From Vulgatibacter incomptus (lineage in GTDB: Bacteria > Myxococcota > Myxococcia > Myxococcales > Vulgatibacteraceae), in the NCBI RefSeq assembly GCF_001263175.1, contig NZ_CP012332.1, positions 2,663,501 through 2,727,500 on the forward strand: 64,000 nucleotides of DNA, read 5' to 3'. Numbering within the stretch: position 1 is the first letter of the stretch; the number at the start of each line of letters is the position of its first letter. The position numbers and the translations under genes were made by a program. This document shows, piece after piece, positions 1 to 64,000 of this stretch. The notes beneath the pieces are model-generated. The model did no database searches and was not told the origin of the DNA. It worked only from the letters and a program-made list of their open reading frames with translations.

Positions 1-2
1 GT

Positions 3-146
3 GACTACACCGTGCTGGGCAAGCGGACGGCACGCGCGATCCCCGGCGCGCGCCTCGTGGAGCTGGAGGGCCTCGGTCACATCCCGCAGGCGGAGGACTT
101 CGACGCCTACTTCGCGCCGCTCGTCGAGTTCATCGAGAGGCGGTGA
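3..146 (+). CDS. alpha/beta-hydrolase, C-terminal fragment (5' end outside window)
   Basis: The reading frame is open from the left edge and stops with TGA at 144-146, giving about 47 residues. It contains GLGHIPQ, the context typical of the catalytic histidine near the C-terminus of alpha/beta-hydrolase-fold enzymes, followed by a short helix ending FIERR. The nucleophile and acid residues lie outside the window, so the substrate cannot be inferred. A GNAT gene on the opposite strand ends about 50 bp downstream, so the two are convergent. Confidence 0.65.
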
Positions 147-198
147 GCTCAGGACGAGGGCGAGAGCCGTGTGAACCTGGCGCCGGGGCGGTCGTCCG

Positions 199-1059
199 TC
201 AGGGCGACGCTGCCTCCGCGACGCTCGGGATGGCGCCGCGCATCTGGAGCACCTCCATGCGCAGCGTCGCGCCCGCGTCGACGAGGAGGCGGGAGAGCCA
301 GGCGTCCTCCTCCACGAAAATCGAGATCCGGGGTGCGTCCGACGGCGTCAGAGCGAACAGCTCTTCCACGATTGGGCGGACGAGGGAGGGGGACCGGCAG
401 CGGAACACGCTCGCCCCGGAATAGGCCGGATCGAAGAGCGCGAGGGCCGGCGCGGGATCTCCGGCGTGCTCCGGCGCGACGAGGCGGACCACGTGCCGGC
501 CGGGCGCGCGGAACCTGCGAATCGAGCCCGGGAGCAGATTCCAACGAAGCTCCAGCGCCTCCTCCTCGTCCGGATCGACCTCCGCCCGTATCCATTCCGG
601 ATTGGCGCTCGGCAGGCTGGACAGGGCCTCTCGCCCCAGCCAGTTCAACCACGCTGGATAGACTTTCGAGAGGCCGAAGGCGCGATAGAGCCGAAGCGCA
701 GGCTCGTTGGCCGGACGGACGTGGAGCCGCCAATTGCGGCTACCCGCGGCGTGGAGCCTCGCGGCAAGCACGCGCATCAGATGGTCGCCCACGCCTCGTC
801 CCCGGGACTCCGGGTCGACCACCACGTGCGACACGTGCGACCACTCGCCGAACGACCAGGCGTAGCCGTAGCCGACGCGCTTCCCCTCCGCCTCGAGGAT
901 GACGGTGTTCGGCGCGTACGAGGCGAGCCACCTCTCCTTGGAGGGAACGGGATCGTCGCTCGCGAGCTCGCTCAGGCAGCGAAGGAAGAACTCGTAGTCC
1001 GCGGCCTCGGCGGTTCGCGCCGTCCAGTGCGGTTCAATGGGTGTCGAGACCTCGTACAT
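199..1059 (-). CDS. GNAT family N-acetyltransferase (286 aa)
   Basis: Predicted cytoplasmic acyl-CoA-dependent acetyltransferase, substrate unknown. Residues about 15-140 form a GNAT domain. The acetyl-CoA pyrophosphate loop RGRGVG is at about 86-91, preceded by the beta4 strand HVVVDPES, and NEPALRLYRAFGL (about 118-130) is the usual helix-beta5 motif. Residues 145-286 look like a second, degenerate GNAT half (DAGATLRMEVLQM near the end), as in tandem GNAT proteins. The ATG at 1059 was chosen because the frame continues far upstream only as a shadow of pntB. The gene lies 53 bp downstream of pntB on the same strand and could be read through from it, but no functional link is evident. Confidence 0.8.
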   Translation of the reverse strand: MYEVSTPIEPHWTARTAEAADYEFFLRCLSELASDDPVPSKERWLASYAPNTVILEAEGKRVGYGYAWSFGEWSHVSHVVVDPESRGRGVGDHLMRVLAARLHAAGSRNWRLHVRPANEPALRLYRAFGLSKVYPAWLNWLGREALSSLPSANPEWIRAEVDPDEEEALELRWNLLPGSIRRFRAPGRHVVRLVAPEHAGDPAPALALFDPAYSGASVFRCRSPSLVRPIVEELFALTPSDAPRISIFVEEDAWLSRLLVDAGATLRMEVLQMRGAIPSVAEAASP

Positions 1060-1112
1060 GGTGTCCTCCGCTGAGGCGGGAAGGATACCGCATCGGTCGC
1101 GTTCACCTGCGG

Positions 1113-2549
1113 TCAGAGCTGCTTGAGCTCGCCGATGAGCTCCTGCAGCACCTTCTTGGCGTCGCCGAAGATCATCATCGTGTTCGGCTGCTCGAAGAGC
1201 TCGTTCTTGATGCCGGCGTAGCCCGCGCCCAGGCTGCGCTTGACCACGAAGACCGTGCGAGCGTGGTGCACCTCGAGGATGGGCATGCCGAAGATGGGGC
1301 TGTCCTTCTTGACCAGGGCGGCCGGGTTCACCACGTCGTTGGCGCCGAGGACGATGGCCACGTCGGTGTCGCGGAGCTCGGGGTTGATGCGGTCCATCTC
1401 CCAGAGCTTCTCGTAGGGGATGTCGGCCTCGGCGAGAAGCACGTTCATGTGTCCGGGCATCCGGCCTGCCACCGGATGGATCGCGTAGGTGACCGCGGCG
1501 CCGCGCTTCTCGAGGAGCTCGCCGAGCTCGCGGACGGCGTGCTGAGCCTGGGCCACCGCGAGGCCATAGCCGGGCACCACGACCACCTTGCGGGCCGCCT
1601 CGAGGACCATGGCGGCCTCCTCGGCGCCTGCGCTCCGTGTATTCGAATACTCTCCGGAGGCGGCACCTTCCGCCGTCGCCGAGTCGCCGCCGCCGAAGCC
1701 GCCGAGGACCACGGAGACGAGCGAACGGTTCATCGCCTCGCACATGATCCGAGTGAGGATGATGCCCGCCGCGCCCACCATCGCGCCGCTGATGATCAGC
1801 AGGTTGTTGCCGATCACGAAGCCGGTCGCACATGCGGCGAGGCCCGAGTAGGAGTTCAGCAGCGACACGACCACGGGCATGTCGGCGCCGCCGATCGGGA
1901 TGACCAGGAGCACGCCGAGCGCGAGGCTCGCTCCGAGGAGCCCCCAGGCGGCGACCGCGCCTTCGGCGGGATCGCCGACGGTGTAGCTGAAGGCCAGGCC
2001 CAGCGCGACGGAGGCCGCGAGCAGGACGAGGTTCAGCGCGTGCCTCCCTGGCAGGAGGATGGGGCGACCCGGGAGGCTGCCGTTCAGCTTGGCGTAGGCG
2101 ACGACGCTGCCGCTGAACGTGACGCCGCCGATGAGGATCGAGAGGAACGCGGTGAGAGCCTCGGCGCCGCCCATGAGCGACGCGGCGGTCCCGGCTCGGG
2201 ACGGCTCGACGATGTCTACCCAGTAGATGGAGATCGCCACCAGGGCGGAGGCGGCGCCGCCGAAGCCGTTGAGGATGGCCACCATCTCGGGCATCGCCGT
2301 CATCGGCACCCGGACGGCGATCACGGCGCCGATCGCGCTGCCGGCAACGAGGCCGGCGAGGATCCAGCGGTAGTCCACCCAGCCGAGCTCGACGAGAGTG
2401 CCCACGATGGCGAGGAGCATGGCGAAGGCGGCGATCCCGTTTCCTTGCCTCGCGGTGCGGACCCGGGCCAGCCGCTTGAGCCCGAAGACGAAGAGGATCG
2501 CCGAGACGAGGTAGATCAGGGCGACCGCGATCCCGACGGCGCCGCTCAT
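1113..2549 (-). CDS. pntB: NAD(P) transhydrogenase subunit beta
   Basis: Membrane and NADP(H)-binding subunit of proton-translocating transhydrogenase, which uses proton-motive force to move hydride from NADH to NADP+. The 478 residues match the family length. The N-terminal half is a run of hydrophobic helices. The C-terminal domain III carries the Rossmann signature VVPGYGLAVAQAQ and the conserved KKDSPIFGMPILEV segment. The start overlaps the pntA2 stop by 4 nt (ATGA), so translation is coupled. It is the last gene of pntA1-pntA2-pntB. Confidence 0.96.
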   Translation of the reverse strand: MSGAVGIAVALIYLVSAILFVFGLKRLARVRTARQGNGIAAFAMLLAIVGTLVELGWVDYRWILAGLVAGSAIGAVIAVRVPMTAMPEMVAILNGFGGAASALVAISIYWVDIVEPSRAGTAASLMGGAEALTAFLSILIGGVTFSGSVVAYAKLNGSLPGRPILLPGRHALNLVLLAASVALGLAFSYTVGDPAEGAVAAWGLLGASLALGVLLVIPIGGADMPVVVSLLNSYSGLAACATGFVIGNNLLIISGAMVGAAGIILTRIMCEAMNRSLVSVVLGGFGGGDSATAEGAASGEYSNTRSAGAEEAAMVLEAARKVVVVPGYGLAVAQAQHAVRELGELLEKRGAAVTYAIHPVAGRMPGHMNVLLAEADIPYEKLWEMDRINPELRDTDVAIVLGANDVVNPAALVKKDSPIFGMPILEVHHARTVFVVKRSLGAGYAGIKNELFEQPNTMMIFGDAKKVLQELIGELKQL

Positions 2550-2833
2550 CCCCTCCTCCCGAACATCTTGAGCATCCGGTCGGTGACCCAGAAGCCGCCC
2601 ACCACGTTGATCATGGCCAGCGCGATGGCGACGGCCCCGAGCACGTTGCTCACGGAGACCTCGGCGGTCTTCGCCGTGTAGAGCGCGCCGACGATCGTGA
2701 TCCCCGAGATCGCGTTGGCGCCGCTCATCAGCGGTGTGTGGAGGGTCGCGGGGACCTTGTTGATCACCTCGAAGCCGACGAAGACCGACAACACGAAGAC
2801 GTACAACCCGATCAAGAGGGGGCCCATCACCAT
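2546..2833 (-). CDS. pntA2: NAD(P) transhydrogenase subunit alpha 2 (membrane part)
   Basis: Small integral-membrane component of the transhydrogenase proton channel, about 95 aa with three hydrophobic helices. The motif TPLMSGANAISGI is the conserved transmembrane signature of the alpha-subunit membrane domain, found at the C-terminus of PntA in E. coli but on a separate polypeptide here. The frame extends to a GTG at 2851, but the ATG at 2833 is preferred because AAGGAG lies 6 nt upstream of it. It overlaps pntB by 4 nt. Confidence 0.9.
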   Translation of the reverse strand: MVMGPLLIGLYVFVLSVFVGFEVINKVPATLHTPLMSGANAISGITIVGALYTAKTAEVSVSNVLGAVAIALAMINVVGGFWVTDRMLKMFGRRG

Positions 2834-2857
2834 GTCACGCTCCTTCTTCACGAGCTC

Positions 2858-4006
2858 TCAAGCGATCCTGTCCTGCGGCCTCCCGGCGTCGCAGCGAACC
2901 TCACCACCTCGTGTGACGAGCATGGCCCGCGCGATCTCGTCGGAGAGATCGATCGCGCCTCCCTTTGCGACGAGGGAGGCGACCTCTGCGACATTCCGCG
3001 CGTAGAGCATGCTCGCGTCCTCGGGGAGCGTGGCGGCCAGGTTCTCCTGTCCGATGATCCGGACGCCGCTGCGCACGACGTCCTCCCCGGCCACGGAGAG
3101 CTCGCAGTTCCCGCCCTGCTCCACGGCGAGATCCACGATCACCGCGCCGGGCCGCATCCGCGACACCATCTCCGCCGTCACGAGGCGGGGCGCAGGCCGC
3201 CCCGGCACGAGGGCGGTGGTGATCACCACGTCGGCCGCGGCGATCTTCGCGGAGAGGATCTCCTGCTGCTGCCGCAGGAACGACTCCGTGACCTCCTTCG
3301 CGTAGCCGCCCTGCCCCTCGCCGCTCTCGGGCATGGGCAGATCGATGAAGCGCGCGCCCAGGGATTCGACCTGCTCCTTCACCGCCGGGCGGATGTCGGA
3401 GACTTCCACCGTGGCGCCGAGGCGACGCGCGGTGGCGACGGCCTGGAGGCCCGCCACGCCGGCGCCCATCACCACGACCTTCGCCGGCTGGACCGTGCCG
3501 GCGGCGGTCATGAGCAGGGGGAAGTACTTGCCGAGGCTGCCCGCGGCGAGGAGCACCGCCTTGTAGCCCGCGATGCTCGCCTGGGATGAGAGCGCGTCCA
3601 TCTTCTGCGCGCGGCTGATCCGGGGCACGAGCTCCATCGCCAGTGCGGACGCGCCTCGCTCGGCGAGCTTCGCCAGGGCGTCGGCGCTCTTGTGGGGCGC
3701 GAGGAGCCCGACGACCACCGCTCCGGCGCGGACCGCGCCCGCCTCGGTCCCGCCGACGAGCTCGTTGTGCGCGATCGGCCCCACTTTGAGGATGAGGTCG
3801 GCGGCGCCCCAGTCCTCGGCGCCACCGCCGACGATCCGGGCGCCCGCGTTGCGATAGCCCTCGTCCTCCAGGTGGCAGCCGTGCCCGGCGCCCCCCTCGA
3901 CGAGGACCTGCATCCCCTCCTTCACCAGCCTCTTGACCGTCTCGGGCGTTGCCGCGACGCGGCGCTCCCCCGGGCGCCGCTCCCTCGGTACGAAGACCGT
4001 GACCAT
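2858..4006 (-). CDS. pntA1: NAD(P) transhydrogenase subunit alpha 1 (NAD-binding)
   Basis: Soluble NAD(H)-binding domain I of the transhydrogenase, about 382 aa, related to alanine dehydrogenase. It begins MVTVFVPRERRPGERRVAATP, the usual N-terminus that binds the domain interface, and has the nucleotide loop GAGVAGLQAVATARRLGA mid-protein. The ATG at 4006 was chosen by homology; the open frame runs on to 4150 without support. First gene of the three-gene operon, just downstream of the HD-GYP regulator on the same strand. Confidence 0.94.
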   Translation of the reverse strand: MVTVFVPRERRPGERRVAATPETVKRLVKEGMQVLVEGGAGHGCHLEDEGYRNAGARIVGGGAEDWGAADLILKVGPIAHNELVGGTEAGAVRAGAVVVGLLAPHKSADALAKLAERGASALAMELVPRISRAQKMDALSSQASIAGYKAVLLAAGSLGKYFPLLMTAAGTVQPAKVVVMGAGVAGLQAVATARRLGATVEVSDIRPAVKEQVESLGARFIDLPMPESGEGQGGYAKEVTESFLRQQQEILSAKIAAADVVITTALVPGRPAPRLVTAEMVSRMRPGAVIVDLAVEQGGNCELSVAGEDVVRSGVRIIGQENLAATLPEDASMLYARNVAEVASLVAKGGAIDLSDEIARAMLVTRGGEVRCDAGRPQDRIA

Positions 4007-4023
4007 GGCGAGTTCACCCCCGG

Positions 4024-5169
4024 TTAATCGAACGAGTCGCCCTTCTGCCGCCTCTGCCAGAATCGCCCAACCTCGCCGAGCCCGTCGCTGGCGTCGGCGG
4101 CGGCGCTCTTCGCCGCCATCTTCTCGACCCTCGCGCGGATCGCCTCCCACTCGGTCTCGGGGACCGAGGCGAAGGCCTCCACCACCATCGGATCGAATTG
4201 CGTCCCGGCGCAGCGCCGGATCTCACGGAGCGCCACGTCGAAGGGCTGCCCACTTCGATAGGGCCGGTCGGAGCGGATCGCGTCGAGGGTGTCCACCACC
4301 GAGAAGATCCGCGCCCCGATGGAGATCGCCTCGCCCGCCAGGCCCGCGGGATAGCCCTTTCCGTCCCAGCGCTCCTGGTGCTGCAGCACGATCGTCGAGG
4401 CGCCGGACAGGTACTCGATGGAGCGCAGGAGCCGGAAGCCGATGGCCGGATGCTCCTTCATCTCCTCCCACTCGGTCGGCGTGAGAGGGCCGGGCTTGAG
4501 CAGCACCGAGTCCCGCACCCCGATCTTGCCGACGTCGTGGAGGAGCGCGCCCATCTCCACCTCGTCGAGCTCCTCCTGCGGGAGACCGAGCGCCTCGGCG
4601 AGGCGTCTCGCATAGAGCGAGACGCGCCGGCTGTGCCACTGCGTCTCCATGTCGCGGTAGTCGAGGGCGTTGATCATCCCCTCGAGGAGGTCGCGCGTGC
4701 GCTCCTCCACGAGCGAGCGGAGGTTGCCGTTCATCCGCTGGAGCTCGGCGTTCTGCTCGTGGACCATGGCGGTGAGCCGCGCGTGCTGGCGCTTGAGCTC
4801 GCCGACCTCGTAGGCCTGGCGCACGGTGGTGATCAGGTCTTGGTGGTTCCACGGCTTGGAGAGCAGGCGGTAGACCTCTCCGCTGTTCACCGCATGGGCG
4901 GCGACCCGAAAGTCGTTCGCCGCGGTGAGCAGGAGCCTCGGGGCGTCCGGGCAGATCCGCCGGGCCTCGGTGAGGAACTCGACGCCGTTCATCCCCGGCA
5001 TCATGTAGTCCGAGATGATCAGGGTCGCCGGGCGCTCCCGGAGCTCGCCCAGGGCCTCCTCCGGCGTGTTCTTCCCCGTGACGTGGAAGCCCTGCGCATC
5101 GAGCACGCGCTGCAGCGCGCGCAGGATCAGCACATCATCGTCCACGACGAGGACGCGTCCCAGCTCCAT
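4024..5169 (-). CDS. HD-GYP response regulator (receiver + phosphodiesterase)
   Basis: Two-domain signalling protein of 381 aa. Residues 1-120 are a receiver with the acidic pocket VVDDD, phospho-acceptor Asp54 in SDYMMPG and the conserved Lys in LSKPW. A coiled linker (about 125-160) leads to an HD-GYP domain with HDVGKIG at 211-217 and the HQERWDGKGYP signature at about 264-274. By family it should hydrolyse cyclic di-GMP to GMP under control of an unlinked histidine kinase. The start is supported by GGGGAG upstream of the ATG. A promoter-like TTGGGA-17-TAGACT lies 35-63 bp upstream. Confidence 0.93.
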   Translation of the reverse strand: MELGRVLVVDDDVLILRALQRVLDAQGFHVTGKNTPEEALGELRERPATLIISDYMMPGMNGVEFLTEARRICPDAPRLLLTAANDFRVAAHAVNSGEVYRLLSKPWNHQDLITTVRQAYEVGELKRQHARLTAMVHEQNAELQRMNGNLRSLVEERTRDLLEGMINALDYRDMETQWHSRRVSLYARRLAEALGLPQEELDEVEMGALLHDVGKIGVRDSVLLKPGPLTPTEWEEMKEHPAIGFRLLRSIEYLSGASTIVLQHQERWDGKGYPAGLAGEAISIGARIFSVVDTLDAIRSDRPYRSGQPFDVALREIRRCAGTQFDPMVVEAFASVPETEWEAIRARVEKMAAKSAAADASDGLGEVGRFWQRRQKGDSFD

Positions 5170-5203
5170 GTCGGTGAATCTCCCCTCTCGTTACGAAAGT
5201 GGA

Positions 5204-5232
5204 AGTCTACTCCGAGAGCGGCCGGTTCCCAA
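5204..5232 (-). promoter_or_regulatory. sigma-70-like promoter for the HD-GYP gene
   Basis: On the minus strand TTGGGA (5227-5232) and TAGACT (5204-5209) are separated by exactly 17 bp, 35 bp upstream of the HD-GYP start. The same TAGACT -10 appears upstream of the PEGA gene near 37.26 kb. The remainder of the 257-bp gap to carD holds no gene. Confidence 0.5.
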
Positions 5233-5426
5233 CGGGCAAGTGACCCCTCGGAACCGCTCCCGTCCACCGGGACCGCAGCCGATCCCCGGCACACTTCCGG
5301 ACAGTCCCGAGCCGGAGGGGGATGCACCGCTCCGTTGCCCCGGTCGAAACCGCGTGGTACGCATTTCGGGTGCCAACCCAGGAAACGTCGGAGTCCCTGC
5401 CCGGGGCCGAGTCAACGGGCGCAATC

Positions 5427-6446
5427 ATGACCGCCTCCGAGATGCGCGCGGGCGATCGGGTCGTCTATCCGAAGCAGGGCGTCTGCCAGGTGCTCGGCCT
5501 CGAATCCAAGGAGATCGCGGGCCAGCGTCTCGAGTTCGTCTCGATGACGCGGGAGGAGGACAACGCCACCATCCTGGTCCCGGTGGCGAAGGTCCCCTCG
5601 ATCGGCCTGCGGCGGGTCGCGGACTCGACGGAGATCGTCGACGTCTTCGACCTCCTCGCCTCGTCCTTCGACGATCCCGAGCTCGACTGGAAGGTGCGCC
5701 ACCGCCTCCACGGCGATCTGCTGAGCGCCGGCGGGATCCTCGGCGTCGCCGAGGTGCTGAAGGCCCTCCAGGGGCTCGCCAACATCCGGCCGCTTCCGCC
5801 CAAGGAGCGGGAGCGCTACGACGCGGCTCGGCACCTCCTCGTCGCCGAGGTCGCGGTCTCGCTGGGCGTGCCCCTTTCGACGGCCGAGGACTTCATCGAC
5901 CTGGCGCTGCTGCCGCCGCCGGGGACGGTCAGGCCTGCCGCCAAGCCTCGCCGCCTCGCCGAGCTCCCGCCGAGGCCCAGGCTGCCGGCTCGCACCAGGG
6001 GCCGCCGCGGCGAGGGTGAGGAGCTCGAGGAGCTCGAGCTCGAGGAGGAGCTGGAGTTCGAGGAGGAGCCGATCGAGGCCGAGGCGGGCGAGGAGCCCGA
6101 GGCCGAAGCGGAGGAGCCCGCCGAGGAAGAGGTCGAGGAGGCCGGCCCCTCCCGGAAGGCCGCGGCGCGCGCTCCGAAGAAGGCGGCCGCCGAAGCCGGC
6201 AAGAAGGCGCCCGCGCGAGCGAAGAAGGCCGCGCCGGCGAAGAAGGCGGAGGAGACCGAGGCGCCGGAGAAGCCCGCTGCCAAGAAGCCTGCCGCGAAGA
6301 AGGCCGCCCCTGCGGAGAAGCCCGCTCCGGCGAAGAAGGCGGCCGGCGCGAGCAAGGCCGCGAAGGCCGAGGCTCCTGCGGCCCGCACGGCCCCCATGGC
6401 CGAAGCAGCCGCGAAGAAGCCGGCCGCTCGCAAGACCCAGAAGTAG
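5427..6446 (+). CDS. carD: CarD/CdnL-family transcription regulator with acidic linker and histone-H1-like tail
   Basis: Predicted RNA-polymerase-binding global regulator of about 339 aa. Residues 1-165 form a CarD_CdnL_TRCF domain (GDRVVYPKQGVCQV, then the helical region with DLLASSFDDPELDWKVRHR). Residues about 195-240 are almost continuous Glu. Residues 243-339 are Lys/Ala/Pro-rich KKAA and PAKKA repeats like eukaryotic histone H1. Myxococcus CarD has the same order but ends in an AT-hook HMGA-like region, so here a basic H1-like tail takes its place. The ATG at 5427 aligns with the usual N-terminus; no strong ribosome site is visible and the frame extends to 5322. The next gene starts 9 nt downstream. 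Confidence 0.88.
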   Translation: MTASEMRAGDRVVYPKQGVCQVLGLESKEIAGQRLEFVSMTREEDNATILVPVAKVPSIGLRRVADSTEIVDVFDLLASSFDDPELDWKVRHRLHGDLLSAGGILGVAEVLKALQGLANIRPLPPKERERYDAARHLLVAEVAVSLGVPLSTAEDFIDLALLPPPGTVRPAAKPRRLAELPPRPRLPARTRGRRGEGEELEELELEEELEFEEEPIEAEAGEEPEAEAEEPAEEEVEEAGPSRKAAARAPKKAAAEAGKKAPARAKKAAPAKKAEETEAPEKPAAKKPAAKKAAPAEKPAPAKKAAGASKAAKAEAPAARTAPMAEAAAKKPAARKTQK

Positions 6447-6455
6447 GAGGACGGC

Positions 6456-6995
6456 GTGATCCGCGTGGTGACCCTCGACGGCTTCCAGGACGGCGACGTC
6501 GACGCCCTCTGCAAGCTGCTGTTCCAGGCATTCAACCTCGGCGCCGAGCTCGCCGGGGAGCTGCCGCTGCCGGAGGAGGCCCGCCGCCAGGATGGCACCT
6601 ACGACGCCGCGCTGCTCCTCGACGAGGCCGAGACGGTGAAGCTCGTCGCGGACGACAAGCTCCTCTACGTGACGCACTCGTCGCTCTTCCAGCCGAGCGG
6701 ACCTGTCGGCACGCCGCCGACCCACGGCTTCGCACAGTTCGGCGGCCAGCGCGCGGTGGTGACCACGTCGCTCTTCCCCAAGGTGCTGGAAGAGGGCTCG
6801 GACGAGTTCCGGAAGCGCCTGGCCAAGCAGGCGGTCCACGAGATGGGCGCGCTGTGGGAGCTCCACTCCTGCATCGACCCCAAGTGCTCGATGCATCCAC
6901 CCTGGACCGAGGGCTTCGCTGCCAACCACGAGCCGGTGCTCTGCACGTTCTGCCGCGAAAAGAGCGAAGAGCGCATCCGGATGGCGAAGACCTGA
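6456..6995 (+). CDS. archaemetzincin-like protein with degenerate catalytic zinc site
   Basis: A 179-aa protein whose layout follows archaemetzincins. It has a VVTTSLF strand, then AKQAVHE, then the paired-cysteine region Cys139-x4-Cys144-x-Met and a terminal CTFC (163-166). The family signature HExxHxxGxxHC is eroded: His128-Glu129 remain, but the second zinc ligand is Ala132, the Gly is Glu135, and the third His is shifted by one (His137). The structural CxxxxC...CxxC zinc site is intact. It is therefore probably proteolytically inactive, perhaps a binding protein. The GTG start follows GGAGG closely and the gene is 9 nt after carD, so co-transcription is likely. Family assignment is by eye. 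Confidence 0.65.
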   Translation: MIRVVTLDGFQDGDVDALCKLLFQAFNLGAELAGELPLPEEARRQDGTYDAALLLDEAETVKLVADDKLLYVTHSSLFQPSGPVGTPPTHGFAQFGGQRAVVTTSLFPKVLEEGSDEFRKRLAKQAVHEMGALWELHSCIDPKCSMHPPWTEGFAANHEPVLCTFCREKSEERIRMAKT

Positions 6996-7098
6996 GCTCG
7001 GCGCTCCCACGCCGTTCCATCGCGGCGCGGGAGAGGGTCGTTGCCCGGGCGCGTAGGAGTGGAAATCCTACGAGCCTCCCCCAGCCAGGAGCGCCATC

Positions 7099-8826
7099 GT
7101 GGATCGCCTGCCCTCCCGCATCTTCAGCGACGAGATCGACCTCTACACGCGCACCTACGCCTCGCTGCTCCGCAGCACCGGCGAGGTCCGCGTCCGCGCC
7201 TTCGAGGAGGCGCATAGCTACAGCGACTCGAGCCTCCACGCCGGAGCGCGGGCGCTGACTCCCGACGTCGCGGCCTTCGCCTACAGCGCGGCGCGGCTCC
7301 CGGCCTGCATGGACAGCATCCGCCTCGTGGTGATGGGCCAGTCCCACGAGATCTTCGAGGCCGCCGGCTTCGAGGTGGGCGGCTGGGAGACGGTGCGCAC
7401 ACGCGGCCGCAGGCGCCCCTTGCGCTGGGACGGCGGCGAGGTCCTCGCCGCGTTCATCACCAGCACGAGCGACATTGACGATCTGGTGCCGATCCTCACC
7501 GCCTACCAGATCGAGTGGAACAAGCTGCATCACTCGCTGAGCCAGAGCACCCTCGGGCAGCTGCTGCAGAACGCCGACGCGTCCTCGCCGGTCTCGGTGG
7601 CCCCGGAGGAGCTCGCGACGGTCCTGGGCCTCGACGCCCAGGGCGTGGACACGTTGCAGGCGGCCTTCGGCGAGAGCTGGGATCGGGGGATCCGCGCCAT
7701 CGCCACGCGGCGGTCGGACCTCGCCGTGAGGCTCCTCGCGGGCTCGTTCTCCCAGTATCAGCGCGCTTCACAGAGATGGTGGACCGGCGTCGACGCGGGC
7801 TACCTGCAGGAGGAGAGCCCGAGGCGGCGCCCGGTATACTTCGTTTCCTCCAACACCCACTCGCTGTCGAACCTCCTCGGAGGCTACGCCCAGGCCCACC
7901 AGGGCGAGATCGTCGACTTCGCCCGGCGCAAGAACCCGGAGAACCTGGCGCCGCGCCTCGAGAGGGCGCTGGCATCCGGCGCCGCCGACGAGGCGAGCAA
8001 CATCCTCTACTACCTTCTCCGCGAGCTGATCCACGACGAGCATGGCGCGGCGAAGCGCCTCGAAGACGTGCTCCGCTTCGATGCGGAGAGCGGCATCTCC
8101 ACCCTGGCGAGCCCCGGCAAGATCGACGTCACCGCCCAGATCTTCGAGCTCTCCAAGCTGCGCCCGGAGCGCATCGACCCGCGCCTGCGCGAAGAGGGCC
8201 TCGAGCGGCTCTCGAAGAGCAACGCCGTCATCGTCAACATCGACTATCCGCTCGGCATGGCCGCGTACCACCATCTGTCGCGGCTGGGCCAGGGCGTGGG
8301 AGAGATCTTCGGCGTCTACGTTATGGGCAAGGCCGCGACGCTCAACGGCAGGGTCGGCGACGCGATGATCTCCACCGTCGCCTACGACGAGCACTCGCGG
8401 AACACCTACCTCCTCGCCAACTGCTTCAGCGCCGCGGACGTGCAGCCGTACATGACGGAGGGCACGGTCCTCGACAACCAGAAGGTCCTCACCGCCCGCG
8501 GTCCCTTCCTCCAGAACCGCCAGTACATGAGCACCTTCTACCGCGAGGGCTACACGGTCCTGGAGATGGAGGCGGGCCCCTACCTCGACGCGATCTACGA
8601 GCTCGTGAGCCCGGGCCGCCACCCGAACGATCAGATCGTCCACCTGTCGAACCTGACGCCGTTCGACGTGGGCATCCTCCACTACGCGTCGGATACGCCC
8701 TACTCGCGCAGGCAGAGCCTGCTCTCGAAGAGCCTCTCGTACTTCGGGATGGAGAGCACCTACGCCTGCGCGATGGCGATCGCGCGGCGGATCCTCCGCA
8801 CCGAGATCGCACGGCTCGGCGAGTAG
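7099..8826 (+). CDS. uncharacterised 575-aa protein with nucleoside-phosphorylase-like C-terminal half
   Basis: I do not recognise a named family. No signal peptide or membrane segment is seen, so it is probably cytoplasmic. The N-terminal 300 residues are mostly helical. From about residue 375 the pattern of phosphorylase-superfamily proteins appears: a Gly-rich strand (GEIFGVYVMGKAATLNG), GDAMISTVAYDEHS, and near the end GYTVLEMEAGPYLDA, like the MExA motif that binds the ribose in nucleoside phosphorylases and nucleosidases. The GTG start is preceded by AGGAG at a good distance. It lies 103 bp after the archaemetzincin-like gene on the same strand. A nucleosidase-like activity is only a suggestion. 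Confidence 0.75.
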   Translation: MDRLPSRIFSDEIDLYTRTYASLLRSTGEVRVRAFEEAHSYSDSSLHAGARALTPDVAAFAYSAARLPACMDSIRLVVMGQSHEIFEAAGFEVGGWETVRTRGRRRPLRWDGGEVLAAFITSTSDIDDLVPILTAYQIEWNKLHHSLSQSTLGQLLQNADASSPVSVAPEELATVLGLDAQGVDTLQAAFGESWDRGIRAIATRRSDLAVRLLAGSFSQYQRASQRWWTGVDAGYLQEESPRRRPVYFVSSNTHSLSNLLGGYAQAHQGEIVDFARRKNPENLAPRLERALASGAADEASNILYYLLRELIHDEHGAAKRLEDVLRFDAESGISTLASPGKIDVTAQIFELSKLRPERIDPRLREEGLERLSKSNAVIVNIDYPLGMAAYHHLSRLGQGVGEIFGVYVMGKAATLNGRVGDAMISTVAYDEHSRNTYLLANCFSAADVQPYMTEGTVLDNQKVLTARGPFLQNRQYMSTFYREGYTVLEMEAGPYLDAIYELVSPGRHPNDQIVHLSNLTPFDVGILHYASDTPYSRRQSLLSKSLSYFGMESTYACAMAIARRILRTEIARLGE

Positions 8827-8854
8827 AGGGCGCTCTCGCTCGCCCGCGCCAGGA

Positions 8855-10012
8855 CTACACGAGCGAGCGCACGATCCGCTCGCAGTCGTCGGCCGTGAAC
8901 GGCCTGGGGTTCGTGCGGTGCGAGGCGTCCTCCACCGCCTTCTCCACGATCGCCGGGATCATGTTCGGCACCACCCCGACGTCGGAGAGCTTGGGTGGGA
9001 TCCCCACCTCGCGGCAGAGGCTTTCGATCCGGGTGCACGCCCGGTCCGCCAGCTCGCGATCGCTTCGGCCCTTCCGATCCTCGCCCATGGCCTCGGCGAC
9101 CCGGGCGAACCTGGGATGGGCCTGGGCCTCGTTGAATCGGCAGACCGCGGGGAGCACGACGGCGTTGGTGAGGCCATGGTGCACGTCGGCCACCGCCCCC
9201 ACCGCGTGGGCGATGGCGTGGGCGGCGCCGAGGCCCTTGGTGAGCGCGATCCCGCCCATCATCGCGGCGGACATCATCTCCGTCCGCGAGGAGAGGTCGC
9301 CGCCGTTCTTCATGACGGCGGGGAGGGCCCTCGAGGCGAGGCGGATCCCCTCGATGGCCAGTGCGTCGGCGAGGGGGTGGTCGCCAAGGGAGACGTAGGC
9401 CTCGAGACAATGGGTGAAGGCGTCCATCCCCGTCCACGCGGTAGGCTTGGCGGGCAGGCCCGTGGTGAGCTCGGGATCCACGATCGCGCAGGTGGACATG
9501 AGCCGCGGGCTGAAGAGCACCGTCTTACGCTTGGTGTCGTCGAGGAGCACGACCGCGCTGCGGGAGATCTCGCTTCCGGTCCCGGCCGTGGTGGGGATCG
9601 CGATAAGCGGCGGCAGCTCCCCGGTGACGAAGCGCCCGCCGTCCGCGGCGTCGTCGTAGCGGGAGAGCGGCTGCGGGTGGTGGACCGCGAGGCGGATCGC
9701 ACGCGCGGTGTCGATCGGCGCGCCTCCGCCGATGCCCACGATGACGTCGGCGTCCAGCTCCCGGAACGCGGCGACGCCCCGCCACACGTCGGACTCGATC
9801 GGGTTGGAGTGGATCTCGGAGAAGACGCTGTGCGCGAGCTGCGCCTCCTCGAGCATCCTGCGGACGTGGTCGATGATCCCGGCGTCGATCACGCCGCGAT
9901 CGGTGACCACCAGGACCTTGAGGCCGCCCGCGAGGCGGACCTCCTCGGCCAGCTTGCCGATCGAACCCGCGCCCCAGACGACGCGGGTGGGAAACGAGAA
10001 TCGAGTGGGCAT
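8855..10012 (-). CDS. iron-containing alcohol dehydrogenase
   Basis: Group III metal-dependent alcohol dehydrogenase of 385 aa, oxidising an alcohol or reducing an aldehyde with NAD(P). Visible signatures: GIGGGAPIDTARAI for the nucleotide, TTAGTGSEISRSAVV, and the metal region with AHAIAHAVGAVADVHHGLTNA. Length and motif order are normal. It is 30 bp downstream of the glutamine-synthetase-like gene on the same strand and convergent with the 7.1-8.8 kb gene. Substrate cannot be told; the neighbouring aldehyde dehydrogenase suggests alcohol/aldehyde interconversion. Confidence 0.92.
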   Translation of the reverse strand: MPTRFSFPTRVVWGAGSIGKLAEEVRLAGGLKVLVVTDRGVIDAGIIDHVRRMLEEAQLAHSVFSEIHSNPIESDVWRGVAAFRELDADVIVGIGGGAPIDTARAIRLAVHHPQPLSRYDDAADGGRFVTGELPPLIAIPTTAGTGSEISRSAVVLLDDTKRKTVLFSPRLMSTCAIVDPELTTGLPAKPTAWTGMDAFTHCLEAYVSLGDHPLADALAIEGIRLASRALPAVMKNGGDLSSRTEMMSAAMMGGIALTKGLGAAHAIAHAVGAVADVHHGLTNAVVLPAVCRFNEAQAHPRFARVAEAMGEDRKGRSDRELADRACTRIESLCREVGIPPKLSDVGVVPNMIPAIVEKAVEDASHRTNPRPFTADDCERIVRSLV

Positions 10013-10042
10013 CTTCGGCCTTTCGCGCTCCCTGGAGGGAGC

Positions 10043-11617
10043 TCAGATGATCTCGAAATAGCGCTCGAGCTCCCAGCTCGTGACCGCGCGCTGGAACTGC
10101 CGCGCCTCCCACTCCCTCGTGCGCAGGTAGTGATCGACGAACTCCGCCCCGAGCAGCTCGCGGGCGTGCTCGCTCCGGTCCAGCCGCGCGATCGCCTCCT
10201 CGAGGGTCCGCGGGAGCGGGTGGGCTCCGCCGGAGGAGGCGTCGGCACGGGACGGCGGCGGCGGCTCGAGCTCCCGCTCGATGCCATGGAGGCCGGCGGC
10301 GAGGAGCGCCGCCATGGTCACGTAGGGGTTGGAGTCGGCGGCCGGCTGGCGGTGCTCGATCCTCGTGGCGTCGCCTCCGGTGATCACCCGGAGCGCGCAC
10401 GTGCGGTTCTCGTGGCCCCAGCTCGCGTTGAGCGGCGCCCACACGCCGGGCACGTAGCGTTTGTAGGAGTTCACGGTGGGGGCGACGAGGGCAGTGAGCT
10501 CGGGCATGAGCTCGACCTGTCCGGCGAGGAAGTGCCGCAGGGTGCGCGAGATCCCGCCGGGCGCCTTCGGATCCGAGAAGAGGTTTCGCTCGCCGTCGAG
10601 GCTCCACAGCGACTGGTGCACGTGCCCGGAGCAGCCGGGGAGCTCCGCGTTCCACTTGGCCATGAAGCAGGCCATCACCCCGTGCTTGCGGCAGAGCTCC
10701 TTGGCGGCGGTCTTGAACAGCGCGGCGCGGTCGGCCGCCTCGAGGATGTCCCCGTATTCGATGGCCGCCTCGTAGACGCCCGGCCCCGTCTCTGTGTGGA
10801 TCGCCTCGACCGGGATCCCGAAGCCGCGGCACCCCTCCACCAGCTCGTGGACCAGGGCGGCGTTCTCGGAGCTGCGCAGCCAGGAGTAGCCGAACATGCC
10901 TGGTGTCAGCGGGCGCAGGTCGCGGAAGCCCTTGCCGTGCACGCTCTCGGGCGTCTCGCGGAAGAGGAAGAACTCGAACTCGTAGCTGTACTTCGGCGCG
11001 AAGCCGAGCTCGCGGGCGCGGTCGGTCACCCGGCGCAGGAGCGCCCGGGGCGAGGCCGGATGAGGCCGGTCGCGCTCGTCGTAGAGGTCGAGGAGGAAGG
11101 CCGCCGTGCCGGGCTCCCAGGGGATCGTGCGAAAGGTCGAGAGGTCCACACGGGCCTTTGCGTCCGGGTAGCCCGTGTGCCAGCCCGTGACCTGCACGTT
11201 GTCGTAGAGGCGGTCCGAGCAGTCCCAGCCGAAGACCACGTCGCAGAAGCCCATGCCGCTCTTGGCAGCCGACGCGAGCTTGTCGAGGGAGACGTATTTG
11301 CCGCGGAAGACACCGTCGACGTCGAAGAGCCCCAGCTTCGCCGTGCTGAGCCCCTCCGCCCGGAGCCGCCGCTGCAGGCTCTCCGGCCCAGCGCCCTTCC
11401 CCGCCCGCTCAGAGCGTGTGAAGAAATCGGTCCCGCGTGAAGCGGGCCCGACTTCTTCAGCCGCGCTTCGCGCGATCGCACTTTTCTTTGGCTCCGCCTC
11501 CGGCTTCGCGTGCGCAGAACCGCTCTTCTTTTTGTCTGCTCCGCCTTCGGCTCCGCGAGGCTGCCTGGCCCTGCGCGCCTGCGTCCCCGACCCCCCGCGA
11601 TATCGCCTGGTCGCCAT
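10043..11617 (-). CDS. glutamine-synthetase-family ligase with a repeat-encoded N-terminal insert
   Basis: ATP-dependent gamma-glutamyl ligase fold, 524 aa. Family blocks are present: YEFEFF, TETGPGVYEAAI, SGHVHQSLW, NSYKRYVPGVWAPLN, ENRTCALRV and the C-terminal RIEHRQPAADSNPY. Sequence style suggests a glutamate-amine ligase of the PuuA/GlnT type rather than housekeeping GlnA. The only credible start is the ATG at 11617, with GGGAGG 5 nt upstream. Residues about 21-70 are encoded by an in-frame copy of the structured dispersed repeat (11409-11557), giving a basic, low-complexity insert before the true domain begins near residue 80. The Fe-alcohol dehydrogenase follows closely. Confidence 0.88.
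   Translation of the reverse strand: MATRRYRGGSGTQARRARQPRGAEGGADKKKSGSAHAKPEAEPKKSAIARSAAEEVGPASRGTDFFTRSERAGKGAGPESLQRRLRAEGLSTAKLGLFDVDGVFRGKYVSLDKLASAAKSGMGFCDVVFGWDCSDRLYDNVQVTGWHTGYPDAKARVDLSTFRTIPWEPGTAAFLLDLYDERDRPHPASPRALLRRVTDRARELGFAPKYSYEFEFFLFRETPESVHGKGFRDLRPLTPGMFGYSWLRSSENAALVHELVEGCRGFGIPVEAIHTETGPGVYEAAIEYGDILEAADRAALFKTAAKELCRKHGVMACFMAKWNAELPGCSGHVHQSLWSLDGERNLFSDPKAPGGISRTLRHFLAGQVELMPELTALVAPTVNSYKRYVPGVWAPLNASWGHENRTCALRVITGGDATRIEHRQPAADSNPYVTMAALLAAGLHGIERELEPPPPSRADASSGGAHPLPRTLEEAIARLDRSEHARELLGAEFVDHYLRTREWEARQFQRAVTSWELERYFEII
11409..11557 (-). repeat. structured dispersed repeat, copy 1 (inside a coding region)
   Basis: About 149 bp, minus orientation, nearly full length. 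It matches copy 2 at 60764-60910 along its whole length: two AGCCG(A/G)AGGCGGAGC units, a small CGCGCGAAGCGCG hairpin, then a 17-bp imperfect stem GAAGAAGTCGGGCCCGC with GCGGGACCGATTTCTTC. It lies wholly within the glutamine-synthetase-like reading frame and keeps it open. Confidence 0.85.
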
Positions 11618-11693
11618 GAGCGCCTCCCGGCTCCCACGGGGTGCGGCCGGGCGAGCCGGCGCTTACGTTAGGCACCCGGATCGGAGCCGAAAA

Positions 11694-12392
11694 GTGACCC
11701 TGCCGCGCCTCCTCCTGCTCAAGGCGGGAAGCACCCACCCCGACGTGGTCTCAGCCTGCGGCGACTACGACGAGTGGTTCCGGCGCGCGCTGCCGGGAGG
11801 GCAGTCGAGGTGCGAGACGGTCGCGGTATCGGAAGGCGCCGAGCTCCCGTCGCCCGAAGGCTACGGCGGGGCGATCATCACCGGCTCGCCCTCCGGCGTG
11901 CGCGACGAGGCGCCCTGGATGGAGCGGCTCTCCGTCTGGGCCCTCGGCGCCGCCGACGGGGGCCTTCCGATCCTGGCGGTCTGCTTCGGACACCAGCTCC
12001 TCGGCGAGGCCCTCGGCGGGCGGGTCGAGGCCTCGCCCCGTGGATGGGAGCTCGGGAGCGTCGAGGTGGATCTCTCGCCGGAAGGCCGGGACGATCCCCT
12101 CTTCGACGGCCTCCCCCCTCGCCTGGTGGTCGGAGCGACCCACCGCGACGAGCTCGTCCGTCCGCCGTCCGGGCTCGGCGCGCGTCGCCTGGCGTCGAAT
12201 GCCCACTCCCCATGGCAGGCGTTCTCCGCAGGGCCGCGGATCCGCGCGGTGCAGTTCCATCCGGAGGTGGACGCGGCGATCGCGAAGCGGGTGCTCGCCG
12301 TCCACGGGCTCGACGAACCCGTGCGCCAGAGCGACCACGGCCGGAGGATCCTCGCCAATTGGGATCGTCACTTCGTGCGACGGTGTTCCTGA
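11694..12392 (+). CDS. class I glutamine amidotransferase-like protein
   Basis: A 232-aa triad amidotransferase domain. The nucleophile elbow is VCFGHQLLGEALGG, and the second part of the triad is QFHPEVD near the C-terminus, so the Cys-His-Glu set is complete. It resembles stand-alone GMP-synthase-like amidotransferases that hydrolyse gamma-glutamyl amides. The GTG at 11694 was chosen because translation immediately gives the core strand LPRLLLLKAG; upstream frame passes through repeat copy 1. It is divergent from the glutamine-synthetase-like gene and convergent with the aldehyde dehydrogenase, which suggests a shared gamma-glutamyl-amine theme, unproven. Confidence 0.85.
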   Translation: MTLPRLLLLKAGSTHPDVVSACGDYDEWFRRALPGGQSRCETVAVSEGAELPSPEGYGGAIITGSPSGVRDEAPWMERLSVWALGAADGGLPILAVCFGHQLLGEALGGRVEASPRGWELGSVEVDLSPEGRDDPLFDGLPPRLVVGATHRDELVRPPSGLGARRLASNAHSPWQAFSAGPRIRAVQFHPEVDAAIAKRVLAVHGLDEPVRQSDHGRRILANWDRHFVRRCS

Positions 12393-12426
12393 TGGCTCGG
12401 CGGCTGCTTGATCTCGGTGGCGAGCG

Positions 12427-13854
12427 TCAGGCCCTCCCGGAGAGCACCAGCACCCGCGGCTCGGTGTAGTCCTCCATCGCGTAGCTCAGTCCTTCGCGAC
12501 CGAGCCCAGACGCCTTCACCCCGCCATACGGCATGTTGTCCTGACGGAACGTGGGATAGTCGTTCACGATCACACCGCCGACCTCGAGCTCCCGCCAGGC
12601 CTTCCGCGTGCGGGCGAGGCTGTCGGTGAAGACCCCGGCCTGCAGGCCGTACTGCGACTCGTTCACCGCTCCGAGCACGGCGTCGAAGTCATCGAAGGGC
12701 TCGAGGAGGATCACCGGCCCGAAGACCTCCTCACAGGTGATCCGGGCGTTCGAAGGCACCTTCTCGAGGATCGTGGGCAGCACGAAGGAGCCCCGCCGAC
12801 CGCCGCCGTGCACCGTGGCGCCGCCCCACTTCGCCTCGTCGATCCAGCTCTCGATCCGCTTGGCGTGCCCCTCGTCGATGACGGGCCCCACCACCGTGTC
12901 CTCCCGGGACGGGTCGCCCACCTTCAGCGCGTCGACCTCGGCGCGGAGCGTCTCGCGGAACGCCTCGTACACCGACGCCTCCACGTAGATCCGCTGCACG
13001 GCGATGCAGACCTGACCGGCGTAGACCATGCCGCCGTGGGCGCAGCGTCTCGCCGCCCAGGCCAGGTTCGCGTCTGCGCAGACGATCGCCGCGGCGTTTC
13101 CCCCCAGCTCGAGCACCACCTTCGCGCGCCCCGACTTCGCCTTGAGGGCCCAGCCGACGGGCGCGCTCCCGGTGAACGAGAGGATGGCGACCCGCCGATC
13201 GGTGGCGAGGATCTCGGCCACCTCGTTGCCGCAGGGCACCACCTGGAACAGGCCGTCGGGCACGCCCAGGCCGTGGACGATCTCCGCCAGGATGCAGGCT
13301 GCCGAGGGCGCCTGGGGAGGCGGCTTCCAGATCACCGGCGACCCGACGGCCAGCGCGGGCGCCACCTTGTGTGCGCCCAGGTTGAGCGGGAAGTTGAACG
13401 GGGAGATCGCGACCACCACGCCCGCGGGAACGCGCCGGGTGATCGCCTCGTAGCCGACCGTGGCGGGGTCGAGGTCGATTGGAACCACCTTGCCCGCAAA
13501 GCGGGTCGCCTCCGCCGCCGCCAGCGTGAAGGTGGCGATCGCCCGCTTCACCTCGGCGCGGGCGATGGCGATCGGCTTGCCCGCCTCGTCGCAGATCGAT
13601 CGCGCGAGCTCCTCCGCGCGCTCGCGGATCCCGTTCGCGACCCCTTCGCAGAGCTCCCGCCGGCGCCCGGCCGGGAGCGCCTGTCCCGCGCGCCTCGCCG
13701 CGAAGGCCGCCGCGAGCGCGCCCGCAGCCTCCCCCGGTCCCGCCTGCGAAACCCGCGCGACCACGCGGCCGTCCCAGGGGCTGCGGATCTCCCGAACCTC
13801 GTTTCCCTCGGGGAAGGCACCGGAGATGTAGGGGCGCCTGAGCGGAACGTTCAT
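12427..13854 (-). CDS. aldehyde dehydrogenase family protein
   Basis: NAD(P)-dependent aldehyde dehydrogenase of 475 aa, normal family length. Visible features: the cofactor region SPFNFPLNLGAHKVAPALA, the general-base glutamate in VLELGGN, the catalytic cysteine in YAGQVCIAVQR and the EEVFGPV motif. It is close in style to non-phosphorylating glyceraldehyde-3-phosphate, lactaldehyde and sulfoacetaldehyde dehydrogenases, so the substrate is open. ATG at 13854. Its neighbours encode a ligase, an amidotransferase and an alcohol dehydrogenase. Confidence 0.92.
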   Translation of the reverse strand: MNVPLRRPYISGAFPEGNEVREIRSPWDGRVVARVSQAGPGEAAGALAAAFAARRAGQALPAGRRRELCEGVANGIRERAEELARSICDEAGKPIAIARAEVKRAIATFTLAAAEATRFAGKVVPIDLDPATVGYEAITRRVPAGVVVAISPFNFPLNLGAHKVAPALAVGSPVIWKPPPQAPSAACILAEIVHGLGVPDGLFQVVPCGNEVAEILATDRRVAILSFTGSAPVGWALKAKSGRAKVVLELGGNAAAIVCADANLAWAARRCAHGGMVYAGQVCIAVQRIYVEASVYEAFRETLRAEVDALKVGDPSREDTVVGPVIDEGHAKRIESWIDEAKWGGATVHGGGRRGSFVLPTILEKVPSNARITCEEVFGPVILLEPFDDFDAVLGAVNESQYGLQAGVFTDSLARTRKAWRELEVGGVIVNDYPTFRQDNMPYGGVKASGLGREGLSYAMEDYTEPRVLVLSGRA

Positions 13855-13960
13855 CCTTGGGCCTCCGAATGCGCTCCTATCTACCAGACCGTGGAGGCGC
13901 GCGCCGGCCCGCCGCTCGACCCGAATCGGGATTCACAGCGTGTGCGCCGCGTCGGCCCCT

Positions 13961-15229
13961 TCAGCGGCACTCCGTGTCGCAGATCCCGTCGTTGGGAAGA
14001 CACGCCCTGGCGACCTCGGTGCCGGCGTCGTCCCGGATCGACTTGCAGAAGAAGCCCTTCGCGCACTCCCGCTCGGCACACGAGGGAGCGCAGGCGCCGG
14101 CGTGGCAAGAGCCGCCGGGGCCGCAGGCCGGATCGAGCCCCTCCGTTCCGCACGGGGCGCAGTAGCGGGCGACGCGGTCGTCGTAGGCGGGCACGCAGCG
14201 GTTCCCCTCGCAGGCCTCGCAGATCGCGCAGACATCGGAGGTCTGACAGACGCCGGCGCCCGAGGCGCAGAGGCGCTCCGGCCCGCACCAGGTGTTGGGT
14301 GGGCAATCGGCGTTCGTCTCGCAGCCGTCCCGGCAGGCCCACCGCTGGTTTTCGTAGTTGCAGAGCTGCCCCATCGGACAGTCCCTCGTCGACGCGCACG
14401 TCGGCACGCACTCTCCCGCCCCGCCGGGAGCCGTTCGGCAGACCTTCGTCCGCGCACAGTCGTCGTCGGTCGTGCAGGTCTGCACCTTCTTGCAGATCGC
14501 GTTCACGCAGCGCATGCCCTGGGCGCAGTTGGCGTCGCCGAGACAGCTCGGCACGCACTCGAGCCTGGCGGGATCGCAGGCCTTGCCGGCGACGCAGCCC
14601 GGCTGCCGCGCGACGCAGCGGCGTGTCGCCGGCTCGCAGAGCTGGTCCCGTCCCTCACAATCGGCCGTGCTGGTGCACTCCTGCAGGGTGTCCGGGTTGC
14701 AGGTCGCGAGGGAGTCGCAGCTCTCGTCGGGGACGCACTGGCCATCGGCGCAGTGGGTTCCATACAGGCAGGGATTGCTCGTGTCGCAGGCCCTTCCGCA
14801 GAAGGCGGTCGCGGCGCCGTCCAGCCGAATGCAGGCGTTGCCCGCTCCACACTCCTCGTCGCGCTCGCACCTTCCGCAGTAGGGCGTCGGGACCTTGCAG
14901 ACCCGGATCGGCACGTCGCACCACTGTCCTCGACCGCAGTCGTAGCTCGTGGTGCACCCCGGCACCTTCGAGACGCAGCGGCCGCTGAAGGGGTTGCACT
15001 TGAGGTCGCCCTGGCAGGAGTCGTCGGAGGTGCAGATGCAGATGCGCCGCCCCGGATCGCAGACCAGGCCCGACCGGCACTCTGCGCGGACCGAGCACGC
15101 CTCGCCCGCCTCGAGGAGCTGCGAGCCCCCTTTGGAGCCGCCGGCCTCGGGCGCGGTGCATGCGGCGAACCCGAGGGTTGCAGCCAACACGCCGATCCAG
15201 AGCCGGAATCCCGTCCTCATCATCCCCAC
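13961..15229 (-). CDS. large cysteine-rich lipoprotein with repeated CxxDxxC modules
   Basis: About 420 aa. The N-terminus is a lipoprotein signal (hydrophobic run then LGFAAC lipobox), so it should be anchored in the outer or inner membrane facing the periplasm or surface. The rest is about a dozen short disulfide-rich modules of the type C-x(5)-C-x(4)-C-x(6)-C with Asp-Asp or Asp-Ser before the second Cys, as in secreted myxobacterial Dickkopf-like proteins. No catalytic motif. A promoter TTGACT-18-TACGAT is 12 bp upstream of the start. Function unknown. Confidence 0.85.
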   Translation of the reverse strand: MGMMRTGFRLWIGVLAATLGFAACTAPEAGGSKGGSQLLEAGEACSVRAECRSGLVCDPGRRICICTSDDSCQGDLKCNPFSGRCVSKVPGCTTSYDCGRGQWCDVPIRVCKVPTPYCGRCERDEECGAGNACIRLDGAATAFCGRACDTSNPCLYGTHCADGQCVPDESCDSLATCNPDTLQECTSTADCEGRDQLCEPATRRCVARQPGCVAGKACDPARLECVPSCLGDANCAQGMRCVNAICKKVQTCTTDDDCARTKVCRTAPGGAGECVPTCASTRDCPMGQLCNYENQRWACRDGCETNADCPPNTWCGPERLCASGAGVCQTSDVCAICEACEGNRCVPAYDDRVARYCAPCGTEGLDPACGPGGSCHAGACAPSCAERECAKGFFCKSIRDDAGTEVARACLPNDGICDTECR

Positions 15230-15240
15230 CGCCTGAGGCG

Positions 15241-15270
15241 ATCGTACGGCCGCCCGGAAATCCCAGTCAA
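15241..15270 (-). promoter_or_regulatory. sigma-70-like promoter for the cysteine-rich lipoprotein
   Basis: On the minus strand TTGACT (15265-15270) and TACGAT (15241-15246) with an 18-bp spacer, just upstream of the lipoprotein start. The short TTTGACACCAGCCA repeat lies immediately upstream of this -35 box. Confidence 0.5.
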
Positions 15271-15276
15271 TCGGCC

Positions 15277-15299
15277 CAGGTGGCTGGTGTCAAACGGTC
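15277..15299 (-). repeat. short TTTGACACCAGCCA repeat, copy 1
   Basis: A 23-bp stretch identical to positions 44046-44068, read on the minus strand as GACCGTTTGACACCAGCCAC plus CTG. It sits 7 bp upstream of a -35 box and directly abuts structured repeat copy 6. Confidence 0.75.
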
Positions 15300-15378
15300 A
15301 GAGCGGGTGAGAAGCGCTCCTTTTCATTTGCTCGCCTCCGGCTCGCGAGAGTTCGTGACTTCTTCACGAACTCTCAGT
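15298..15378 (-). repeat. structured dispersed repeat, copy 6 (partial, with terminal hairpin)
   Basis: Minus orientation. It shows the GCGAGCCGGAGGCGAGCAAA core and ends in CGCTCTGA. Its other end is a perfect 12-bp hairpin, GAGAGTTCGTGA (15347-15358) with TCACGAACTCTC (15364-15375). The same hairpin, with a compensated base pair, caps copy 3. It lies between the divergent lipoprotein and AI-2E genes. Confidence 0.75.
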
Positions 15379-15382
15379 CCCC

Positions 15383-16645
15383 TTGGTTGACCCCATCGTT
15401 CGCGGCCTTTACAAGTTCGACGTGAAGCCAATCCGCACCGTCGGAAGCCCCTCCTCCGCGCCGAGTCGCGCGGTCCTGGTCCGCGTCGCCGCCCTCTGGC
15501 TCGCGATCGCCGTGGCGCTCGTGGCCTTCCGGGGCGTCCTCTTCACCTTCGGCGGAGCGCTCCTCATCGCGTACCTCGCCGAGCCGATCGTCACCCGGCT
15601 CTCTTCGAAGCCGATCGGCGGAAGGACGCTTCCCCGCTGGGCGGGGATCCTCGCCGTCTACGCGGCGCTCTTCCTCCTCGTCTACGCCTTCTCGATCGCG
15701 GCGCTCCCCCAGCTCTATCGCGAGCTCGTCCGCCTGGTGGCAGAGGCCCGGGAGCTCCTGAACGAGCTCACCCCCGCCAAGATCTCGGCCTATACCCGGG
15801 CCGCTGAGGAGTGGCTCGCCTCCCGCGGGATCCCGATCGTCTTCGGCGACGGCGAGCCGCTACCCGCTCCGTCCGACTCCGGCCCGAAGCTCCACTTCGA
15901 CCTCGAGGCCACGCTCCGATCGATTGCCCTGACGAGCTCCACCTGGGCCCGCACCCACCTGATGGAGGTGGTCGGGGTCTCGCAGCGGATCGTCACGCAC
16001 CTCGTGGGCGGGATCTTCCAGCTCTTCTTCATGCTGATGGTGGCGGCCTTCGTCCTCCTCGACCCGGCCCCGATCCGCTCGTTCTTCCGCAGCCTCGTCC
16101 CCGTGCAGTGGGGCGCGGGCTTCGATTCCCTCCTCGCGCGGATCGACGACAAGCTCGCCGGCGTGGTCCGGGGGCAGATCCTCATCTGCCTGGTCAACGG
16201 GGCGCTCACCCTCGTCGGCCTGCTGATCCTGAAGGTGAAGTTCGCCCTGATCCTCGCGACCCTGGCGACCTTGCTCTCCTTCATCCCGATCTTCGGGACC
16301 GTGATCTCGACCGTCCCCATCGTGCTGGTGGCCCTCACCCAGTCATTTGGTACGGCCCTCGGGGCGCTGGGATGGGTCCTGGGAATCCACGGCCTCGAGG
16401 CCTACCTGCTGAACCCGCGGATCCTCGGCACCTCGGCCCGGATCCACCCGGTGGTGATCGCCTTCGCCCTCCTCGCCGGGGAGCGGACCTTCGGCTTCGC
16501 CGGCGCCCTCTTCGCCGTTCCCGTGGCCTCGATCCTCCTCGCGGTGTTCCTGCACTTCAAGGAGCGGGCGGATCGGCTCCAGGCGGAGGAGCTGGGCGCC
16601 GACGTCCAGTCCGACGCCAAGGAGAGCGCCGAGGCGGGCTCCTGA
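15383..16645 (+). CDS. AI-2E family transporter (YdiK/PerM-type membrane protein)
   Basis: About 407-420 aa polytopic inner-membrane protein. The early helix pair (VRVAALWLAIAVALVAF and the VLFTFGGALLIAYLAEP motif), a long periplasmic-type loop, then four or five C-terminal helices with FIPIFGTVIS and LNPRILG are typical of the AI-2E/PerM exporter family. Substrate is not known for most members. The start may be TTG 15383 or GTG 15422; neither has a clear ribosome site, and repeat copy 6 ends just upstream. The C-terminus is a charged tail. Confidence 0.9.
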   Translation: MVDPIVRGLYKFDVKPIRTVGSPSSAPSRAVLVRVAALWLAIAVALVAFRGVLFTFGGALLIAYLAEPIVTRLSSKPIGGRTLPRWAGILAVYAALFLLVYAFSIAALPQLYRELVRLVAEARELLNELTPAKISAYTRAAEEWLASRGIPIVFGDGEPLPAPSDSGPKLHFDLEATLRSIALTSSTWARTHLMEVVGVSQRIVTHLVGGIFQLFFMLMVAAFVLLDPAPIRSFFRSLVPVQWGAGFDSLLARIDDKLAGVVRGQILICLVNGALTLVGLLILKVKFALILATLATLLSFIPIFGTVISTVPIVLVALTQSFGTALGALGWVLGIHGLEAYLLNPRILGTSARIHPVVIAFALLAGERTFGFAGALFAVPVASILLAVFLHFKERADRLQAEELGADVQSDAKESAEAGS

Positions 16646-16761
16646 GCCGCAGCTGAGCGAAGGGTGGGCTCGTCCCCAGACCGGGGCCGCTCGCCTTCCT
16701 CGGCCGCTCCTGGGCCGCCGCGGGCCCGGTTCTCCCCTGGCCCGTTACGCCCCGAAAACGA

Positions 16762-16793
16762 AATGGGCCCCCTGCCGGAGCCGGGAGCCCATT
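16762..16793 (-). terminator. terminator after the pal-cpoB operon
   Basis: Hairpin arms AATGGGC (16762-16768) and GCCCATT (16787-16793) with a GC-rich inner stem. On the minus strand the second arm runs into TTCGTTTTC, the T-rich tract of an intrinsic terminator. It lies in the 194-bp gap between the convergent AI-2E and cpoB genes. Confidence 0.7.
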
Positions 16794-16839
16794 GGTTCGC
16801 GCCTGCGAGGCGGGCCCTGGGGACCCGCCATGCGGTGCG

Positions 16840-17655
16840 CTACTTCTTCTTGTTCTTGTTCTTCGAGAGCTCGGTCAGCTTGGCCTTGGCGTCCTTGCCG
16901 GCCTGCTGCCCAGGGTACTTCGCCGCCTCCTCGAGGAAGGTGGTCCCCTCGGGCGCGAGCCCGAGCTCGAGGAAGGAGAGCCCGAGCTTATAGAGCGCGT
17001 CCGGGAGGAAGCGGCTCTTGGGCCAGACCTCGCGCACCTTCTGGTACTCGAGGACCGCCGCCCGGTGCTTCTTCTCCGCGACGAGGCTGTCGCCGACGAG
17101 GAGCTGGGCCTGAGGCGCCAGGTCGTCGAACTTCCACTTCTCGATGAACTCCTGGAAGAGCATCCGCGAGGTGGCGTAGTCGCCGCGATCGTGGTGGCCC
17201 TTGGCCAGGTCGAAGAACTTCTGCTTGTCGGTGGGGCGCTCGACCGAGCCCAGGGCCTGCTTGGCCTCGAGCTTGCGCAGCGCGTCCTCGCCGCCGAGGG
17301 CGGCGACCCGTCGCTCGAGCTGCTCGAAGCGCTGGGAGACCTCCTCGAAGCGCCAGGTCACCTTCTCGAGCTCGCCCCGGAGGAGCTGGACCTTCCGGAC
17401 CAGGTCGTCCGTGGAAGCCGCCACCTCCGCGGTCGTGCGGGTGGCCGACTTCGTCATGCGGTCGAGGGTGCCGTCGAGCTCGTCGATCCGCTCCCCGAGG
17501 TTGCGCCGCGTCTCGTCCTGCTGAGCGCGGTTCTCGCGGGTGGCGTTGTCGAGCGTCTCGACCCGATCCTCCAGGCGGTTGCCCAGCCAGATCGGGTAGC
17601 AAGCGGCCGTCCCCCAGAGGAGGACGGCCACAGGGATGAGGCGAAGTCCGCTCAT
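16840..17655 (-). CDS. cpoB: CpoB/YbgF-like periplasmic coiled-coil TPR lipoprotein
   Basis: A 271-aa protein with a lipoprotein-like signal (GTAAC), a coiled-coil segment (about 25-125) that mediates trimerisation in YbgF/CpoB, and a C-terminal TPR region (about 145-260) ending in a Lys/Asn tail. In Proteobacteria CpoB coordinates Tol-Pal constriction with peptidoglycan synthesis. It follows the Pal-like gene by 6 bp on the same strand, and PBP1A is the next gene on the other side, which fits that role. TolA, TolB, TolQ and TolR are not in the window. Confidence 0.85.
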   Translation of the reverse strand: MSGLRLIPVAVLLWGTAACYPIWLGNRLEDRVETLDNATRENRAQQDETRRNLGERIDELDGTLDRMTKSATRTTAEVAASTDDLVRKVQLLRGELEKVTWRFEEVSQRFEQLERRVAALGGEDALRKLEAKQALGSVERPTDKQKFFDLAKGHHDRGDYATSRMLFQEFIEKWKFDDLAPQAQLLVGDSLVAEKKHRAAVLEYQKVREVWPKSRFLPDALYKLGLSFLELGLAPEGTTFLEEAAKYPGQQAGKDAKAKLTELSKNKNKKK

Positions 17656-17661
17656 CGAGAA

Positions 17662-18432
17662 CTACCGGGCGACGGTGAACTCGACGCGGCGGTTGGCGGC
17701 CCAGGCGTCCTCGTTGGAGCCGTAAGCGGCCGGGCGCTCCTTGCCGTAGCTCACGGTGCGGAGGCGGCCGTTGTCGATGCCGAGGTTCGAAAGGTACTTC
17801 TTGACGGCCACGGCGCGCTTCTCGCCGAGGGTCATGTTGTACTCCTCGGTGCCGCGCTCGTCACAGTGGCCCTCGAGGGTCACCGCGGCGTTCCCCGCCT
17901 TCTGGCGGAGGCAGTCGGCCAGGCCGTTGAGCGAGGTGCGGGCCTGGGTCGAGAGCGAGTACTCGTTGAAGGCGAAGCGGATGGGATCCTGCGGGCAGAT
18001 GGGGCCCACGGCGACGCAGCGGCCCTCGATGCAGTTGCTGCCGGCGCGGCAGTCGTCATCGACGGAGCACTCGGCCTTGGGCTGGCAGGCGCCGTTGTTG
18101 CACATCATGTTCGGGCCACAGGCGTCGTCGCTCGCGCAGGCGACGCAGGAGCCCGACTGGCAGACCTTGCCGCCCGAGCAGTCGCGGTTGGAGTAGCACT
18201 CCGCGGCCGGGACGCAGCGGTTGCCGCCGCCGGTCTGGACCTCGCACTTGAAGCCGGCCTTGCAGTCGGAGTCGGCGCCGCACTCCTCACAGAGACCATT
18301 CACACAGACACCGGAGTGTCCGTCGGTGTTGCAGTCCCCGTCATCCGAGCACTTCGGATACTTCGAGGGACATCCGGCCAGGAGACCAACGAGAGCAGCG
18401 GCACCAATCGCAAGAAGGAAACGGTTCGTCAT
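17662..18432 (-). CDS. pal: Pal-like OmpA-domain lipoprotein with cysteine-rich insert
   Basis: 256 aa. Signal with lipobox LLAGC, then about 120 residues of cysteine-rich modules (DDGDCN, DSDCKAG and similar), then an OmpA/Pal peptidoglycan-binding domain. The last holds LEGHCDERGTEEYNMTLGEKRA, with the Asp and Arg that bind diaminopimelate, and ends NRRVEFTVAR. Ordinary Pal is about 170 aa without the cysteine modules, so this is a fusion of Pal with the repeat type seen in the 14-kb lipoprotein. It has its own strong promoter (TTGACA-17-TAGAAA) and is first in a two-gene operon with cpoB. Confidence 0.88.
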   Translation of the reverse strand: MTNRFLLAIGAAALVGLLAGCPSKYPKCSDDGDCNTDGHSGVCVNGLCEECGADSDCKAGFKCEVQTGGGNRCVPAAECYSNRDCSGGKVCQSGSCVACASDDACGPNMMCNNGACQPKAECSVDDDCRAGSNCIEGRCVAVGPICPQDPIRFAFNEYSLSTQARTSLNGLADCLRQKAGNAAVTLEGHCDERGTEEYNMTLGEKRAVAVKKYLSNLGIDNGRLRTVSYGKERPAAYGSNEDAWAANRRVEFTVAR

Positions 18433-18459
18433 CGGTACATACCTCCGATATTTGGCGGC

Positions 18460-18488
18460 TTTCTAGGCCAGGGTTCGACGGATGTCAA
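18460..18488 (-). promoter_or_regulatory. sigma-70-like promoter for pal-cpoB
   Basis: TTGACA (18483-18488) and TAGAAA (18460-18465) on the minus strand with a 17-bp spacer, 28 bp upstream of the pal start. It is one of the best consensus matches in the window and occupies the left part of the roughly 310-bp gap between pal and the PBP1A gene; the rest of that gap is repeat copy 4. Confidence 0.65.
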
Positions 18489-18593
18489 CTCGACGGACAT
18501 TCGCCTCCGAGCCCGCCCTTCGCTACCGGCGAAGCACGAGCGTTCGATTCCTGACCCTTCCATGGAAATGAAAAATCTGCAAGATCGCCCCTA

Positions 18594-18692
18594 GCGAGCC
18601 GAAGGCGAGCAAACGAAAGGGAGCGTTTCTCGCGCGGAGCGCGAGATGAAGGGCTCGCTCCCGCATCGCGGGGGCGAGTCCTTCACACGCTC
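18594..18692 (+). repeat. structured dispersed repeat, copy 4
   Basis: Plus orientation. GCGAGCCGAAGGCGAGCAAA, then a perfect small hairpin TCTCGCGC-GGA-GCGCGAGA, then the long stem GAAGGGCTCGCTCCCGC with GCGGGGGCGAGTCCTTC. The stem sequence differs from the other copies on both arms, yet pairing is kept. It lies between pal and the PBP1A gene. Confidence 0.8.
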
Positions 18693-18743
18693 CGAGACTC
18701 CGGCTTTCCCACCCCCGTTCAGCAGACTACCATCCAGGTGACG

Positions 18744-21143
18744 ATGCCTGCCAACCGCACCAAGCGCTCCTCGCCGCCGCGAAAGAAGCGCAAGAATCTC
18801 TTCGCCCGCCTGATCTTCGCCGCCTTCGTCGCGTCCATCGTGGTCGCGGTCGCCGCAGGGATGTTCCTGCTGCACCTCACACACGACCTTCCGCGCTTCG
18901 ACCAGCTCGTAGACTACCGCCCGAAGGAGTCGACCAAGGTCTACGCCGCCGACGGCACCCTCGTCGCCGAGCTCTTCGAGGAACGCCGGACGGTCATCCC
19001 TCCCGGCGACATCCCGGAGGTGCTCAAGCGCGCCATCCTCGCGGCGGAGGACGCGTACTTCTACCAGCACGAGGGGCTGGACTACGGCGGGATCCTCCGC
19101 ACCATCGTGCGCAACGTGATGTCCGGCCGGATCCGCGGCGGCGCGTCAACGATCACGCAACAGGTAGTGAAAACGTTTCTGCTGTCGCCCGAGAAGACCT
19201 ACGAGCGAAAGCTCAAGGAGGCGATCCTCGCCCGGCGGCTGGAGCAGAACCTCTCGAAGGACGAGATCCTCTACCTCTACCTCACCCAGATCAACTTCGG
19301 CCACGCGCGCTACGGCATCGAAGAAGGCGCGCGCTTCTACTTTTCCAAGGGCGCGAAGGATCTCACTCTCGGTGAAGCCGCCCTCCTCGCGGGCATCCCA
19401 CAATCGCCCACCCGCCTCTCGCCGCTGACCCATCCGGACCGCGCGAAGAAGCGCCAGCTCTACGTGCTCGGGCAGATGCTCGCCAACGGCTGGATCACGC
19501 AGGCCGAGCACGATCGCGAGGCCGCGCGCCCCATCGCGCTCAAGGTCTCGAAGCCCGAAGGTGTCGGGCCCTACTACGTGGAGGAGGTCCGCCGCTACGT
19601 GATCGAGCGCTACGGTGTAGACGCGGCTCTCACCGGGGGTTTGAAGGTCCATCTCGGGATGGATCCCGAGGTGCAGCGCGTGGCGGACCGTTCGCTGCGC
19701 GCCGGCCTCCTCGCCTACGATCGGCGACAAGGCTACCGGGGGCCGACCGGCCACCTCGACGAGGACGCGCGGAAGGCCGCCGAGGAGAGCCTCGCCAAGG
19801 CCCGCGCTGGAGGCTCCGGCGGAGCGCCGCTCCTCGTGGATCTCGGCACCGGGAAGGCGGTCAAGGCGACGGCGGGGCTCACGCTCACCGGCGCGGTGGA
19901 GAAGGCCTCCGCCAAGAGCGTGGAGCTCTGGTTCGGCGGGCCCAGCGTCGGGCTCGCGGTGCAGGACGCGCCCTGGGCCGGAAAGGGCCGCCTCGCCTCG
20001 CTGAAGAAGGGCGACCTCGTGCAGGTGGAGATCGCCAAGGTGGAGGACAAGAAGGTCGAGCTCCGCCTCTACCAGGAGCCCGCCGTGCAGGGCGCGCTGG
20101 TGGTCCTCGATCCCGAGACTCGGCGGGTTCGCGCGATGGTCGGCGGCTGGGACTTCGCGGCGAGCTCGTTCAACCGCGCCACCCAGGCCAAGCGCCAGCC
20201 GGGCTCGGCCTTCAAGCCCTTCGTCTTCGGTGCGGCGCTGGAGAGCGGACGCTGGACGCCGGCGAGCGTGGTCGTCGACGCGCCCGAGAGCATCCGCGAT
20301 CCCTGGACCGGCGAGAGCTGGAAGCCCCGGAACTACGATCGGGACGTCTACGAGGGGAACATGACCCTCCGCCGCGCGCTCGCCCGCTCGAAGAACACGG
20401 TGGCCGTGCGGCTCGCCTCCGAGCTCGGCGTCGACGCCGTCATCGACTTCGCCCGGCGCGCGGGGATCTCGAGTGCCCTGCCCTCCACCTTGAGCCTCGC
20501 TCTCGGCTCGGGCGACGTGACGCCCATGGAGCTCGCGAACGCCTTCGCGACCCTCGCCGCCGGAGGCGCCCGAGCGCAGCCCGTGCTGGTGGAGAAGGTG
20601 GTCGATCGGGACGGCAACGTGCTCGAGGAGAACAAGTCCCAGGCGGTCATCGCGATCTCGCCGGCCATCAGCTACGTGCTCACGAGGCTCCTCGAGGCCG
20701 TGGTCACGGAGGGCACCGGCAAGGCCGCCGACGTCCTCGGCCGCCCTACTGCGGGCAAGACGGGCACCACCAACGACGGGAACGACGCCTGGTTCGCCGG
20801 CTACACCGCGGACCTGGTGGCGGTCTCGTGGGTGGGCTTCGACGATCCCAAGCCGCTCGGCCGTGGCGAGACCGGCGGCCGCACCGCCATCGCCGCGTGG
20901 ACCGAGCTGATGAAGGAGATCTACAAGGGCAAGCCCGCCCGCGACTTCCCGATGCCGGAGGGCGTAGAGCTCGCGGAGATCGACCCCGGCACCGGCCTCC
21001 TCGCGGCGGACGACGCAGGTCCCGGGGACTCTGCGCTCACGGCCTTCGTCTCCGGCACCGCCCCCACCCAGCGCGCGCTCTCGCCGGGCGTCGCCCACGA
21101 GGACACGCCGGTGGAGCTCTTCCTCGGTGGCGAGAACCCGTAG
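18744..21143 (+). CDS. mrcA: penicillin-binding protein 1A (bifunctional class A)
   Basis: About 799 aa inner-membrane peptidoglycan synthase. Cytoplasmic basic tail, one transmembrane helix (about 22-45), then a GT51 glycosyltransferase domain with catalytic Glu102 in EDAYFYQHEG and GGASTITQQ. A linker/OB-like region follows, then a transpeptidase with SxxK in GSAFKPF, SxN in SKNT and KTG in AGKTGTT. The ATG at 18744 or GTG at 18738 are both possible. A terminator follows 13 bp after the stop. Proximity to pal and cpoB is consistent with envelope-constriction functions. Confidence 0.95.
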   Translation: MPANRTKRSSPPRKKRKNLFARLIFAAFVASIVVAVAAGMFLLHLTHDLPRFDQLVDYRPKESTKVYAADGTLVAELFEERRTVIPPGDIPEVLKRAILAAEDAYFYQHEGLDYGGILRTIVRNVMSGRIRGGASTITQQVVKTFLLSPEKTYERKLKEAILARRLEQNLSKDEILYLYLTQINFGHARYGIEEGARFYFSKGAKDLTLGEAALLAGIPQSPTRLSPLTHPDRAKKRQLYVLGQMLANGWITQAEHDREAARPIALKVSKPEGVGPYYVEEVRRYVIERYGVDAALTGGLKVHLGMDPEVQRVADRSLRAGLLAYDRRQGYRGPTGHLDEDARKAAEESLAKARAGGSGGAPLLVDLGTGKAVKATAGLTLTGAVEKASAKSVELWFGGPSVGLAVQDAPWAGKGRLASLKKGDLVQVEIAKVEDKKVELRLYQEPAVQGALVVLDPETRRVRAMVGGWDFAASSFNRATQAKRQPGSAFKPFVFGAALESGRWTPASVVVDAPESIRDPWTGESWKPRNYDRDVYEGNMTLRRALARSKNTVAVRLASELGVDAVIDFARRAGISSALPSTLSLALGSGDVTPMELANAFATLAAGGARAQPVLVEKVVDRDGNVLEENKSQAVIAISPAISYVLTRLLEAVVTEGTGKAADVLGRPTAGKTGTTNDGNDAWFAGYTADLVAVSWVGFDDPKPLGRGETGGRTAIAAWTELMKEIYKGKPARDFPMPEGVELAEIDPGTGLLAADDAGPGDSALTAFVSGTAPTQRALSPGVAHEDTPVELFLGGENP

Positions 21144-21155
21144 GTGGGAAAAAAG

Positions 21156-21191
21156 AAGGGGCCGGAAGCACCATCTGGTGCCCGGCCCCTT
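21156..21191 (+). terminator. intrinsic terminator after the PBP1A gene
   Basis: AAGGGGCCGG (21156-21165) pairs perfectly with CCGGCCCCTT (21182-21191), and the loop holds a second short CACCA/TGGTG pairing. A-rich sequence precedes it, so it could also end minus-strand transcription past the tRNA gene. Confidence 0.8.
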
Positions 21192-21222
21192 CGAACGACT
21201 CGGCTCGCTGTGGAGCCGTATA

Positions 21223-21309
21223 TGGTGCCCAGGAGAGGACTCGAACCTCCACGGTGTTGCCACCACTAGACCCTGAATCTAGCGTGTCTACCAATTCCAC
21301 CACCTGGGC
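21223..21309 (-). tRNA. tRNA-Leu (anticodon CAG)
   Basis: 87 nt on the minus strand. Acceptor arm GCCCAGG pairs with CCTGGGC, anticodon stem CTAGA/TCTAG encloses loop TTCAGGG (CAG), a long variable arm GTGGCAACAC is typical of leucine tRNAs, the T arm has GGTTCGAGTCC, and the 3' CCA is encoded. A promoter (TTGACT-18-TAGAAC) is just upstream. Confidence 0.96.
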
Positions 21310-21326
21310 GATGGCGAAGTGGCGGG

Positions 21327-21356
21327 GTTCTACAGTGGCGCCCGGGTGACAGTCAA
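21327..21356 (-). promoter_or_regulatory. promoter of tRNA-Leu
   Basis: TTGACT (21351-21356) and TAGAAC (21327-21332) on the minus strand with an 18-bp spacer, ending 18 bp before the mature tRNA 5' end. Confidence 0.6.
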
Positions 21357-21386
21357 GGCGGAATCGCCCGCAATTTTTCGAAGTCG

Positions 21387-21623
21387 TTACCGGGCGCGAA
21401 GCATGGATTCGATCTGGCGGCGGCAGCCGCTGCAGCCGGTGGTCGCGCCGGTCCTGCGGGCGATCTCCGCGAGGTCGGCGCCCTCGGCGATCAAGGCCTC
21501 GATCTCGCGCTCTTCGACGCAGTGGCAACGACAGACGAGGACGAGCGGCGGTCCGAAGGACGACGGCCAGTCGTCGCCGGGCTCGTCCCAGTCCTCGTCT
21601 TCGAGCTCGTCGCCCTGCCCCAT
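21387..21623 (-). CDS. BFD-like [2Fe-2S]-binding protein
   Basis: 78 aa. The C-terminal 50 residues form a bacterioferritin-associated-ferredoxin (BFD-like) domain with cluster ligands CRCHC and CSGC, here preceded by an acidic N-terminal tail rich in Asp and Glu. Such domains accept or pass electrons, for example to release iron from bacterioferritin. It begins 7 bp after the iscX stop and is the last gene of the isc operon, so it may supply electrons or iron to cluster assembly. Confidence 0.85.
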   Translation of the reverse strand: MGQGDELEDEDWDEPGDDWPSSFGPPLVLVCRCHCVEEREIEALIAEGADLAEIARRTGATTGCSGCRRQIESMLRAR

Positions 21624-21630
21624 CGGCCGG

Positions 21631-21828
21631 CTAGTCCTCGAACTCGTCGAGCCAGGCCATCTGGATCGCCTCGAGGATCTTCTCGTTGCTGCCGTCGGGC
21701 TTCCCCTCGAAGTCCGGGATCTCGAGGATCCACCGGTGGAGGTCGGTGAAGCGCACCGAGAGCGGCTTCACGCCGGGGTGGCGCTCGCAGAGCTCGATCG
21801 CGATGTCGCGAACGTCGGTCCAGTTCAT
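21631..21828 (-). CDS. iscX: Fe-S assembly protein IscX
   Basis: 65 aa, the usual length. MNWTDVRDIAIELCERHPG and the C-terminal AIQMAWLDEFED are the family signatures. IscX binds IscS and modulates the rate of sulfur transfer and may donate iron. Its ATG overlaps the fdx stop by 4 nt, so the two are translationally coupled. Confidence 0.93.
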   Translation of the reverse strand: MNWTDVRDIAIELCERHPGVKPLSVRFTDLHRWILEIPDFEGKPDGSNEKILEAIQMAWLDEFED

Positions 21829-22193
21829 CGCTCCCCCCTCGCCTCGGCGGCGCGCCGCTCCTCGGGATGCTCGTCGTACCACGCCTGGAGGGACTCCTCC
21901 GAGACCTCCACGACCAGGTCCTTGTTGCCGACCTCGGCCTGGCAGCCCAGGCGGGACATCGGCTTCACGTCGAAGGCCTTGTCGAGGATGTCCTCCTCGC
22001 GGTCCGACGCCTCCTCGAGGGAGTCGAAGCCCACCTTGACGTAGCAGTGGCAGGTCGAGCACGCGCAGACGCCGCCGCAGACGTGGCCCATCTTCACGCC
22101 CTGGGCCTCGGCCTGCTCCGCGGCGTCCAGGATGCTGGTGCCGGGCTTCACCTCGACGGTGACGCCCCAATTCGCGAACGTGATCTTGGGCAC
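21825..22193 (-). CDS. fdx: ISC-type [2Fe-2S] ferredoxin
   Basis: 122 aa adrenodoxin-type ferredoxin that supplies electrons for cluster assembly on IscU. Ligand pattern CGGVCACSTCHC and a later Cys in RLGCQAEV. The GTG start overlaps the hscA TAG stop by one base. The C-terminal tail after residue 105 is highly charged and longer than in E. coli Fdx. Confidence 0.94.
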   Translation of the reverse strand: MPKITFANWGVTVEVKPGTSILDAAEQAEAQGVKMGHVCGGVCACSTCHCYVKVGFDSLEEASDREEDILDKAFDVKPMSRLGCQAEVGNKDLVVEVSEESLQAWYDEHPEERRAAEARGER

Positions 22194-24073
22194 TACTCGA
22201 ACTCCTCGACGGAATGACCGGTGAGCGCATTGCGGATGGCGCGCTCCATCCGGCGCTGGGCGAAGGCCGCCGACGCGTGATCGAGGTCCGCCACGGCGAC
22301 GTTGATCCGGTCGTGATCGGAGAGCGTCATCGCCTCGCGGACCTTGGCCTCGGCGGCGGCGATGGCCTCGCGCTCGCCGGGCTCCAGCAGCGCGGCGTCC
22401 GACTCGAGGGCCTTGTGGAGGTCGTACATCACCCGCTCGGCCTCGACCCGCGCTTCCGCGGCGAGGCGCACGGCGACGTCCTCCTCGGCGTTCTCGAGGG
22501 ACGCGATGAGCATCTCCTCGACCTCCTCGTCGGTGAGGCCGTGAGAGGGCTCCACCACGATCGACTGCTCGGCGCCGGTGGTGAGCTCCTTGGCGGAGAC
22601 GGAGAGGATGCCGTCCGCGTCCACGGCGAAGGTCACCTGCACGCGGCCCATGTTGGCGGGCATCGGCGGGATCCCGCCGAGGCGGAACTTCGCCAGGGAG
22701 CGGCAGTCCTGGACCAGCTCGCGCTCGCCCTGGAGCACGTGGATGTCCATGCCGCTCTGGCCGTCGGCGTAGGTCGTGAAGATCTGCGCGGCGGAGGTGG
22801 GGATGGTGGAGTTGCGGTGGATGATCTTCTCCACCACGCCGCCCATCGTCTCGACGCCGAGCGAGAGCGGGATCACGTCGAGGAGCAGCAGATCCTCGCG
22901 GGGCTTGCCGCCGAGGTTCTCGGCCTGGATCGCGGCGCCGAGGGCGACCACGCGATCGGGATCGATGTCGCCGAGGGGCTCCTTGCCGCCGAAGATCTCG
23001 GAGACGAAGCGCCGCACCAGCGGCAGCCTCGTCGAGCCGCCCACCAGCACCACGCCGTCCACCTGCGCCGGGGTGATCCCGGCGTCCTGCAGCGCGCGGC
23101 GGCAGGCGATGGCGGTGCGCTGCACGAGGGATCCGATCAGGGACTCGAACTGTGCCCGGGAGACCTCCACCTCGATGGTGCGCTCCGGCAGCTCTACCAC
23201 GGCCAGGGCATTCTCACGCTCGGTGAGTTCGTGCTTCGCGGTGCGTGCTGCGTGCAGCGCGGCCTGGATCGCGAAGGGATCGGCGGCGAGGTCGCGGCCC
23301 ACTGCGCCGGAGAGCTGCTCGAGGAGCACCGTCGCCAGGGCCCGGTCGAAGTCGTCGCCGCCGAGGGACGAGTCCCCCGCCGTGCTCTTCACCTCGAAGA
23401 CGCCCTCCACCAGCTCGAGGATCGAGACGTCAAAGGTTCCGCCGCCAAGGTCGTAGACGGCGAAGGTCCCGCGGGCGCGGCGATCGAGGCCGTACGCCAG
23501 CGCCGCCGCGGTGGGCTCGCTGATCAGCCGCAGGACCTCGAGGCCTGCCAGGCGGCCGGCGTCCTTCGTGGCCTGTCGCTGGGCGTCGTCGAAGTAGGCG
23601 GGGACCGTGATCACCGCGGCGCCCACCTGCTCGTCGAGGGCGGCCTCGGCCTTGCGCCGAAGGGTCTTCAGGATCTCGGCGGAGACCTCCACCGGCGAGA
23701 CGATCTTCGACCCCACGTCGAAGCGGACGATCGCGTCGCCCGGCTCCGCGCGGAAGCGGTAGTGGCCCAGCTTCTTGGTCTCGGCGTCGCCGGGCCCCTT
23801 GCCCATGAAGCGCTTCACCGACGAGATGGTCTCGTGCGGGTGCGTGGCGAGCTTGGCCCGCGCCTCGCGGCCCACCAAGGTGGAGCCGTCCTCCAGGTAG
23901 TGGACCACGGAGGGGAGCAAGCGGGAGCCGTCGGCGTCCACCGGGATCGCGCTGGTAGCGCCCAGCTCGTCCACGAAGGCGACGAGCGAGTTGGTCGTGC
24001 CGAGGTCGATCCCCACCGGTTTGCCGTAGGGCTTGGAGGGATCCCGAATCTGCAGGAGGCCGGATTCAGCCAT
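22193..24073 (-). CDS. hscA: Fe-S assembly chaperone HscA (Hsp70 family)
   Basis: 626 aa DnaK-type chaperone that recognises the LPPVK motif of IscU and promotes cluster transfer. ATPase signatures: [25 protein letters not shown] and [13 protein letters not shown]. The substrate-binding domain follows from about 390. The start region overlaps the end of hscB by 8 nt. Normal length; position between hscB and fdx is the standard isc order. Confidence 0.96.
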
Positions 24074-24605
24074 GAGTCTCCTCGAAGATCGCGTCCTCCC
24101 AGGCTCTGACCTCGCCGAGGAAGCGGTCTTGATATCGAAGCATCGAGAGGCGGCGCGCCGCCTCCTCGTAATCGTCGCGATCGAAGGCGGCGCCGAGACC
24201 TTCCAGCGTCTCCGCCCTCGCTTCGCGCACCGCGAACGCCAGCCGCTCCACGGCCGCGACGTCCTTGGCCGCGCGAGCGTCGTCGAAGCGCTCCCGCTCC
24301 TCCATCACCTCGAGGAGGAAGCCGGGAGGCAGGTATTTGGAAGCGCCGCTCGAGCCGGTCTCGCCCAGGTCGATCCCCTGCTCGCGCAGGAGCCAGGCGG
24401 CGCGGCGCGCGGGATCCTTGATCACCCGCCAGGCGTCGTTCACCTGGATGGTCTTCTCGAGGGCGATGCGCCGGGCGGTCGCACCCGCGGCAGCGTGGCG
24501 GTCCGGATGGAGCAGCCTCGTCAGCTCTCGGTGGCGTTCCTCCAACCGCTTTTCGTCGACGCGAAAACCACGGGGGATCCCGAGGATTTCGAAGTGATCC
24601 GCCAA
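24066..24605 (-). CDS. hscB: co-chaperone HscB (J protein)
   Basis: 179 aa. The N-terminal J domain has the HPD motif in LLHPDRH (about 32-38), followed by a C-terminal three-helix domain that binds IscU. It stimulates HscA ATPase. Normal length and operon position. Confidence 0.94.
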
Positions 24606-24639
24606 GGGGATGTCTCTCTTTTCCGGCGCGAACGCCGGA

Positions 24640-25209
24640 TCAGACGCTGAAGGACTCGCCGCAGCCGCAGGACTTCTTGACGTTGGGGTTCTCCAACTTG
24701 AAGCCCGACTCGAGCAGCCCCGACTGGTACGTGAGCGTGGTGCCGATGAGGAAGATGTAGCTCTTCGGATCCACGAAGATTCGCACCCCGTGCTCCTCGA
24801 AGACGCGATCCTTCTCCCTGGCGCCGTCCGCGAACTCCATGTCGTAGGTGAGGCCGGTGCAGCCGCCGCCGCGCACGCGGATCCGCAGGCCCGCGTCCGG
24901 CGTGTTCCGTCCGGCGAGGAGCTTGGAGATCCGGGCGGACGCCGACGGATCGATCCCGATGCCCGCCTTGCGGGGCGCGGCCGGAGCCGCAGCGGGGGCA
25001 GCCGCGGCCGTCGGGCCCGAAGAGTCGAGGCTCGTGGCCGGCTTGGCGCCGAGGCCCATCAGGCCCGTGGCCGCCGCGGACTTGGCGGCCGAAGCCCCGA
25101 GCCCCGTGAGGCCCGCGGGCGCAACGGCGGGCGCCGAAGCCTGGGACGGCTCCGCTGCGGCCTTGGGCGCGCCGAGGCCTACGATCCTGCCGGCATCCTG
25201 GGACGACAT
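24640..25209 (-). CDS. iscA: IscA/ErpA-type A-type carrier with long N-terminal extension
   Basis: 189 aa, against about 107 for E. coli IscA. Residues 84-189 are the A-type carrier domain with cluster cysteines in GGGCTGLTY and KSCGCGESF. Residues 1-83 are Ala/Pro/Gly-rich with repeated GLGA units and look disordered. The protein should carry [2Fe-2S] or [4Fe-4S] clusters to apo-targets. It lies between iscU and hscB. The start is uncertain: a shorter form would need to begin inside the Ala-rich region, where no good start is apparent. Confidence 0.88.
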   Translation of the reverse strand: MSSQDAGRIVGLGAPKAAAEPSQASAPAVAPAGLTGLGASAAKSAAATGLMGLGAKPATSLDSSGPTAAAAPAAAPAAPRKAGIGIDPSASARISKLLAGRNTPDAGLRIRVRGGGCTGLTYDMEFADGAREKDRVFEEHGVRIFVDPKSYIFLIGTTLTYQSGLLESGFKLENPNVKKSCGCGESFSV

Positions 25210-25319
25210 TCTGGCTCCTACTTCCTCTCGAGCGGGTGGAGACGCTGGCCCCTCCTATGGGCCTGCCGCCTCCGTCTCGCGCACTCGCGAAACGACCGCT
25301 CCTCCAATTTTGACCCGGG

Positions 25320-25703
25320 CTAGACGCCCTTCTTCTGCTTGTAGTCGGCGATGGCCGCCTTGATGGCGTCCTCGGCCAGGACCGAGCAGTGGATCTTCAC
25401 CGGCGGGAGCGAGAGCTCCTCGGCGATGGCCGAGTTGGTGATCTTCGCCGCCTCCTCGATGCTCTTGCCCTTGACCCACTCGGTGACGAGCGAGCTGGAC
25501 GCGATCGCGGAGCCGCAGCCGAAGGTCTTGAACTTCGCGTCCTCGATCACTCCGTCGTCGCCGATGCGGAGCTGGAGGCGCATCACGTCGCCACACGCCG
25601 GGGCGCCCACGAGGCCGGTGCCCACGTTGGGATCGGCCTTGTCGAGGGAGCCCACGTTCCGGGGGTTCTCGTAGTGGTCGACGACCTTGTCGCTGTACGC
25701 CAT
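25320..25703 (-). CDS. iscU: Fe-S cluster scaffold IscU
   Basis: 127 aa, standard length. Cluster ligands in PACGDV, FGCGSAIA and HCSVLAED, and the LPPVK motif recognised by HscA is intact. ATG at 25703, with AAGGA upstream on the minus strand. Second gene of the isc operon. Confidence 0.97.
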   Translation of the reverse strand: MAYSDKVVDHYENPRNVGSLDKADPNVGTGLVGAPACGDVMRLQLRIGDDGVIEDAKFKTFGCGSAIASSSLVTEWVKGKSIEEAAKITNSAIAEELSLPPVKIHCSVLAEDAIKAAIADYKQKKGV

Positions 25704-25750
25704 GTCCTTCTTCCTTCCGATACGCAGAGGGGCGGGTTTTCGGCCCGGCC

Positions 25751-26965
25751 CTAGTGCGCCGACCATTCGATCGACTTCAGGTCGATCCCATCCTTCGCCA
25801 TCTCATAGAGCGGCGACATGTCGCGCAGCCGCTTCACCTTCTCGACCACCAGCTTCGCCACGTGATCCACCTCTTCCTCGGTGTTGAACCGACCGAGGCC
25901 GAAGCGGATCGAGGTGTGGGCCAGGTCCTCCTCGACGCCGCACGCCCGGAGGACGTGGGAGGGCTCGAGGGAGGCCGAGGTGCACGCGGAGCCGGACGAG
26001 ACCGCCACGTCCTTCAGCGCCATCATCATCCCCTCGCCTTCCACGAAGGCGAAGGAGAGGTTCAGGTTCCCGTCCAGGCGGTGCTCGGGGTGGCCGTTCA
26101 GGTAGACCATGTCGAGGCCGCCGACGATCTGCTGCTGCAGGCGGTCCCGCAGGGCGCGGACCCGGGCGGACTCCTCCACCATCTCCCGCTGCGCGATCTC
26201 CGCGGCCATGCCGAAGCCCACGACGCCGGGCACGTTGATCGTCCCCGACCTCATGCCGCGCTCGTGGCCGCCGCCGTCGATGAGGCCCGTGAGCCGGACC
26301 CGCGGCCGGCGCCGCACCCAGAGCGCGCCGACGCCCTTGGGCCCGTACATCTTGTGGGCCGAGAGCGAGGCGAGGTCGATGTTGCACTCGTTGACGTCGA
26401 GGGCGACCTTCCCCGCGGCCTGGGCGGCATCCACATGGAAGAACACGCCCTTCTCCCGGGTGATCGCGCCGATCTCCCGGATGGGGTGGATGGTGCCGAT
26501 CTCGTTGTTGGCCGCCATCACCGAGACGAGGACCGTGCGATCCGTGATCGCCGCCCGGACGGCCTCGGGATCCAGGCGCCCGTGCTTGTCCACGTCGAGG
26601 AAGGTCACCTCGCAGCCGGAACGTTCCAGCCGCTTGCAGGTGTCCAACACCGCCTTGTGCTCCGTCTTGGCGGTGATGACATGGTTGCCACGATCCTTGT
26701 AGAATTCCGTGATGCCCTTGAGGGCCAGGTTGATCGACTCGGTCGCACCGGAGGTCCAGACGATCTCTTTACCGGAGCCGCCGATGAGGGCGGCCACCCT
26801 CTCGCGTGCCTGCTCGGACGCCTCCTCCGCGGCCCAGCCGAAGGGGTGGCTACGGGAGGCGGCGTTTCCGAAGTGCTCGGTGAGGTAGGGCATCATGGCC
26901 TCGAGCACCCGCGGATCGAGGGGCGTCGTGGCATGATTGTCCATGTAGATCGGAGTCTTCACCAT
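25751..26965 (-). CDS. iscS: cysteine desulfurase IscS
   Basis: 404 aa pyridoxal-phosphate enzyme that converts cysteine to alanine and provides persulfide sulfur. PLP lysine in [10 protein letters not shown], the mobile active-site loop with the nucleophilic cysteine in [20 protein letters not shown] is the classical N-terminus, here preceded by MVKTPIY. First gene of the isc operon. No iscR lies upstream in the window, so the usual repressor is either elsewhere or absent. Confidence 0.97.
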
Positions 26966-27018
26966 TGACCGTCCTGCTGCCCGAGCCGAAAAAGTAGGAA
27001 ATCGTCAATTTCGCGGGC

Positions 27019-27048
27019 GTTATAAGAAGCGTGGCAACCCAGCGTCAA
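27019..27048 (-). promoter_or_regulatory. promoter of the isc operon
   Basis: TTGACG (27043-27048) and TATAAC (27019-27024) on the minus strand, 18-bp spacer, 54 bp upstream of the iscS start. Strong match. The AT-richer leader between it and iscS contains no obvious IscR-like palindrome. Confidence 0.65.
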
Positions 27049-27144
27049 GGGATTGGCCGGCCGTTCGGAGCCTCGTCGTGCGCTCGTCCGGGTTCGCCCT
27101 TAGATACGTTCCGTAACGTTACCTTGTCAAGCCGAGAGAGCAAC

Positions 27145-28455
27145 ATGCGAAGCGCCGTACTTCTTCTCGTGGGCGGTCTGGCCAGCGCTGGAGCGGTCCT
27201 TTTCCTTCCGGATCTCATGGGTCAGGGCCTCTCCTCCCATCAGCTCGACGCCTCCGCCCTGTCGTCCGGAATCCTCGGCGCCCTGGCAGTGGCCTGGCTC
27301 GGGGGCGTCCTCACCAGCCTCACCCCCTGCGTCTATCCGCTGATCCCGATCACCCTGGGCGTCTTCGGCGCCAGGCAGGCGGGCAGCCGGCTGAAGTCCT
27401 TCGGCCTGGTCACCACCTACGTCCTCGGGATGGCGGCGATGTTCTCCGGGCTCGGCTTCGCGGCCGCCTCGTCGGGCAAGGCCTTCGGCACGATCCTCGC
27501 GAACCCCTGGGTCCTCGTGGGGCTGGCGACCTTCTTCGCAGTCATGGCCTCCAGCATGTTCGGCGCCTTCGAGCTGGCCGTGCCCCAGGGGCTCGCCCAG
27601 CGTCTCAACCGGGTGGGCGGCACCGGCTTCGGCGGCGCCTTCGCCATGGGCCTGGTCGCCGGCGTGGTCGCGGCCCCCTGCACCGGGCCCGTGCTCGCCT
27701 CCCTCCTCACCGTCGTGGCCTCCAGCGGCCAGCCGGTCTTCGGCCTCCTCCTCCTCTTCACCTACGCCCTCGGGGTCGGCCTCCCCTTCTTCCTCCTGGG
27801 CGGCTTCTCCGTCTCGCTGCCCAGGAGCGGCGCGTGGATGGACGGCGTGAAGAGCGTCTTCGGCGTGGCCCTCCTGGCGATGGCCTTCCTCTACCTGCGG
27901 GACGCCCTCCCGGCGCTCCGGGAGATCTTCCGCGGCCTGTCGCCGCACGCCCTGGCCGGGCCGGCGATCGTCCTGGTGGGCGTCCTCCTCGGCGCGATCC
28001 ACCTCTCCTTCCACGGCGGCGCCCGCGAGCGGATCCTGAAGGGAGCTGGTGTCGCCCTGGTCGTGGCCGGCCTCGTGCTGCGGCTCGGCGCCTCCTCGGG
28101 CGCAGAAGGCGTGGAGTGGAGCGGCGACTACCACGGCGCCCTCGCCCAGGCCCGCGCCGAGGGCAAGCCCGTGATCATCGACTTCTATGCGGACTGGTGC
28201 GCCGCCTGCAAAGAGCTCGACAAGTTCACCTACACCGACGCGCGGGTGATGGATGAGGCGGCGCGCTTCGTGACCGTGAAGGTCGACGGCACCCACGAGG
28301 ACAAGCAGATCCAGGCGCTCTACGATCAGTACGGGATCCAGGGCCTGCCGACGGTCGTCTTCCTCGACTCGACGGGTGAGACGCTCCCCTCCCCCCGGGT
28401 GACCGGCTTCGTGGAGGCCGGCAACTTCCTCGAGCTGATGAAGGGCGTTCGTTAG
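27145..28455 (+). CDS. dsbD: DsbD-type thiol:disulfide interchange protein lacking the alpha domain
   Basis: About 436 aa inner-membrane protein that carries reducing power from cytoplasmic thioredoxin to the periplasm. The transmembrane beta domain (about 40-310, eight helices) has its redox cysteines in LTPCVYPLIP and AAPCTGPVL. A C-terminal thioredoxin-like gamma domain carries WCAACK. The periplasmic alpha domain of E. coli DsbD is missing; the protein starts with one hydrophobic segment and goes directly into the beta domain. ATG 27145 follows GAGAG. It is divergent from the isc operon. Confidence 0.92.
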   Translation: MRSAVLLLVGGLASAGAVLFLPDLMGQGLSSHQLDASALSSGILGALAVAWLGGVLTSLTPCVYPLIPITLGVFGARQAGSRLKSFGLVTTYVLGMAAMFSGLGFAAASSGKAFGTILANPWVLVGLATFFAVMASSMFGAFELAVPQGLAQRLNRVGGTGFGGAFAMGLVAGVVAAPCTGPVLASLLTVVASSGQPVFGLLLLFTYALGVGLPFFLLGGFSVSLPRSGAWMDGVKSVFGVALLAMAFLYLRDALPALREIFRGLSPHALAGPAIVLVGVLLGAIHLSFHGGARERILKGAGVALVVAGLVLRLGASSGAEGVEWSGDYHGALAQARAEGKPVIIDFYADWCAACKELDKFTYTDARVMDEAARFVTVKVDGTHEDKQIQALYDQYGIQGLPTVVFLDSTGETLPSPRVTGFVEAGNFLELMKGVR

Positions 28456-28494
28456 CGGAAGGCGTGCCGGGAGCGGTCTTGGACCGGCTCCCGG

Positions 28495-30384
28495 CTACTC
28501 CTCTTCGAGATCCTCGTCGGGAGCCGCCGGGTTCGGCGCGGGCGGGGCGTCGGCCTGAGGCTGGGCTCCCGCCTGCCAGGCCAGGAAGAGCGGCTGCCCC
28601 TCGGCATGCAGGCCCGCGGGCACGTAAGCCAGAACGTAGCCGGGGGGCGGCGCTCCGGGCGGAAACACGCCGGGCGGCTGGGCCCCGGCGGGGAACACTG
28701 CCGGCGGCTGGGCCGCGCCGGGGAACACACCCTGCGGCTGCAAGCCCTGAGGAAGCACGCCCGGGGGAAGCACGCCCGGCGGCTGCGCCCCCGCCTGAGC
28801 CCGGGGCCGCGTGGCCTGGGACGGCTCGTGACCGTGATGCTCGCGTTCCTGGGCCTCGAAGTCGATCACCCGGGTCGTGAGGAGGGAGAGCGGATCCGAA
28901 GCGTCGAGCTGGCGCCACTTCAGCTCGTCGGCGCGGCCCCCGTAGGCGCGCGCGATCGCGCGTCGCACGCCGAACTCGGTGCAGACGATCGGCGTGACCC
29001 GACCCCCGAGCCGGAATCGGATCAGGTCCAGCTTGCCGAGGTCCGCCGGATCCGCCATCGCCACGAACGTGGCCCCGTCGCGCTCGGCGACCGGGAGGGC
29101 CAGGAGTCGCAGGGCCAGGTTCTGCGGAAAGCGCGCCAGGAGCTCGGGAGGGGGAACCGCCTCGAGCAGCCTCTCGTCCGTGATGTAGGAGACGCCGAGC
29201 TGACCCGCCAGGAGCTGCAGCACGGAGCGCACCGGCGCGAAGTCCAGCGTCGCGGCCCACTCGCCCAGGCGGCCCCCCTCCTGGCGCTGCCGGGCCAGGA
29301 GGGTCTGGAGCTGCGCCTCGGTGATCAGCCGGGCGTCGATCATGAGCTCGCCGATGCGCTTGCGGCCGCCGGCGCGAAGCTGCGCCTCCTCGGGAGGACG
29401 TGCGGAGCGGGACGGCTGGCCCGCCCCCGGGGCGGACTCGAGCGGAAAGCCGGGGCCCAGGTCGCGATCGAGGGGGACCCGGTCTGGGAAGAGCCGCCCC
29501 ATCCGCCGCGCCATCGCCTCCCGGCCCACCCGCCAGCCCTTCGCCTGGAGCACGCCGTGGAGCGCATGGGAGAGCTCGCTCGCGTGGGGATAGCGCGCAG
29601 CCGGATCCCGCGCGAGGGTCCTCCGGAGGATCGGCTTCAGCTCGGCGGGCGCACCGGGCGGGAGCTCGAGGGTCTTCTCGTCGTGGTGGGCGATGCGGGC
29701 GAGCGTGCTCCCCGCGTCGCGCGCCGAGCCGAAGAGCGGCCGCCCCGCGAGGATCTCGAAGAGCAACACGCCGTTGAGGAAGACATCGCTCGCGTGGCTC
29801 GCGGTCACGCCATGGAGGAGCTCGGGGGCCAGGTAGCCCACCTTGCCCTTGAGGAGGTTCCCCTGGGTGACGTCGCGGCCGTCGGCAGCCTTCGCCACGC
29901 CGAAGTCTGCGAGCTTCACCTCGCCCTTCATCGAGAGCAACACGTTCGACGGGTTGACGTCGCGGTGAACGAGGCGGAGCGGCGTTCCGTCGGGGCCCAC
30001 CGCGTCCCAGGCGTAGGCGAGGGCGTCGGCCACCAGCGCGGCGATGTGGATCGCCTCCGGGGGGCCCAGCGGGAGATCCAGCGTCGCCGCCGCGTTCAGG
30101 ACCCGGCGGAGATCCTCGCCGTCCACCAGCTCCATCACGAGGTAGGGATGGTTCGCGGCGGTGCCGAGATCGAGGACCTGCACCACGTTCGAATGGACGA
30201 GCTGGACGCAGATCCGCGCCTCGCGGAGGAAGGCTTCGGCGCTCTTGGGATCAGCCGCGAGGGCGGGGAGCAGGCGCTTGATCGCGACCGGCTTCTCGAA
30301 GCCGCCCGTCCCGACCCGCTTGCCGAGGAAGACCTCGGCCATTCCGCCGACCGCGAGCCTGCGGATGATCTGATAGCTCCCCAC
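28495..30384 (-). CDS. Ser/Thr protein kinase fused to an MshEN/GspE-N-like domain and a proline-rich tail
   Basis: 629 aa. Residues 1-285 are a Hanks-type kinase: P-loop AVGGMAEVF, Lys36 in VAIKRL, HRDVNPSN (catalytic Asp142; the usual Lys two residues on is Asn144) and DFGVAK. Residues about 340-490 match the GspE N-terminal/MshEN fold, with two tandem RxGE(L/W)...ITEAQLQTLLARQ half-motifs of the kind that bind cyclic di-GMP in MshE. Residues about 525-600 are tandem QPPGVFPPGA-type repeats. No transmembrane helix. GTG start. It is convergent with dsbD. A link between cyclic di-GMP and phosphorylation is inferred. Confidence 0.85.
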   Translation of the reverse strand: MGSYQIIRRLAVGGMAEVFLGKRVGTGGFEKPVAIKRLLPALAADPKSAEAFLREARICVQLVHSNVVQVLDLGTAANHPYLVMELVDGEDLRRVLNAAATLDLPLGPPEAIHIAALVADALAYAWDAVGPDGTPLRLVHRDVNPSNVLLSMKGEVKLADFGVAKAADGRDVTQGNLLKGKVGYLAPELLHGVTASHASDVFLNGVLLFEILAGRPLFGSARDAGSTLARIAHHDEKTLELPPGAPAELKPILRRTLARDPAARYPHASELSHALHGVLQAKGWRVGREAMARRMGRLFPDRVPLDRDLGPGFPLESAPGAGQPSRSARPPEEAQLRAGGRKRIGELMIDARLITEAQLQTLLARQRQEGGRLGEWAATLDFAPVRSVLQLLAGQLGVSYITDERLLEAVPPPELLARFPQNLALRLLALPVAERDGATFVAMADPADLGKLDLIRFRLGGRVTPIVCTEFGVRRAIARAYGGRADELKWRQLDASDPLSLLTTRVIDFEAQEREHHGHEPSQATRPRAQAGAQPPGVLPPGVLPQGLQPQGVFPGAAQPPAVFPAGAQPPGVFPPGAPPPGYVLAYVPAGLHAEGQPLFLAWQAGAQPQADAPPAPNPAAPDEDLEEE

Positions 30385-30464
30385 CGACGACCCCAGCTCA
30401 GGTAGGGCAGCAGGATACCAGCTTCGAGAGGGAGACGATATTTCGTTTCGGCCGGAAAGGGCCG

Positions 30465-30495
30465 ACGTGACGACGGACCATTGCCGTCGTCACGT
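30465..30495. terminator. perfect 12-bp inverted repeat between the kinase and the lipoprotein
   Basis: ACGTGACGACGG (30465-30476) pairs exactly with CCGTCGTCACGT (30484-30495) around a 7-nt loop. It lies just after the stop of the minus-strand lipoprotein and could end its transcript, although no long T tract follows. An operator role for the kinase gene is the alternative. Confidence 0.5.
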
Positions 30496-30521
30496 GTTTG
30501 ACGCTCGCCTGTGTGAAGCGA

Positions 30522-31109
30522 TCAGCCCTTCACGACGCGCGCGAAGATCTCCTTCGCCTTGGACATCGCGTCGGCGGGCATCTTCGGGTGCAGCTCGAGC
30601 ATGTACACGCCCTCGACCTGGTAGAGGTTCTTGTACTGCTCCGTTCCAGGCATCTTCATGTAGGCGTCGAAGCACGTCTTCACGCGCTTCTCGTCCTCGT
30701 AGGTGGCGAGCGTCGCGTAGCCGCCGTCGACCTCGATCTTGGTGCGCTCCTTCACGGCGCACTCGTCCTCGAGGCCGCCGAGCTTGTCCGGCATGAGGCT
30801 GTGGACCATGGTCACCTTGAAGCCGGCCTTGCCGAGCTCCGCCTCGAGGACCTTGATCTTCTCGGACTTCTCGTCGTCCTTCGCCGCGACCGGATCCCAG
30901 GTGTCCTTGGCGGCCTCGGCGTCCTTGCCGGACTCCTCCGCCTTCTGGGCCTCCTTGGGGGCCTCGGTGGGCTCTGCGGGCTTCGCGACGACGAGGCCGT
31001 CGGTCTTGGTTGCGGTCGGCTGGGCCGGGGCGGCGTCGGTGCTCTTGCTGCACCCCGCAAGGGCGGAGAGGACGACGGCCGCGGAGATCACGAGAAGGGT
31101 CTTGCGCAT
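30522..31109 (-). CDS. lipoprotein of unknown function
   Basis: 195 aa. The signal ends in the lipobox SALAGC, followed by about 60 low-complexity Ala/Glu/Lys residues, then a small globular region (about 85-195) with a pair of cysteines (DECAVK and TCFDAY). I do not recognise the domain. ATG 31109 has AGGAG upstream. A structured repeat (copy 3) lies immediately upstream. Confidence 0.8.
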   Translation of the reverse strand: MRKTLLVISAAVVLSALAGCSKSTDAAPAQPTATKTDGLVVAKPAEPTEAPKEAQKAEESGKDAEAAKDTWDPVAAKDDEKSEKIKVLEAELGKAGFKVTMVHSLMPDKLGGLEDECAVKERTKIEVDGGYATLATYEDEKRVKTCFDAYMKMPGTEQYKNLYQVEGVYMLELHPKMPADAMSKAKEIFARVVKG

Positions 31110-31178
31110 GGCTGCTCCTGCCATCGGGCGAAGCCCGAATGGTGATTAATGAAAAATACCTATCATGACGCAGCCAAT

Positions 31179-31304
31179 GAGAGCTCGTGAAAATTCACGA
31201 GCTCTCGCGGAGCCGAAGGCGGAGCAACGGAAAAGCGCGATCGCGCGAAGCGCGGCGAAGAAGTCGGGCCCGCTCCTGCGGGACCGATTTCTTCGAACGC
31301 TCTG
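31179..31304 (+). repeat. structured dispersed repeat, copy 3 (with terminal hairpin)
   Basis: Plus orientation. It opens with a perfect 13-bp hairpin, GAGAGCTCGTGAA (31179-31191) with TTCACGAGCTCTC (31194-31206). Then comes GGAGCCGAAGGCGGAGCAAC, the CGCGCGAAGCGCG hairpin and the long stem GAAGAAGTCGGGCCCGC with GCGGGACCGATTTCTTC. It ends in ACGCTCTGCG next to the stop of the DsrE-like gene. Confidence 0.85.
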
Positions 31305-31313
31305 CGCCAAGAA

Positions 31314-31742
31314 TTACAGATAGAAGCGGTCCGAAACCCCTGCCGTGAGGCTCAGGATCGCGCTCCAACCCACCACCTGATCCACCTTGTCCGCGATCTC
31401 GTCGGGCCGGCGGCCGAGGAGTCCCGCCGAGGCCGAGCACGCGTAGACCGTGCAGTGTCCGGATGCGCGCGCCACTTCGAGCAGGGCGGCCGCGGTCGGG
31501 TAGCCGCCCTCGAAGGCGTCCTCCGCCGCTTCGGCGGCGCGCTCGAGCCCGGGCGGCGGCGAAAACGCCGGCGTCGAGAAGCCTCCGTCGACGAAGCGCT
31601 CGAGGGCCCACCAGAAAAGGAAGAGCTGCACGTCCCTGCCGCCGGCCGTCGCCGAGGCGGCGATGGAGCAGGCCTGGTGCAAGCGGTCGTAGTCGCCACC
31701 GTGCAGGAAGATGGCGACGCGCTTTCGGGGATCGACCTCCAT
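31314..31742 (-). CDS. DsrE/DsrF-like family protein
   Basis: 142 aa. A Rossmann-like start RVAIFLHGGDYDRLHQACSIA, a FLFWWALERF strand-helix and a conserved-type cysteine in CTVYACSASAGLLG match the DsrE/DsrF-like (peroxiredoxin-family) fold, whose members relay persulfide sulfur or bind nucleotides. A candidate active Cys is at about 105. Partner proteins are not evident; the next gene upstream encodes a membrane protein. Confidence 0.75.
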   Translation of the reverse strand: MEVDPRKRVAIFLHGGDYDRLHQACSIAASATAGGRDVQLFLFWWALERFVDGGFSTPAFSPPPGLERAAEAAEDAFEGGYPTAAALLEVARASGHCTVYACSASAGLLGRRPDEIADKVDQVVGWSAILSLTAGVSDRFYL

Positions 31743-31788
31743 TGGCCGCGGAATCTACCCGATGGGGCCCCGCCGCGGAAAGGGACGA

Positions 31789-32493
31789 TCAGGGCGCCAC
31801 GCGGGCGCGCTCGGCCCGGGGAAACCACGACCGCGCGAGGATCGCGGCGCCGACGGTCAAGAGCGCGATCGCCGCTCCCGCGACCCACCAGAGCAGCGGC
31901 GACGGGTGGACCACGGCGGAGCCGATCGAGACCATCAGGATCGTCCCCGGCAGGTTGCCGAGGCAGGCCGCGCCGAAGACCGTCCGGGCGCGAACCCCCG
32001 TCACGGCGGCGACGGCGATCACCAGGTCGGTGGGGAAGACGTAGCCGAGGGTGGCCACGAAGACGAACGCGAAGCCGCGTCGCCGCGCCATCAGGGAGAA
32101 GGAGTCGTAGCGGGCGCCAGCGAGGTCGCGGATGGCGCCGGAGCCCAGCCTCCTCGCCAGGGCGTAGACCACCCACGCCGAGAGGAGCGTGCCGCAGAGG
32201 GCGAGGGCCACCCCGCCCCACAGGCCCCAGACCAGCCCTGCCGCCACGGCGAAGAGCGAGCCCGAGACCACGACGAAGAGGGGTCTCGCCGCTGCGGCGG
32301 CGAGATAGCCGGCGAGGCCCAGAGCGCCCAGCGCGATCACCTGTCGCTGGATGGCCTGCGGCGTGAATCCTTCGGAGCCGCCGAAGATCGAGACGGCGGC
32401 GATCCCCATCCCGAGGATCCCCGCCAACATGAGCAGACCGCGCCAGCTCCGCGGCGAGATCCGCTTCAGCCCGCTCTTGAGCCGCCCTCCCAC
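31789..32493 (-). CDS. TVP38/TMEM64 (VTT-domain) membrane protein
   Basis: 234 aa with six hydrophobic segments. The central region holds the DedA/VTT pattern: RPLFVVVSGSLFAVAAGLVWG, then GTLLSAWVVYALARRLG, then the PTDLVIAVAAVTGV re-entrant region. Eukaryotic relatives are lipid scramblases; bacterial ones are linked to membrane-potential or lipid transport, so function here is general. It precedes the DsrE-like gene on the same strand by 46 bp. Confidence 0.85.
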   Translation of the reverse strand: MGGRLKSGLKRISPRSWRGLLMLAGILGMGIAAVSIFGGSEGFTPQAIQRQVIALGALGLAGYLAAAAARPLFVVVSGSLFAVAAGLVWGLWGGVALALCGTLLSAWVVYALARRLGSGAIRDLAGARYDSFSLMARRRGFAFVFVATLGYVFPTDLVIAVAAVTGVRARTVFGAACLGNLPGTILMVSIGSAVVHPSPLLWWVAGAAIALLTVGAAILARSWFPRAERARVAP

Positions 32494-32646
32494 CCCAGCA
32501 GCTTGACCACGCTCGGTCCGGATCGCAGCCGACAGGCAGGGGGAACTTCAACATCCGCCAGGCTGCCCGCCGGAGCCTCGAGCAGGCAGGGCGGCCCCAG
32601 CCTGCCAGGCAGCACTCCTGCCGGAGGTGCATCCCCTTCGATCGGC

Positions 32647-32669
32647 GAGGCCGCCCATCGGGCGGCCTC
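32647..32669. terminator. perfect 10-bp hairpin in the 247-bp gap
   Basis: GAGGCCGCCC (32647-32656), loop ATC, GGGCGGCCTC (32660-32669). It follows the stop of the minus-strand coiled-coil gene and probably ends its transcript. The rest of the 32494-32740 gap shows several GCAGGC/GCCTGC pairs but no coding capacity. Confidence 0.6.
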
Positions 32670-32740
32670 TTGCCGGAGCTGCACCTGCGAGCGCGAGAAT
32701 TCCCTCACGAGCTCGCTCGGCGCAGCGCCTGGTGCTCGGG

Positions 32741-33808
32741 TCAGGCGGTCGGGCCGCGCTCTTGCCGATCGTCGGAGGCCATACCCTCGGCGCCTGCGGC
32801 GAGCAGGGGCGCGGCATCCCCGGTTCCCTCGGTCGAGCTCGCAGCCGCGTCGGACTCGACGACGGCCACCGCCTGCGGGGCGCTGTCGATCTCGGCAGCC
32901 TCGCTGGCGAGCTCCACGCCCTGGTCGGCGCCGGCCGGAGTCCCCTCGCCGCGCCGCGGACGGGCGGGATCGCGGCGAGGACCACGGCGCGCACCCGGCT
33001 TCGTCGGGCCAGAGGGGCGGGGCGCCGCGACGTCTTTCGGCGTGCGAGGCTTCCAGCCGATCCCCTCGAGCTCCCTCCAGAGCTCGTTCCAGCGCTGCTC
33101 GAGGCCGCCGAACTTGGCCTTCCACAGCTCGGCCTCGCCCTTCACCACCAGGTAGACCCGGTTGTTGGCCTCGGCGCGCCCCTTGGCGCGCCTGGCCTCC
33201 TCGCGGGCCTCCTCGCCGAGGCGGCGGGACTCCTGCGCACGCTTCTCGGCGTCGCGCACCCGGCGCTCGGCCTCCTGCACCCGCTCGTCTGCCTCGGTCA
33301 CCTTGCGGCCCATCTCCACGAGCCGCTCGTCCACCTGAGCGGGCGTGAGCTCGACCGGAGCCGGGGGCGGCACGGGCACGGCAACGGCCACGGGGGCCTC
33401 CGGCCGCCTGCCGCGGGGGCGCTCGGCCTCGTCCTGCCGGCGGCGGAGCTCCTCGGCGAGCTGCGAGTTCTCCTCGCGCACCGAGGCGAGCTGCTGCTCG
33501 ACCTGACGGACCTCGTCCGCCCTCGCGTTGGCGAGCTCGCGCGAGCGCTTCGCCTCCTCCGAGACGTCGTGCAAGCGCTTCTTCGCCTCCCGCAGCTTGT
33601 CCCTGGACGAGGAGAGCTCCTCCGACCTTCCCTTCTTGTCTTCGCTCACCCGCTCGGCCGCCTTGCGGGCGGTGGCGGCGTTGGACCGCAGCTTCTCGCG
33701 GTCCGCGTTCACCTTTTCGAGCTCGTCTGCGAGCTTGTTGCGAGACGTCCAGCCTACGATGGCAGCGACGAGCGCGGCCACGGCAACGATGATCGTGGTT
33801 GCTTCCAT
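32741..33808 (-). CDS. membrane-anchored coiled-coil protein
   Basis: 355 aa. One N-terminal transmembrane helix (about 4-20), then a long coiled coil (about 25-125), a Pro/Val linker (PVAVAVPVPPPAPVE), a second coiled coil (about 155-215), a short conserved-looking block with several Trp residues (GEAELWKAKFGGLEQRWNEL) and an acidic/Ala tail. It resembles structural or scaffold proteins; no enzyme motif. The topology puts the coiled coils in the cytoplasm if the short N-terminus faces out. Function unknown. Confidence 0.75.
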   Translation of the reverse strand: MEATTIIVAVAALVAAIVGWTSRNKLADELEKVNADREKLRSNAATARKAAERVSEDKKGRSEELSSSRDKLREAKKRLHDVSEEAKRSRELANARADEVRQVEQQLASVREENSQLAEELRRRQDEAERPRGRRPEAPVAVAVPVPPPAPVELTPAQVDERLVEMGRKVTEADERVQEAERRVRDAEKRAQESRRLGEEAREEARRAKGRAEANNRVYLVVKGEAELWKAKFGGLEQRWNELWRELEGIGWKPRTPKDVAAPRPSGPTKPGARRGPRRDPARPRRGEGTPAGADQGVELASEAAEIDSAPQAVAVVESDAAASSTEGTGDAAPLLAAGAEGMASDDRQERGPTA

Positions 33809-33835
33809 TTCGTTCCCGAAAATGACGCCTGACGC

Positions 33836-35431
33836 CTACTGCGCCGGCTGTTCCGACGCAGGAGGCGGCTGCGCGAGGTAGATTTCCGCGGTGGATACAG
33901 CCGCGCCGCCCTTGCCAATCCCGCCGACGACCAGCACCCGACCATCGCCGAGGTCGGTGCAGCTGGTGTAGCCCCGGCCATCGTCACGGAGTTTCTCCGT
34001 CTTGTCCGAGCCGAAGGTCGGCTCGGCGTTCGAGCCCTTCGGCGGATCCTGCCACGCGAGGACTTCGGCGCCCGGAACGAAGGCCTGGGTCTCGGAGAAC
34101 CCCCCGAGCACCAGCGCCCGCTTGGCGTCGAGCCCAACAACACACGGATTCACGCGGGCCCCGGCTTTGAGGCCGAGCGTGCCGGATTTGTTCTGGGAGG
34201 GGTCCGTTCCGATCCACTGCGCCTCGTTGGACGCGCCCGACGGCTTGCCGACGCCCGGCTTCCCGGCCTCGGGCGTCCAGGTCTTGGCCCCGCCGATCAC
34301 ACCGAGACGCCTGCCGGCATTCCCGAGGTCGAAGAGAGCGACGCCCGATCGCACGGTCCCGGTCGGGAGCGCAACCGTCTGGTTGCTCACCGTGATGGTG
34401 TCGACGTCACGGTTCCAGACGATGAACTGGGACCTGGTCTCCGGCACGCCGCTGTCGTCGATTCCGCCCGCAATCTCGACTGCGGCATTGTTCAGGCCGA
34501 CGTTCGCTGCGACGTGGTAGGCCCGCGCGAGCTTCGCAGCGCCTTTGACCGGGGAGAAGGTGTTCGCCTTCGCGTCGAAGACCTCGATGGTCTCGACGAC
34601 CTTGCCGTCGGCGCCGACGCCGCCGACCACGAGCAACGGTCCATTCTCGGCGACCAGCGTGACGGTGTGCCCCTTCCGAGCGTTCTGCAGCTTGACCTGG
34701 GACCATGCGCCGGTCGCGGGATCGAAGATCGAAGCGGTGTCCGTGACCTCCTCGACCTGGTCCTTCATCTCGGTCCCGCCGACGATCAGCACCCGGCCGT
34801 CGCGCAGGAGGACGCTCTGCGCGAAAGCGTGCGGCACGACCGTACCCGCGCTGGAGATCGCACCGGTCACGGGATCGAAGATCTCGGCAGTGCTGAGGTA
34901 ACCGGCCCCGGTCCCTGCCTTGTCGAGGCTCGAAAAACCGCCTGCGATCAGGACGCGGCCATCCTTGAGACGGGTGGCGGTGTGTCCTGCGCGCGGGCCG
35001 GCGAGGCGGACCGGCTTGCACGTCGTGTCGTTCTCCCATTCGCCCCAGGTGGTGAAGGCGTTGGCCCGGAAGAGCTGCACTCGAACGCTGGGCGCCCCGG
35101 AGGACGTCACCTCGAAGGGCTCGGACCGGCCACGGGCCGACAGATTCTTCCCTTCGAAGACGCTGACGGTGACCACCCGGTTCGAGCCGACGGGAACCTC
35201 GGGGAGGTCGAGGGCGCCGTCGCTGAAGTTCACCCCTTCCCTCTTGATGTCCGACATTCCGTCGCCGGAGACCACCACTGTCATCGTCCCTTGCCTCGCG
35301 GCCAGGTGCTCGATGGTCTCCTGGCAGTCCCTGGTGACGAGCTCGATGTCGAACGAGGACTCGCCGCCGCAGGCCGCGAGGAAGAGGAGCGCGGTGCTGG
35401 AGGCACCGCGCAGGATGCGCGAGACGTTCAT
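33836..35431 (-). CDS. Kelch-repeat lipoprotein
   Basis: 531 aa. Signal with lipobox FLAAC, then a beta-rich N-terminal domain (about 30-140). From about 145 a beta-propeller follows, shown by repeated GHTATRLKDGRVLIAGG, SVLLRDGRVLIVGG, GGVGADGKVVETIEVFD and GRVLVVGG blades separated by EIFDP or SIFDP turns. Such proteins are exposed on the cell surface or periplasm and bind other proteins or glycans. It is next to the PEGA-domain gene on the same strand, 48 bp apart. Confidence 0.85.
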   Translation of the reverse strand: MNVSRILRGASSTALLFLAACGGESSFDIELVTRDCQETIEHLAARQGTMTVVVSGDGMSDIKREGVNFSDGALDLPEVPVGSNRVVTVSVFEGKNLSARGRSEPFEVTSSGAPSVRVQLFRANAFTTWGEWENDTTCKPVRLAGPRAGHTATRLKDGRVLIAGGFSSLDKAGTGAGYLSTAEIFDPVTGAISSAGTVVPHAFAQSVLLRDGRVLIVGGTEMKDQVEEVTDTASIFDPATGAWSQVKLQNARKGHTVTLVAENGPLLVVGGVGADGKVVETIEVFDAKANTFSPVKGAAKLARAYHVAANVGLNNAAVEIAGGIDDSGVPETRSQFIVWNRDVDTITVSNQTVALPTGTVRSGVALFDLGNAGRRLGVIGGAKTWTPEAGKPGVGKPSGASNEAQWIGTDPSQNKSGTLGLKAGARVNPCVVGLDAKRALVLGGFSETQAFVPGAEVLAWQDPPKGSNAEPTFGSDKTEKLRDDGRGYTSCTDLGDGRVLVVGGIGKGGAAVSTAEIYLAQPPPASEQPAQ

Positions 35432-35479
35432 GAGATCGGGTCCTGTGTCACGAGACGCGACAAAGCGAAGATCGGGCGA

Positions 35480-37201
35480 CTACCGCCAGCTCATGTGGGG
35501 AGTCGCCCCGCTGTTTCCACCAGACGCGAGGGCGAGACCGGCGACGCCACCGGCGACTGCCGCAGCGCCCGTCCAGAACCACCACTTCGAGAGGAGGCCG
35601 CCGCTGCTCTTCGTCACCTGGCTCTGCTCGAAGACCGTCTCGTCCTCGATGCTGGCGCCACCGGCGAACTTGTAGGTCTTCTTCTGCGGCTCCTCCACCT
35701 TCGGGGGCGGCGCGCCGAAGTCCTCGCCGCGGGTCGGGAGCAGGAAATCCTGGGAGGCGACCTCGGGCTTCTTCTCCACCACAGCAGGAGCGGCAGGCTT
35801 GGCCGGCGGGGCGAAGGCGAAGTCCTCCTTCGGAGCCGGAGCCGCAGCTGCGGGCGCCGTCGGTCCCGCAGCCGGAGCCGCGGACGCCTCGGGCGCCGTC
35901 CCGCCCCCGCCCGCCGGGGTCTTCTGGCCACCCACCGGGCGACGAGGCCCGGACGCGGGAGCGATCGGCCCCTTGCCGCCCCGATCGTCGCCCTTCGGCG
36001 CCGCCGGGGTGAGGTTCACGGCGAAGTCGACCTCGTGGATCTTCTCCGCACCGGCCTTGGCATCGGCGGCGATGGCCCGCGGGAGCTCGGTCGCGGCGCC
36101 GGGGGCGGCGAGCGAGTCGCCGATCTGCTTGGCGACCTTGTTGATCTCGATGCTGGCGCCGAGCATGTCGCGGTCGAGGGTCACCGGCTGCAGCTCGGAG
36201 AACGTCCCCTCCTTCACGTGGAAGGCGAAGGAGACGATGCCCATGTTGGCGCCCTTGGCGTACGCACCGCCGATCACCACGACCTGCGCGCCCGTCTGCT
36301 TGGCGACCGCCGCGACCTGGGCCCTGGCGTCGGCGTCGAGGTCGTTGTGCGTGAGCTTGGTGATGAGCGAGGCGACGGCGCCCTCCTTCTTCGAGCCGTC
36401 GTCGGGCGTGATCCGGAAGAGCTCGTCCTTGCGAATCTCGACCCGCTCCACGTACGGATCGGTGCTCGGCAGCTTGATCTTCACGTAGTGCACGCCCGGG
36501 AGGAGCCCGGCCACGAGCACGGGGCTGGTGGCGGCTTCCCGACCGTCGATCCACACGCCGGCGCCCGGCGGGGTGGTGTCGACGCGCAGCGAGCCCGTGC
36601 CTTCGGCGGCGAGCCCGCCGCGGACCTTCTCGTAGAGATCCACGAAGACCTGGTCGTACTCGTCACCGGCGGCGATCCGGAGCGAGGGCTGCACGCGGAT
36701 CGCCTTCACGAGGGGACCCTGGGCGGCCTGGCCCTCGCGCCCCATGCGGAAGAGGGCGACCGCCTGCTTGAGATAGGCGTCGACCAGCGGATCGATGTCC
36801 TCGACCGCGATGAAGTTGGACTCCATCTCCGAGACGGCCTGGGTGAAGGCGTCGAGAGCGGGCTTCATCTTCCGGCTCGCGAGGAGCTCCTTGCCCCTGG
36901 CGAGGTCCGCGCGGGCCGCTTCGACCGCCTTGGTCTGCTCCGCCGTCGCCTTCTTCGCCCCGCCGCCGGCACCGCCGGCCTCTTTCGGGAGCTTCACGAG
37001 CTTGACGCCGCCGTTGGCACCGAGGCCGTCTTCGAGGGTCGCGGCGATCTGCTCGCCCGTTGCGCGGGGGATGCTGTCGAAGAGCGGCGCGTACGGCACC
37101 ACCACGACCTTGACCTTGTCGGCCATCGCGACCGCGGGCGCGATGGACACCGCCACGGCGATCGCGGCGGCGATCGGGGCGAACTTGCGGCTCGGGTTCA
37201 C
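35480..37201 (-). CDS. PEGA-domain protein with signal peptide and C-terminal membrane helix
   Basis: 573 aa. Sec signal ending AVAMA, an N-terminal TPR-like region (about 85-190), a PEGA domain (about 205-265: GSLRVDTTPPGAGVWIDGRE), an alpha/beta region, a long Pro/Ala/Lys-rich linker (about 395-505) and a final transmembrane helix (about 545-562). PEGA domains are surface modules related to carboxypeptidase-regulatory folds. A strong promoter is at 37263-37292. The tail helix suggests membrane anchoring after export. Confidence 0.82.
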   Translation of the reverse strand: MNPSRKFAPIAAAIAVAVSIAPAVAMADKVKVVVVPYAPLFDSIPRATGEQIAATLEDGLGANGGVKLVKLPKEAGGAGGGAKKATAEQTKAVEAARADLARGKELLASRKMKPALDAFTQAVSEMESNFIAVEDIDPLVDAYLKQAVALFRMGREGQAAQGPLVKAIRVQPSLRIAAGDEYDQVFVDLYEKVRGGLAAEGTGSLRVDTTPPGAGVWIDGREAATSPVLVAGLLPGVHYVKIKLPSTDPYVERVEIRKDELFRITPDDGSKKEGAVASLITKLTHNDLDADARAQVAAVAKQTGAQVVVIGGAYAKGANMGIVSFAFHVKEGTFSELQPVTLDRDMLGASIEINKVAKQIGDSLAAPGAATELPRAIAADAKAGAEKIHEVDFAVNLTPAAPKGDDRGGKGPIAPASGPRRPVGGQKTPAGGGGTAPEASAAPAAGPTAPAAAAPAPKEDFAFAPPAKPAAPAVVEKKPEVASQDFLLPTRGEDFGAPPPKVEEPQKKTYKFAGGASIEDETVFEQSQVTKSSGGLLSKWWFWTGAAAVAGGVAGLALASGGNSGATPHMSWR

Positions 37202-37262
37202 GTGCTCTCGCTCCCTTGCCGGCCAGGGGATTGGCCGGTCGTTTCAAGGATTTGGGAGGGCG

Positions 37263-37292
37263 AGTCTATGGCCTGCCGCGTTCCGGAGTCAA
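37263..37292 (-). promoter_or_regulatory. promoter of the PEGA-domain gene
   Basis: TTGACT (37287-37292) and TAGACT (37263-37268) on the minus strand with an 18-bp spacer, 62 bp upstream of the start. The -10 is identical to the one upstream of the HD-GYP gene. It lies in the 217-bp divergent gap shared with the histidine kinase gene. Confidence 0.6.
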
Positions 37293-37418
37293 ACGACCTT
37301 CGACGTGGCGCATCGTTCGCCGACGTCCGGTGTGATAGGACGCTCGGATACTCGCGAACGCGGAATTCGGCGGGGCGCCGCCCCGGATCGTTCGCCAGGG
37401 CTCCTCTGTTGAGACGAC

Positions 37419-38965
<1,547 letters not shown>

Positions 38966-38969
<4 letters not shown>

Positions 38970-40273
38970 GCCTTCCTCCCCTCCTCCACACGAAGGACAC
39001 CCTCCCGAACGGCCTGCGCGTCGTCACGGTCGAGACGCCGCACCTCCACTCCGCGATCCTCTCGGTCTACGTGCGCTCCGGCAGCCGCCACGAGAGCTCC
39101 GAGCTCATGGGGATCTCGCACTTCCTGGAGCACATGTTCTTCCGGGGCTCCGAGCGCTACCGCGACACGGTGGAGATGAACGCGCGCGTGGAGGAGGCGG
39201 GTGGGAACCTGAACGGCATCACCACGCGTGACCACGGCTATTACTACACGCCCCTGCACCCCGGCCAGCTCGAGGTGGGCTTCGAAGTGATCGGCGACAT
39301 GCTCGCCACGCCTCGCCTCGTCCAGATCGAGACCGAGCGCCAGATCATCCTGGAGGAGATGCTCGACGAGGTGGACGAGACCGGCAGGGACATCGACATC
39401 GACAACCTCTCGAAGGCGATGCTCTTCGCCGGGAACGGCCTCGCCCACAAGATCGCCGGCACGCCCAAGACCGTGAAGCGGATCGGCCTCGAGGATCTGC
39501 GCGAGCACCACCGGCGGATGTACGTGGGTCCGAACCTGGTCCTCGCCTGCGCGGGCCCGATCTCCCGGAGCCAGGTGCTCGAGCTCGCGGAGCGGCACTT
39601 CGGCAGGCTGCCTGCCGCCGGGGAGCCTCCGGCAGAGGCGCTCCCGCTTCCCCCGCCGCCGGGCCCCACCGTCAACCTGCTCGATCACGAGGACTCGCAG
39701 CAGACCGAGATGCGCCTCAACTTCCTGGCGCCGCCGGAGCACGACCCGGACTTCCCCGCCCTCCTCCTCGCCCGCCGCATCCTCGACGACGGCCTCTCCT
39801 CGCGGCTTCCCTTCGAGGTCGTCGAGAAGAGGGGGCTCGCCTACGCGCTCCACGCCGGCATCGACACCTACTCGGACCTCTCGCTCTTCGAGGTCGAGGT
39901 GGCCTGCGCCCACCAGAAGGTCCCCACGGTCCTCGCGACGATCGGCGACGTCCTCGGGGGCTTCGCCTCCGACGGCCCCACGGCCGCCGAGCTCGATCGC
40001 GCCAAGCGCCGCTACCGCATGGGCCTCGAGTTCGCGCTGGACAGCGCGTCGGATCTCGCCGGCTGGTTCGGCGGAACGGAGCTCTGGCGTCCAGCGGAGA
40101 CCTTCGAGGAGAGGGTGGCGCGGGTGGAGGCGGTGACGGCGGACGACCTCCGCCGGGTCTGCACGAAGATCTTCTCCCGGTCGAACCTCCACATGATGCT
40201 CGTGGGGCGGGGCGGGGGCCGGGCGGAGCAGAAGCTGAAGCGCCAGGCGTCCGAGCTGCCCCTTCCCAAGTAA
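38966..40273 (+). CDS. M16 family zinc peptidase (single-chain, pitrilysin-like)
   Basis: 435 aa, the size of one-half M16B peptidases. The inverted zinc motif HFLEH is at residues 52-56, the distal Glu ligand region in ETERQIILEEM, and the C-terminal half has the R-Y pair type segment LDRAKRRYRMGLEF. No signal peptide, so it is probably cytoplasmic. TTG start overlapping the histidine kinase stop by 4 nt. Similar peptidases process peptides or envelope proteins. Confidence 0.92.
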
Positions 40274-40385
40274 TCGGGCCAAATAAACCCGGGAGCACCG
40301 GACGTTCTGACCCACCAGGTCCCTGGAGAACGGCAGCGAGGAGCGGGAGACTCCTCCCATCGCTGCGGCCCCGGGGCGGATCGAG

Positions 40386-40703
40386 ATGCACGCATTCGTC
40401 TACAGGCTGGTGGAACGGCTCACCCACGAAGGCCCGGCGCTCTCGCGCAACCGGCATTTCCACACGTTCGCGAGCCCGGAGGGCAAGCAGGCCCTCCGGA
40501 TCGCGCGGCGCCTGCGATCCATCGCCCGCGACATCGCCGCCGCGCCGAAGCCGCCGGGGCTCGCCCGCGATCGAGGCCGGGTCCGGCTGGAGATCCCCAT
40601 CGCCTCGGGCGTACGCACGGCCCTCCTCGACGACGCGGAGTGGCAGCTCCTGCACCGCATGCCGGCCGTACGAGCGGCTCTGCCGAACGACCTCCCTAAC
40701 TAA
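40386..40703 (+). CDS. small protein of unknown function (105 aa)
   Basis: Not recognised. It is basic, with an N-terminal helix-rich half (FVYRLVERLT) and a strand-rich C-terminal half (RVRLEIPIASGVRTALLDDAEW). Codon use is like its neighbours, with strong third-position G/C, which favours a real gene. The start ATG has a GGCGGAT stretch upstream. It stands alone between the M16 peptidase and a LuxR-type regulator. Confidence 0.55.
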   Translation: MHAFVYRLVERLTHEGPALSRNRHFHTFASPEGKQALRIARRLRSIARDIAAAPKPPGLARDRGRVRLEIPIASGVRTALLDDAEWQLLHRMPAVRAALPNDLPN

Positions 40704-40787
40704 GCCTGGACGGAACCGGCACCGGCGGCAGTGTTCCCCGGACCGTTTCCTGGTTACTATTCCGGCTTCGCAACACGGGGGAGCCCG

Positions 40788-41693
40788 ATGGAACCGATCG
40801 GAAGCGGTCGTGGCCCGATCTCGAGGGACTGGCTCCAGTCGGCCCTGCGAGGATTCATGCGCGCGAGCGGCGCTCCGGCCGGCCTCCTCGCCGACCTGGA
40901 CGCGCCCTTCCTCGGGCCGTCGTCGGTGGCGAACCACGGGATCTCCGGCGAGGCCTGGCTCGTGGCGGTGAAGCAGGCGGCGCTCGCAGCCGATCTCGAG
41001 CCCGTCCCCGGTCCGGCGCGCACGCACTTCGTCGCAGTCGACGACGACCACGGCCAGCCGAAGCTGCTGGTGCTCCACGGGGAGTCGGGGCGATGGCGCA
41101 CCCTCGCCCTCGCCTTCGGCGGGAGCGCATCGGACCCGGCCGTCCGCCGCGCGATCTCGGAGGCGCTCGAGAGGCCTCCGCCCGCAGTCCATCCTTCGAT
41201 CGCGCTCCTCGACGGGATCGGGCGCCAGACCGGCCTGCCCTTCGCCCTGCTCGAGAAGCGAGAGCTGGCCTGGGCGAACCTGGCGCTCTGGAGCGCGATG
41301 GGGCTCACGGACGGCGCGCAGCTCGGCTCGGCCTTCCTGAGCCCGAAGACGCTGCTGATCTCCACCCGGATCGAGGCCGCAGCGCGCGGCGAGCTCTCGC
41401 TCCCCGGCCTCGTGCTGTCGCCCCTCCCCAACGGCGCCCAGCTCGTCCAGGCGGCGGATCCGGAGGAGAAGCTGCGCGCAGCGCGGTTCGACCGGCTGGT
41501 GAGGACGTGGGGGCTCACCCTCACCGAGCGCCACGAGCTGACCCACATCCTCCAGGGCCGCCCGTCGAAGGAGGCCGCACGGCTGGACGAGGTCTCTCCC
41601 GACACCATTCGCGAGCGCCGCCGCCGGATCTACAAGAAGGCCGGCGTGGGCGGCGCGGGACCCTTGCGCGCCCTCCTAGGCGGGCTTTCCTAG
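40788..41693 (+). CDS. LuxR-type HTH regulator with unrecognised sensor region
   Basis: 301 aa. The last 60 residues (WGLTLTERHELTHILQG, then a recognition helix VSPDTIRERRRRIYKKAG) follow the LuxR/GerE HTH pattern. The first 230 residues are an alpha/beta region with no named family I can see; no receiver aspartate. ATG 40788 follows GGGGGAG. Its stop is 4 nt inside the end of the convergent receiver-DUF4388 gene. Probably a ligand- or protein-modulated DNA-binding regulator. Confidence 0.72.
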   Translation: MEPIGSGRGPISRDWLQSALRGFMRASGAPAGLLADLDAPFLGPSSVANHGISGEAWLVAVKQAALAADLEPVPGPARTHFVAVDDDHGQPKLLVLHGESGRWRTLALAFGGSASDPAVRRAISEALERPPPAVHPSIALLDGIGRQTGLPFALLEKRELAWANLALWSAMGLTDGAQLGSAFLSPKTLLISTRIEAAARGELSLPGLVLSPLPNGAQLVQAADPEEKLRAARFDRLVRTWGLTLTERHELTHILQGRPSKEAARLDEVSPDTIRERRRRIYKKAGVGGAGPLRALLGGLS

Positions 41694-43063
41694 ACCAAAG
41701 CGGCGCCGAGGAGCTCCCGGAGGGCCGCGACCGGGTCGGGAGCCGCCAGGCGCAAGGGGACGCCCGATGCGCCGAGGACCTCCGCGAGCTCTCCGAAGCC
41801 GGGACCGGTGTCGAGGCTGGTGACGCCCAGGGCACCTGCGGCCAGCGGCGCCCACAGCGGGCGGAGGCCGGCCTCTAGACGGATCCCGACGAGGTCGAGG
41901 ACGACCTCCTCGCCGAGATCGATCGTCGCGAAGGTCCCGAGCTCGCCGGGATCGGCGGATCGGCCGAAGCCCGGGAGCCTCGCGAGGTGCGCGATCGCCC
42001 GGTCGAAGCCTGCCTCATCCGTGAAGGCGACGAGCACCTTCAGTACCCGGCTCGACGGTCGCGACCGGAGGATCCGCTGCCGGAGCGCGTGGAGCTCAGA
42101 GGGGTCCAGGAGCGGCGCCTCGGTCGCGGCGGCGGGGCCGGAGGCGCGCCTCACCGCCCCATCTCGAAGGAGCGCATCCAAGGCCTGAGCCGCCTCGAGA
42201 TCGACCGATTCGCAGCGATCCAGGAGCTCCGCCACGGTGCCGCTCCCCTGCCGGAGCCGGGCGGCGATCTGCGCGGCCGAGCCGGCGAGGGCGCCGCCCT
42301 CCACCGCGAGCTCGAGGCGTTCGCTCCGGCCCGGGAGCCTCTCCGTCACCCGCGCGAGCTCGTCGGAGTGGTGGAGGGCGTCGAGGAGGAGGCGGTCCAG
42401 GCTCAACCCGAACCGGTCGGCAACGTCCGCGCGCCCGGCGTGCACCTCGAAGCTCCCCTCCTCCTGCACGAGCAGGCGGTAGACGGCCTTGAGACCGACG
42501 ATTCCGGACATGCGGGCGTCGTAGATCCGGCCTTCGACGACGTCGACCTCGCCCGAGGCGGAGGCGCCCCGGACGATCAACCTGCACGTGCGCCGGTTGA
42601 TCGCGAAGGCCTGGAGGAGGTCGGGGAGCTTCAGATGCGTGAGGCGCCCCCGCAGCTCGCTCTCGGGATCGGGGGCCGCTCCCCGCGCCCCGCGCAGGAG
42701 CTGATCGATCCGGCCCAGGAGCTCGTCCTGCCGATAGGGCTTTCGCAGGCTCCCTTCCACGTCGGAGAGGAGCGCCGGCGCCGGGTTGCGGCCGGTCAGG
42801 AGGACCGGGATCGCCTCGGTGCGCGGGTTGCTGCGAAGGATCCGGACGAAGGCCGACGGCTCGATCAGCCCGCACGCCTCGTCGATGAGCACCAGGTCCG
42901 GGTGCCGGAGGAGGGTGAGCTGCAGCGCCTGGGATCCGTCGCTCGCCGCGTGGATCTGGAAGCCGCGATCGCGCAGGAGCGGGCCGATCCTCCGAACCGC
43001 CTCGGCGTCCGGATCGGCGATGAGGATCGTCCGGCCCTGTGCGCTAGAAGGTGTGGAGATCAT
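41690..43063 (-). CDS. receiver-DUF4388 protein with a degenerate small-GTPase-like C-terminal domain
   Basis: 457 aa. Receiver domain (about 10-125; acidic pair ADPD, phospho-acceptor Asp61, Lys in LRKPY), DUF4388/PatA-N-like domain (about 135-245; LPDLLQAFAINRRTCRLIV), a helical stretch, then about 335-457. That last part keeps the order of Myxococcota MglA/Rab-like GTPases, with LDLVGIRLEAGLRPLWAPLA where an LxGTPGQxRFxxMW switch II would be and GALGVTSLD for the next strand. The P-loop GxxxxGKT is replaced by AFTDEAGFD, so nucleotide binding is unlikely. It overlaps the upstream GGDEF-like gene by 20 nt. Confidence 0.78.
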   Translation of the reverse strand: MISTPSSAQGRTILIADPDAEAVRRIGPLLRDRGFQIHAASDGSQALQLTLLRHPDLVLIDEACGLIEPSAFVRILRSNPRTEAIPVLLTGRNPAPALLSDVEGSLRKPYRQDELLGRIDQLLRGARGAAPDPESELRGRLTHLKLPDLLQAFAINRRTCRLIVRGASASGEVDVVEGRIYDARMSGIVGLKAVYRLLVQEEGSFEVHAGRADVADRFGLSLDRLLLDALHHSDELARVTERLPGRSERLELAVEGGALAGSAAQIAARLRQGSGTVAELLDRCESVDLEAAQALDALLRDGAVRRASGPAAATEAPLLDPSELHALRQRILRSRPSSRVLKVLVAFTDEAGFDRAIAHLARLPGFGRSADPGELGTFATIDLGEEVVLDLVGIRLEAGLRPLWAPLAAGALGVTSLDTGPGFGELAEVLGASGVPLRLAAPDPVAALRELLGAALV

Positions 43064-44102
43064 AGGTCCGCTGGAGGCGCGTCACGAGGGAGTCGACGAG
43101 GGGGGGATCGCTCGTGTGGAAGGCGAGGTCGTCCCGCCGCACCAGCGCATACGACGACTGCTCGGAGAGGAAGAGCAGGAGCTCGTGGCGGCAGCAGGGA
43201 TCCTCCGCGTCGACGTAGACCGGAGTGAGAGCCGGATGCACCAGGGCCGAAGGGCCCCGCCTCCCGAAGAGGTGGACGCCCCACGAGCCCGCTCCACGGG
43301 GGAGGGCCTCGAGGAGGGGAAGCCAGTCGGCGTGCTCCTTGGGCCCGGACGTGGAAAAGACCAGCCCCCTGCCCTCGCCCTCCCGCGCGACCTCTCGGAG
43401 GATCTCCGCGCGGATCGATCGAAACAGGGAGGGGCTCATGGCGAGGCGCCGGCTCGAGGGATCCTCGGGCCCCCCGGGGTCGAGGACGTGGTCGACGCTC
43501 TGCCAGAAGTCCAGGTTCCGCTTCCGGAGCTCCACCGCCGGCGAGAGCCGGCCGAGGCGGCTGCGCTCGCGGCAGCGGTGGAGGAGCGAGTCCACGTCCC
43601 GGCCGTCGCGGCCGTGGGTGGCTGCGCCGGGCTCCAGGGCCACGACCTGGGCGCCGGCGATTCCGCGGCTGGCGAGGTCCTCCTCCGCGGCGGCGAGGGC
43701 CCTTCGCTGGAACATCAGCGCGCCGAAGTGATCCGTCTCGGGGAGCAGCACGACGAGCTCGTCGTCCGAGAGCCTCGCCACCACGTCCACGTCGCGGGCC
43801 ACCCGGCCGACCGCGCCGGCGATCCCGCGGAGCAGGGAGCGGGCGGCCTCGGCACCCAGCGTCTTCTGGAGCATCGGGAGCGCGTCCACCCGGAGGAGCA
43901 CGAGCGCAAAGGAGCGCCCATAGCGCTGGGCGCGCTGGACCTCCTTCGCCGCATATTCCCCGAAGAACGACGGCCCATGCGCGCCCGTCTCGGGATCGCG
44001 CAGGTCCGGGAGACGAGCCGGATGCACGGGCCGAGTCTCGTTGCGCAGGTGGCTGGTGTCAAACGGTCCCTCGGCTCCGGGCATCCAGGGCGGGCGCGTC
44101 AA
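43044..44102 (-). CDS. degenerate GGDEF-domain protein
   Basis: Up to 352 aa. Residues about 38-170 have the GGDEF domain layout (GPSFFGEYAAKEVQRAQRYGRSFALVLL, then ARLSDDELVVLLPETD), but the signature GGDEF is LSDDE, so diguanylate cyclase activity is unlikely. Residues 180-352 are an unassigned region. The start is uncertain: TTG 44102 overlaps the upstream stop by 4 nt, an ATG lies at 44084 and a GTG at 44027; codons for GPFDTSHL come from the short TTTGACACCAGCCA repeat. The C-terminus overlaps the downstream gene by 20 nt. Confidence 0.72.
   Translation of the reverse strand: MTRPPWMPGAEGPFDTSHLRNETRPVHPARLPDLRDPETGAHGPSFFGEYAAKEVQRAQRYGRSFALVLLRVDALPMLQKTLGAEAARSLLRGIAGAVGRVARDVDVVARLSDDELVVLLPETDHFGALMFQRRALAAAEEDLASRGIAGAQVVALEPGAATHGRDGRDVDSLLHRCRERSRLGRLSPAVELRKRNLDFWQSVDHVLDPGGPEDPSSRRLAMSPSLFRSIRAEILREVAREGEGRGLVFSTSGPKEHADWLPLLEALPRGAGSWGVHLFGRRGPSALVHPALTPVYVDAEDPCCRHELLLFLSEQSSYALVRRDDLAFHTSDPPLVDSLVTRLQRTYDLHTF
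44046..44068 (-). repeat. short TTTGACACCAGCCA repeat, copy 2
   Basis: Identical over 23 bp to 15277-15299, minus orientation. It falls in the N-terminal coding region, or just upstream if GTG 44027 is the start, of the degenerate GGDEF gene. Within it TTGACA is followed at 17 bp by GAGACT. Confidence 0.75.
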
Positions 44103-46393
44103 TATCGGAGCTCGCTCCGGACGGCGACCAGCCGAAAGCCAACTCCCTCCCGCTGCATCTCCAGGGTCACCGGCGTCCCCACCGGCCCCCGGATCCGGTC
44201 CACGGCGAGCTGGAGCGCTCCGCCGAGCGCCATGCCGTCCACCGCCAGGATCACGTCGCCCCGCCGCATCCCCGCGACGAAGGCCGGCCCGCCGCCCACG
44301 ACCTCCGCCGCGACCACCTGCCCCCGGTCCAGGCCGATCGTGAGGCCGATCCCGCCGAAGACCTCCTCTCCGGGCCCGTCGCCGCGAGGGGGCAAGCGGA
44401 TCTCGACGCGGGACGGGCTCCCCTCCCGTACGTCGACGATGGCCGGTGGCACGAAGCCGTGTCCGGACGCATAGGCGAAGACCGGCATCCGGCCCGGGGC
44501 AACGCCGGACAGCCGGAAGGATCCGTCACCTCCGGTCAGGGTCTGGGGCGCCTTCGGCACGTCGGCCGCCTGCCCGAAGGCGAAGGTGCCGGATCTCGAG
44601 AGCGACACCCGCGCGCCGGCGAGCGGGGACCCGTCTTTCGCGTCGAGGACCACACCCTCGATCACGCCGCCCTCCTCCAGCTCCAGCACGACCTGGGGCG
44701 AGTCGCCGCGATCCGGGACTACCGCCCGCGCCGTGGCCACTCCCGTCCCGCGGGCGCTCGCCCGAACCTCGTACGCGCCCGCCGGAAGACGGAGCCGGAA
44801 CCGGCCGTCCGGCGAGAGGATCGCCTGGCTCGTTGCGCGTCCCCTCCCGGGCTCCAGCGGCGAGGCGGCCACGACGAAGTCCGACGCGGGACGCCCCTGC
44901 CGCAGGACCAGGCCGGAGAGCGCGCCGCCCGAGAGCGTCACGGTCACGTCTCCTTCGTTCGCGAAGATCCCCCGGAGCCCGCCAGCGAGCTCCTCGGCGG
45001 TCGCCTCGAGGCGCAGGGGGCCGCCGGGGACGCCCCGGAGCTCGAAGAAGCCGTCGGCGCCCGCGCTCGTGTGGGATGCGAGGGAGGGGGGTCCGGCCTC
45101 GGGCCAGACCGCGAGCTCGGCGCCCGGCACGGGCCGCCCCGCAGCGTCGACGGCCCGGCCCTGAAGCACGGCGCCGCCTAGCTGGATGGTGACCTCCGCG
45201 GCTTCGCCCTCGAGGAGCTCGAGCGGACCGACCAGGCCGCGGGCAGCGCCCCGGGCGGCCACGAGCTGCACGAACCCCGCCGGGATCCTCTCGAGGGCGA
45301 AGCGTCCGTCCGATCCCGTGACCGCTTCGGCGATGGTGCGCCCACGATCGACGGCATGGACGCGCGCGCCCACGACGACAGCGCCGGCCGCGTCGTTCAC
45401 GTTGCCCGCGATCCGGCCCGACTCCCCGATCCGGATCACGATCCCCTCGCGGGTCGTGCCGGGGGCGAGCTCGATCGCGTCGCTGTACCCTGTGTCACCC
45501 TTGGTGTCGATCGCCTTCACCGTGACGACGCCGACGGGTGCGCCGACGTCGAAGGAGCCGTCCGGGCGCGAGGTCACGGCGGGATGTCCAGCGACCGAAT
45601 CCAGACGGTAGGGGATCGGGAGCAGCGTCGCTCCGCCGACCGGTGCGCCTGCCGAGTCCACCACACGCCCGCGGATCCGCGCGCCACGGGAGAGCAGGAG
45701 CTCCAGCCCGCCGACGGGGCCGGCGTCCAGCGAGAGCGGGAGCGAGCGGGCCTCGTAGCCGTCCGCCGACGCCGTGAGCTCGACCTCGGCAGGAGGGAGG
45801 CCCTCCAGGCGGAAGGCGCCGACCCGATCGGTTCGGACGGAGACGCCGGCGGCCTGGAGGGTGGCCCCCTCGAGAGCGTCACCCGTGGACGCGTCGCGGA
45901 CCACGCCGAAGACGGATCCGCCCCGCTGCAGCCGGAGGACGAGGCCGCCGAGTTCCTCGCCTTCCGCCAGGGGGATCGGGCCCAAGGGCTCGGAGGAGAG
46001 CGGCCCCTGGCGAGCGACGAGATGGTAGTCGCCCGGTGGAAGGGGGCCCAGGCGGAACGAGCCGTCCGCAGCCGCCGAGGCCACGGCCGCGGCCGCGCCT
46101 CCCTCGGACCGGATCGCGCGGATTTCGGCGCCGCCGGCCGGGCGTGCATCCTGGGTCTGGACCTGGCCGCCCAGGTGGCCGCCACCGAGCCGCTGCGGCC
46201 CCCGGCGCGCGAAGGGGGTCGGCTCCTGCTGGGCCTCCGTGTGGCCGGAGCCGGAGCCCGACGAGGCCGCCGGCTCAGGAGGCGTCGACGGCTCGCGCAG
46301 GAGGAGCATCACGGCCACTGCGGCGAGAGCGAGCGAAGCGGCGATGACGAGACGACGGAGGCGCATGGTCGGACGGGAGGAGCTTGGCCGCAT
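44099..46393 (-). CDS. exported carboxypeptidase-regulatory repeat protein with C-terminal PDZ domain
   Basis: 764 aa. N-terminal signal anchor (LVIAASLALAAVAVMLLL), a Ser/Gly/Pro linker, then about seven carboxypeptidase-regulatory-like beta-sandwich repeats marked by GxVxDAxGxPVxGA and DGSFRLxGLPPG elements (about 75-660). A PDZ domain follows (about 670-760; GGIGLTIGL, RRGDVILAVDG). It is probably anchored in the inner membrane with the repeats in the periplasm. ATG at 46366 is an alternative start. Member of the leftward operon from hpt. Confidence 0.85.
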   Translation of the reverse strand: MRPSSSRPTMRLRRLVIAASLALAAVAVMLLLREPSTPPEPAASSGSGSGHTEAQQEPTPFARRGPQRLGGGHLGGQVQTQDARPAGGAEIRAIRSEGGAAAAVASAAADGSFRLGPLPPGDYHLVARQGPLSSEPLGPIPLAEGEELGGLVLRLQRGGSVFGVVRDASTGDALEGATLQAAGVSVRTDRVGAFRLEGLPPAEVELTASADGYEARSLPLSLDAGPVGGLELLLSRGARIRGRVVDSAGAPVGGATLLPIPYRLDSVAGHPAVTSRPDGSFDVGAPVGVVTVKAIDTKGDTGYSDAIELAPGTTREGIVIRIGESGRIAGNVNDAAGAVVVGARVHAVDRGRTIAEAVTGSDGRFALERIPAGFVQLVAARGAARGLVGPLELLEGEAAEVTIQLGGAVLQGRAVDAAGRPVPGAELAVWPEAGPPSLASHTSAGADGFFELRGVPGGPLRLEATAEELAGGLRGIFANEGDVTVTLSGGALSGLVLRQGRPASDFVVAASPLEPGRGRATSQAILSPDGRFRLRLPAGAYEVRASARGTGVATARAVVPDRGDSPQVVLELEEGGVIEGVVLDAKDGSPLAGARVSLSRSGTFAFGQAADVPKAPQTLTGGDGSFRLSGVAPGRMPVFAYASGHGFVPPAIVDVREGSPSRVEIRLPPRGDGPGEEVFGGIGLTIGLDRGQVVAAEVVGGGPAFVAGMRRGDVILAVDGMALGGALQLAVDRIRGPVGTPVTLEMQREGVGFRLVAVRSELRY

Positions 46394-46440
46394 CCAGCGG
46401 CGGACGGCAACCTCCTTTCAGAAGTCCGGGCCGAGCGCAG

Positions 46441-47679
46441 TCAGCGCGACGTGATGGGGCGGCCCTTGGCGATCGCGTCGGCGATCCCTTCCGCCGACCG
46501 GCGCACTGCTTCCGCCTCGGCCTCGGCGCGGCGGGCGGCAAGCGAGCTCGCGGCCCGGGCGTTTTCGGCGGCCTCCGCCCGGCGCTCCGCCGCTCGCATC
46601 CGCTCCTCGGCCTCCCGGGCGCGCAAGATCGCGGACTCCGCCCGCTCCTCCGCCTCCCGGAGCCTCCGACCCACCGGATCGTCGTTGTCCGCGCGGCCCG
46701 AAGCGTCCCGTGAGAAGGACAGGTCGTTCGCCGGATCCAGGGCGTCGAGCCGGAGCTGCCTCGCGACCGCGCGGGCCCGAGCGACCTCGGCCTCGAGGGC
46801 GGCGAGCTCGTCACTCGCGTCGTCCGACTGCCGCGAGCGCAGGCTCTCGACCAGCGCTTCCAGCTCCTCCATCCGCAGCCGGTCGGCCGCCGCGGCCGCT
46901 CGAAGCGTCACGGTCTCCGCTTCCAGCTCCTCTGCGCGCAGCCGCAGCCCAGCGGACTCGAGCCGGGCCTCCGCGAGCCCGGCGGCCAGCGCGTCGGCGC
47001 GCTCCAGCACGACCACTTCACGCACGGAGGTGGATTCGACGATCGGCCGAAGGGGCTGGAGCCGGAGCGCGTGCTCCCAGACGTCCGCGTCGTGCTCGCC
47101 GCAGACGAAGAGCCAGTACGCGGCCTCTTCGCCGCCCGCGTCGCCCTCCTCGACCGTGAGCGCCGTTCCGGTGCGAGCCGACGGCGAGACCACCCAACCC
47201 GCGATCGATCGCTGGGTCGCCACCTCTACCGACGGGAAGGCAGCGGCGAGGAGCGCAGCGGTCCGGGCGTACGCCGCGGCATCGCCGGCCTCGCAGGACC
47301 GGGAGTACCCGCTGCCGCGCACCGCGACGACGAGCCTGCCTCCGGGCGCGAGAGCGTCCCTCAGCGCGGCCAGCCCACCCTCGTCGAAGATCCACGACGG
47401 ATCGTGGACCACCGCCAGATCGAATCGAGCCGCAGGGAGGGAGCCGAGGCCCTCCGGCTCGAAGCGCAGGCCGGGGCCGCCGTGCTCGCGCTGCGCCGCC
47501 ACCGCCGAGGCCGGATCCCGATCCACCGACACGACCGAGGCTGCGCCGCGATCGTGCAGCGCCAGCGCGCTCGTGCCGCCGCAAGCGCCGATCGCCCCGA
47601 GCTCGAGGATCCGCGCGCCGCGGACCATCGGCTGGAGGAAGAGCTGACGGGCGAAGATGACGTCGCGAGCCGAGGTCAT
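46441..47679 (-). CDS. SAM-methyltransferase-like domain fused to a long coiled coil
   Basis: 412 aa. Residues 1-190 are a Rossmann methyltransferase fold (motif I ILELGAIGACGGTSAL, an acidic SVDRDP after beta2, and DLAVVHDP). Residues 210-400 are an almost uninterrupted Ala/Glu/Arg-rich coiled coil. Motif I ExGxxGACG keeps the glycines. Substrate unknown; the coiled coil suggests a scaffolded or polymerising protein, as in Myxococcota motility and polysaccharide complexes. Its start overlaps the upstream membrane-protein gene by 4 nt. Confidence 0.75.
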   Translation of the reverse strand: MTSARDVIFARQLFLQPMVRGARILELGAIGACGGTSALALHDRGAASVVSVDRDPASAVAAQREHGGPGLRFEPEGLGSLPAARFDLAVVHDPSWIFDEGGLAALRDALAPGGRLVVAVRGSGYSRSCEAGDAAAYARTAALLAAAFPSVEVATQRSIAGWVVSPSARTGTALTVEEGDAGGEEAAYWLFVCGEHDADVWEHALRLQPLRPIVESTSVREVVVLERADALAAGLAEARLESAGLRLRAEELEAETVTLRAAAAADRLRMEELEALVESLRSRQSDDASDELAALEAEVARARAVARQLRLDALDPANDLSFSRDASGRADNDDPVGRRLREAEERAESAILRAREAEERMRAAERRAEAAENARAASSLAARRAEAEAEAVRRSAEGIADAIAKGRPITSR

Positions 47680-48500
47680 CGGGCCCCGTCCATCGCAGCG
47701 GCATCCTCCTCCGCCGCTGCCCTCGGGGGTTCTTCCGCCGCCGGCGCCGCCGACGGGGAGCGGGCCTGGGCCTCTCCGGTCACGGCAGGAGCCGATCCCG
47801 AATCGTCCAGGGAGCCCCTGGGCTCGGAGCCTTCGACCCGCCCCTGCATGCGGGCGAGCACGTCCCCGAGCGTATTCGTCGCCGCGATCACGCGGTCGAG
47901 GAGCCTGGCCGCCTCCCTACCCCGTCCCGTGGGCACCTGGGCGGCGAGGAGCAGCTTCTCGTTCACTCCCTGCAGGATGGCGATCGACTCGCTCAGCCGG
48001 GCCCGCCCGTCCGAGAACGCGACCTCGGCCTGCACCTCCCGCAGCCGGGCGACCTGGTCGCCCGAGATCCCCGGCAGCAGGGCGGCCCTCTCCACGTACG
48101 CCCCGCCCTCACGCAGCGCGCCGGGGTCGTCCGAGACCAGGCGCCGGTGCGCCCAGTCGAGCAGGAGGTCGAAGAGCGCCTGGTCGAGGTCCTGGCGCTC
48201 GTCGAATCGCTTCTCCGGAACCGCGGCCCAGGACGGGAGCTCGATCGGCGCGTAGGCCTTCGCGAGGTTGGGATCCTCCGGCAGGTATGCGGTCTTCCAG
48301 GAGGGCAGCCACGACCCGCGGGAGACCACGAGCCGCCGCCCCTCCGTCGCGAGGAAGTAGAAGCGCCGGTTGCGCTCGGCGAGGAGGAAGAAGGTGGACG
48401 CCGCGAGCCCGGCGATCAGCGCCAACAGCGCGAGCCGCTTGGTCCGCGCGAGCGCGCCTCCGCCCTCGTGCTTCTTCGCCTCGTCGGTCTCTCCACTCAC
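47676..48500 (-). CDS. single-pass membrane protein of unknown function
   Basis: 274 aa from the GTG at 48500, which has GGAGGA upstream. Cytoplasmic Lys-rich tail, one transmembrane helix (about 22-42), then a helical extracytoplasmic domain and an Ala/Pro/Glu-rich tail. No recognised domain. It is overlapped by the methyltransferase/coiled-coil gene (ATGA) and has its own promoter TTGAGG-18-TATTCT, so it may head a sub-operon. Confidence 0.72.
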   Translation of the reverse strand: MSGETDEAKKHEGGGALARTKRLALLALIAGLAASTFFLLAERNRRFYFLATEGRRLVVSRGSWLPSWKTAYLPEDPNLAKAYAPIELPSWAAVPEKRFDERQDLDQALFDLLLDWAHRRLVSDDPGALREGGAYVERAALLPGISGDQVARLREVQAEVAFSDGRARLSESIAILQGVNEKLLLAAQVPTGRGREAARLLDRVIAATNTLGDVLARMQGRVEGSEPRGSLDDSGSAPAVTGEAQARSPSAAPAAEEPPRAAAEEDAAAMDGAR

Positions 48501-48535
48501 GGCAGGTCCTCCGTACACCCTCGAAAAGGGCGCCG

Positions 48536-48565
48536 AGAATAATCGGGTCCCGGATCGGACCTCAA
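48536..48565 (-). promoter_or_regulatory. promoter upstream of the 48-kb membrane-protein gene
   Basis: TTGAGG (48560-48565) and TATTCT (48536-48541) on the minus strand, 18-bp spacer, 36 bp upstream of the GTG start. The third short repeat abuts the -35 box, as it does at 15.3 kb. Confidence 0.5.
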
Positions 48566-48566
48566 G

Positions 48567-48586
48567 ATGGCTGGTGTCAAACGGCC
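48567..48586 (-). repeat. short TTTGACACCAGCCA repeat, copy 3
   Basis: GGCCGTTTGACACCAGCCAT on the minus strand, matching the other two copies except at the ends. The hpt stop codon TGA lies inside it. Confidence 0.7.
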
Positions 48587-49107
48587 CCCTCGAGGATCCC
48601 GAGGAAGCCGAGGTTTCGATACTTCTGCGCGTGGTCGAGGCCGTAGCCCACCACGAACTCGTCGGGGATCGAGAAACCGAGGTAGACGATCTCGATGGGA
48701 ACGCGCATGCGGGCCGGCTTCTCGAGGAGCGAGCAGACGGCCAGCGAGGCCGGATGCCGCGTCGCGAGGTTGTCGAGCAGGTAGCGCATGGTGAGCCCGG
48801 TGTCGACGATGTCCTCCACGAGCAGGACGTGCTTCCCGGTGATCGGGTGCGAGAGATCCGAGGTCAGCTGAACCACGCCGGAGCTCTTCGTGTTTCCGCC
48901 GTAGGACGCGACGCCGAGGAAGTCGATCGAGATCGGCAGGTCGATCGCGCGCACCAGGTCGGCGAAGAACATGAACGAGCCCTTGAGCACGCCCACCACC
49001 ACGAGCTCCTTGCCCTGGTAGTCGCGGGTGATCCGCGTCCCCAGCTCTCCGACCCGGGCCGCGATCGCCGCCTCGTCGTGGAGCACCTTCACGCCTGGTA
49101 GGTTCAT
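48577..49107 (-). CDS. hpt: hypoxanthine phosphoribosyltransferase
   Basis: 176 aa, normal length. Purine salvage enzyme converting hypoxanthine or guanine plus PRPP to IMP or GMP. PRPP-binding motif [12 protein letters not shown] and the [10 protein letters not shown] and [10 protein letters not shown] loops are intact. ATG at 49107 was chosen; the frame continues upstream without support. It is first in the leftward series of regulators and divergent from ispE. The prs gene at 50.6 kb supplies its co-substrate but is on the other strand. Confidence 0.94.
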
Positions 49108-49209
49108 TGGTCCAGCTCTCCCACTGCGCCATCGATACCACGTCGGGCCAGGGCCGTCGGACGGGTTCGGCTTGACGGCGGCCGCCGATATCGAGGATTT
49201 GCGGGGATC

Positions 49210-50085
49210 GTGCACGTCTACGACGCCGTCGCCCCCGCCAAGGTCAACCTCACCCTCCACGTGCTGTCGAAGCGCCCCGACGGCTACCACGACCTCGCGT
49301 CGCTCATGGTGCCGATCTCCCTGGCCGATCGGCTCCGGATCGAGGTCGGTGAAGGCTCGGCGGTTCGGGTGGAGGTGCCGGGCCGGCCGGAGCTCGAGGG
49401 GGACTCGAACCTCTGCGCCGCCGCGGCCCGGGCCTTCGCCCGGGAGCTCGGCTCGGCCGGGAGCGTGCGGGTGGTCCTCGACAAGCGCGTGCCTATCGCC
49501 GCGGGCCTGGGTGGAGGCTCATCTGACGCGGCCGCCGTCCTCCGCGCGCTGGCCCGCCACCGCGGCGTCGCCCTCGACGATCCCAGGCTCCACGCAGCCG
49601 CCCTCTCGGTCGGCAGCGACGTCCCCTTCTTCCTCCGCTGCGAGGCCGCCCTAGTGGGCGGGAGGGGCGAGCTCCTCCTCCCCGCCCCCGGCCTCCCGGA
49701 GCTCCTCGCCTTCGTCATCGTCCAGGCGCCCTATGGCGTCTCCGCCCGTGAGGCCTATGAGGGCCTGGCGGCGATGCGGGCCTCGGGCGAGCTTCCTCCC
49801 GGCCACGACGAGCCGCTCCCGGCCGCCCTGGGCTCCGCCGAGGAGGTCGCCGGCATCCTGACCAACGACCTCGAGGCGGCCGTGTCCCGGACCCGGCCTA
49901 TCGGGGACTGCAAGACCCGCCTACTGGAAGCCGGCGTCCTGGCCGCGCTGATGTCGGGTAGTGGACCGAGCGTCCTGGGGGTGGCGCGAGACGCCGCCCA
50001 CGCCGAGGCCTGCGCACGCTCCCTTCGGAGGGCGCCCGGCGAGGAGGTCCACGTCGCGAGGACGTTGAAGGCGTTCTCCGATTGA
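49210..50085 (+). CDS. ispE: 4-diphosphocytidyl-2-C-methyl-D-erythritol kinase
   Basis: 291 aa GHMP-type kinase of the non-mevalonate isoprenoid pathway. [12 protein letters not shown]-terminus, ATP-binding Gly-rich [15 protein letters not shown] and the C-terminal [12 protein letters not shown] motif are all present. GTG start. First gene of the rightward housekeeping set, 57 bp before spoVG. Confidence 0.95.
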
Positions 50086-50142
50086 GCGAGACTCACCGAT
50101 TCGTAGACGCATCGGCACTCGCCAAGACTGGGGGGCAGTCGG

Positions 50143-50451
50143 ATGGAGATCACCGAGGTTCGCGTATTCCCGATCAACGAAGAGCGACTCAAAGCCTACG
50201 TCACCATCACGCTGGACGACTGCTTCGTGGTCCACGACCTTAAGGTGATCCACGGCAACACCGGCCTCTTCGTCGCCATGCCAGCGAAGAAGCGTAGGGA
50301 CGGCACCTTCAAGGACATCGCCCACCCCCTCAACAGCGCGACGCGCGAGCGAATGGAGCAGGTGATCCTGGACGAATACGACCGGGAGGTCCGCCGGGTC
50401 GAGGTCCTCGACCCGCCGCCGCTCCCCCGCGCCGCCGGCGGACACGACTAA
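50143..50451 (+). CDS. spoVG: septation protein SpoVG
   Basis: 102 aa. [31 protein letters not shown]-type core and the [13 protein letters not shown] helix are diagnostic. SpoVG is a small site-specific DNA/RNA-binding regulator, well studied in Bacillus and Staphylococcus and conserved in Myxococcota. ispE-spoVG-prs order recalls the Firmicute ispE/purR/spoVG/glmU/prs region. Confidence 0.95.
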
Positions 50452-50505
50452 GGGTCCTGTCGCGGGAGCGCCGGGTTCCCGCCGCAGGAGCGCCTCCTTG
50501 GTGGG

Positions 50506-50534
50506 TTGCGCAGGTTCGAGGTGTCGCCTATAAG
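50506..50534 (+). promoter_or_regulatory. promoter of prs
   Basis: TTGCGC (50506-50511), 17-bp spacer, TATAAG (50529-50534), 71 bp before the prs start. The rest of the 154-bp spoVG-prs gap has no gene. Confidence 0.5.
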
Positions 50535-50605
50535 CCGCACGCGACGGCGTCGCTCGAAGGCAATTTCTCCTCGAGACGACCGCGCCCCAGGCGGAGCCCG
50601 CGCAG

Positions 50606-51553
50606 ATGAGTCGAGACTTCAAGGTCTTTTCCGGAAACTCGAACCCCCAGCTCGCCAAGGACATCTGCGCCTATCTCGAGCGCCCGCTCTCCCGCGCAGA
50701 CGTGGGCCGGTTCTCGGACGGCGAGATCAACGTCGAGATCGGCGAGAACGCCCGAGGGATCGACTGCTTCCTCGTGCAGTCCACCTGCCGCCCGACCAAC
50801 GACAACCTGATGGAGCTCCTGGTGATGATCGATGCGCTGAAGCGCGCGTCGGCCACCTCCATCACCGCCGTGATCCCCTACTACGGCTACGCGCGCCAGG
50901 ATCGGAAGGTCGCCCCCCGCACGCCCATCACGGCGAAGCTGGTCGCGGACCTCCTCACCTCCGCCGGCGCCGACCGCATCCTGTCGATGGACATGCACGC
51001 GGGGCAGATCCAGGGCTTCTTCAACATCCCCTTCGATCACCTCTACGCTGCGCCGGTCCTGGTCGATCACCTCATGCGGAACATCACGGATCCGGACAAC
51101 CTCGTGATCGTCTCCCCCGACGCCGGCGGCGTGGAGCGGGCGCGGGCCTACTCCAAGCGCCTGGGCGCGTCCCTCGCGATCGTGGACAAGCGCCGGGCGA
51201 AGGCCAACGTCGCCGAGGTGATGAACCTCATCGGCGACGTCGACGGCAAGCACGCGGTGCTCCTCGACGACATGATCGACACGGCGGGCACCCTCACCGG
51301 CGCCGCCGCGGCGCTGGTCGAGAAGGGCGCGACCCGCGTGTCCGCCTGCGCGGTCCACCCGGTCTTCTCGGGCCCCGCGATCAAGCGCCTCGAGGAGTCG
51401 GCCATCGACGAGGTCATCGTCACCGACACCATCCCGCTCATGCCGGACGCGGCCGCCTGCTCCAAGATCAAGGTGCTCTCGGTGGCCCGGCTCTTCGGTG
51501 AGGCGATCCAGCGGATCCACTCCGCCGACTCCCTCTCCTCGCTGTTCCTCTAG
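50606..51553 (+). CDS. prs: ribose-phosphate pyrophosphokinase
   Basis: 315 aa. Makes PRPP from ribose-5-phosphate and ATP. SDGEINVEIGENARG, the flexible loop YYGYARQDRK, DMHAGQIQGFF and the PRPP loop DDMIDTAGT are intact. Normal length. Followed by rplY after 112 bp, the usual prs-ctc order. Confidence 0.97.
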   Translation: MSRDFKVFSGNSNPQLAKDICAYLERPLSRADVGRFSDGEINVEIGENARGIDCFLVQSTCRPTNDNLMELLVMIDALKRASATSITAVIPYYGYARQDRKVAPRTPITAKLVADLLTSAGADRILSMDMHAGQIQGFFNIPFDHLYAAPVLVDHLMRNITDPDNLVIVSPDAGGVERARAYSKRLGASLAIVDKRRAKANVAEVMNLIGDVDGKHAVLLDDMIDTAGTLTGAAAALVEKGATRVSACAVHPVFSGPAIKRLEESAIDEVIVTDTIPLMPDAAACSKIKVLSVARLFGEAIQRIHSADSLSSLFL

Positions 51554-51591
51554 ACTGCCGTGTTTCGCGCGTGGTAGATCGCGCGGCTTCG

Positions 51592-51610
51592 CCGGCCCTC
51601 CCTGGGCCGG
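51592..51610 (+). other. GC-rich hairpin between prs and rplY
   Basis: CCGGCCC (51592-51598), loop TCCCT, GGGCCGG (51604-51610), no T tract after it. It may be a transcript-end or attenuator/processing structure between prs and rplY. Confidence 0.4.
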
Positions 51611-51665
51611 AAAGCAGTCAATATGCGGCTTACACAAGCGGCCGCTCGATCCCAAGGACGTCGCC

Positions 51666-52286
51666 ATGATCCAGACGAAGCTCGCAGCCCAGGTCCGTGA
51701 GAAGACCGGCAAGGGCGTGGCCCACCGCCTCCGCGCCAGCAAGATGATCCCCGCCGTCATCTACGGCCCCCACCAGGAGAAGCCGCTGACCATCGCGGTG
51801 GATCCGAAGGCCCTCCGCGCGGCCATCCAGACGGCGCATCGGTTCAACACCATCCTCACCCTCGAGCTGGACCAGGGCGGGTCGAAGACCGCGCTCCTCA
51901 AGGACTACCAGCAGGATCCGGTCAGCCGCGAGCTGCTCCACGCCGACTTCTACGAGGTCGCGCTGGACAAGCCCGTCACCGTTCCGGTCCCGCTCGTCCT
52001 CGTCGGCAAGGCCCAGGGCGTCACCGAGGGCGGCATCCTCTCCCAGAACCGCCGGGTGATCGACGTCGTCTGCCTCCCCAACCAGATCCCGGAGAAGATC
52101 GAGGTCGACGTCACCGATATGAAGGTGAACCAGGCCCTGCACGCCTCCGACGTGAAGGCCCCCGAGGGGATCGCCCTGCGCTACCTCACGGACTTCACCA
52201 TCGCCGTGATGTCGGCCCCTGAGGTCGAGGCTGCCGCTCCTGCCGCCGAGGCGGCCGCCGCGAAGCCTGCCAAGGGCAAGAAGTAA
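51666..52286 (+). CDS. rplY: 50S ribosomal protein L25 (Ctc/TL5 form)
   Basis: 206 aa, the long two-domain CTC form. N-terminal 5S-rRNA-binding domain (VREKTGKGVAHRLRASKMIPAVIYG) and a C-terminal TL5 beta domain (about 95-185), with an Ala/Lys tail. ATG 51666. Located between prs and pth as in many bacteria. Confidence 0.95.
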   Translation: MIQTKLAAQVREKTGKGVAHRLRASKMIPAVIYGPHQEKPLTIAVDPKALRAAIQTAHRFNTILTLELDQGGSKTALLKDYQQDPVSRELLHADFYEVALDKPVTVPVPLVLVGKAQGVTEGGILSQNRRVIDVVCLPNQIPEKIEVDVTDMKVNQALHASDVKAPEGIALRYLTDFTIAVMSAPEVEAAAPAAEAAAAKPAKGKK

Positions 52287-52297
52287 GCCTTCCTACC

Positions 52298-52885
<588 letters not shown>

Positions 52886-52926
52886 AGAGCATCCTCTCGC
52901 TTCATCGGCGAGACGACATCCTCGCT

Positions 52927-52944
52927 GCGAGCCTTCGGTCTCGC
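52927..52944 (+). other. stem-loop in the rpsF leader
   Basis: GCGAGCC, loop TTC, GGT-CTCGC (one bulged T), 20 bp before the rpsF start. Leaders of rpsF-rpsR operons often carry an S6:S18-binding structure; whether this hairpin is one cannot be judged by eye. Confidence 0.25.
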
Positions 52945-52963
52945 GGCAATCCCAGGAGGAAAC

Positions 52964-53497
52964 ATGGCAGACGAGACTGCAGTGGCAGCCGCGCCCGTGG
53001 CCAAGGTCCACGCGAGCAAGGACACCCGGCGCGAGTACGAGACGATCTACCTGGTCCGTCAGGACCTCACCTCGGATCAGCTCGACAAGATCAAGGACCG
53101 CATCAAGGGCATCGTCGACCGCGAAGGCGGCCGGGTGATCAAGGTCACCACCTGGGGCAAGAAGAAGACTGCCTTCCTGGTGGGCAACAAGCAGGCGCGC
53201 GCGGTCTACGTGCACGTGAACTACCTCGGCCAGGGCCGCGCGGTCTCCGAGGTGGAGCGCAACCTCCGCAACATCGAAGAGGTGATCAAGTTCCAGACGA
53301 TCAAGCTCTCGGACGCCGTTCTGCCCGAGAGCCGCCCCACCGAGGAGGACGTCGTCCTCGAGGGCGATCGCGAGGAAGAGCAGCGCCCGGCTCGCGAAGA
53401 GGAGCGCGGTTCGCGCGGCGAGCGCGAACGCGACCGCGAGCGCGAGCGTGAGCCGGAAGGCCGCGGCGAAGAGGGCGAAGAGGAAGAGGCGGATTGA
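52964..53497 (+). CDS. rpsF: 30S ribosomal protein S6 with long charged C-terminal tail
   Basis: 177 aa. The S6 domain occupies about 18-120 ([28 protein letters not shown]). After residue 128 comes a 50-residue tail made almost only of Glu, Arg, Gly and Asp. The first 17 residues are an additional N-terminal stretch. ATG start after AGGAGG. First of rpsF-rpsR-rplI. Confidence 0.95.
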
Positions 53498-53565
53498 CCC
53501 TTCGGGCGTGGCCTTCAGTCCACGCCCTCCGGTACGGAGTACCGAGATCCGAGAAGGAGAACGAG

Positions 53566-53910
53566 ATGGCATTTCGTGAAGGTCCCGGCGGCGGACGCCC
53601 CGGCGGAAGTGATGAACGTGGCGGGCGCGGCGGCGATGAGCGCGGCGGCCGCGGCGGCGGTGGTGGCGGCGGCTTTGGTGGACGGCGGGGTGGCTTCGGC
53701 CGCCGCAAGGTCTGCCGGTTCTGCGCCGACAAGACCGCGACGATCGACTACAAGGACGCGGCGACGCTGAAGCTCTTCCTCACCGAGCGCGGCAAGATCA
53801 TCCCCCGCCGCATCAGTGGAAACTGCGCGCAGCACCAGCGCCAGGTTGCCGCTGCCATCAAGCGTGGCCGCCAGGTTGCGCTGCTCCCCTACACCGTCAT
53901 CCAGGGCTAG
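53566..53910 (+). CDS. rpsR: 30S ribosomal protein S18 (zinc-ribbon form) with glycine-rich N-terminus
   Basis: 114 aa. Residues 1-45 are Gly/Arg-rich RGG-like repeats ([14 protein letters not shown]). The S18 core follows ([17 protein letters not shown]...LLPYTVIQG). The CxxC plus later CAQH makes it the zinc-binding variant. ATG 53566 has AAGGAG at the right distance. S18 and S6 form a heterodimer on the ribosome; both carry low-complexity tails here. Confidence 0.95.
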
Positions 53911-53931
53911 TCCCCCTTAGGAGAACACGCC

Positions 53932-54378
53932 ATGAAGATCATTCTGCGTGAGAGCGTCTCCAACCTGGGGAACGCTGGAGACGTGGTCGAGGTCCGCCCG
54001 GGCTACGGTCGGAACTTCCTCATCCCCAAGAAGAAGGCAGTGCTCGCCACCGTCGGCAACATCCGCCGGATCGAGCACGAGAAGCGCGTCGCCCTCGCCC
54101 ACCAGGCGAAGCTGAAGGCGGGCGCGACCGAGCTGGCCAAGCGGCTGGCCGCCGTCGAGATCACCATCGCCCGCCGCGTCGGCGAGCAGGACAAGCTCTT
54201 CGGCTCGGTGACGGCGATCGACATCGCCGAGAAGCTCGAGCCGATGAAGCTCGGGATCGAGCGGCGCCAGATCCACCTCGAGGAGCCGATCAAGACGCTC
54301 GGCACCTTCGAGATCCCGGTCCGGCTCCACCACGACGTGACCCAGGTCATCAAGGTCAACGTCGTCGCCCAGGAGTAG
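53932..54378 (+). CDS. rplI: 50S ribosomal protein L9
   Basis: 148 aa, standard. MKIILRESVSNLGNAGDVVEV and the PGYGRNFLIPKKKA helix are diagnostic; the C-terminal domain (about 80-148) is normal. Last ribosomal gene of the set, followed by a strong terminator. Confidence 0.97.
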   Translation: MKIILRESVSNLGNAGDVVEVRPGYGRNFLIPKKKAVLATVGNIRRIEHEKRVALAHQAKLKAGATELAKRLAAVEITIARRVGEQDKLFGSVTAIDIAEKLEPMKLGIERRQIHLEEPIKTLGTFEIPVRLHHDVTQVIKVNVVAQE

Positions 54379-54406
54379 GCCCAGGCAGATCAACGCCTGC
54401 GCAAGG

Positions 54407-54433
54407 AGGCCGGTCCCGTTCGTGGACCGGCCT
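54407..54433 (+). terminator. intrinsic terminator after rplI
   Basis: AGGCCGGTCC (54407-54416), loop CGTTCGT, GGACCGGCCT (54424-54433), then TCTGCGTTTCT. A perfect 10-bp stem. Confidence 0.85.
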
Positions 54434-54521
54434 TCTGCGTTTCTGGGCGCCATCCGGCTCGCGAGCGCCGGCCATTCGAACCCGCGCAGCCGCTGTCCCC
54501 CGGTTGCGCTAGAGTCCCACG

Positions 54522-55901
54522 ATGCGGCTCCGAAGCGATCGGGAGCGTGGCGAAGGCCAGCCCCGCAAGACGACCACCCTCCACGACATCGAAGCGGAAC
54601 GGGCGCTCCTGGGCGCCCTCCTCATCGATCCGCGCAAGGTCGCGGACATCGAAGGCCGCCTCGCCGCGGACACCTTCTACGACCCGCTCCACCGGCAGAT
54701 CTTCGGCGCGATGCTCGCGATCCCGGATCGCACCGCCATCGATCCGATCACCATCAAGGGCAAGCTCTCGGAGGCTGGCGTCCTCGACGCCGCCACGGCC
54801 GAGAGGCTGCGGGTGATCGAGGAGTCCACCCTCTCCGCCGCGAACGTCACCCACTACGTCGACATCGTGGCGGACAAGGCGCTCCGGCGCAGGCTCGCCT
54901 CGGTCGCCGACGAGATCGGGGGCCTCGCGGTCGAGGCGGGCAGCGACACGGCCGCGCTCATCGACGCCGCCGAGAAGGCCGTCTTCGAGGTCACGGACCA
55001 GGGGCGCAAGGGCGAGCCCCAGCTGCTCAAGGGCGTGCTCAAGGACACGATCGAGCTCGTCAAGAAGATGCGCTCGTCCAAGTCCGCGGTCACGGGGATG
55101 CCCACGGGGATCTACCAGCTCGACCGGCGGACCACGGGCTTCCACCCGGGCGAGCTCTTCATCCTCGCGGCGCGTCCCGGCGTGGGCAAGACCTCGCTGG
55201 CGATGAACATGGCCGTGCACGCCGCGGCGAGAGCGGATCCGCCCCGCGCCGTCGCCGTCTTCAACCTGGAAATGCCGGCGACCCAGCTCGCGCTGCGTAT
55301 GATCTGCTCGGAGGCCCGGATCAGCCAGGGAAAGCTCAAGAGCGGCAAGCTCTCCGATTACGACATGGGGCTGATCATCCAGCACGCCGCGTCGCTCTGG
55401 GAGGCGCCCATCTACGTGGACGACTCCAGCTCCCTGTCGATCATGGAGCTGCGCTCGAAGGCGCGGCGGCTCAAGCAGCAGGATCCCAACCTCGGCTTCA
55501 TCGTGATCGACTACCTCCAGCTCATGAGCTCACGAGGGAAGAGCGAGAGCCGCCAGCTCGAGATCGCCGAGATCTCCCGAGGCCTCAAGAGCCTCTCGAA
55601 GGAGCTGAGCCTGCCGATCCTCGCGCTCTCCCAGCTCTCCCGCGACGTGGAGAAGAACAAGCGCAAGCCCCAGCTCTCCGACCTGCGCGAGTCGGGGTCG
55701 ATCGAGCAGGACGCGGATTGTGTCATGTTCATCCACAGGGAGCCCGACGCCGAGCCGAACGGCGTCGGCGGCCCGATCCCGGTGGAGCTGATCATCGCCA
55801 AGCAGCGAAACGGCGGCATCGGCGGCTTCGACATGGTTTTCATGTCGGAGTACACCCGCTTCGAGAACGCTGCCGAGGAGGGCGAGGGCCCTCCGGCCTG
55901 A
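54522..55901 (+). CDS. dnaB: replicative DNA helicase
   Basis: 459 aa. Hexameric helicase of the replication fork. N-terminal DnaB domain (about 20-125: DIEAERALLGALLIDP) and a RecA-like domain with Walker A in ARPGVGKTS, Walker B FIVIDYLQLM and a C-terminal arginine region. No intein. Position after rplI is common in bacteria. Confidence 0.97.
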   Translation: MRLRSDRERGEGQPRKTTTLHDIEAERALLGALLIDPRKVADIEGRLAADTFYDPLHRQIFGAMLAIPDRTAIDPITIKGKLSEAGVLDAATAERLRVIEESTLSAANVTHYVDIVADKALRRRLASVADEIGGLAVEAGSDTAALIDAAEKAVFEVTDQGRKGEPQLLKGVLKDTIELVKKMRSSKSAVTGMPTGIYQLDRRTTGFHPGELFILAARPGVGKTSLAMNMAVHAAARADPPRAVAVFNLEMPATQLALRMICSEARISQGKLKSGKLSDYDMGLIIQHAASLWEAPIYVDDSSSLSIMELRSKARRLKQQDPNLGFIVIDYLQLMSSRGKSESRQLEIAEISRGLKSLSKELSLPILALSQLSRDVEKNKRKPQLSDLRESGSIEQDADCVMFIHREPDAEPNGVGGPIPVELIIAKQRNGGIGGFDMVFMSEYTRFENAAEEGEGPPA

Positions 55902-56037
55902 CCTACCCGGCCCGCTCGGGTCACAGGCCCCCGCGTTGGGCCCCGAAACGGGAATCCGCGCCCGGTGCCATCCCGGTGCGCGTGCCTATCGTCTCGCCCG
56001 GGACCGCCTCGAGGTCCTCGAAAGGACGAGAGTCGCC

Positions 56038-56217
56038 ATGAAGAAGATCGTGTTCCTGATGCTGGCGATGGCAGCCGCTGGCGCCATCGCGGCGGCCTGT
56101 GCAACCACCATGCCGCCGATGCAGCAGGCGGGCGCCGGCGCTGCGGGATCGAGCGGCAGCGGCGGAGGCGGTGGTGGTTCAAGTGGCGGAGGCGGGGGCG
56201 CCGGCGGATACCGGTAG
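56038..56217 (+). CDS. tiny glycine/serine-rich lipoprotein
   Basis: 59 aa. MKKIVFLMLAMAAAGAIAAAC gives a signal and lipobox; the mature part is a short Thr/Pro/Met stretch followed by Gly and Ser only. The start has AAGGACGA upstream. Function unknown; such tails may be flexible or scaffold material. Confidence 0.6.
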   Translation: MKKIVFLMLAMAAAGAIAAACATTMPPMQQAGAGAAGSSGSGGGGGGSSGGGGGAGGYR

Positions 56218-56291
56218 CGCTGCAGACGAGCGGAACCCTTTCATCGTGACGTTGAAGGTTTCCCGTGTGCGCCCGTCAGACGGCGCAGCGT

Positions 56292-56312
56292 GCCGGAGCT
56301 TCCCGCTCCGGC
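56292..56312. terminator. 8-bp hairpin between two lipoprotein genes
   Basis: GCCGGAGC (56292-56299), loop TTCCC, GCTCCGGC (56305-56312). It lies between the tiny lipoprotein and the cysteine-rich one, 19 bp before the latter's start; terminator or leader structure. Confidence 0.45.
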
Positions 56313-56331
56313 TCGTCACGGGAGGTCACGA

Positions 56332-56757
56332 ATGAAGATGGGATGGAAGCAGCTCCTGGTTTCCGCAATGCTTGCCACGGGCCTGACGGCCTACGGGTGT
56401 GGGGACAGCGAGGACGGAGGCGGAGACTGCTCTGCGTTTTGCAACCACGCCGTCAACGACTGCGATGGGGGCTCGATGGCGGAATGCAAGTCGGTCTGCA
56501 AGCTCATGAACCCTGCGATCGTCTCATGCTTGTCGAAGGTTGCCTGCGATGACGACGAAGGCATCGCGAATTGCCGGGAGGCGGCAACGGTACCTTCATC
56601 GTGCACGCCGATGTGCGAACACCTCGCCGAGTGCGGCTCCGAGGATTCGATGGAAGAGTGCCGCCACGACTGCAAGCTGTTGTCCGACCGCGTGATCTCG
56701 TGCCTGTCCAGGCTCTCGTGCGACAACGACGGCTCGCCCTGCTTCTTCAGCCCGTAA
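56332..56757 (+). CDS. cysteine-rich lipoprotein with an internal duplication
   Basis: 141 aa. Signal ends near TAYGC (lipobox). The mature protein holds two homologous units of about 45 residues, each C-x3-C-x6-8-C-x(6-7)-C-x3-C followed by a K-L-(M/L) helix and SCLSK/RLxCD: about 33-78 and about 91-136. Twelve or more cysteines suggest disulfides in the periplasm or on the surface. ATG 56332 follows GGAGG. Function unknown. Confidence 0.8.
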   Translation: MKMGWKQLLVSAMLATGLTAYGCGDSEDGGGDCSAFCNHAVNDCDGGSMAECKSVCKLMNPAIVSCLSKVACDDDEGIANCREAATVPSSCTPMCEHLAECGSEDSMEECRHDCKLLSDRVISCLSRLSCDNDGSPCFFSP

Positions 56758-56784
56758 CGCTCGCAGCCGAGAGCAGAGCACGCG

Positions 56785-56808
56785 GAGGGGGGCGCCATGG
56801 CCCCCCTC
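56785..56808. terminator. bidirectional terminator between convergent genes
   Basis: GAGGGGGGC (56785-56793), loop GCCATG, GCCCCCCTC (56800-56808), then TTCGTTCTC. It separates the plus-strand lipoprotein from the minus-strand VWA gene. Confidence 0.8.
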
Positions 56809-56834
56809 TTCGTTCTCGGCCCACCCCGAACCGA

Positions 56835-58094
56835 TCAGGGCCCTTCGAGCGAGCAGGCCGGGCCGGCCGCTCCGGCGTCGCAGCCGTTCTCCACGCCGCG
56901 GATCGAGATCTCGACGCCCTTCGCATCGCTGAGGCGCGCGCAGATCGAAGGCGAGAAGACGATCCGCTTCTCGTCGAGTCCGCCGCCGGGCTTGTCGGCG
57001 AAGAACCAGGTGGCGTCTCCCGCCGTCTGGTTGCACGAGGTCTCCACGACCTCGCCGTTGATCTTGAGGGCGATCTTCACCAGCCGGCCGTCGCAGACCG
57101 GACCGTCGAGGTCGTACTCGCACGGGGCGGAGATCTGCGAGATGATCTTCTCGAGGCTCTCCTGGAGCTGGGTCTCGTCGCCCGCCGAGTAGAACTTGTT
57201 GGCGCCACCCTCCTGGGGCACGCCGCCCCTCACGGCGAGCTCGTCGAGGACTTCGGTCGCGAGCACGGACTGGCCGCCGAAGACGTCGCCGAGCCCGATC
57301 ACGAAGGTGTCGAAGCCGGCAGCGTGCAGGCGATCGATCTCGTCGTAGGAGTTGGAGTCGTCCAGGCACTGCTCGGCAGCGAACGTCCCCGTCGATCCGT
57401 ACGGGACGGTCCCGCCAGGCGCGAAGCAGCCCGTCTCCGAAGCACAGACACAGGGCGTCGTGTGCTGCGTGTTGCAGTTCATCAGGCCGTCGGTGACCAG
57501 CACCACGTACCGCTTCCGATCGTTGGGCTCGCCGGTCTGCGGGTCCACGTCCGAGGCCTTCTCGGCAACGAGCCTGTCGTAGGCCATGCGGAGCGCCTGG
57601 GTGGTCGGCGTGCCGCCCGCGGGCTTGTTGAGGCTGGGAGCCTCCATGTAGGCAGCGCCCACCGCCTGGTAGCCATTGGAGGCCGGCTCGGCCAGCACGA
57701 TCGGATCCCCGCAGGACGAGGCCCCGACGCCGTAGGCGATCAGCCCGAATCGGACCTCGTCCCGGGTGCGACCGACCACCTTGGTCATCACCTGCTGGGC
57801 GACCTCCATCCGCGTGCGGCGGTTCTTGTCGGTCGAGCCATCGTCCAGCTCGCAGCCGCCCGAGGTGGCGACCGAACCCGGAGGCGTGTTGAGCGGATCG
57901 AAGCAGGCCTTCATGGAGCCGGAGCGATCCTGCACGATGAGGAGCGTCGGCGCCTTGGTCTGCTCGAATTTTCCGTAGGTCTCCACCGCGATCACCGTCT
58001 GCGGATCGACCCCTTCCATGTTGTAGGCCTGGCAGGCGGCGATCCCGAAACCCGAAATCATGACCGCCGACATTCCCAGCCGGAGCGCGCGCAT
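56835..58094 (-). CDS. von Willebrand factor A domain lipoprotein
   Basis: 419 aa. Lipobox GIAAC after a hydrophobic run. The VWA fold (about 48-290) has a MIDAS with DRSGS (Asp56), a Thr in GGTPTT and the Asp in VTDGL. Cysteines are abundant and scattered. The C-terminal region (about 310-419) is a beta domain with CEYDLDGP and CDGRLVKIAL. Probably a metal-dependent adhesive surface protein. The start ATG has GGAGG and a promoter TTGCGG-18-TATTAT upstream. Confidence 0.85.
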   Translation of the reverse strand: MRALRLGMSAVMISGFGIAACQAYNMEGVDPQTVIAVETYGKFEQTKAPTLLIVQDRSGSMKACFDPLNTPPGSVATSGGCELDDGSTDKNRRTRMEVAQQVMTKVVGRTRDEVRFGLIAYGVGASSCGDPIVLAEPASNGYQAVGAAYMEAPSLNKPAGGTPTTQALRMAYDRLVAEKASDVDPQTGEPNDRKRYVVLVTDGLMNCNTQHTTPCVCASETGCFAPGGTVPYGSTGTFAAEQCLDDSNSYDEIDRLHAAGFDTFVIGLGDVFGGQSVLATEVLDELAVRGGVPQEGGANKFYSAGDETQLQESLEKIISQISAPCEYDLDGPVCDGRLVKIALKINGEVVETSCNQTAGDATWFFADKPGGGLDEKRIVFSPSICARLSDAKGVEISIRGVENGCDAGAAGPACSLEGP

Positions 58095-58125
58095 CCAATC
58101 CTCCAAAATTTGGATCTTGGCGGCC

Positions 58126-58155
58126 ATAATAGGGGCAGAACCGATGGATCCGCAA
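58126..58155 (-). promoter_or_regulatory. promoter of the VWA lipoprotein gene
   Basis: TTGCGG (58150-58155) and TATTAT (58126-58131) on the minus strand, 18-bp spacer, 31 bp upstream of the start. The rest of the 143-bp gap to thiD is empty. Confidence 0.55.
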
Positions 58156-58237
58156 CGAATCGGCGATCGATCTGGGGTGGGATGATGCCCACACGGGGGC
58201 GCGCGCTCGCCGGGAGCGCCGCCGCGGAGCGGGCCCC

Positions 58238-59038
58238 TCAGGCGGACGCACCTCGGTCCAGATACGCCGCGACATAGCGCTTGGCGTCCCGTGCCGCGTC
58301 GAAGAGGCCCTCGCCGAGGGCCAGCCGCGCTGCGAGAAACGACGCGAGGCGGCAACCCGTGCCCCGCTTCGAACCCGGCCTTCGCGTTCCTCGGAGGGGC
58401 TCGGCGCCCCGGGCGGAGACGAGCCAGTCTACCGGCTCGCCGTCGAGGTGCCCGCCCTTGGCCAGAACCGCTGCCGCCCCCCCGTCGACGAGGCGCCGGG
58501 CGCAGCCCAGGAGCGCTGCCTCGTCGCGGGGCTCCGGCAGGCCCGCGAAGGCGCCGGCCTCCATCGCGTTGGGCGTGACGATCGGCCCTCGTTCGAGGAG
58601 CGGCCGGTAGGCGTCCGTGCCGCCCTCCACGAGCTCGGCTCCGGACGACGAGAAGAGCACCGGGTCGACGACCCACGCCGCGCCGGCGAGGAGCGGGTGC
58701 TCCTTGAGTCGAGCCACCGCGGGGGCGGCGCTGCCGAGCATCCCGAGCTTCACCGCGCGGATCGGCCCCTCCTCCTCGGCGAGGGCGAGGGCCTGGGCCG
58801 TCACGACCTCGGCAGGGATCCCGTGCCAGCCACGAACCCGCGCCGTGGTCTGGATGGTGATGGCGGTGGCGCAGAGCAGCGGCCTCGCGCCAGCCGCGAG
58901 GATCGCCTCGCCGTCAGCGACGAGCCCTGCCCCTCCGGAGGGGTCGAGGCCCGCGAGGACCAGCACCCGCGGCCGTCCCTCCTCGCCGCGCCGGGAGTCG
59001 GCATCGTCTGCGGGTCGGCGCGCGCCGTGGGCCGTCAC
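58238..59038 (-). CDS. thiD: hydroxymethylpyrimidine/phosphomethylpyrimidine kinase
   Basis: About 266 aa from a GTG that overlaps the upstream stop (GTGA). Ribokinase-like; phosphorylates HMP and HMP-P for thiamine. GLDPSGGAGLVAD, MLGS, VDPVLFSSSG and the C-terminal GTGCRLAS (anion hole) are intact. Forms an operon with the C26 amidotransferase and thiE. Confidence 0.92.
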   Translation of the reverse strand: MTAHGARRPADDADSRRGEEGRPRVLVLAGLDPSGGAGLVADGEAILAAGARPLLCATAITIQTTARVRGWHGIPAEVVTAQALALAEEEGPIRAVKLGMLGSAAPAVARLKEHPLLAGAAWVVDPVLFSSSGAELVEGGTDAYRPLLERGPIVTPNAMEAGAFAGLPEPRDEAALLGCARRLVDGGAAAVLAKGGHLDGEPVDWLVSARGAEPLRGTRRPGSKRGTGCRLASFLAARLALGEGLFDAARDAKRYVAAYLDRGASA

Positions 59039-59748
59039 CGGGCCTCCCGCGCCGCGTCCACGAGCTGGCGATAGATCGCCGCGTTCCACGGATGGGTCTC
59101 GACCATCAGCTCCGGATGCCACTGCACGCCCACCACGAAGGGCAGGCTGGGATCCTCGATCGCCTCCACCACGCCGTCGGGGGCGCGAGCGGTCACCACG
59201 AGCCCGCGGCCCTCGCGCTTCACGCCCTGGTGGTGGGTCGTGTTCACCGCCGGCGCCGTTTGCGAGAGCGCTGCGGCCCTCGCGATCCAGCCCTCCCCCT
59301 CGATGGAGAGGCCGTGGGCGGCTTCCTCGCGTGGGGTGGTCTGCTCGTGGGGGAGCGAGCCCGGCACGTCGGCCGGGAGGTCCTGGTGAAGGGTACCGCC
59401 CCGCACCACGTTCAGGAGCTGCATGCCCCCGCAGACGCCGAGAACGGGGAGCCGCCGCTCCAGCGCGCCTTCCAACAAGTCCCACTCGAAGCGGGTACGA
59501 GCGCCCTTCTGGGGTCCGCACCCGTCGCGCCGCTCCTCGCCATAGGCCTCCGGGTGGATGTCGAAGGCGCCGCCGGTCACGACGAGGGCCTTTGCCGCGT
59601 CCAGGAGCTCCGCCACGGGCGAGCCGAAGGTCGGCACGATCGGGAGCCCGCCCGCCGCCACGATCGCGTCGGCGTAGCTGCGCTTCAGGAGATAGCGGGG
59701 GGGTAGGGATTCTTCGTAATCGGGGGTCACCAGGACCAGCGGACGCAT
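59035..59748 (-). CDS. gamma-glutamyl-GABA-hydrolase-like class I amidotransferase (peptidase C26)
   Basis: 237 aa from ATG 59748. YLLKRSYADAIVAAGGLPIVPT, VTGGAFDIHPEAYGEE, nucleophile in VLGVCGGMQLLNV, and the His/Glu in GVQWHPELM make a full Cys-His-Glu triad. Close to PuuD of putrescine use; a gamma-glutamyl amide is the likely substrate class. Unusual in lying between thiE and thiD and overlapping thiD by 4 nt. Confidence 0.88.
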   Translation of the reverse strand: MRPLVLVTPDYEESLPPRYLLKRSYADAIVAAGGLPIVPTFGSPVAELLDAAKALVVTGGAFDIHPEAYGEERRDGCGPQKGARTRFEWDLLEGALERRLPVLGVCGGMQLLNVVRGGTLHQDLPADVPGSLPHEQTTPREEAAHGLSIEGEGWIARAAALSQTAPAVNTTHHQGVKREGRGLVVTARAPDGVVEAIEDPSLPFVVGVQWHPELMVETHPWNAAIYRQLVDAAREAR

Positions 59749-59808
59749 GGCGGCATCTTGCACGGAGGCGGCCCCCTGCGCCACCCGCGCCGCCCGACCG
59801 GCGGCCCG

Positions 59809-60459
59809 CTATGCAGGTTGCCGATCCCTCCGGCCCGCGCCCGCCTCGAACGCCTCCCGGAGCGCCCTGCCCCGCGCCTCGATCGACTCGGCGCGGAGGA
59901 GATCGGAGACCACGGCGGCGGCTGAAGCGCCGCAATCCGCCACCTGACCGATGTTCGAGAGGCCGATCCCGGCGATCGCCACTACCGGCACCGGCGAGGA
60001 GGCGCAGATCGCCCGCAAGCCCTCGAGCCCGCGGGGCGGCGCGTCGACGACCTTGGTCGAGGTTACGAAGACCGGCCCGAAACCGACGTGGTCCGCGCCC
60101 GCCGCCGCGGCGGCGATGGCGCCCCCCAGATCCCGGACCGTCGCGCCGATCGAGAGCGCCGGGCCCACGAGCTTCCTCGCCTCGGCGATGGGCAGGTCGT
60201 CGGCACCCAGGTGGACGCCGTCGGCGCCGGCGAGCCAGGCGATGTCGGGTCGGTCGTTGATCACCAGCGCGGCACCGGCTCCGCGCACCAGCGGCAGCGC
60301 CGCCCGCGCCGCCTCGAGAAGCTCCCTCGCCCCGGCGCCCTTCCAGCGGATCTGCACCACCGAAGCGCCGCTCCTGGCGAGGCGCGCGCAGAGCTCGGGG
60401 AGCGGGACGTCCGGGCGGACGGACGGGTCGGCGATCGCGTAGAGGCCGTGGATTCGCAT
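59809..60459 (-). CDS. thiE: thiamine-phosphate synthase
   Basis: 216 aa. Joins HMP-PP and thiazole phosphate. VQIRWKG (Lys at about 41), INDRPDIAWLAGADGVHLG, GPVFVTSTK and AIAGIGLSN are intact. ATG 60459; the frame extends to 60837 through repeat copy 2 but this is shadow. Spaced 60 bp before the C26 gene. Confidence 0.93.
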   Translation of the reverse strand: MRIHGLYAIADPSVRPDVPLPELCARLARSGASVVQIRWKGAGARELLEAARAALPLVRGAGAALVINDRPDIAWLAGADGVHLGADDLPIAEARKLVGPALSIGATVRDLGGAIAAAAAGADHVGFGPVFVTSTKVVDAPPRGLEGLRAICASSPVPVVAIAGIGLSNIGQVADCGASAAAVVSDLLRAESIEARGRALREAFEAGAGRRDRQPA

Positions 60460-60526
60460 GGGCCGGGACCGTAGCCGCGGACGTCCGGTTCCCGCAAGGA
60501 TTCCCGGCCCTTGGACCCCCATCTCG

Positions 60527-60555
60527 TTGACAAGGGGCACCCCCTGCCGTATCTG
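60527..60555 (+). promoter_or_regulatory. promoter of the small 58-aa gene
   Basis: TTGACA (60527-60532), 17-bp spacer, TATCTG (60550-60555), 30 bp before the GTG start. Strong consensus match. Confidence 0.65.
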
Positions 60556-60585
60556 TCCCTTCCTTTGCGGAAAGGATCTGCAACC

Positions 60586-60762
60586 GTGTCCGAGAAGATC
60601 GACCTCCAGAACCTCGACCGCCGGCTCGCCGAGCGGCTGATCCGCGCCGGCAAGCTCTCCCAGTCCGAATGGGACAAGCACCTGCAGACGCTCCCCGACT
60701 CCGCCGACCAGGGCGCGGCGATCGAGGCGGAGCTCGAGACCGGGATCATCGAACGCGATTGA
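60586..60762 (+). CDS. small charged protein (58 aa), unknown function
   Basis: Begins at GTG 60586 with AAGGA upstream. Helical, acidic and basic residues alternate (SEKIDLQNLDRRLAERLIRAG); no hydrophobic core segment or signal. I do not recognise it. It has one of the best promoters in the window and is followed at once by repeat copy 2. Confidence 0.6.
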   Translation: MSEKIDLQNLDRRLAERLIRAGKLSQSEWDKHLQTLPDSADQGAAIEAELETGIIERD

Positions 60763-60763
60763 C

Positions 60764-60910
60764 CGCGCAGCCGAAGGCGGAGCAAACGAAAAGAAGAGCG
60801 TTTCCGCGCACGCGAAGCCGAAGGCGGAGCAACGCAAAAGCGCGACCGCGGGAACCGCGGCTGAAGTAGTCGGACCCGCTTTTGCGGGGCAGACTACTTC
60901 ATACGCTCGA
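60764..60910 (+). repeat. structured dispersed repeat, copy 2 (full length)
   Basis: Plus orientation, 147 bp, aligns end to end with copy 1. Two AGCCGAAGGCGGAGCAA units, the CGCGG-GAA-CCGCG hairpin, then GAAGTAGTCGGACCCGC with GCGGGGCAGACTACTTC. Compared with copy 1, changes on one arm are matched on the other in both hairpins. It ends 11 bp before the DUF1844 start. Confidence 0.88.
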
Positions 60911-60920
60911 GGGGGAAGAC

Positions 60921-61370
60921 GTGGCCGAGCGCGAGGAAGACAAGCCTTTCGTAGTCCACGACCGCCGCCGCTTCACCGAGACCGGCGAGACGAGACCCGA
61001 CGCCGATCGCGAGACCGCTCCGCCTCCGGGTGCGGCGCGTACCGCCCATGAGGCGATCCTCGGCGGGCCAAAGGGGCCCAACCCCGAGGACGAGCCCGTG
61101 GCCGCAGGTGAGCCGCGCGAGGCGGCGCCCATCGATTTCACCACCTTCGTCTTCTCGCTGGGATCCTCCGCCCTCATGCACCTGGGCGAGGCGCCCCACC
61201 CCGAGACCGGCGAGCCCATGAAGAACCTGGAGCTGGCGAAGGAGACCATCGATCTCCTCGCGATGCTCCAGGCGAAGACCAAGGGCAACCTCACGCCGGA
61301 GGAGGGTCGCTTCCTCGGCGCCCTCCTCTACGACCTTCGGCTGCGCTACGTCGACGCGGCCAAGAAGTAG
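60921..61370 (+). CDS. DUF1844 domain protein
   Basis: About 149 aa from GTG 60921, preceded by GAGGGGGA. Charged, disordered N-terminus (about 1-70), then the DUF1844 block FTTFVFSLGSSALMHLGEAP, NLELAKETIDLLAMLQAKTKGNLT and the helix FLGALLYDLRLRYV. Role unknown in this family. The TTG start at 60882 would lie in repeat copy 2 and is rejected. Confidence 0.85.
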   Translation: MAEREEDKPFVVHDRRRFTETGETRPDADRETAPPPGAARTAHEAILGGPKGPNPEDEPVAAGEPREAAPIDFTTFVFSLGSSALMHLGEAPHPETGEPMKNLELAKETIDLLAMLQAKTKGNLTPEEGRFLGALLYDLRLRYVDAAKK

Positions 61371-61387
61371 TCGCTCCCTTCACCACG

Positions 61388-61475
61388 CAGAGCGAGTGAA
61401 GAAAATCGGTCCCGCCTGAAGCGGGCCCGACTTCTTCATCCGTGCTTTTCCGTGGCTCGTCCTACGGCTCCGCGA
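61388..61475 (-). repeat. structured dispersed repeat, copy 5
   Basis: Minus orientation. The long stem GAAGAAGTCGGGCCCGC with GCGGGACCGATTTTCTTC, followed by CTCGCTCTGCG, and at the other end CGGAGCCGTAGGACGAGCCA, a diverged form of the AGCCGAAGGCGGAGC unit. It lies between the DUF1844 gene and the membrane glycosyltransferase-like gene. Confidence 0.75.
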
Positions 61476-61514
61476 AGACGATGCTCGCCCTTTCCGGTGC
61501 GAGCGCCGCCTTCG

Positions 61515-64000
61515 TCATTCCCTGCCCGCGGTCCGCGGCAGGAGCGGCACGACGCCGCCCTGGGCCGGCGACGGCATGCCGGAGGGCTCCGCCAGCTCGC
61601 CCTGCGTCGGCAGGGGCCTGGGAGGAGGCGGATTCGGGCGAACGCGGCGCCAGATCGCCCACTGATCCTTCTGCGAGTCCCTGGCGAGCGGGATCCGCTC
61701 GCGCCGGCGGCGAGTCGCGGAGAGCTCGAAGCTGCGGCGCATCTCTGCGGGGATCGACCCGCAGTCGTTCTCGATCGCCACGAAGGAGGCGCGTTCGACG
61801 AGCTCCCGCAGTTCGTCGCCGCGTGCCTCGACCCTCGGCGCCGGCCAGCCCGGATCCCCGGGACCGAAGGCCGGAACCCGTAGATCCTCGAGGCGGTACA
61901 AGCCCGTCCGGTACTTTTGGCCGCAGCCCAGGACCACCACGTCTTCCGGCGCCGGCTCCTCCGGCCTCTCCCTCGGCATCTTCGCCACGGTGAACGACCC
62001 CGCGCGGGTTCCAGAGGTGAACCGCTGCGCGAAGTTCCAGAACGCGATGTCGCCGGCGAGCGTGTCCCAGCCCCGGCTCGTGCCCGCCCGCCAGACGAGG
62101 TGCGTGACTCCCAGCTCCTCGAGCTTGTCCCAGATCGCGCCGGGGTCGAGGAGCTGCCCGTAGCTGATCCCTCCCTGCCAGCCCTGGAAATCGGAGACGG
62201 AGGGGGCGCCGATCCCCGTGTGGAGGTGGATGTCGTGCAAGAGCGCCTTGGCTCCCTTGGGGAGGCGCTTCCGGAGCTCGGAGATGTCACCGAAGGTGCG
62301 AACCCGCTGCTCGGGCTTCTTCGTGTAACCCGACGCGAGGAGATCGGCGCTCGCCTCGATGGGCTTCTTCGCCATGTTGTGCGTGGGGAAGAAGAAGACG
62401 TCGCCGCCCCAAACGAGCTGGAGCGCGATCGCCGTCAAGAGCGCGGCGCGGGCCGCCCTCCCCTGCCGCCACAGCAGCACCATCACGGAAGCAGTCGCCG
62501 CCGCCATGAGCGGCATCAGCGTCTGCAGGTGGCGGTCCTGGTGGTGGATCCAGAACCACGTGAGGATCCCGAGGTGGATGCTGGCGAAGAGCGCCACCAG
62601 CCATCGCGAAGCCCGCACGAAGGGGAGGCAGAGGAGCGTCAGGGTGAGCAGCGATCCGAAGACCGGGACGCGGCCGTGGAACTCCCCCCAGTCGTGGGGA
62701 AGGAACGAGAAGGTGAAGAGGACCTTCAGCGACTCGAGGACGCCGGCCCAGTTCTTGGACGGCTGCCACACCTGCCCGAGGTTGCCGTAGCGGAACACGT
62801 CGCCGGCGCCGTCGAACCACGGCCGCATCGCGAAGTACTCGCTCCCCGCGGGGTAGATGGGGCTCCCGTACCAGATCCAGTTCTTCAGCCAATGGGGCGC
62901 GGTGAAGACGAGGCCCGCCACCACACAGGCGAGGGGCCCGGCGATCCACGCCCACTTCGGCGACCGGCCGCGAGCGGCGCGCACGGCGAGGACCAGGGCG
63001 CGGAACGCGATCGCGAGGACCGGGAAGACGAGGATCGCGAAGGCGGAGGAGTACTTGCTGAGGATCGCGCCGGCGATCATCGCCGCCAGGAGCACGGAGC
63101 TCCGGACGTCGAGGCGCTTCCAGGCGCGCAGGGTCGCGAGGAAGACGGGGATCGAGAAGATCGCCGCGATGTGATCGGTGCCGACGCTGAGGTTGGAGTC
63201 GTAGAGGAGCATCCCCGGGAAGAGGAAGCGGACCACCCAGACCAGCCGCGGATCGGCGCCGGGGACGAGCCTTCGGACCAGGGCCCCGATCCCGATCAGG
63301 GTCGTGACGAAGAGCACGAACTCCATGTGGGCCGCGAGGGAGAGCTGACCGAAGAGGCCGCCCAGCGGCTCGATCAGGAAGGCCCACGCGTAGAGGAAGC
63401 TCGGCAGGTGAGGCGCGGTGCCCGGGAACCAGCCTTCGAGGAAGGGCCCCACGAAGCCCTGGGTGGCGTACTGCTCGGCGATGGCGAGGTGCTTCCACCT
63501 CGAGTCGAAGGAGATGTTCGCCGGCGAGAGGATGAGGAAGTACGCCATCCCCAGCACGACGAGGCCGATCGCCCACGCGAGATAGCCCCAGGCCGGGAAC
63601 GGAGCGCTGCGACGACGCCAGGCGCGGCGGTGCCGGAGCCAGCGCTTGCCGTGGCGAGCGAGCGGTCGCGCGCCGACCGCGATCATCGCCAGAGGCAGGA
63701 GCGCGAAGGTGACGGGACCGAGCGCGCCCACGAGGCCGAGGAAGAAGATGGCCAGGAAGAACGCGAAGACCCCGAGGGGAATCGCGAAGGTGAGGCGTTC
63801 CGCGGTGCGCAGCGGACGGCCGGTGATCCAACGCGTGAGCACGAAGCCCGTGGAGAGGCAGGCCAGCGCGAAGACGAGCGAGAGGGACCAGGCCTGGGCG
63901 AAGATCCAGAAGAGCCAGTCCTTCACCCGGTAGTGGTCATCCACGAAGAAGCCGAACCCGACCGTCGCCGCGGCGATCGTGACGGGGGCGCCGATGCGGC
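61515..64000 (-). CDS. GT-C-type membrane glycosyltransferase-like protein (5' end outside window)
   Basis: At least 827 residues. The frame is open to the right edge, and residues before the GTG at 63944 (IAAATVGFGFFVDDHYR) already look like a transmembrane segment, so the true start is outside. About 12 hydrophobic helices with large loops; an early SFDSRWKHLAIAEQY loop recalls the acidic motif after the first helix of GT39/ArnT-type enzymes, which use polyprenyl-phosphate sugars. The last 200 residues are soluble. Donor and acceptor unknown. Confidence 0.7.
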   Translation of the reverse strand, partial: RIGAPVTIAAATVGFGFFVDDHYRVKDWLFWIFAQAWSLSLVFALACLSTGFVLTRWITGRPLRTAERLTFAIPLGVFAFFLAIFFLGLVGALGPVTFALLPLAMIAVGARPLARHGKRWLRHRRAWRRRSAPFPAWGYLAWAIGLVVLGMAYFLILSPANISFDSRWKHLAIAEQYATQGFVGPFLEGWFPGTAPHLPSFLYAWAFLIEPLGGLFGQLSLAAHMEFVLFVTTLIGIGALVRRLVPGADPRLVWVVRFLFPGMLLYDSNLSVGTDHIAAIFSIPVFLATLRAWKRLDVRSSVLLAAMIAGAILSKYSSAFAILVFPVLAIAFRALVLAVRAARGRSPKWAWIAGPLACVVAGLVFTAPHWLKNWIWYGSPIYPAGSEYFAMRPWFDGAGDVFRYGNLGQVWQPSKNWAGVLESLKVLFTFSFLPHDWGEFHGRVPVFGSLLTLTLLCLPFVRASRWLVALFASIHLGILTWFWIHHQDRHLQTLMPLMAAATASVMVLLWRQGRAARAALLTAIALQLVWGGDVFFFPTHNMAKKPIEASADLLASGYTKKPEQRVRTFGDISELRKRLPKGAKALLHDIHLHTGIGAPSVSDFQGWQGGISYGQLLDPGAIWDKLEELGVTHLVWRAGTSRGWDTLAGDIAFWNFAQRFTSGTRAGSFTVAKMPRERPEEPAPEDVVVLGCGQKYRTGLYRLEDLRVPAFGPGDPGWPAPRVEARGDELRELVERASFVAIENDCGSIPAEMRRSFELSATRRRRERIPLARDSQKDQWAIWRRVRPNPPPPRPLPTQGELAEPSGMPSPAQGGVVPLLPRTAGRE

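Follow-up and report, generated by a model that had tools for sequence, protein, structure and literature searches.

A conserved gene pair in Myxococcota encodes a GGDEF protein with a degenerate active site and an intact I-site, and a response regulator with a P-loop-less C-terminal domain

Are two adjacent genes for seemingly degenerate signalling enzymes the remains of lost catalysis, or do they encode a signalling pair that still works? The question arises from a locus in Vulgatibacter incomptus, whose genome is one contig of 4,350,553 bases, and within it from the 64,000-nucleotide stretch of DNA analysed here as a whole (the window). A preliminary description had reported two overlapping reading frames, one for a GGDEF protein with an altered motif and one for a protein ending in a 'Rab/MglA-like' domain, and had taken both for retained folds with lost catalysis.

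A gene pair conserved across relatives

The two reading frames, their coordinates and their 20-nt overlap (43044-43063) are as first described, and both lie on the minus strand. The first gene product, G (43044..44102, minus strand; 352 aa), comprises a degenerate GGDEF domain and a C-terminal alpha/beta domain; its start codon is TTG, with 4 nt shared with the stop of an upstream carboxypeptidase-regulatory/PDZ gene. The second, R (41690..43063, minus strand; 457 aa), consists of a receiver, a DUF4388 domain, a helical region and a C-terminal domain. Pfam recognises a GGDEF domain in G and both Response_reg and DUF4388 in R, bearing out the receiver-DUF4388 module proposed for R, and gives no convincing match for either C-terminal domain.

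Full- or near-full-length matches to G were found in relatives at 39-47% identity, and matches to R of similar quality occur across the phylum. A scan of named genomes with two peptide patterns (LLPETDxFG and one near the domain start, neither containing the A-site or the I-site) gave 80 homologous loci, nearly all titled Myxococcota or 'Deltaproteobacteria'. Adjacency of the two genes played no part in the search criteria. In 75 of these loci the next gene after G, on the same strand, is R, and the contig ends in the remaining five. Conservation in relatives had been suggested as a check, and the pattern is indeed kept across the 80 further loci, more than chance would give: the pair is real, old and deeply conserved. 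The median of the estimated gap between the genes is 15 nt, and the genes overlap in 7/75 loci, so that an overlap such as the 20-nt one in the window is uncommon but has parallels.

All loci were used for the motif counts in G (the window plus 80 loci, 81 sequences), and the counts for the R C-terminal domain cover 74 sequences, two of the 76 R rows (L102 and L115) being excluded because they end before that domain. The alignments comprise 31 of 41 non-redundant G homologues (A1), 32 of 47 R homologues (A2), and 51 of 80 (A3) and 50 of 75 (A4) loci after a redundancy filter, removal of one R reading frame that failed a check and hand thinning; A5 and A6 were thinned further, to 45 and 41 loci.

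Genes downstream of the pair in the window also recur, counted in flanks of at most 6 kb on contigs many of which are cut: relatives of a 105-aa reading frame (40386-40703) are present in 38/80 loci, of a histidine kinase in 20/80 and of an M16 peptidase in 18/80. In the printed examples these relatives face the G-R pair as they do in the window, which makes orthology of the locus probable. None of the 80 loci has a match to the gene at 40731-41693. At the other end of the pair, the reading frame of the G homologue also includes an N-terminal receiver-GAF region in 78 of the 80 loci, recognised by Pfam in two examples (the GAF domain of L086, the locus of the M. xanthus orthologue, is below the Pfam cut-off). 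This region is absent from the window, from a genome of the same family (G001, locus L208) and from G022 (L209). Other members of the family of G022 (f6) have the end of a GAF-like region in front of the GGDEF domain in the alignment, which suggests, from sequence comparison, that the region was lost twice independently.

The GGDEF domain of G: active site and I-site

The GGDEF fold of G spans residues 36-178 (43569..43997, minus strand; PF00990, E 2.8e-15), and PF00990 is found in 52/52 members. Comparing a structural model with GGDEF domains, another check suggested at the outset, indicates that the fold is kept: the model has a mean pLDDT of 88.5 and all of the 50 matches listed for it are to GGDEF structures, with VIA Z scores of 17.4-21.5. 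The active-site motif is another matter. Alignment to other GGDEF domains places SDDEL (residues 112-116; 43755..43769, minus strand) where GG(D/E)EF would be, so that the motif is degenerate as had been claimed, but the LSDDE then given for it is one residue out of register (S112-D-D-E-L116). GG(D/E)EF, the motif of an active diguanylate cyclase, occurs in 0/81 sequences, and its second Gly is acidic in 79/81. At residue 79, the DGC Asn of the substrate site, Asn is found in none of the 81, Arg in 76 and Gln in the window, and the G family no longer has the DGC substrate positions Asn-Asp and Gly-Asp. The metal-site Asp73 is Asp in 75/81, and Glu at residue 115 is nearly invariant in a 52-row alignment. 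Eight of the nine other GGDEF domains in the same genome keep both GG(D/E)EF and the DGC Asn. Lost catalysis is thus well supported for this domain, with motif and substrate residues gone family-wide from a fold that is kept.

The I-site is intact. RxxD lies five residues upstream of the A-site, at R103-D-V-D106 (43785..43796, minus strand), and is present in 81/81, so that every sequence combines it with a degenerate A-site, the combination seen in SgmT and PopA. The position of the second I-site arginine, R134 (43701..43703, minus strand), 31 residues beyond the I-site Arg, is Arg in 80/81 and Lys in one. R103 and D106 are among just 14 invariant columns in the 52-row alignment, in which identity to the window falls to 21%. 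With GG(D/E)EF and the DGC Asn each in 0/81 and RxxD in 81/81, the G family appears to have lost catalysis early while the I-site stayed. The preliminary description had overlooked the intact I-site, R134 included.

Enzyme chemistry being lost and the c-di-GMP docking site intact, the pair probably reads c-di-GMP rather than making it. The loss of catalysis in G stands, but the picture of two degenerate enzymes leaves part out: with the complete I-site of G and the receiver residues kept in R (see below), the pair looks more like a receptor and a response regulator that still work than like two relics. We consider it reasonably probable, on the sequence evidence, that G, rather than being an enzyme, serves as an SgmT/PopA-type c-di-GMP receptor and acts with R. 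In such a mechanism c-di-GMP would bind the conserved I-site, made up of R103xxD106 and, from a neighbouring domain, R134, and binding would alter the interaction of G with the co-encoded R through the conserved C-terminal domain of G; both the binding and the contact between the proteins are what we infer. R would be the response regulator, with a receiver that can still be phosphorylated, and its output would come from the DUF4388 (PATAN) and P-loop-less C-terminal domains by protein contact, without GTP hydrolysis. Phosphorelay and c-di-GMP inputs would in this way converge on the pair.

Two other accounts of G have to be weighed against a receptor. The GGDEF fold might be a pure structural scaffold for dimerisation or partner binding, with c-di-GMP irrelevant and RxxD kept for the fold or an interface. 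An intact I-site is common, RxxD being present in 7/9 paralogous GGDEF domains of the same genome, and there is a precedent in the M. xanthus GGDEF protein TmoK, which is reported neither to synthesise nor to bind c-di-GMP (PMC4877007). Against a scaffold, both I-site residues are invariant in 81 members, whose identity to the window can be as low as 21%, and the second-site Arg is kept in 80/81 while the remaining nucleotide chemistry drifted. We regard this account as rather improbable. It is very unlikely that G instead retains an unusual activity, a weak or different nucleotide synthesis in which Arg79 and an acidic S-D/E-x-E site replace the usual residues. The replacement site is itself conserved (near-invariant Glu115, Arg for the DGC Asn in 76/81, Asp73 in 75/81) and some degenerate GGDEF proteins are active, AGDEF and SGDEF sites among them (PMC3974145). 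Those sites, however, differ at the first Gly only, whereas in the G family it is the second that is acidic in 79/81; nor does the family keep the substrate positions Asn-Asp and Gly-Asp, and residue 79 in the window is Gln.

The C-terminal domain through which the putative receptor would act occupies residues 217-346 (43065..43454, minus strand). It is an unnamed alpha/beta domain, modelled with pLDDT mostly 80-97, and is conserved, with for example Tyr318 invariant in 52 rows. Pfam gave no family for it in 52 members, matching only GGDEF and otherwise at chance level, and no PDB sequence match was found at E up to 10. The DICT domain was considered as its identity and is not supported: PF10069 has no match at the G locus of genome G000, no match over cut-off in 97 genomes and is not among the Pfam matches of the 52 G proteins.

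R and its P-loop-less C-terminal domain

The structural model of R has a mean pLDDT of 89.3. Its receiver domain (42677..43033, minus strand; PF00072) has the residues of a response regulator, with D17 kept in 75/76, D19 in 72/76, D61 in 75/76 and K108 in 74/76, and because D17, D61 and K108 are so widely kept R looks phosphorylatable and its receiver functional. The DUF4388 domain, which we take to be the same as PATAN, follows at 42356..42649 (minus strand; PF14332, E 2.6e-14, 53.7 bits against a cut-off of 25), and PF14332 is found in 51/51 R members at E up to 0.5.

The last domain of R (about residues 338-457; 41693..42052, minus strand) was the one called Rab/MglA-like. The observations behind that name stand. 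At the place of the P-loop, R has AFTDEAGFDR (41999..42028, minus strand) with no GxxxxGK[ST], and the switch II-like shape is there in RPLW (41852..41863, minus strand), which aligns with RPLW of Arf1 switch II and is conserved in 74/74 (P), 72/74 (L) and 72/74 (W) homologues. Of the motifs of a small GTPase, the P-loop is present in 0/74 R domains and NKxD in 0/74, against 46/47 and 47/47 MglA-like controls. A D..GQ pattern occurs in 2/74.

The name itself fared less well. No Pfam GTPase match was obtained in 51 homologues, nor anything beyond chance from ten isolated C-terminal domains, and hhalign probabilities were 0.2-0.3% against MglA-type sequences, of which a first set had 31 and a second 47, so that an MglA-like identity is not supported by sequence. 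A receiver control did slightly better than MglA without reaching significance (2.0-2.8%; E 0.024 local, 0.0055 global). Searching with the domain from L086 alone, phmmer returned one meaningless match (E 0.57), and the profile of the domain found the R-family places in 40 relatives and otherwise weak matches only. The Foldseek and VIA lists for the full-length models are filled by receiver (R) and GGDEF (G) domains; a viral Ran match to the full-length R model (E 0.058, probability 0.96) is given without the domain that it covers.

In the model the order of the domain, strand-helix-(short strand)-strand-strand-helix-strand-helix-strand-helix, is what we take to be the Ras-like order, and it includes a tight hairpin of a 9-residue strand, a 2-residue turn and a second 9-residue strand, a strand pair expected of Ras-like folds and not of receiver folds. 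The top PDB profile match is Arf1, not significant at E 0.078 but colinear over about 60 residues, beginning at switch II and reaching the NKxD region. We think it likely that the domain has a GTPase-like fold, and we infer a Ras-like ancestry. With the Arf1 match at just E 0.078 and the MglA comparison empty, a small-GTPase relic is plausible, not shown; of the retained fold and lost catalysis first proposed for R, the loss of P-loop and NKxD is borne out and GTPase ancestry just suggested. It is possible, if less probable, that this is some other alpha/beta domain, a diverged receiver-like or new fold, resembling switch II in RPLW by chance. The empty Pfam searches and the hhalign values, 0.2-0.3% against MglA and highest, also without significance, against the receiver, would fit this; the strand and helix order with its 9-2-9 strand pair and the colinear top match to Arf1 speak against it.

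Relation to known receptors, pili and polarity

The best reading of our results is that G-R is a deeply conserved variant, with an unusual partner, of a known type of c-di-GMP receptor. Receptors with a degenerate A-site and an intact I-site are already known; in SgmT of Myxococcus xanthus, c-di-GMP is reported to be bound at the I-site (PMC3509222). The G family shares the degenerate A-site and intact RxxD with SgmT and with PopA of Caulobacter, and the spacing of the second-site Arg is equal (R763/R794 in SgmT, R103/R134 in G) (PMC3509222). SgmT differs in being a hybrid histidine kinase whose motif is GGGVF, whereas the G family has a REC-GAF-GGDEF architecture (GGDEF only in the window), an additional conserved C-terminal domain and R as its constant neighbour. 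FimX of Pseudomonas is a GGDEF-EAL protein that acts on PilB; G has no EAL domain, and any link of G to PilB would be by analogy. FimX is likewise reported to be a receptor for c-di-GMP in which degenerate enzyme folds are used (PMC11580455), as is predicted for G.

R combines a receiver with PATAN/DUF4388, as do the cyanobacterial proteins PixE and PixG, but has the receiver first and adds the P-loop-less domain; PATAN-receiver proteins of cyanobacteria are reported to act on the pilus motor, PixE by binding PilB1 (PMC7690835, PMC9090330). The P-loop-less domain may share a Ras-like order, along with its switch-II-like RPLW, with MglA and Arf-type GTPases; it differs from MglA in lacking the P-loop and NKxD and in having no significant sequence link to it. 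Eukaryotic pseudoGTPases that do not bind nucleotide are described, among them CENP-M and domains of p190RhoGAP (PMC10211241). No description of the conserved G-R pairing or of a bacterial P-loop-less GTPase-like domain was found in the literature searched, mostly by title and the start of the abstract. To our knowledge, few c-di-GMP receptors are known in M. xanthus. In this organism c-di-GMP is reported to control motility and development (PMC4877007, PMC11255338). If our reading of G is right, there is in Myxococcota a c-di-GMP receptor, deeply conserved and apparently uncharacterised, whose partner is fixed, and if the last domain of R is a true small-GTPase relic, a bacterial pseudoGTPase exists in the phylum whose polarity MglA runs.

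Where the output might go is a guess, made by analogy, of type IV pili or cell polarity. In a bolder version, which we regard as improbable, the P-loop-less domain would mimic MglA or Arf in a two-pseudoenzyme switch of Myxococcota: the dead cyclase would read c-di-GMP and control R, and R would compete for or scaffold partners of MglA (MglB, RomR, SgmX-like proteins) or the pilus motor. This would amount to a bacterial pseudoGTPase under second-messenger control, joining c-di-GMP and phosphorelay input to motility or polarity. SgmX, a pilus regulator, is reported to co-occur with the M. xanthus PATAN proteins MXAN_3211 and MXAN_4965 (PMC11580455); identity of R with either of them is not supported. 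No pilus link by neighbouring gene or co-occurrence was found; pilB is present in 59/60 relatives, with or without the pair, and being nearly universal is uninformative. MglA is present in 30/30 relatives, including ones without a full-length G match, and the pair is therefore not obligatory for MglA.

The substrate position and the receiver-GAF region

Residue 79 of the degenerate GGDEF protein (window 43866-43868) lies at the position of the substrate asparagine of diguanylate cyclases. When the window protein was aligned with its homologues from 80 loci, this residue was arginine in 76 of the 81 sequences and glutamine in the window; the conserved arginine is perhaps a new functional residue. 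A receiver-GAF region is present in 78 of the 80 homologues and missing from three proteins, those of the window (43044-44102), L208 (a locus from the same family) and L209 (from family f6), apparently through two separate losses. The record that holds one Myxococcus-like homologue locus (L079) bears the name Comamonas sp. KCTC 72670 and is probably mislabelled.

Genes flanking the pair

Upstream, a gene (44099-46393) whose product combines a PDZ domain with seven repeats of the carboxypeptidase-regulatory type overlaps the GGDEF gene by 4 nt, and has relatives, likewise upstream, at 2 of the 80 loci (L071 and L074). On the other side of the GGDEF and receiver-DUF4388 pair, a gene whose match to a LuxR-type HTH is weak (40731-41693) separates it from a block comprising a 105-aa ORF, an M16 peptidase and a histidine kinase, which, unlike the interposed gene, is otherwise shared with relatives' loci.

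A second degenerate GGDEF domain

The window's own genome encodes another degenerate GGDEF domain (L251; G000:C1:3091407-3091844), with the active-site motif GPDRI and the I-site RDSD.

Follow-up and report, generated by a model that had tools for sequence, protein, structure and literature searches.

In the window analysed here, a 64,000-nucleotide stretch of the Vulgatibacter incomptus genome (bases 2663501-2727500 of a single contig of 4,350,553 bases), a short gene closes with a TGA stop that abuts a folded repeat, and the gene that follows (60921-61370), whose product presumably resembles DUF1844, has a second and diverged repeat of the same kind behind it. All six elements that a first-pass annotation had placed in the window are present. 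The complete form is built from hairpin A, unit B, hairpin C and hairpin D, in this order from the 5' side, and the elements are given here in window positions:

60760-60762, +: in-frame TGA stop closing the short upstream gene (translation ...ELETGIIERD*); abuts the element start
60763-60908, +: double-unit copy lacking hairpin A; the B-C unit twice, followed by hairpin D and the right end ...ACGCTC
60846-60860, +: small hairpin C of the 60763-60908 copy, CCGCGGGAACCGCGG; predicted fold
60862-60901, +: long hairpin D of the 60763-60908 copy, TGAAGTAGTC...GACTACTTCA; predicted fold and covariation
31178-31304, +: complete single-unit copy; TGA at 31178-31180, hairpin A at 31179-31206, then unit B
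31242-31254 and 31257-31294, +: hairpin C and hairpin D of the 31178-31304 copy, followed by the right end
11405-11560, -: double-unit copy without hairpin A
15298-15380, -: copy keeping hairpin A (about 15355-15378) and the TGA, with hairpins C and D largely lost
18589-18699, +: single-unit copy without hairpin A, with hairpin D in its fully changed form GAAGGGCTCGCTCCCGC/GCGGGGGCGAGTCCTTC
61383-61480, -: diverged copy behind the gene at 60921-61370

The TGA of the copy at 31178-31304 is no gene stop. A covariance model trained on 47 copies matched five of the six elements strongly, at 11409-11510 (-), 31206-31305 (+), 18592-18695 (+), 60811-60911 (+) and 61387-61474 (-), with E-values from 7e-19 to 2.5e-9, and gave the sixth (15298-15348, -) only 0.025 because most of the right half of this decayed copy is gone. 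Four of the five strong matches belong to the training alignment, so these scores arise partly by construction, and the independent weight lies with the blastn search described below. The six loci of the first-pass annotation are therefore real, but its layout has been revised: the copies at 11405-11560 and 60763-60908 are double-unit, the 5' hairpin A had been overlooked, and the long stem, described as 17 bp, has 16 predicted pairs broken by mismatched positions. The element matches no family above the gathering score in an Rfam search of the window, where the sole match was a tRNA gene (21226-21309, -). The window also holds a 26-base repeat (...CAGGTGGCTGGTGTCAAACGG...) three times in one orientation (15274-15299, 44043-44068 and 48561-48586), which reads TTGACACCAGCCA on the minus strand and the core of which occurs nowhere else in a 1.26-Mb sample; this repeat may be a shared regulatory site.

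Anatomy, copy number and distribution of the family

A complete copy spans about 130-190 bp and consists, between a left CTGA and a right nGA, of hairpin A, one to three B-C units, hairpin D and a terminal ACGCTC. Hairpin A starts right after the TGA and reads GAG[CT]T[TC]GTGAAGAAtTCAC...GAGCTCTC; unit B is GCGgAGCCGAAGGCGGAGC (GCC-GAA-GGC), followed by a spacer and by hairpin C, CGCGCGAAGCGCG; and hairpin D (TGAAGAAGTCGGgCCCGC..GCGGGaCCGATTTCTTCA) leads through ACACGCTC to a second TGA. Once TGA is counted as flank, the ends of the element are inverted repeats of about 14 ungapped bases. A profile search of a 1.264-Mb sample (29% of the genome, made up of 1.2 Mb of genome stretches and the window) returned 86 copies or fragments, with one B unit in 50 of them, two in 17 and three in 4, and three spacer subtypes are visible in the copy alignment. 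Hairpin A is missing from many copies, and its loss is apparently exact at 2162115, where TGA is followed by TCGCGGAGCC.

Extrapolation from the sample gives about 296 copies or fragments genome-wide, against the six known from the first-pass annotation, and blastn, which is independent of the covariance model, returned at least 40 full copies and 223 candidates. A strict long-hairpin pattern gave 80 genome matches on one strand and 76 on the other, most of them the two readings of a single hairpin, and its reversed control had no match genome-wide. The flanks of the dispersed copies are unrelated to each other. Outside this genome, blastn detected no copy in 59 relatives, and the covariance model, run with stricter filters on 193 Myxococcota genomes (its own included), gave one marginal match elsewhere (G034, E 1.1e-4), which was judged unconvincing as the sequence resemblance is local only. 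In addition, a 24-base pattern has one exact match in a contig of Lachnospiraceae, which seems to be a coincidence within coding sequence. By these searches the family is seen in its own genome alone, and absence from the others therefore means that it was not found with these tools.

Gene order in a same-family relative (G001) points to insertion at two of the loci. There, the glutaryl-CoA-dehydrogenase-like protein has one more residue, and 9 bases after its stop the next gene begins, whereas the element and about 75 more bases separate the two genes in V. incomptus; similarly, the neighbours of the 60763-60908 copy overlap in the relative and lie 158 bases apart here, nearly all of which is element, with the reservation that both comparisons span different genera and do not represent true sister-strain empty sites.

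Paired changes in the hairpins

In the 47 aligned copies, 98.4% of the cells of hairpin D are paired and 8 of its 16 pairs show changes on both sides. The covariation score of the structure was 0.129 compared to 0.045 in shuffles, none of 500 shuffles reaching the observed value; the pair count uses helices 1 and 3, and the whole-structure score includes a misplaced small-hairpin helix that can only lower it. Hairpin A also covaries, at positions 5-7 from the loop. Additionally, G-U pairs exceed A-C in the outer stem of hairpin D when read on the gene-sense strand (27 and 2, respectively), although 19 of the 27 fall at one position and are possibly inherited. The compensatory arm changes first noticed in the long stem of the window copies are thus real and significant against shuffles. 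Selection on the folded form, proposed at the same time, is plausible from this covariation and likely, but it is not proven because template switching between the arms could also yield concerted changes.

Such arm-to-arm copying during replication would make the covariation uninformative on selection, and it is compatible with the other readings considered here. Template switching would fit the stretches of neighbouring paired changes seen in several copies (e.g. TGAATCAATCGG/CCGATTGATTC), and also the fact that hairpin D has more doubly changed cells (34) than unpaired ones; the inner stem position 6, however, is still mismatched and uncorrected in most copies, and we regard this origin of the matching arms as possible but rather unlikely.

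Placement at TGA stop codons and mode of spread

The left edge is TGA in 33 of the 39 copies with hairpin A and TCA in only one. In 27 of these 33 the upstream gene ends in frame on this TGA (frames of 150 codons or more and a strong coding score, called with a simple caller made for the analysis), or in 26 of 32 unique cases, because one locus is counted twice through an overlap of the contig ends. In this regard, the two ends of the contig appear to repeat each other (about 1-16393 and 4334161-4350553 of G000:C1; L037, L134): over 5 kb tested near the contig end, the sequence matches bases 8340-13340 with 100% identity, and the offset between the identical stretches points to about 16.4 kb of unmerged overlap between both ends of a circular contig. 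The share expected at stops is 19% when all intergenic TGAs count as usable (p 8e-15), 48% when only those in 100-bp zones behind genes do (p 8e-5) and 81% when only those in the first 30 bases behind co-oriented genes do, and the excess vanishes once the usable zone is restricted to the 30-50 bases that directly follow a co-oriented gene. The preference for stops is therefore strong relative to the general null and moderate relative to the one based on 3' zones, and with the narrowest null it is gone.

Both edges carry a further signature. The left TGA is preceded by C in 26 of 33 cases, compared to 336 of 605 stop TGAs (p 0.005), and nGA follows the right end in 37 of 57 cases (n being T in 22 of them and C, A and G in 5 each; p 3e-27), which makes the right edge C-n-G-A once the last base of the element is included; around complete copies, TGA forms a direct, one-way repeat. 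Copies overall lie mostly behind genes, and those without hairpin A are mostly off stops (25 of 38 placed copies). The upstream proteins tested are full length: several of ten compared with NCBIfam reach the profile ends (e.g. 399/400, 377/378), and the alignment of the glutaryl-CoA-dehydrogenase-like protein with three relatives runs to its last residue (392 of 392). Because complete copies are usually found precisely on the TGA stop of a gene, the family has apparently spread without damage to proteins.

All these data suggest, with a probability of roughly 60%, a family of non-autonomous palindromic mobile elements which insert in one orientation at CTGA, probably through a single-strand mode like that of HUH/IS200-REP systems, and which are tolerated at stops. 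Mobility itself, proposed earlier as a REP/MITE-type element moved in trans, is well supported by the high number of copies, their unrelated flanks and defined ends, the confinement to one genome and two split gene pairs; the HUH-like mode is an inference. The label fared less well, since the element is not a REP with a GTAG/CGTC tag, nor can it be called a demonstrated DDE MITE, and a cognate transposase was not found. An enzyme acting in trans would recognise the hairpins on one DNA strand and cut at C-n-G-A, which would account for the constant direction of the TGA relative to the element. Insertion at CTGA would be tolerated mainly where the gene survives, above all at a TGA stop, which the left flank would keep intact; hairpin A would later be lost, and B-C units gained or lost through recombination or slippage. 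Changes at mRNA ends or in translation, if any, would only follow from where the element sits. If this is correct, many genes have gained a folded 3' extension from the stop codon on with their protein unchanged, a natural experiment on the effects of stop-codon hairpins on translation and mRNA ends, and a short motif like CTGA would offer mobile DNA a safe harbour within a GC-rich genome densely packed with genes.

A classical MITE, with terminal inverted repeats GAG[CT]T[TC]GTGAAGAA / GAGCGTGTGAAGAA, mobilised by an IS5-type DDE transposase and with TGA...TGA as a 3-bp target duplication, is an unlikely alternative to this single-strand reading. The element does share with IS5-type MITEs inverted ends starting with GAGCGTGT and a possible 3-bp flank repeat: the ends align without gaps when TGA is taken as flank, TGA stands directly on both sides of many complete copies, and a decayed IS5-like element in this genome starts with TA-GAGCGTGT. 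However, a symmetric element of this type inserting at TGA should show TGA and TCA equally at its left edge, which the counts above contradict, and flanks other than TGA differ between left and right (GGA/CGA, TCA/AGA); the one-way target orientation that sets the element apart from such MITEs may also stem from selection for co-orientation with the gene. Furthermore, no parent insertion sequence was found among the six DDE_Tnp_1 matches of the genome, the one family searched, as none is flanked by element ends, and the IS5-like remnant was rejected as a parent because only GAGCGTGT is common to both. The remnant, a decayed transposase gene at about 2385-3500 of L139 (reverse strand), has the end TAGAGCGTGTCGACAG and is followed by an apparent TnpB fragment.

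Insertion directed to stops, in which a safe-harbour element docks on UGA codons throughout the genome by sensing the end of a translated gene or by using CTGA that is single-stranded there, appears less probable still.

Least probable is an RNA module with a function at gene 3' ends (as a terminator, an mRNA stabiliser or a hairpin that stalls translation), maintained by selection and dispersed only secondarily. The compensatory changes, the excess of G-U over A-C on the gene-sense strand and the position of copies on or just behind stops would agree with it, as would a report, cited in PMC12306157, that REP hairpins within 15 nt of the stop cause ribosome stalling in E. coli. Against it, the element is missing behind the orthologous genes of the same-family relative, many copies without hairpin A do not lie behind stops, and the G-U excess comes mostly from one stem position. 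The bidirectional transcript-end structure offered by the first-pass annotation finds no backing either: in two 20-kb stretches, a consensus terminator scan gave total hits at shuffle level and hairpin D was not reported as an intrinsic terminator (GC stem and T run), and one copy splits genes that are directly adjacent in the relative. A transcript-end role is unsupported here, though conceivable.

Related systems and candidate enzymes

One described likeness is to the structures associated with class 3 TnpA-Y1, which have a CnGA foot and number in the hundreds in a genome (Solibacter has about 600; PMC6006769). The element has C-n-G-A directly beside the hairpin and again at its opposite end, with CTGA in 26 of 33 TGA-flanked left edges and CnGA in 37 of 57 right edges, and occurs in hundreds of copies, a likeness in feet and copy number. 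REP/REPIN sequences with their RAYT transposases are also similar, as high-copy intergenic palindromes with hairpins at both ends, located mostly behind genes in a genome with RAYT-like genes; the element differs from them in having CTGA as its left edge and CnGA as its right edge in place of a GTAG (GT[AG]G) or CGTC foot, several hairpins with a repeated middle unit, and no copy adjoining a RAYT-like gene. The BOX element of Streptococcus pneumoniae (boxA-boxB(n)-boxC; PMC3049150) is likewise composite and folded, with fixed ends between which the number of middle units varies, but differs in sequence and target, docking at stop codons not being reported in the portion of that paper available to us.

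The genome encodes six Y1/RAYT-like transposases of one family (PF01797, NF033573), three of which were scanned and are weakly similar to REP-associated transposases. Their proteins read NHLH...YVLGNAR and not the NHVH...YVxxEQ of class 3, and no class 3 TnpA was found with PF01797 and NF033573, which detect this six-member family only. The search for a RAYT/Y1 partner, suggested together with the first description of the repeats, has therefore yielded candidates but no direct one, as no element lies within 1.5 kb of any of the six genes. A search of the genome for IS200-type TnpA gave nothing above the cut-off, and orphan inverted ends bracketing a gene were not recognised in the 1.264-Mb sample. 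Instead of the element, at least three of the six Y1/RAYT-like genes have upstream the motif GGGTGACAC, which is rare elsewhere in the sample; ACATGGGTGACAC-type motifs precede those at L031, L033 and L036 (of paralogues L031-L036) and are possibly recognition sites of these genes' own. Lastly, the genome contains four nearly identical (99.8%) insertion sequences of about 1.38 kb (L098-L101) with 25-bp inverted ends CCTAGCAGGTTGCTGAAGAACTCTG, which have probably been active recently.
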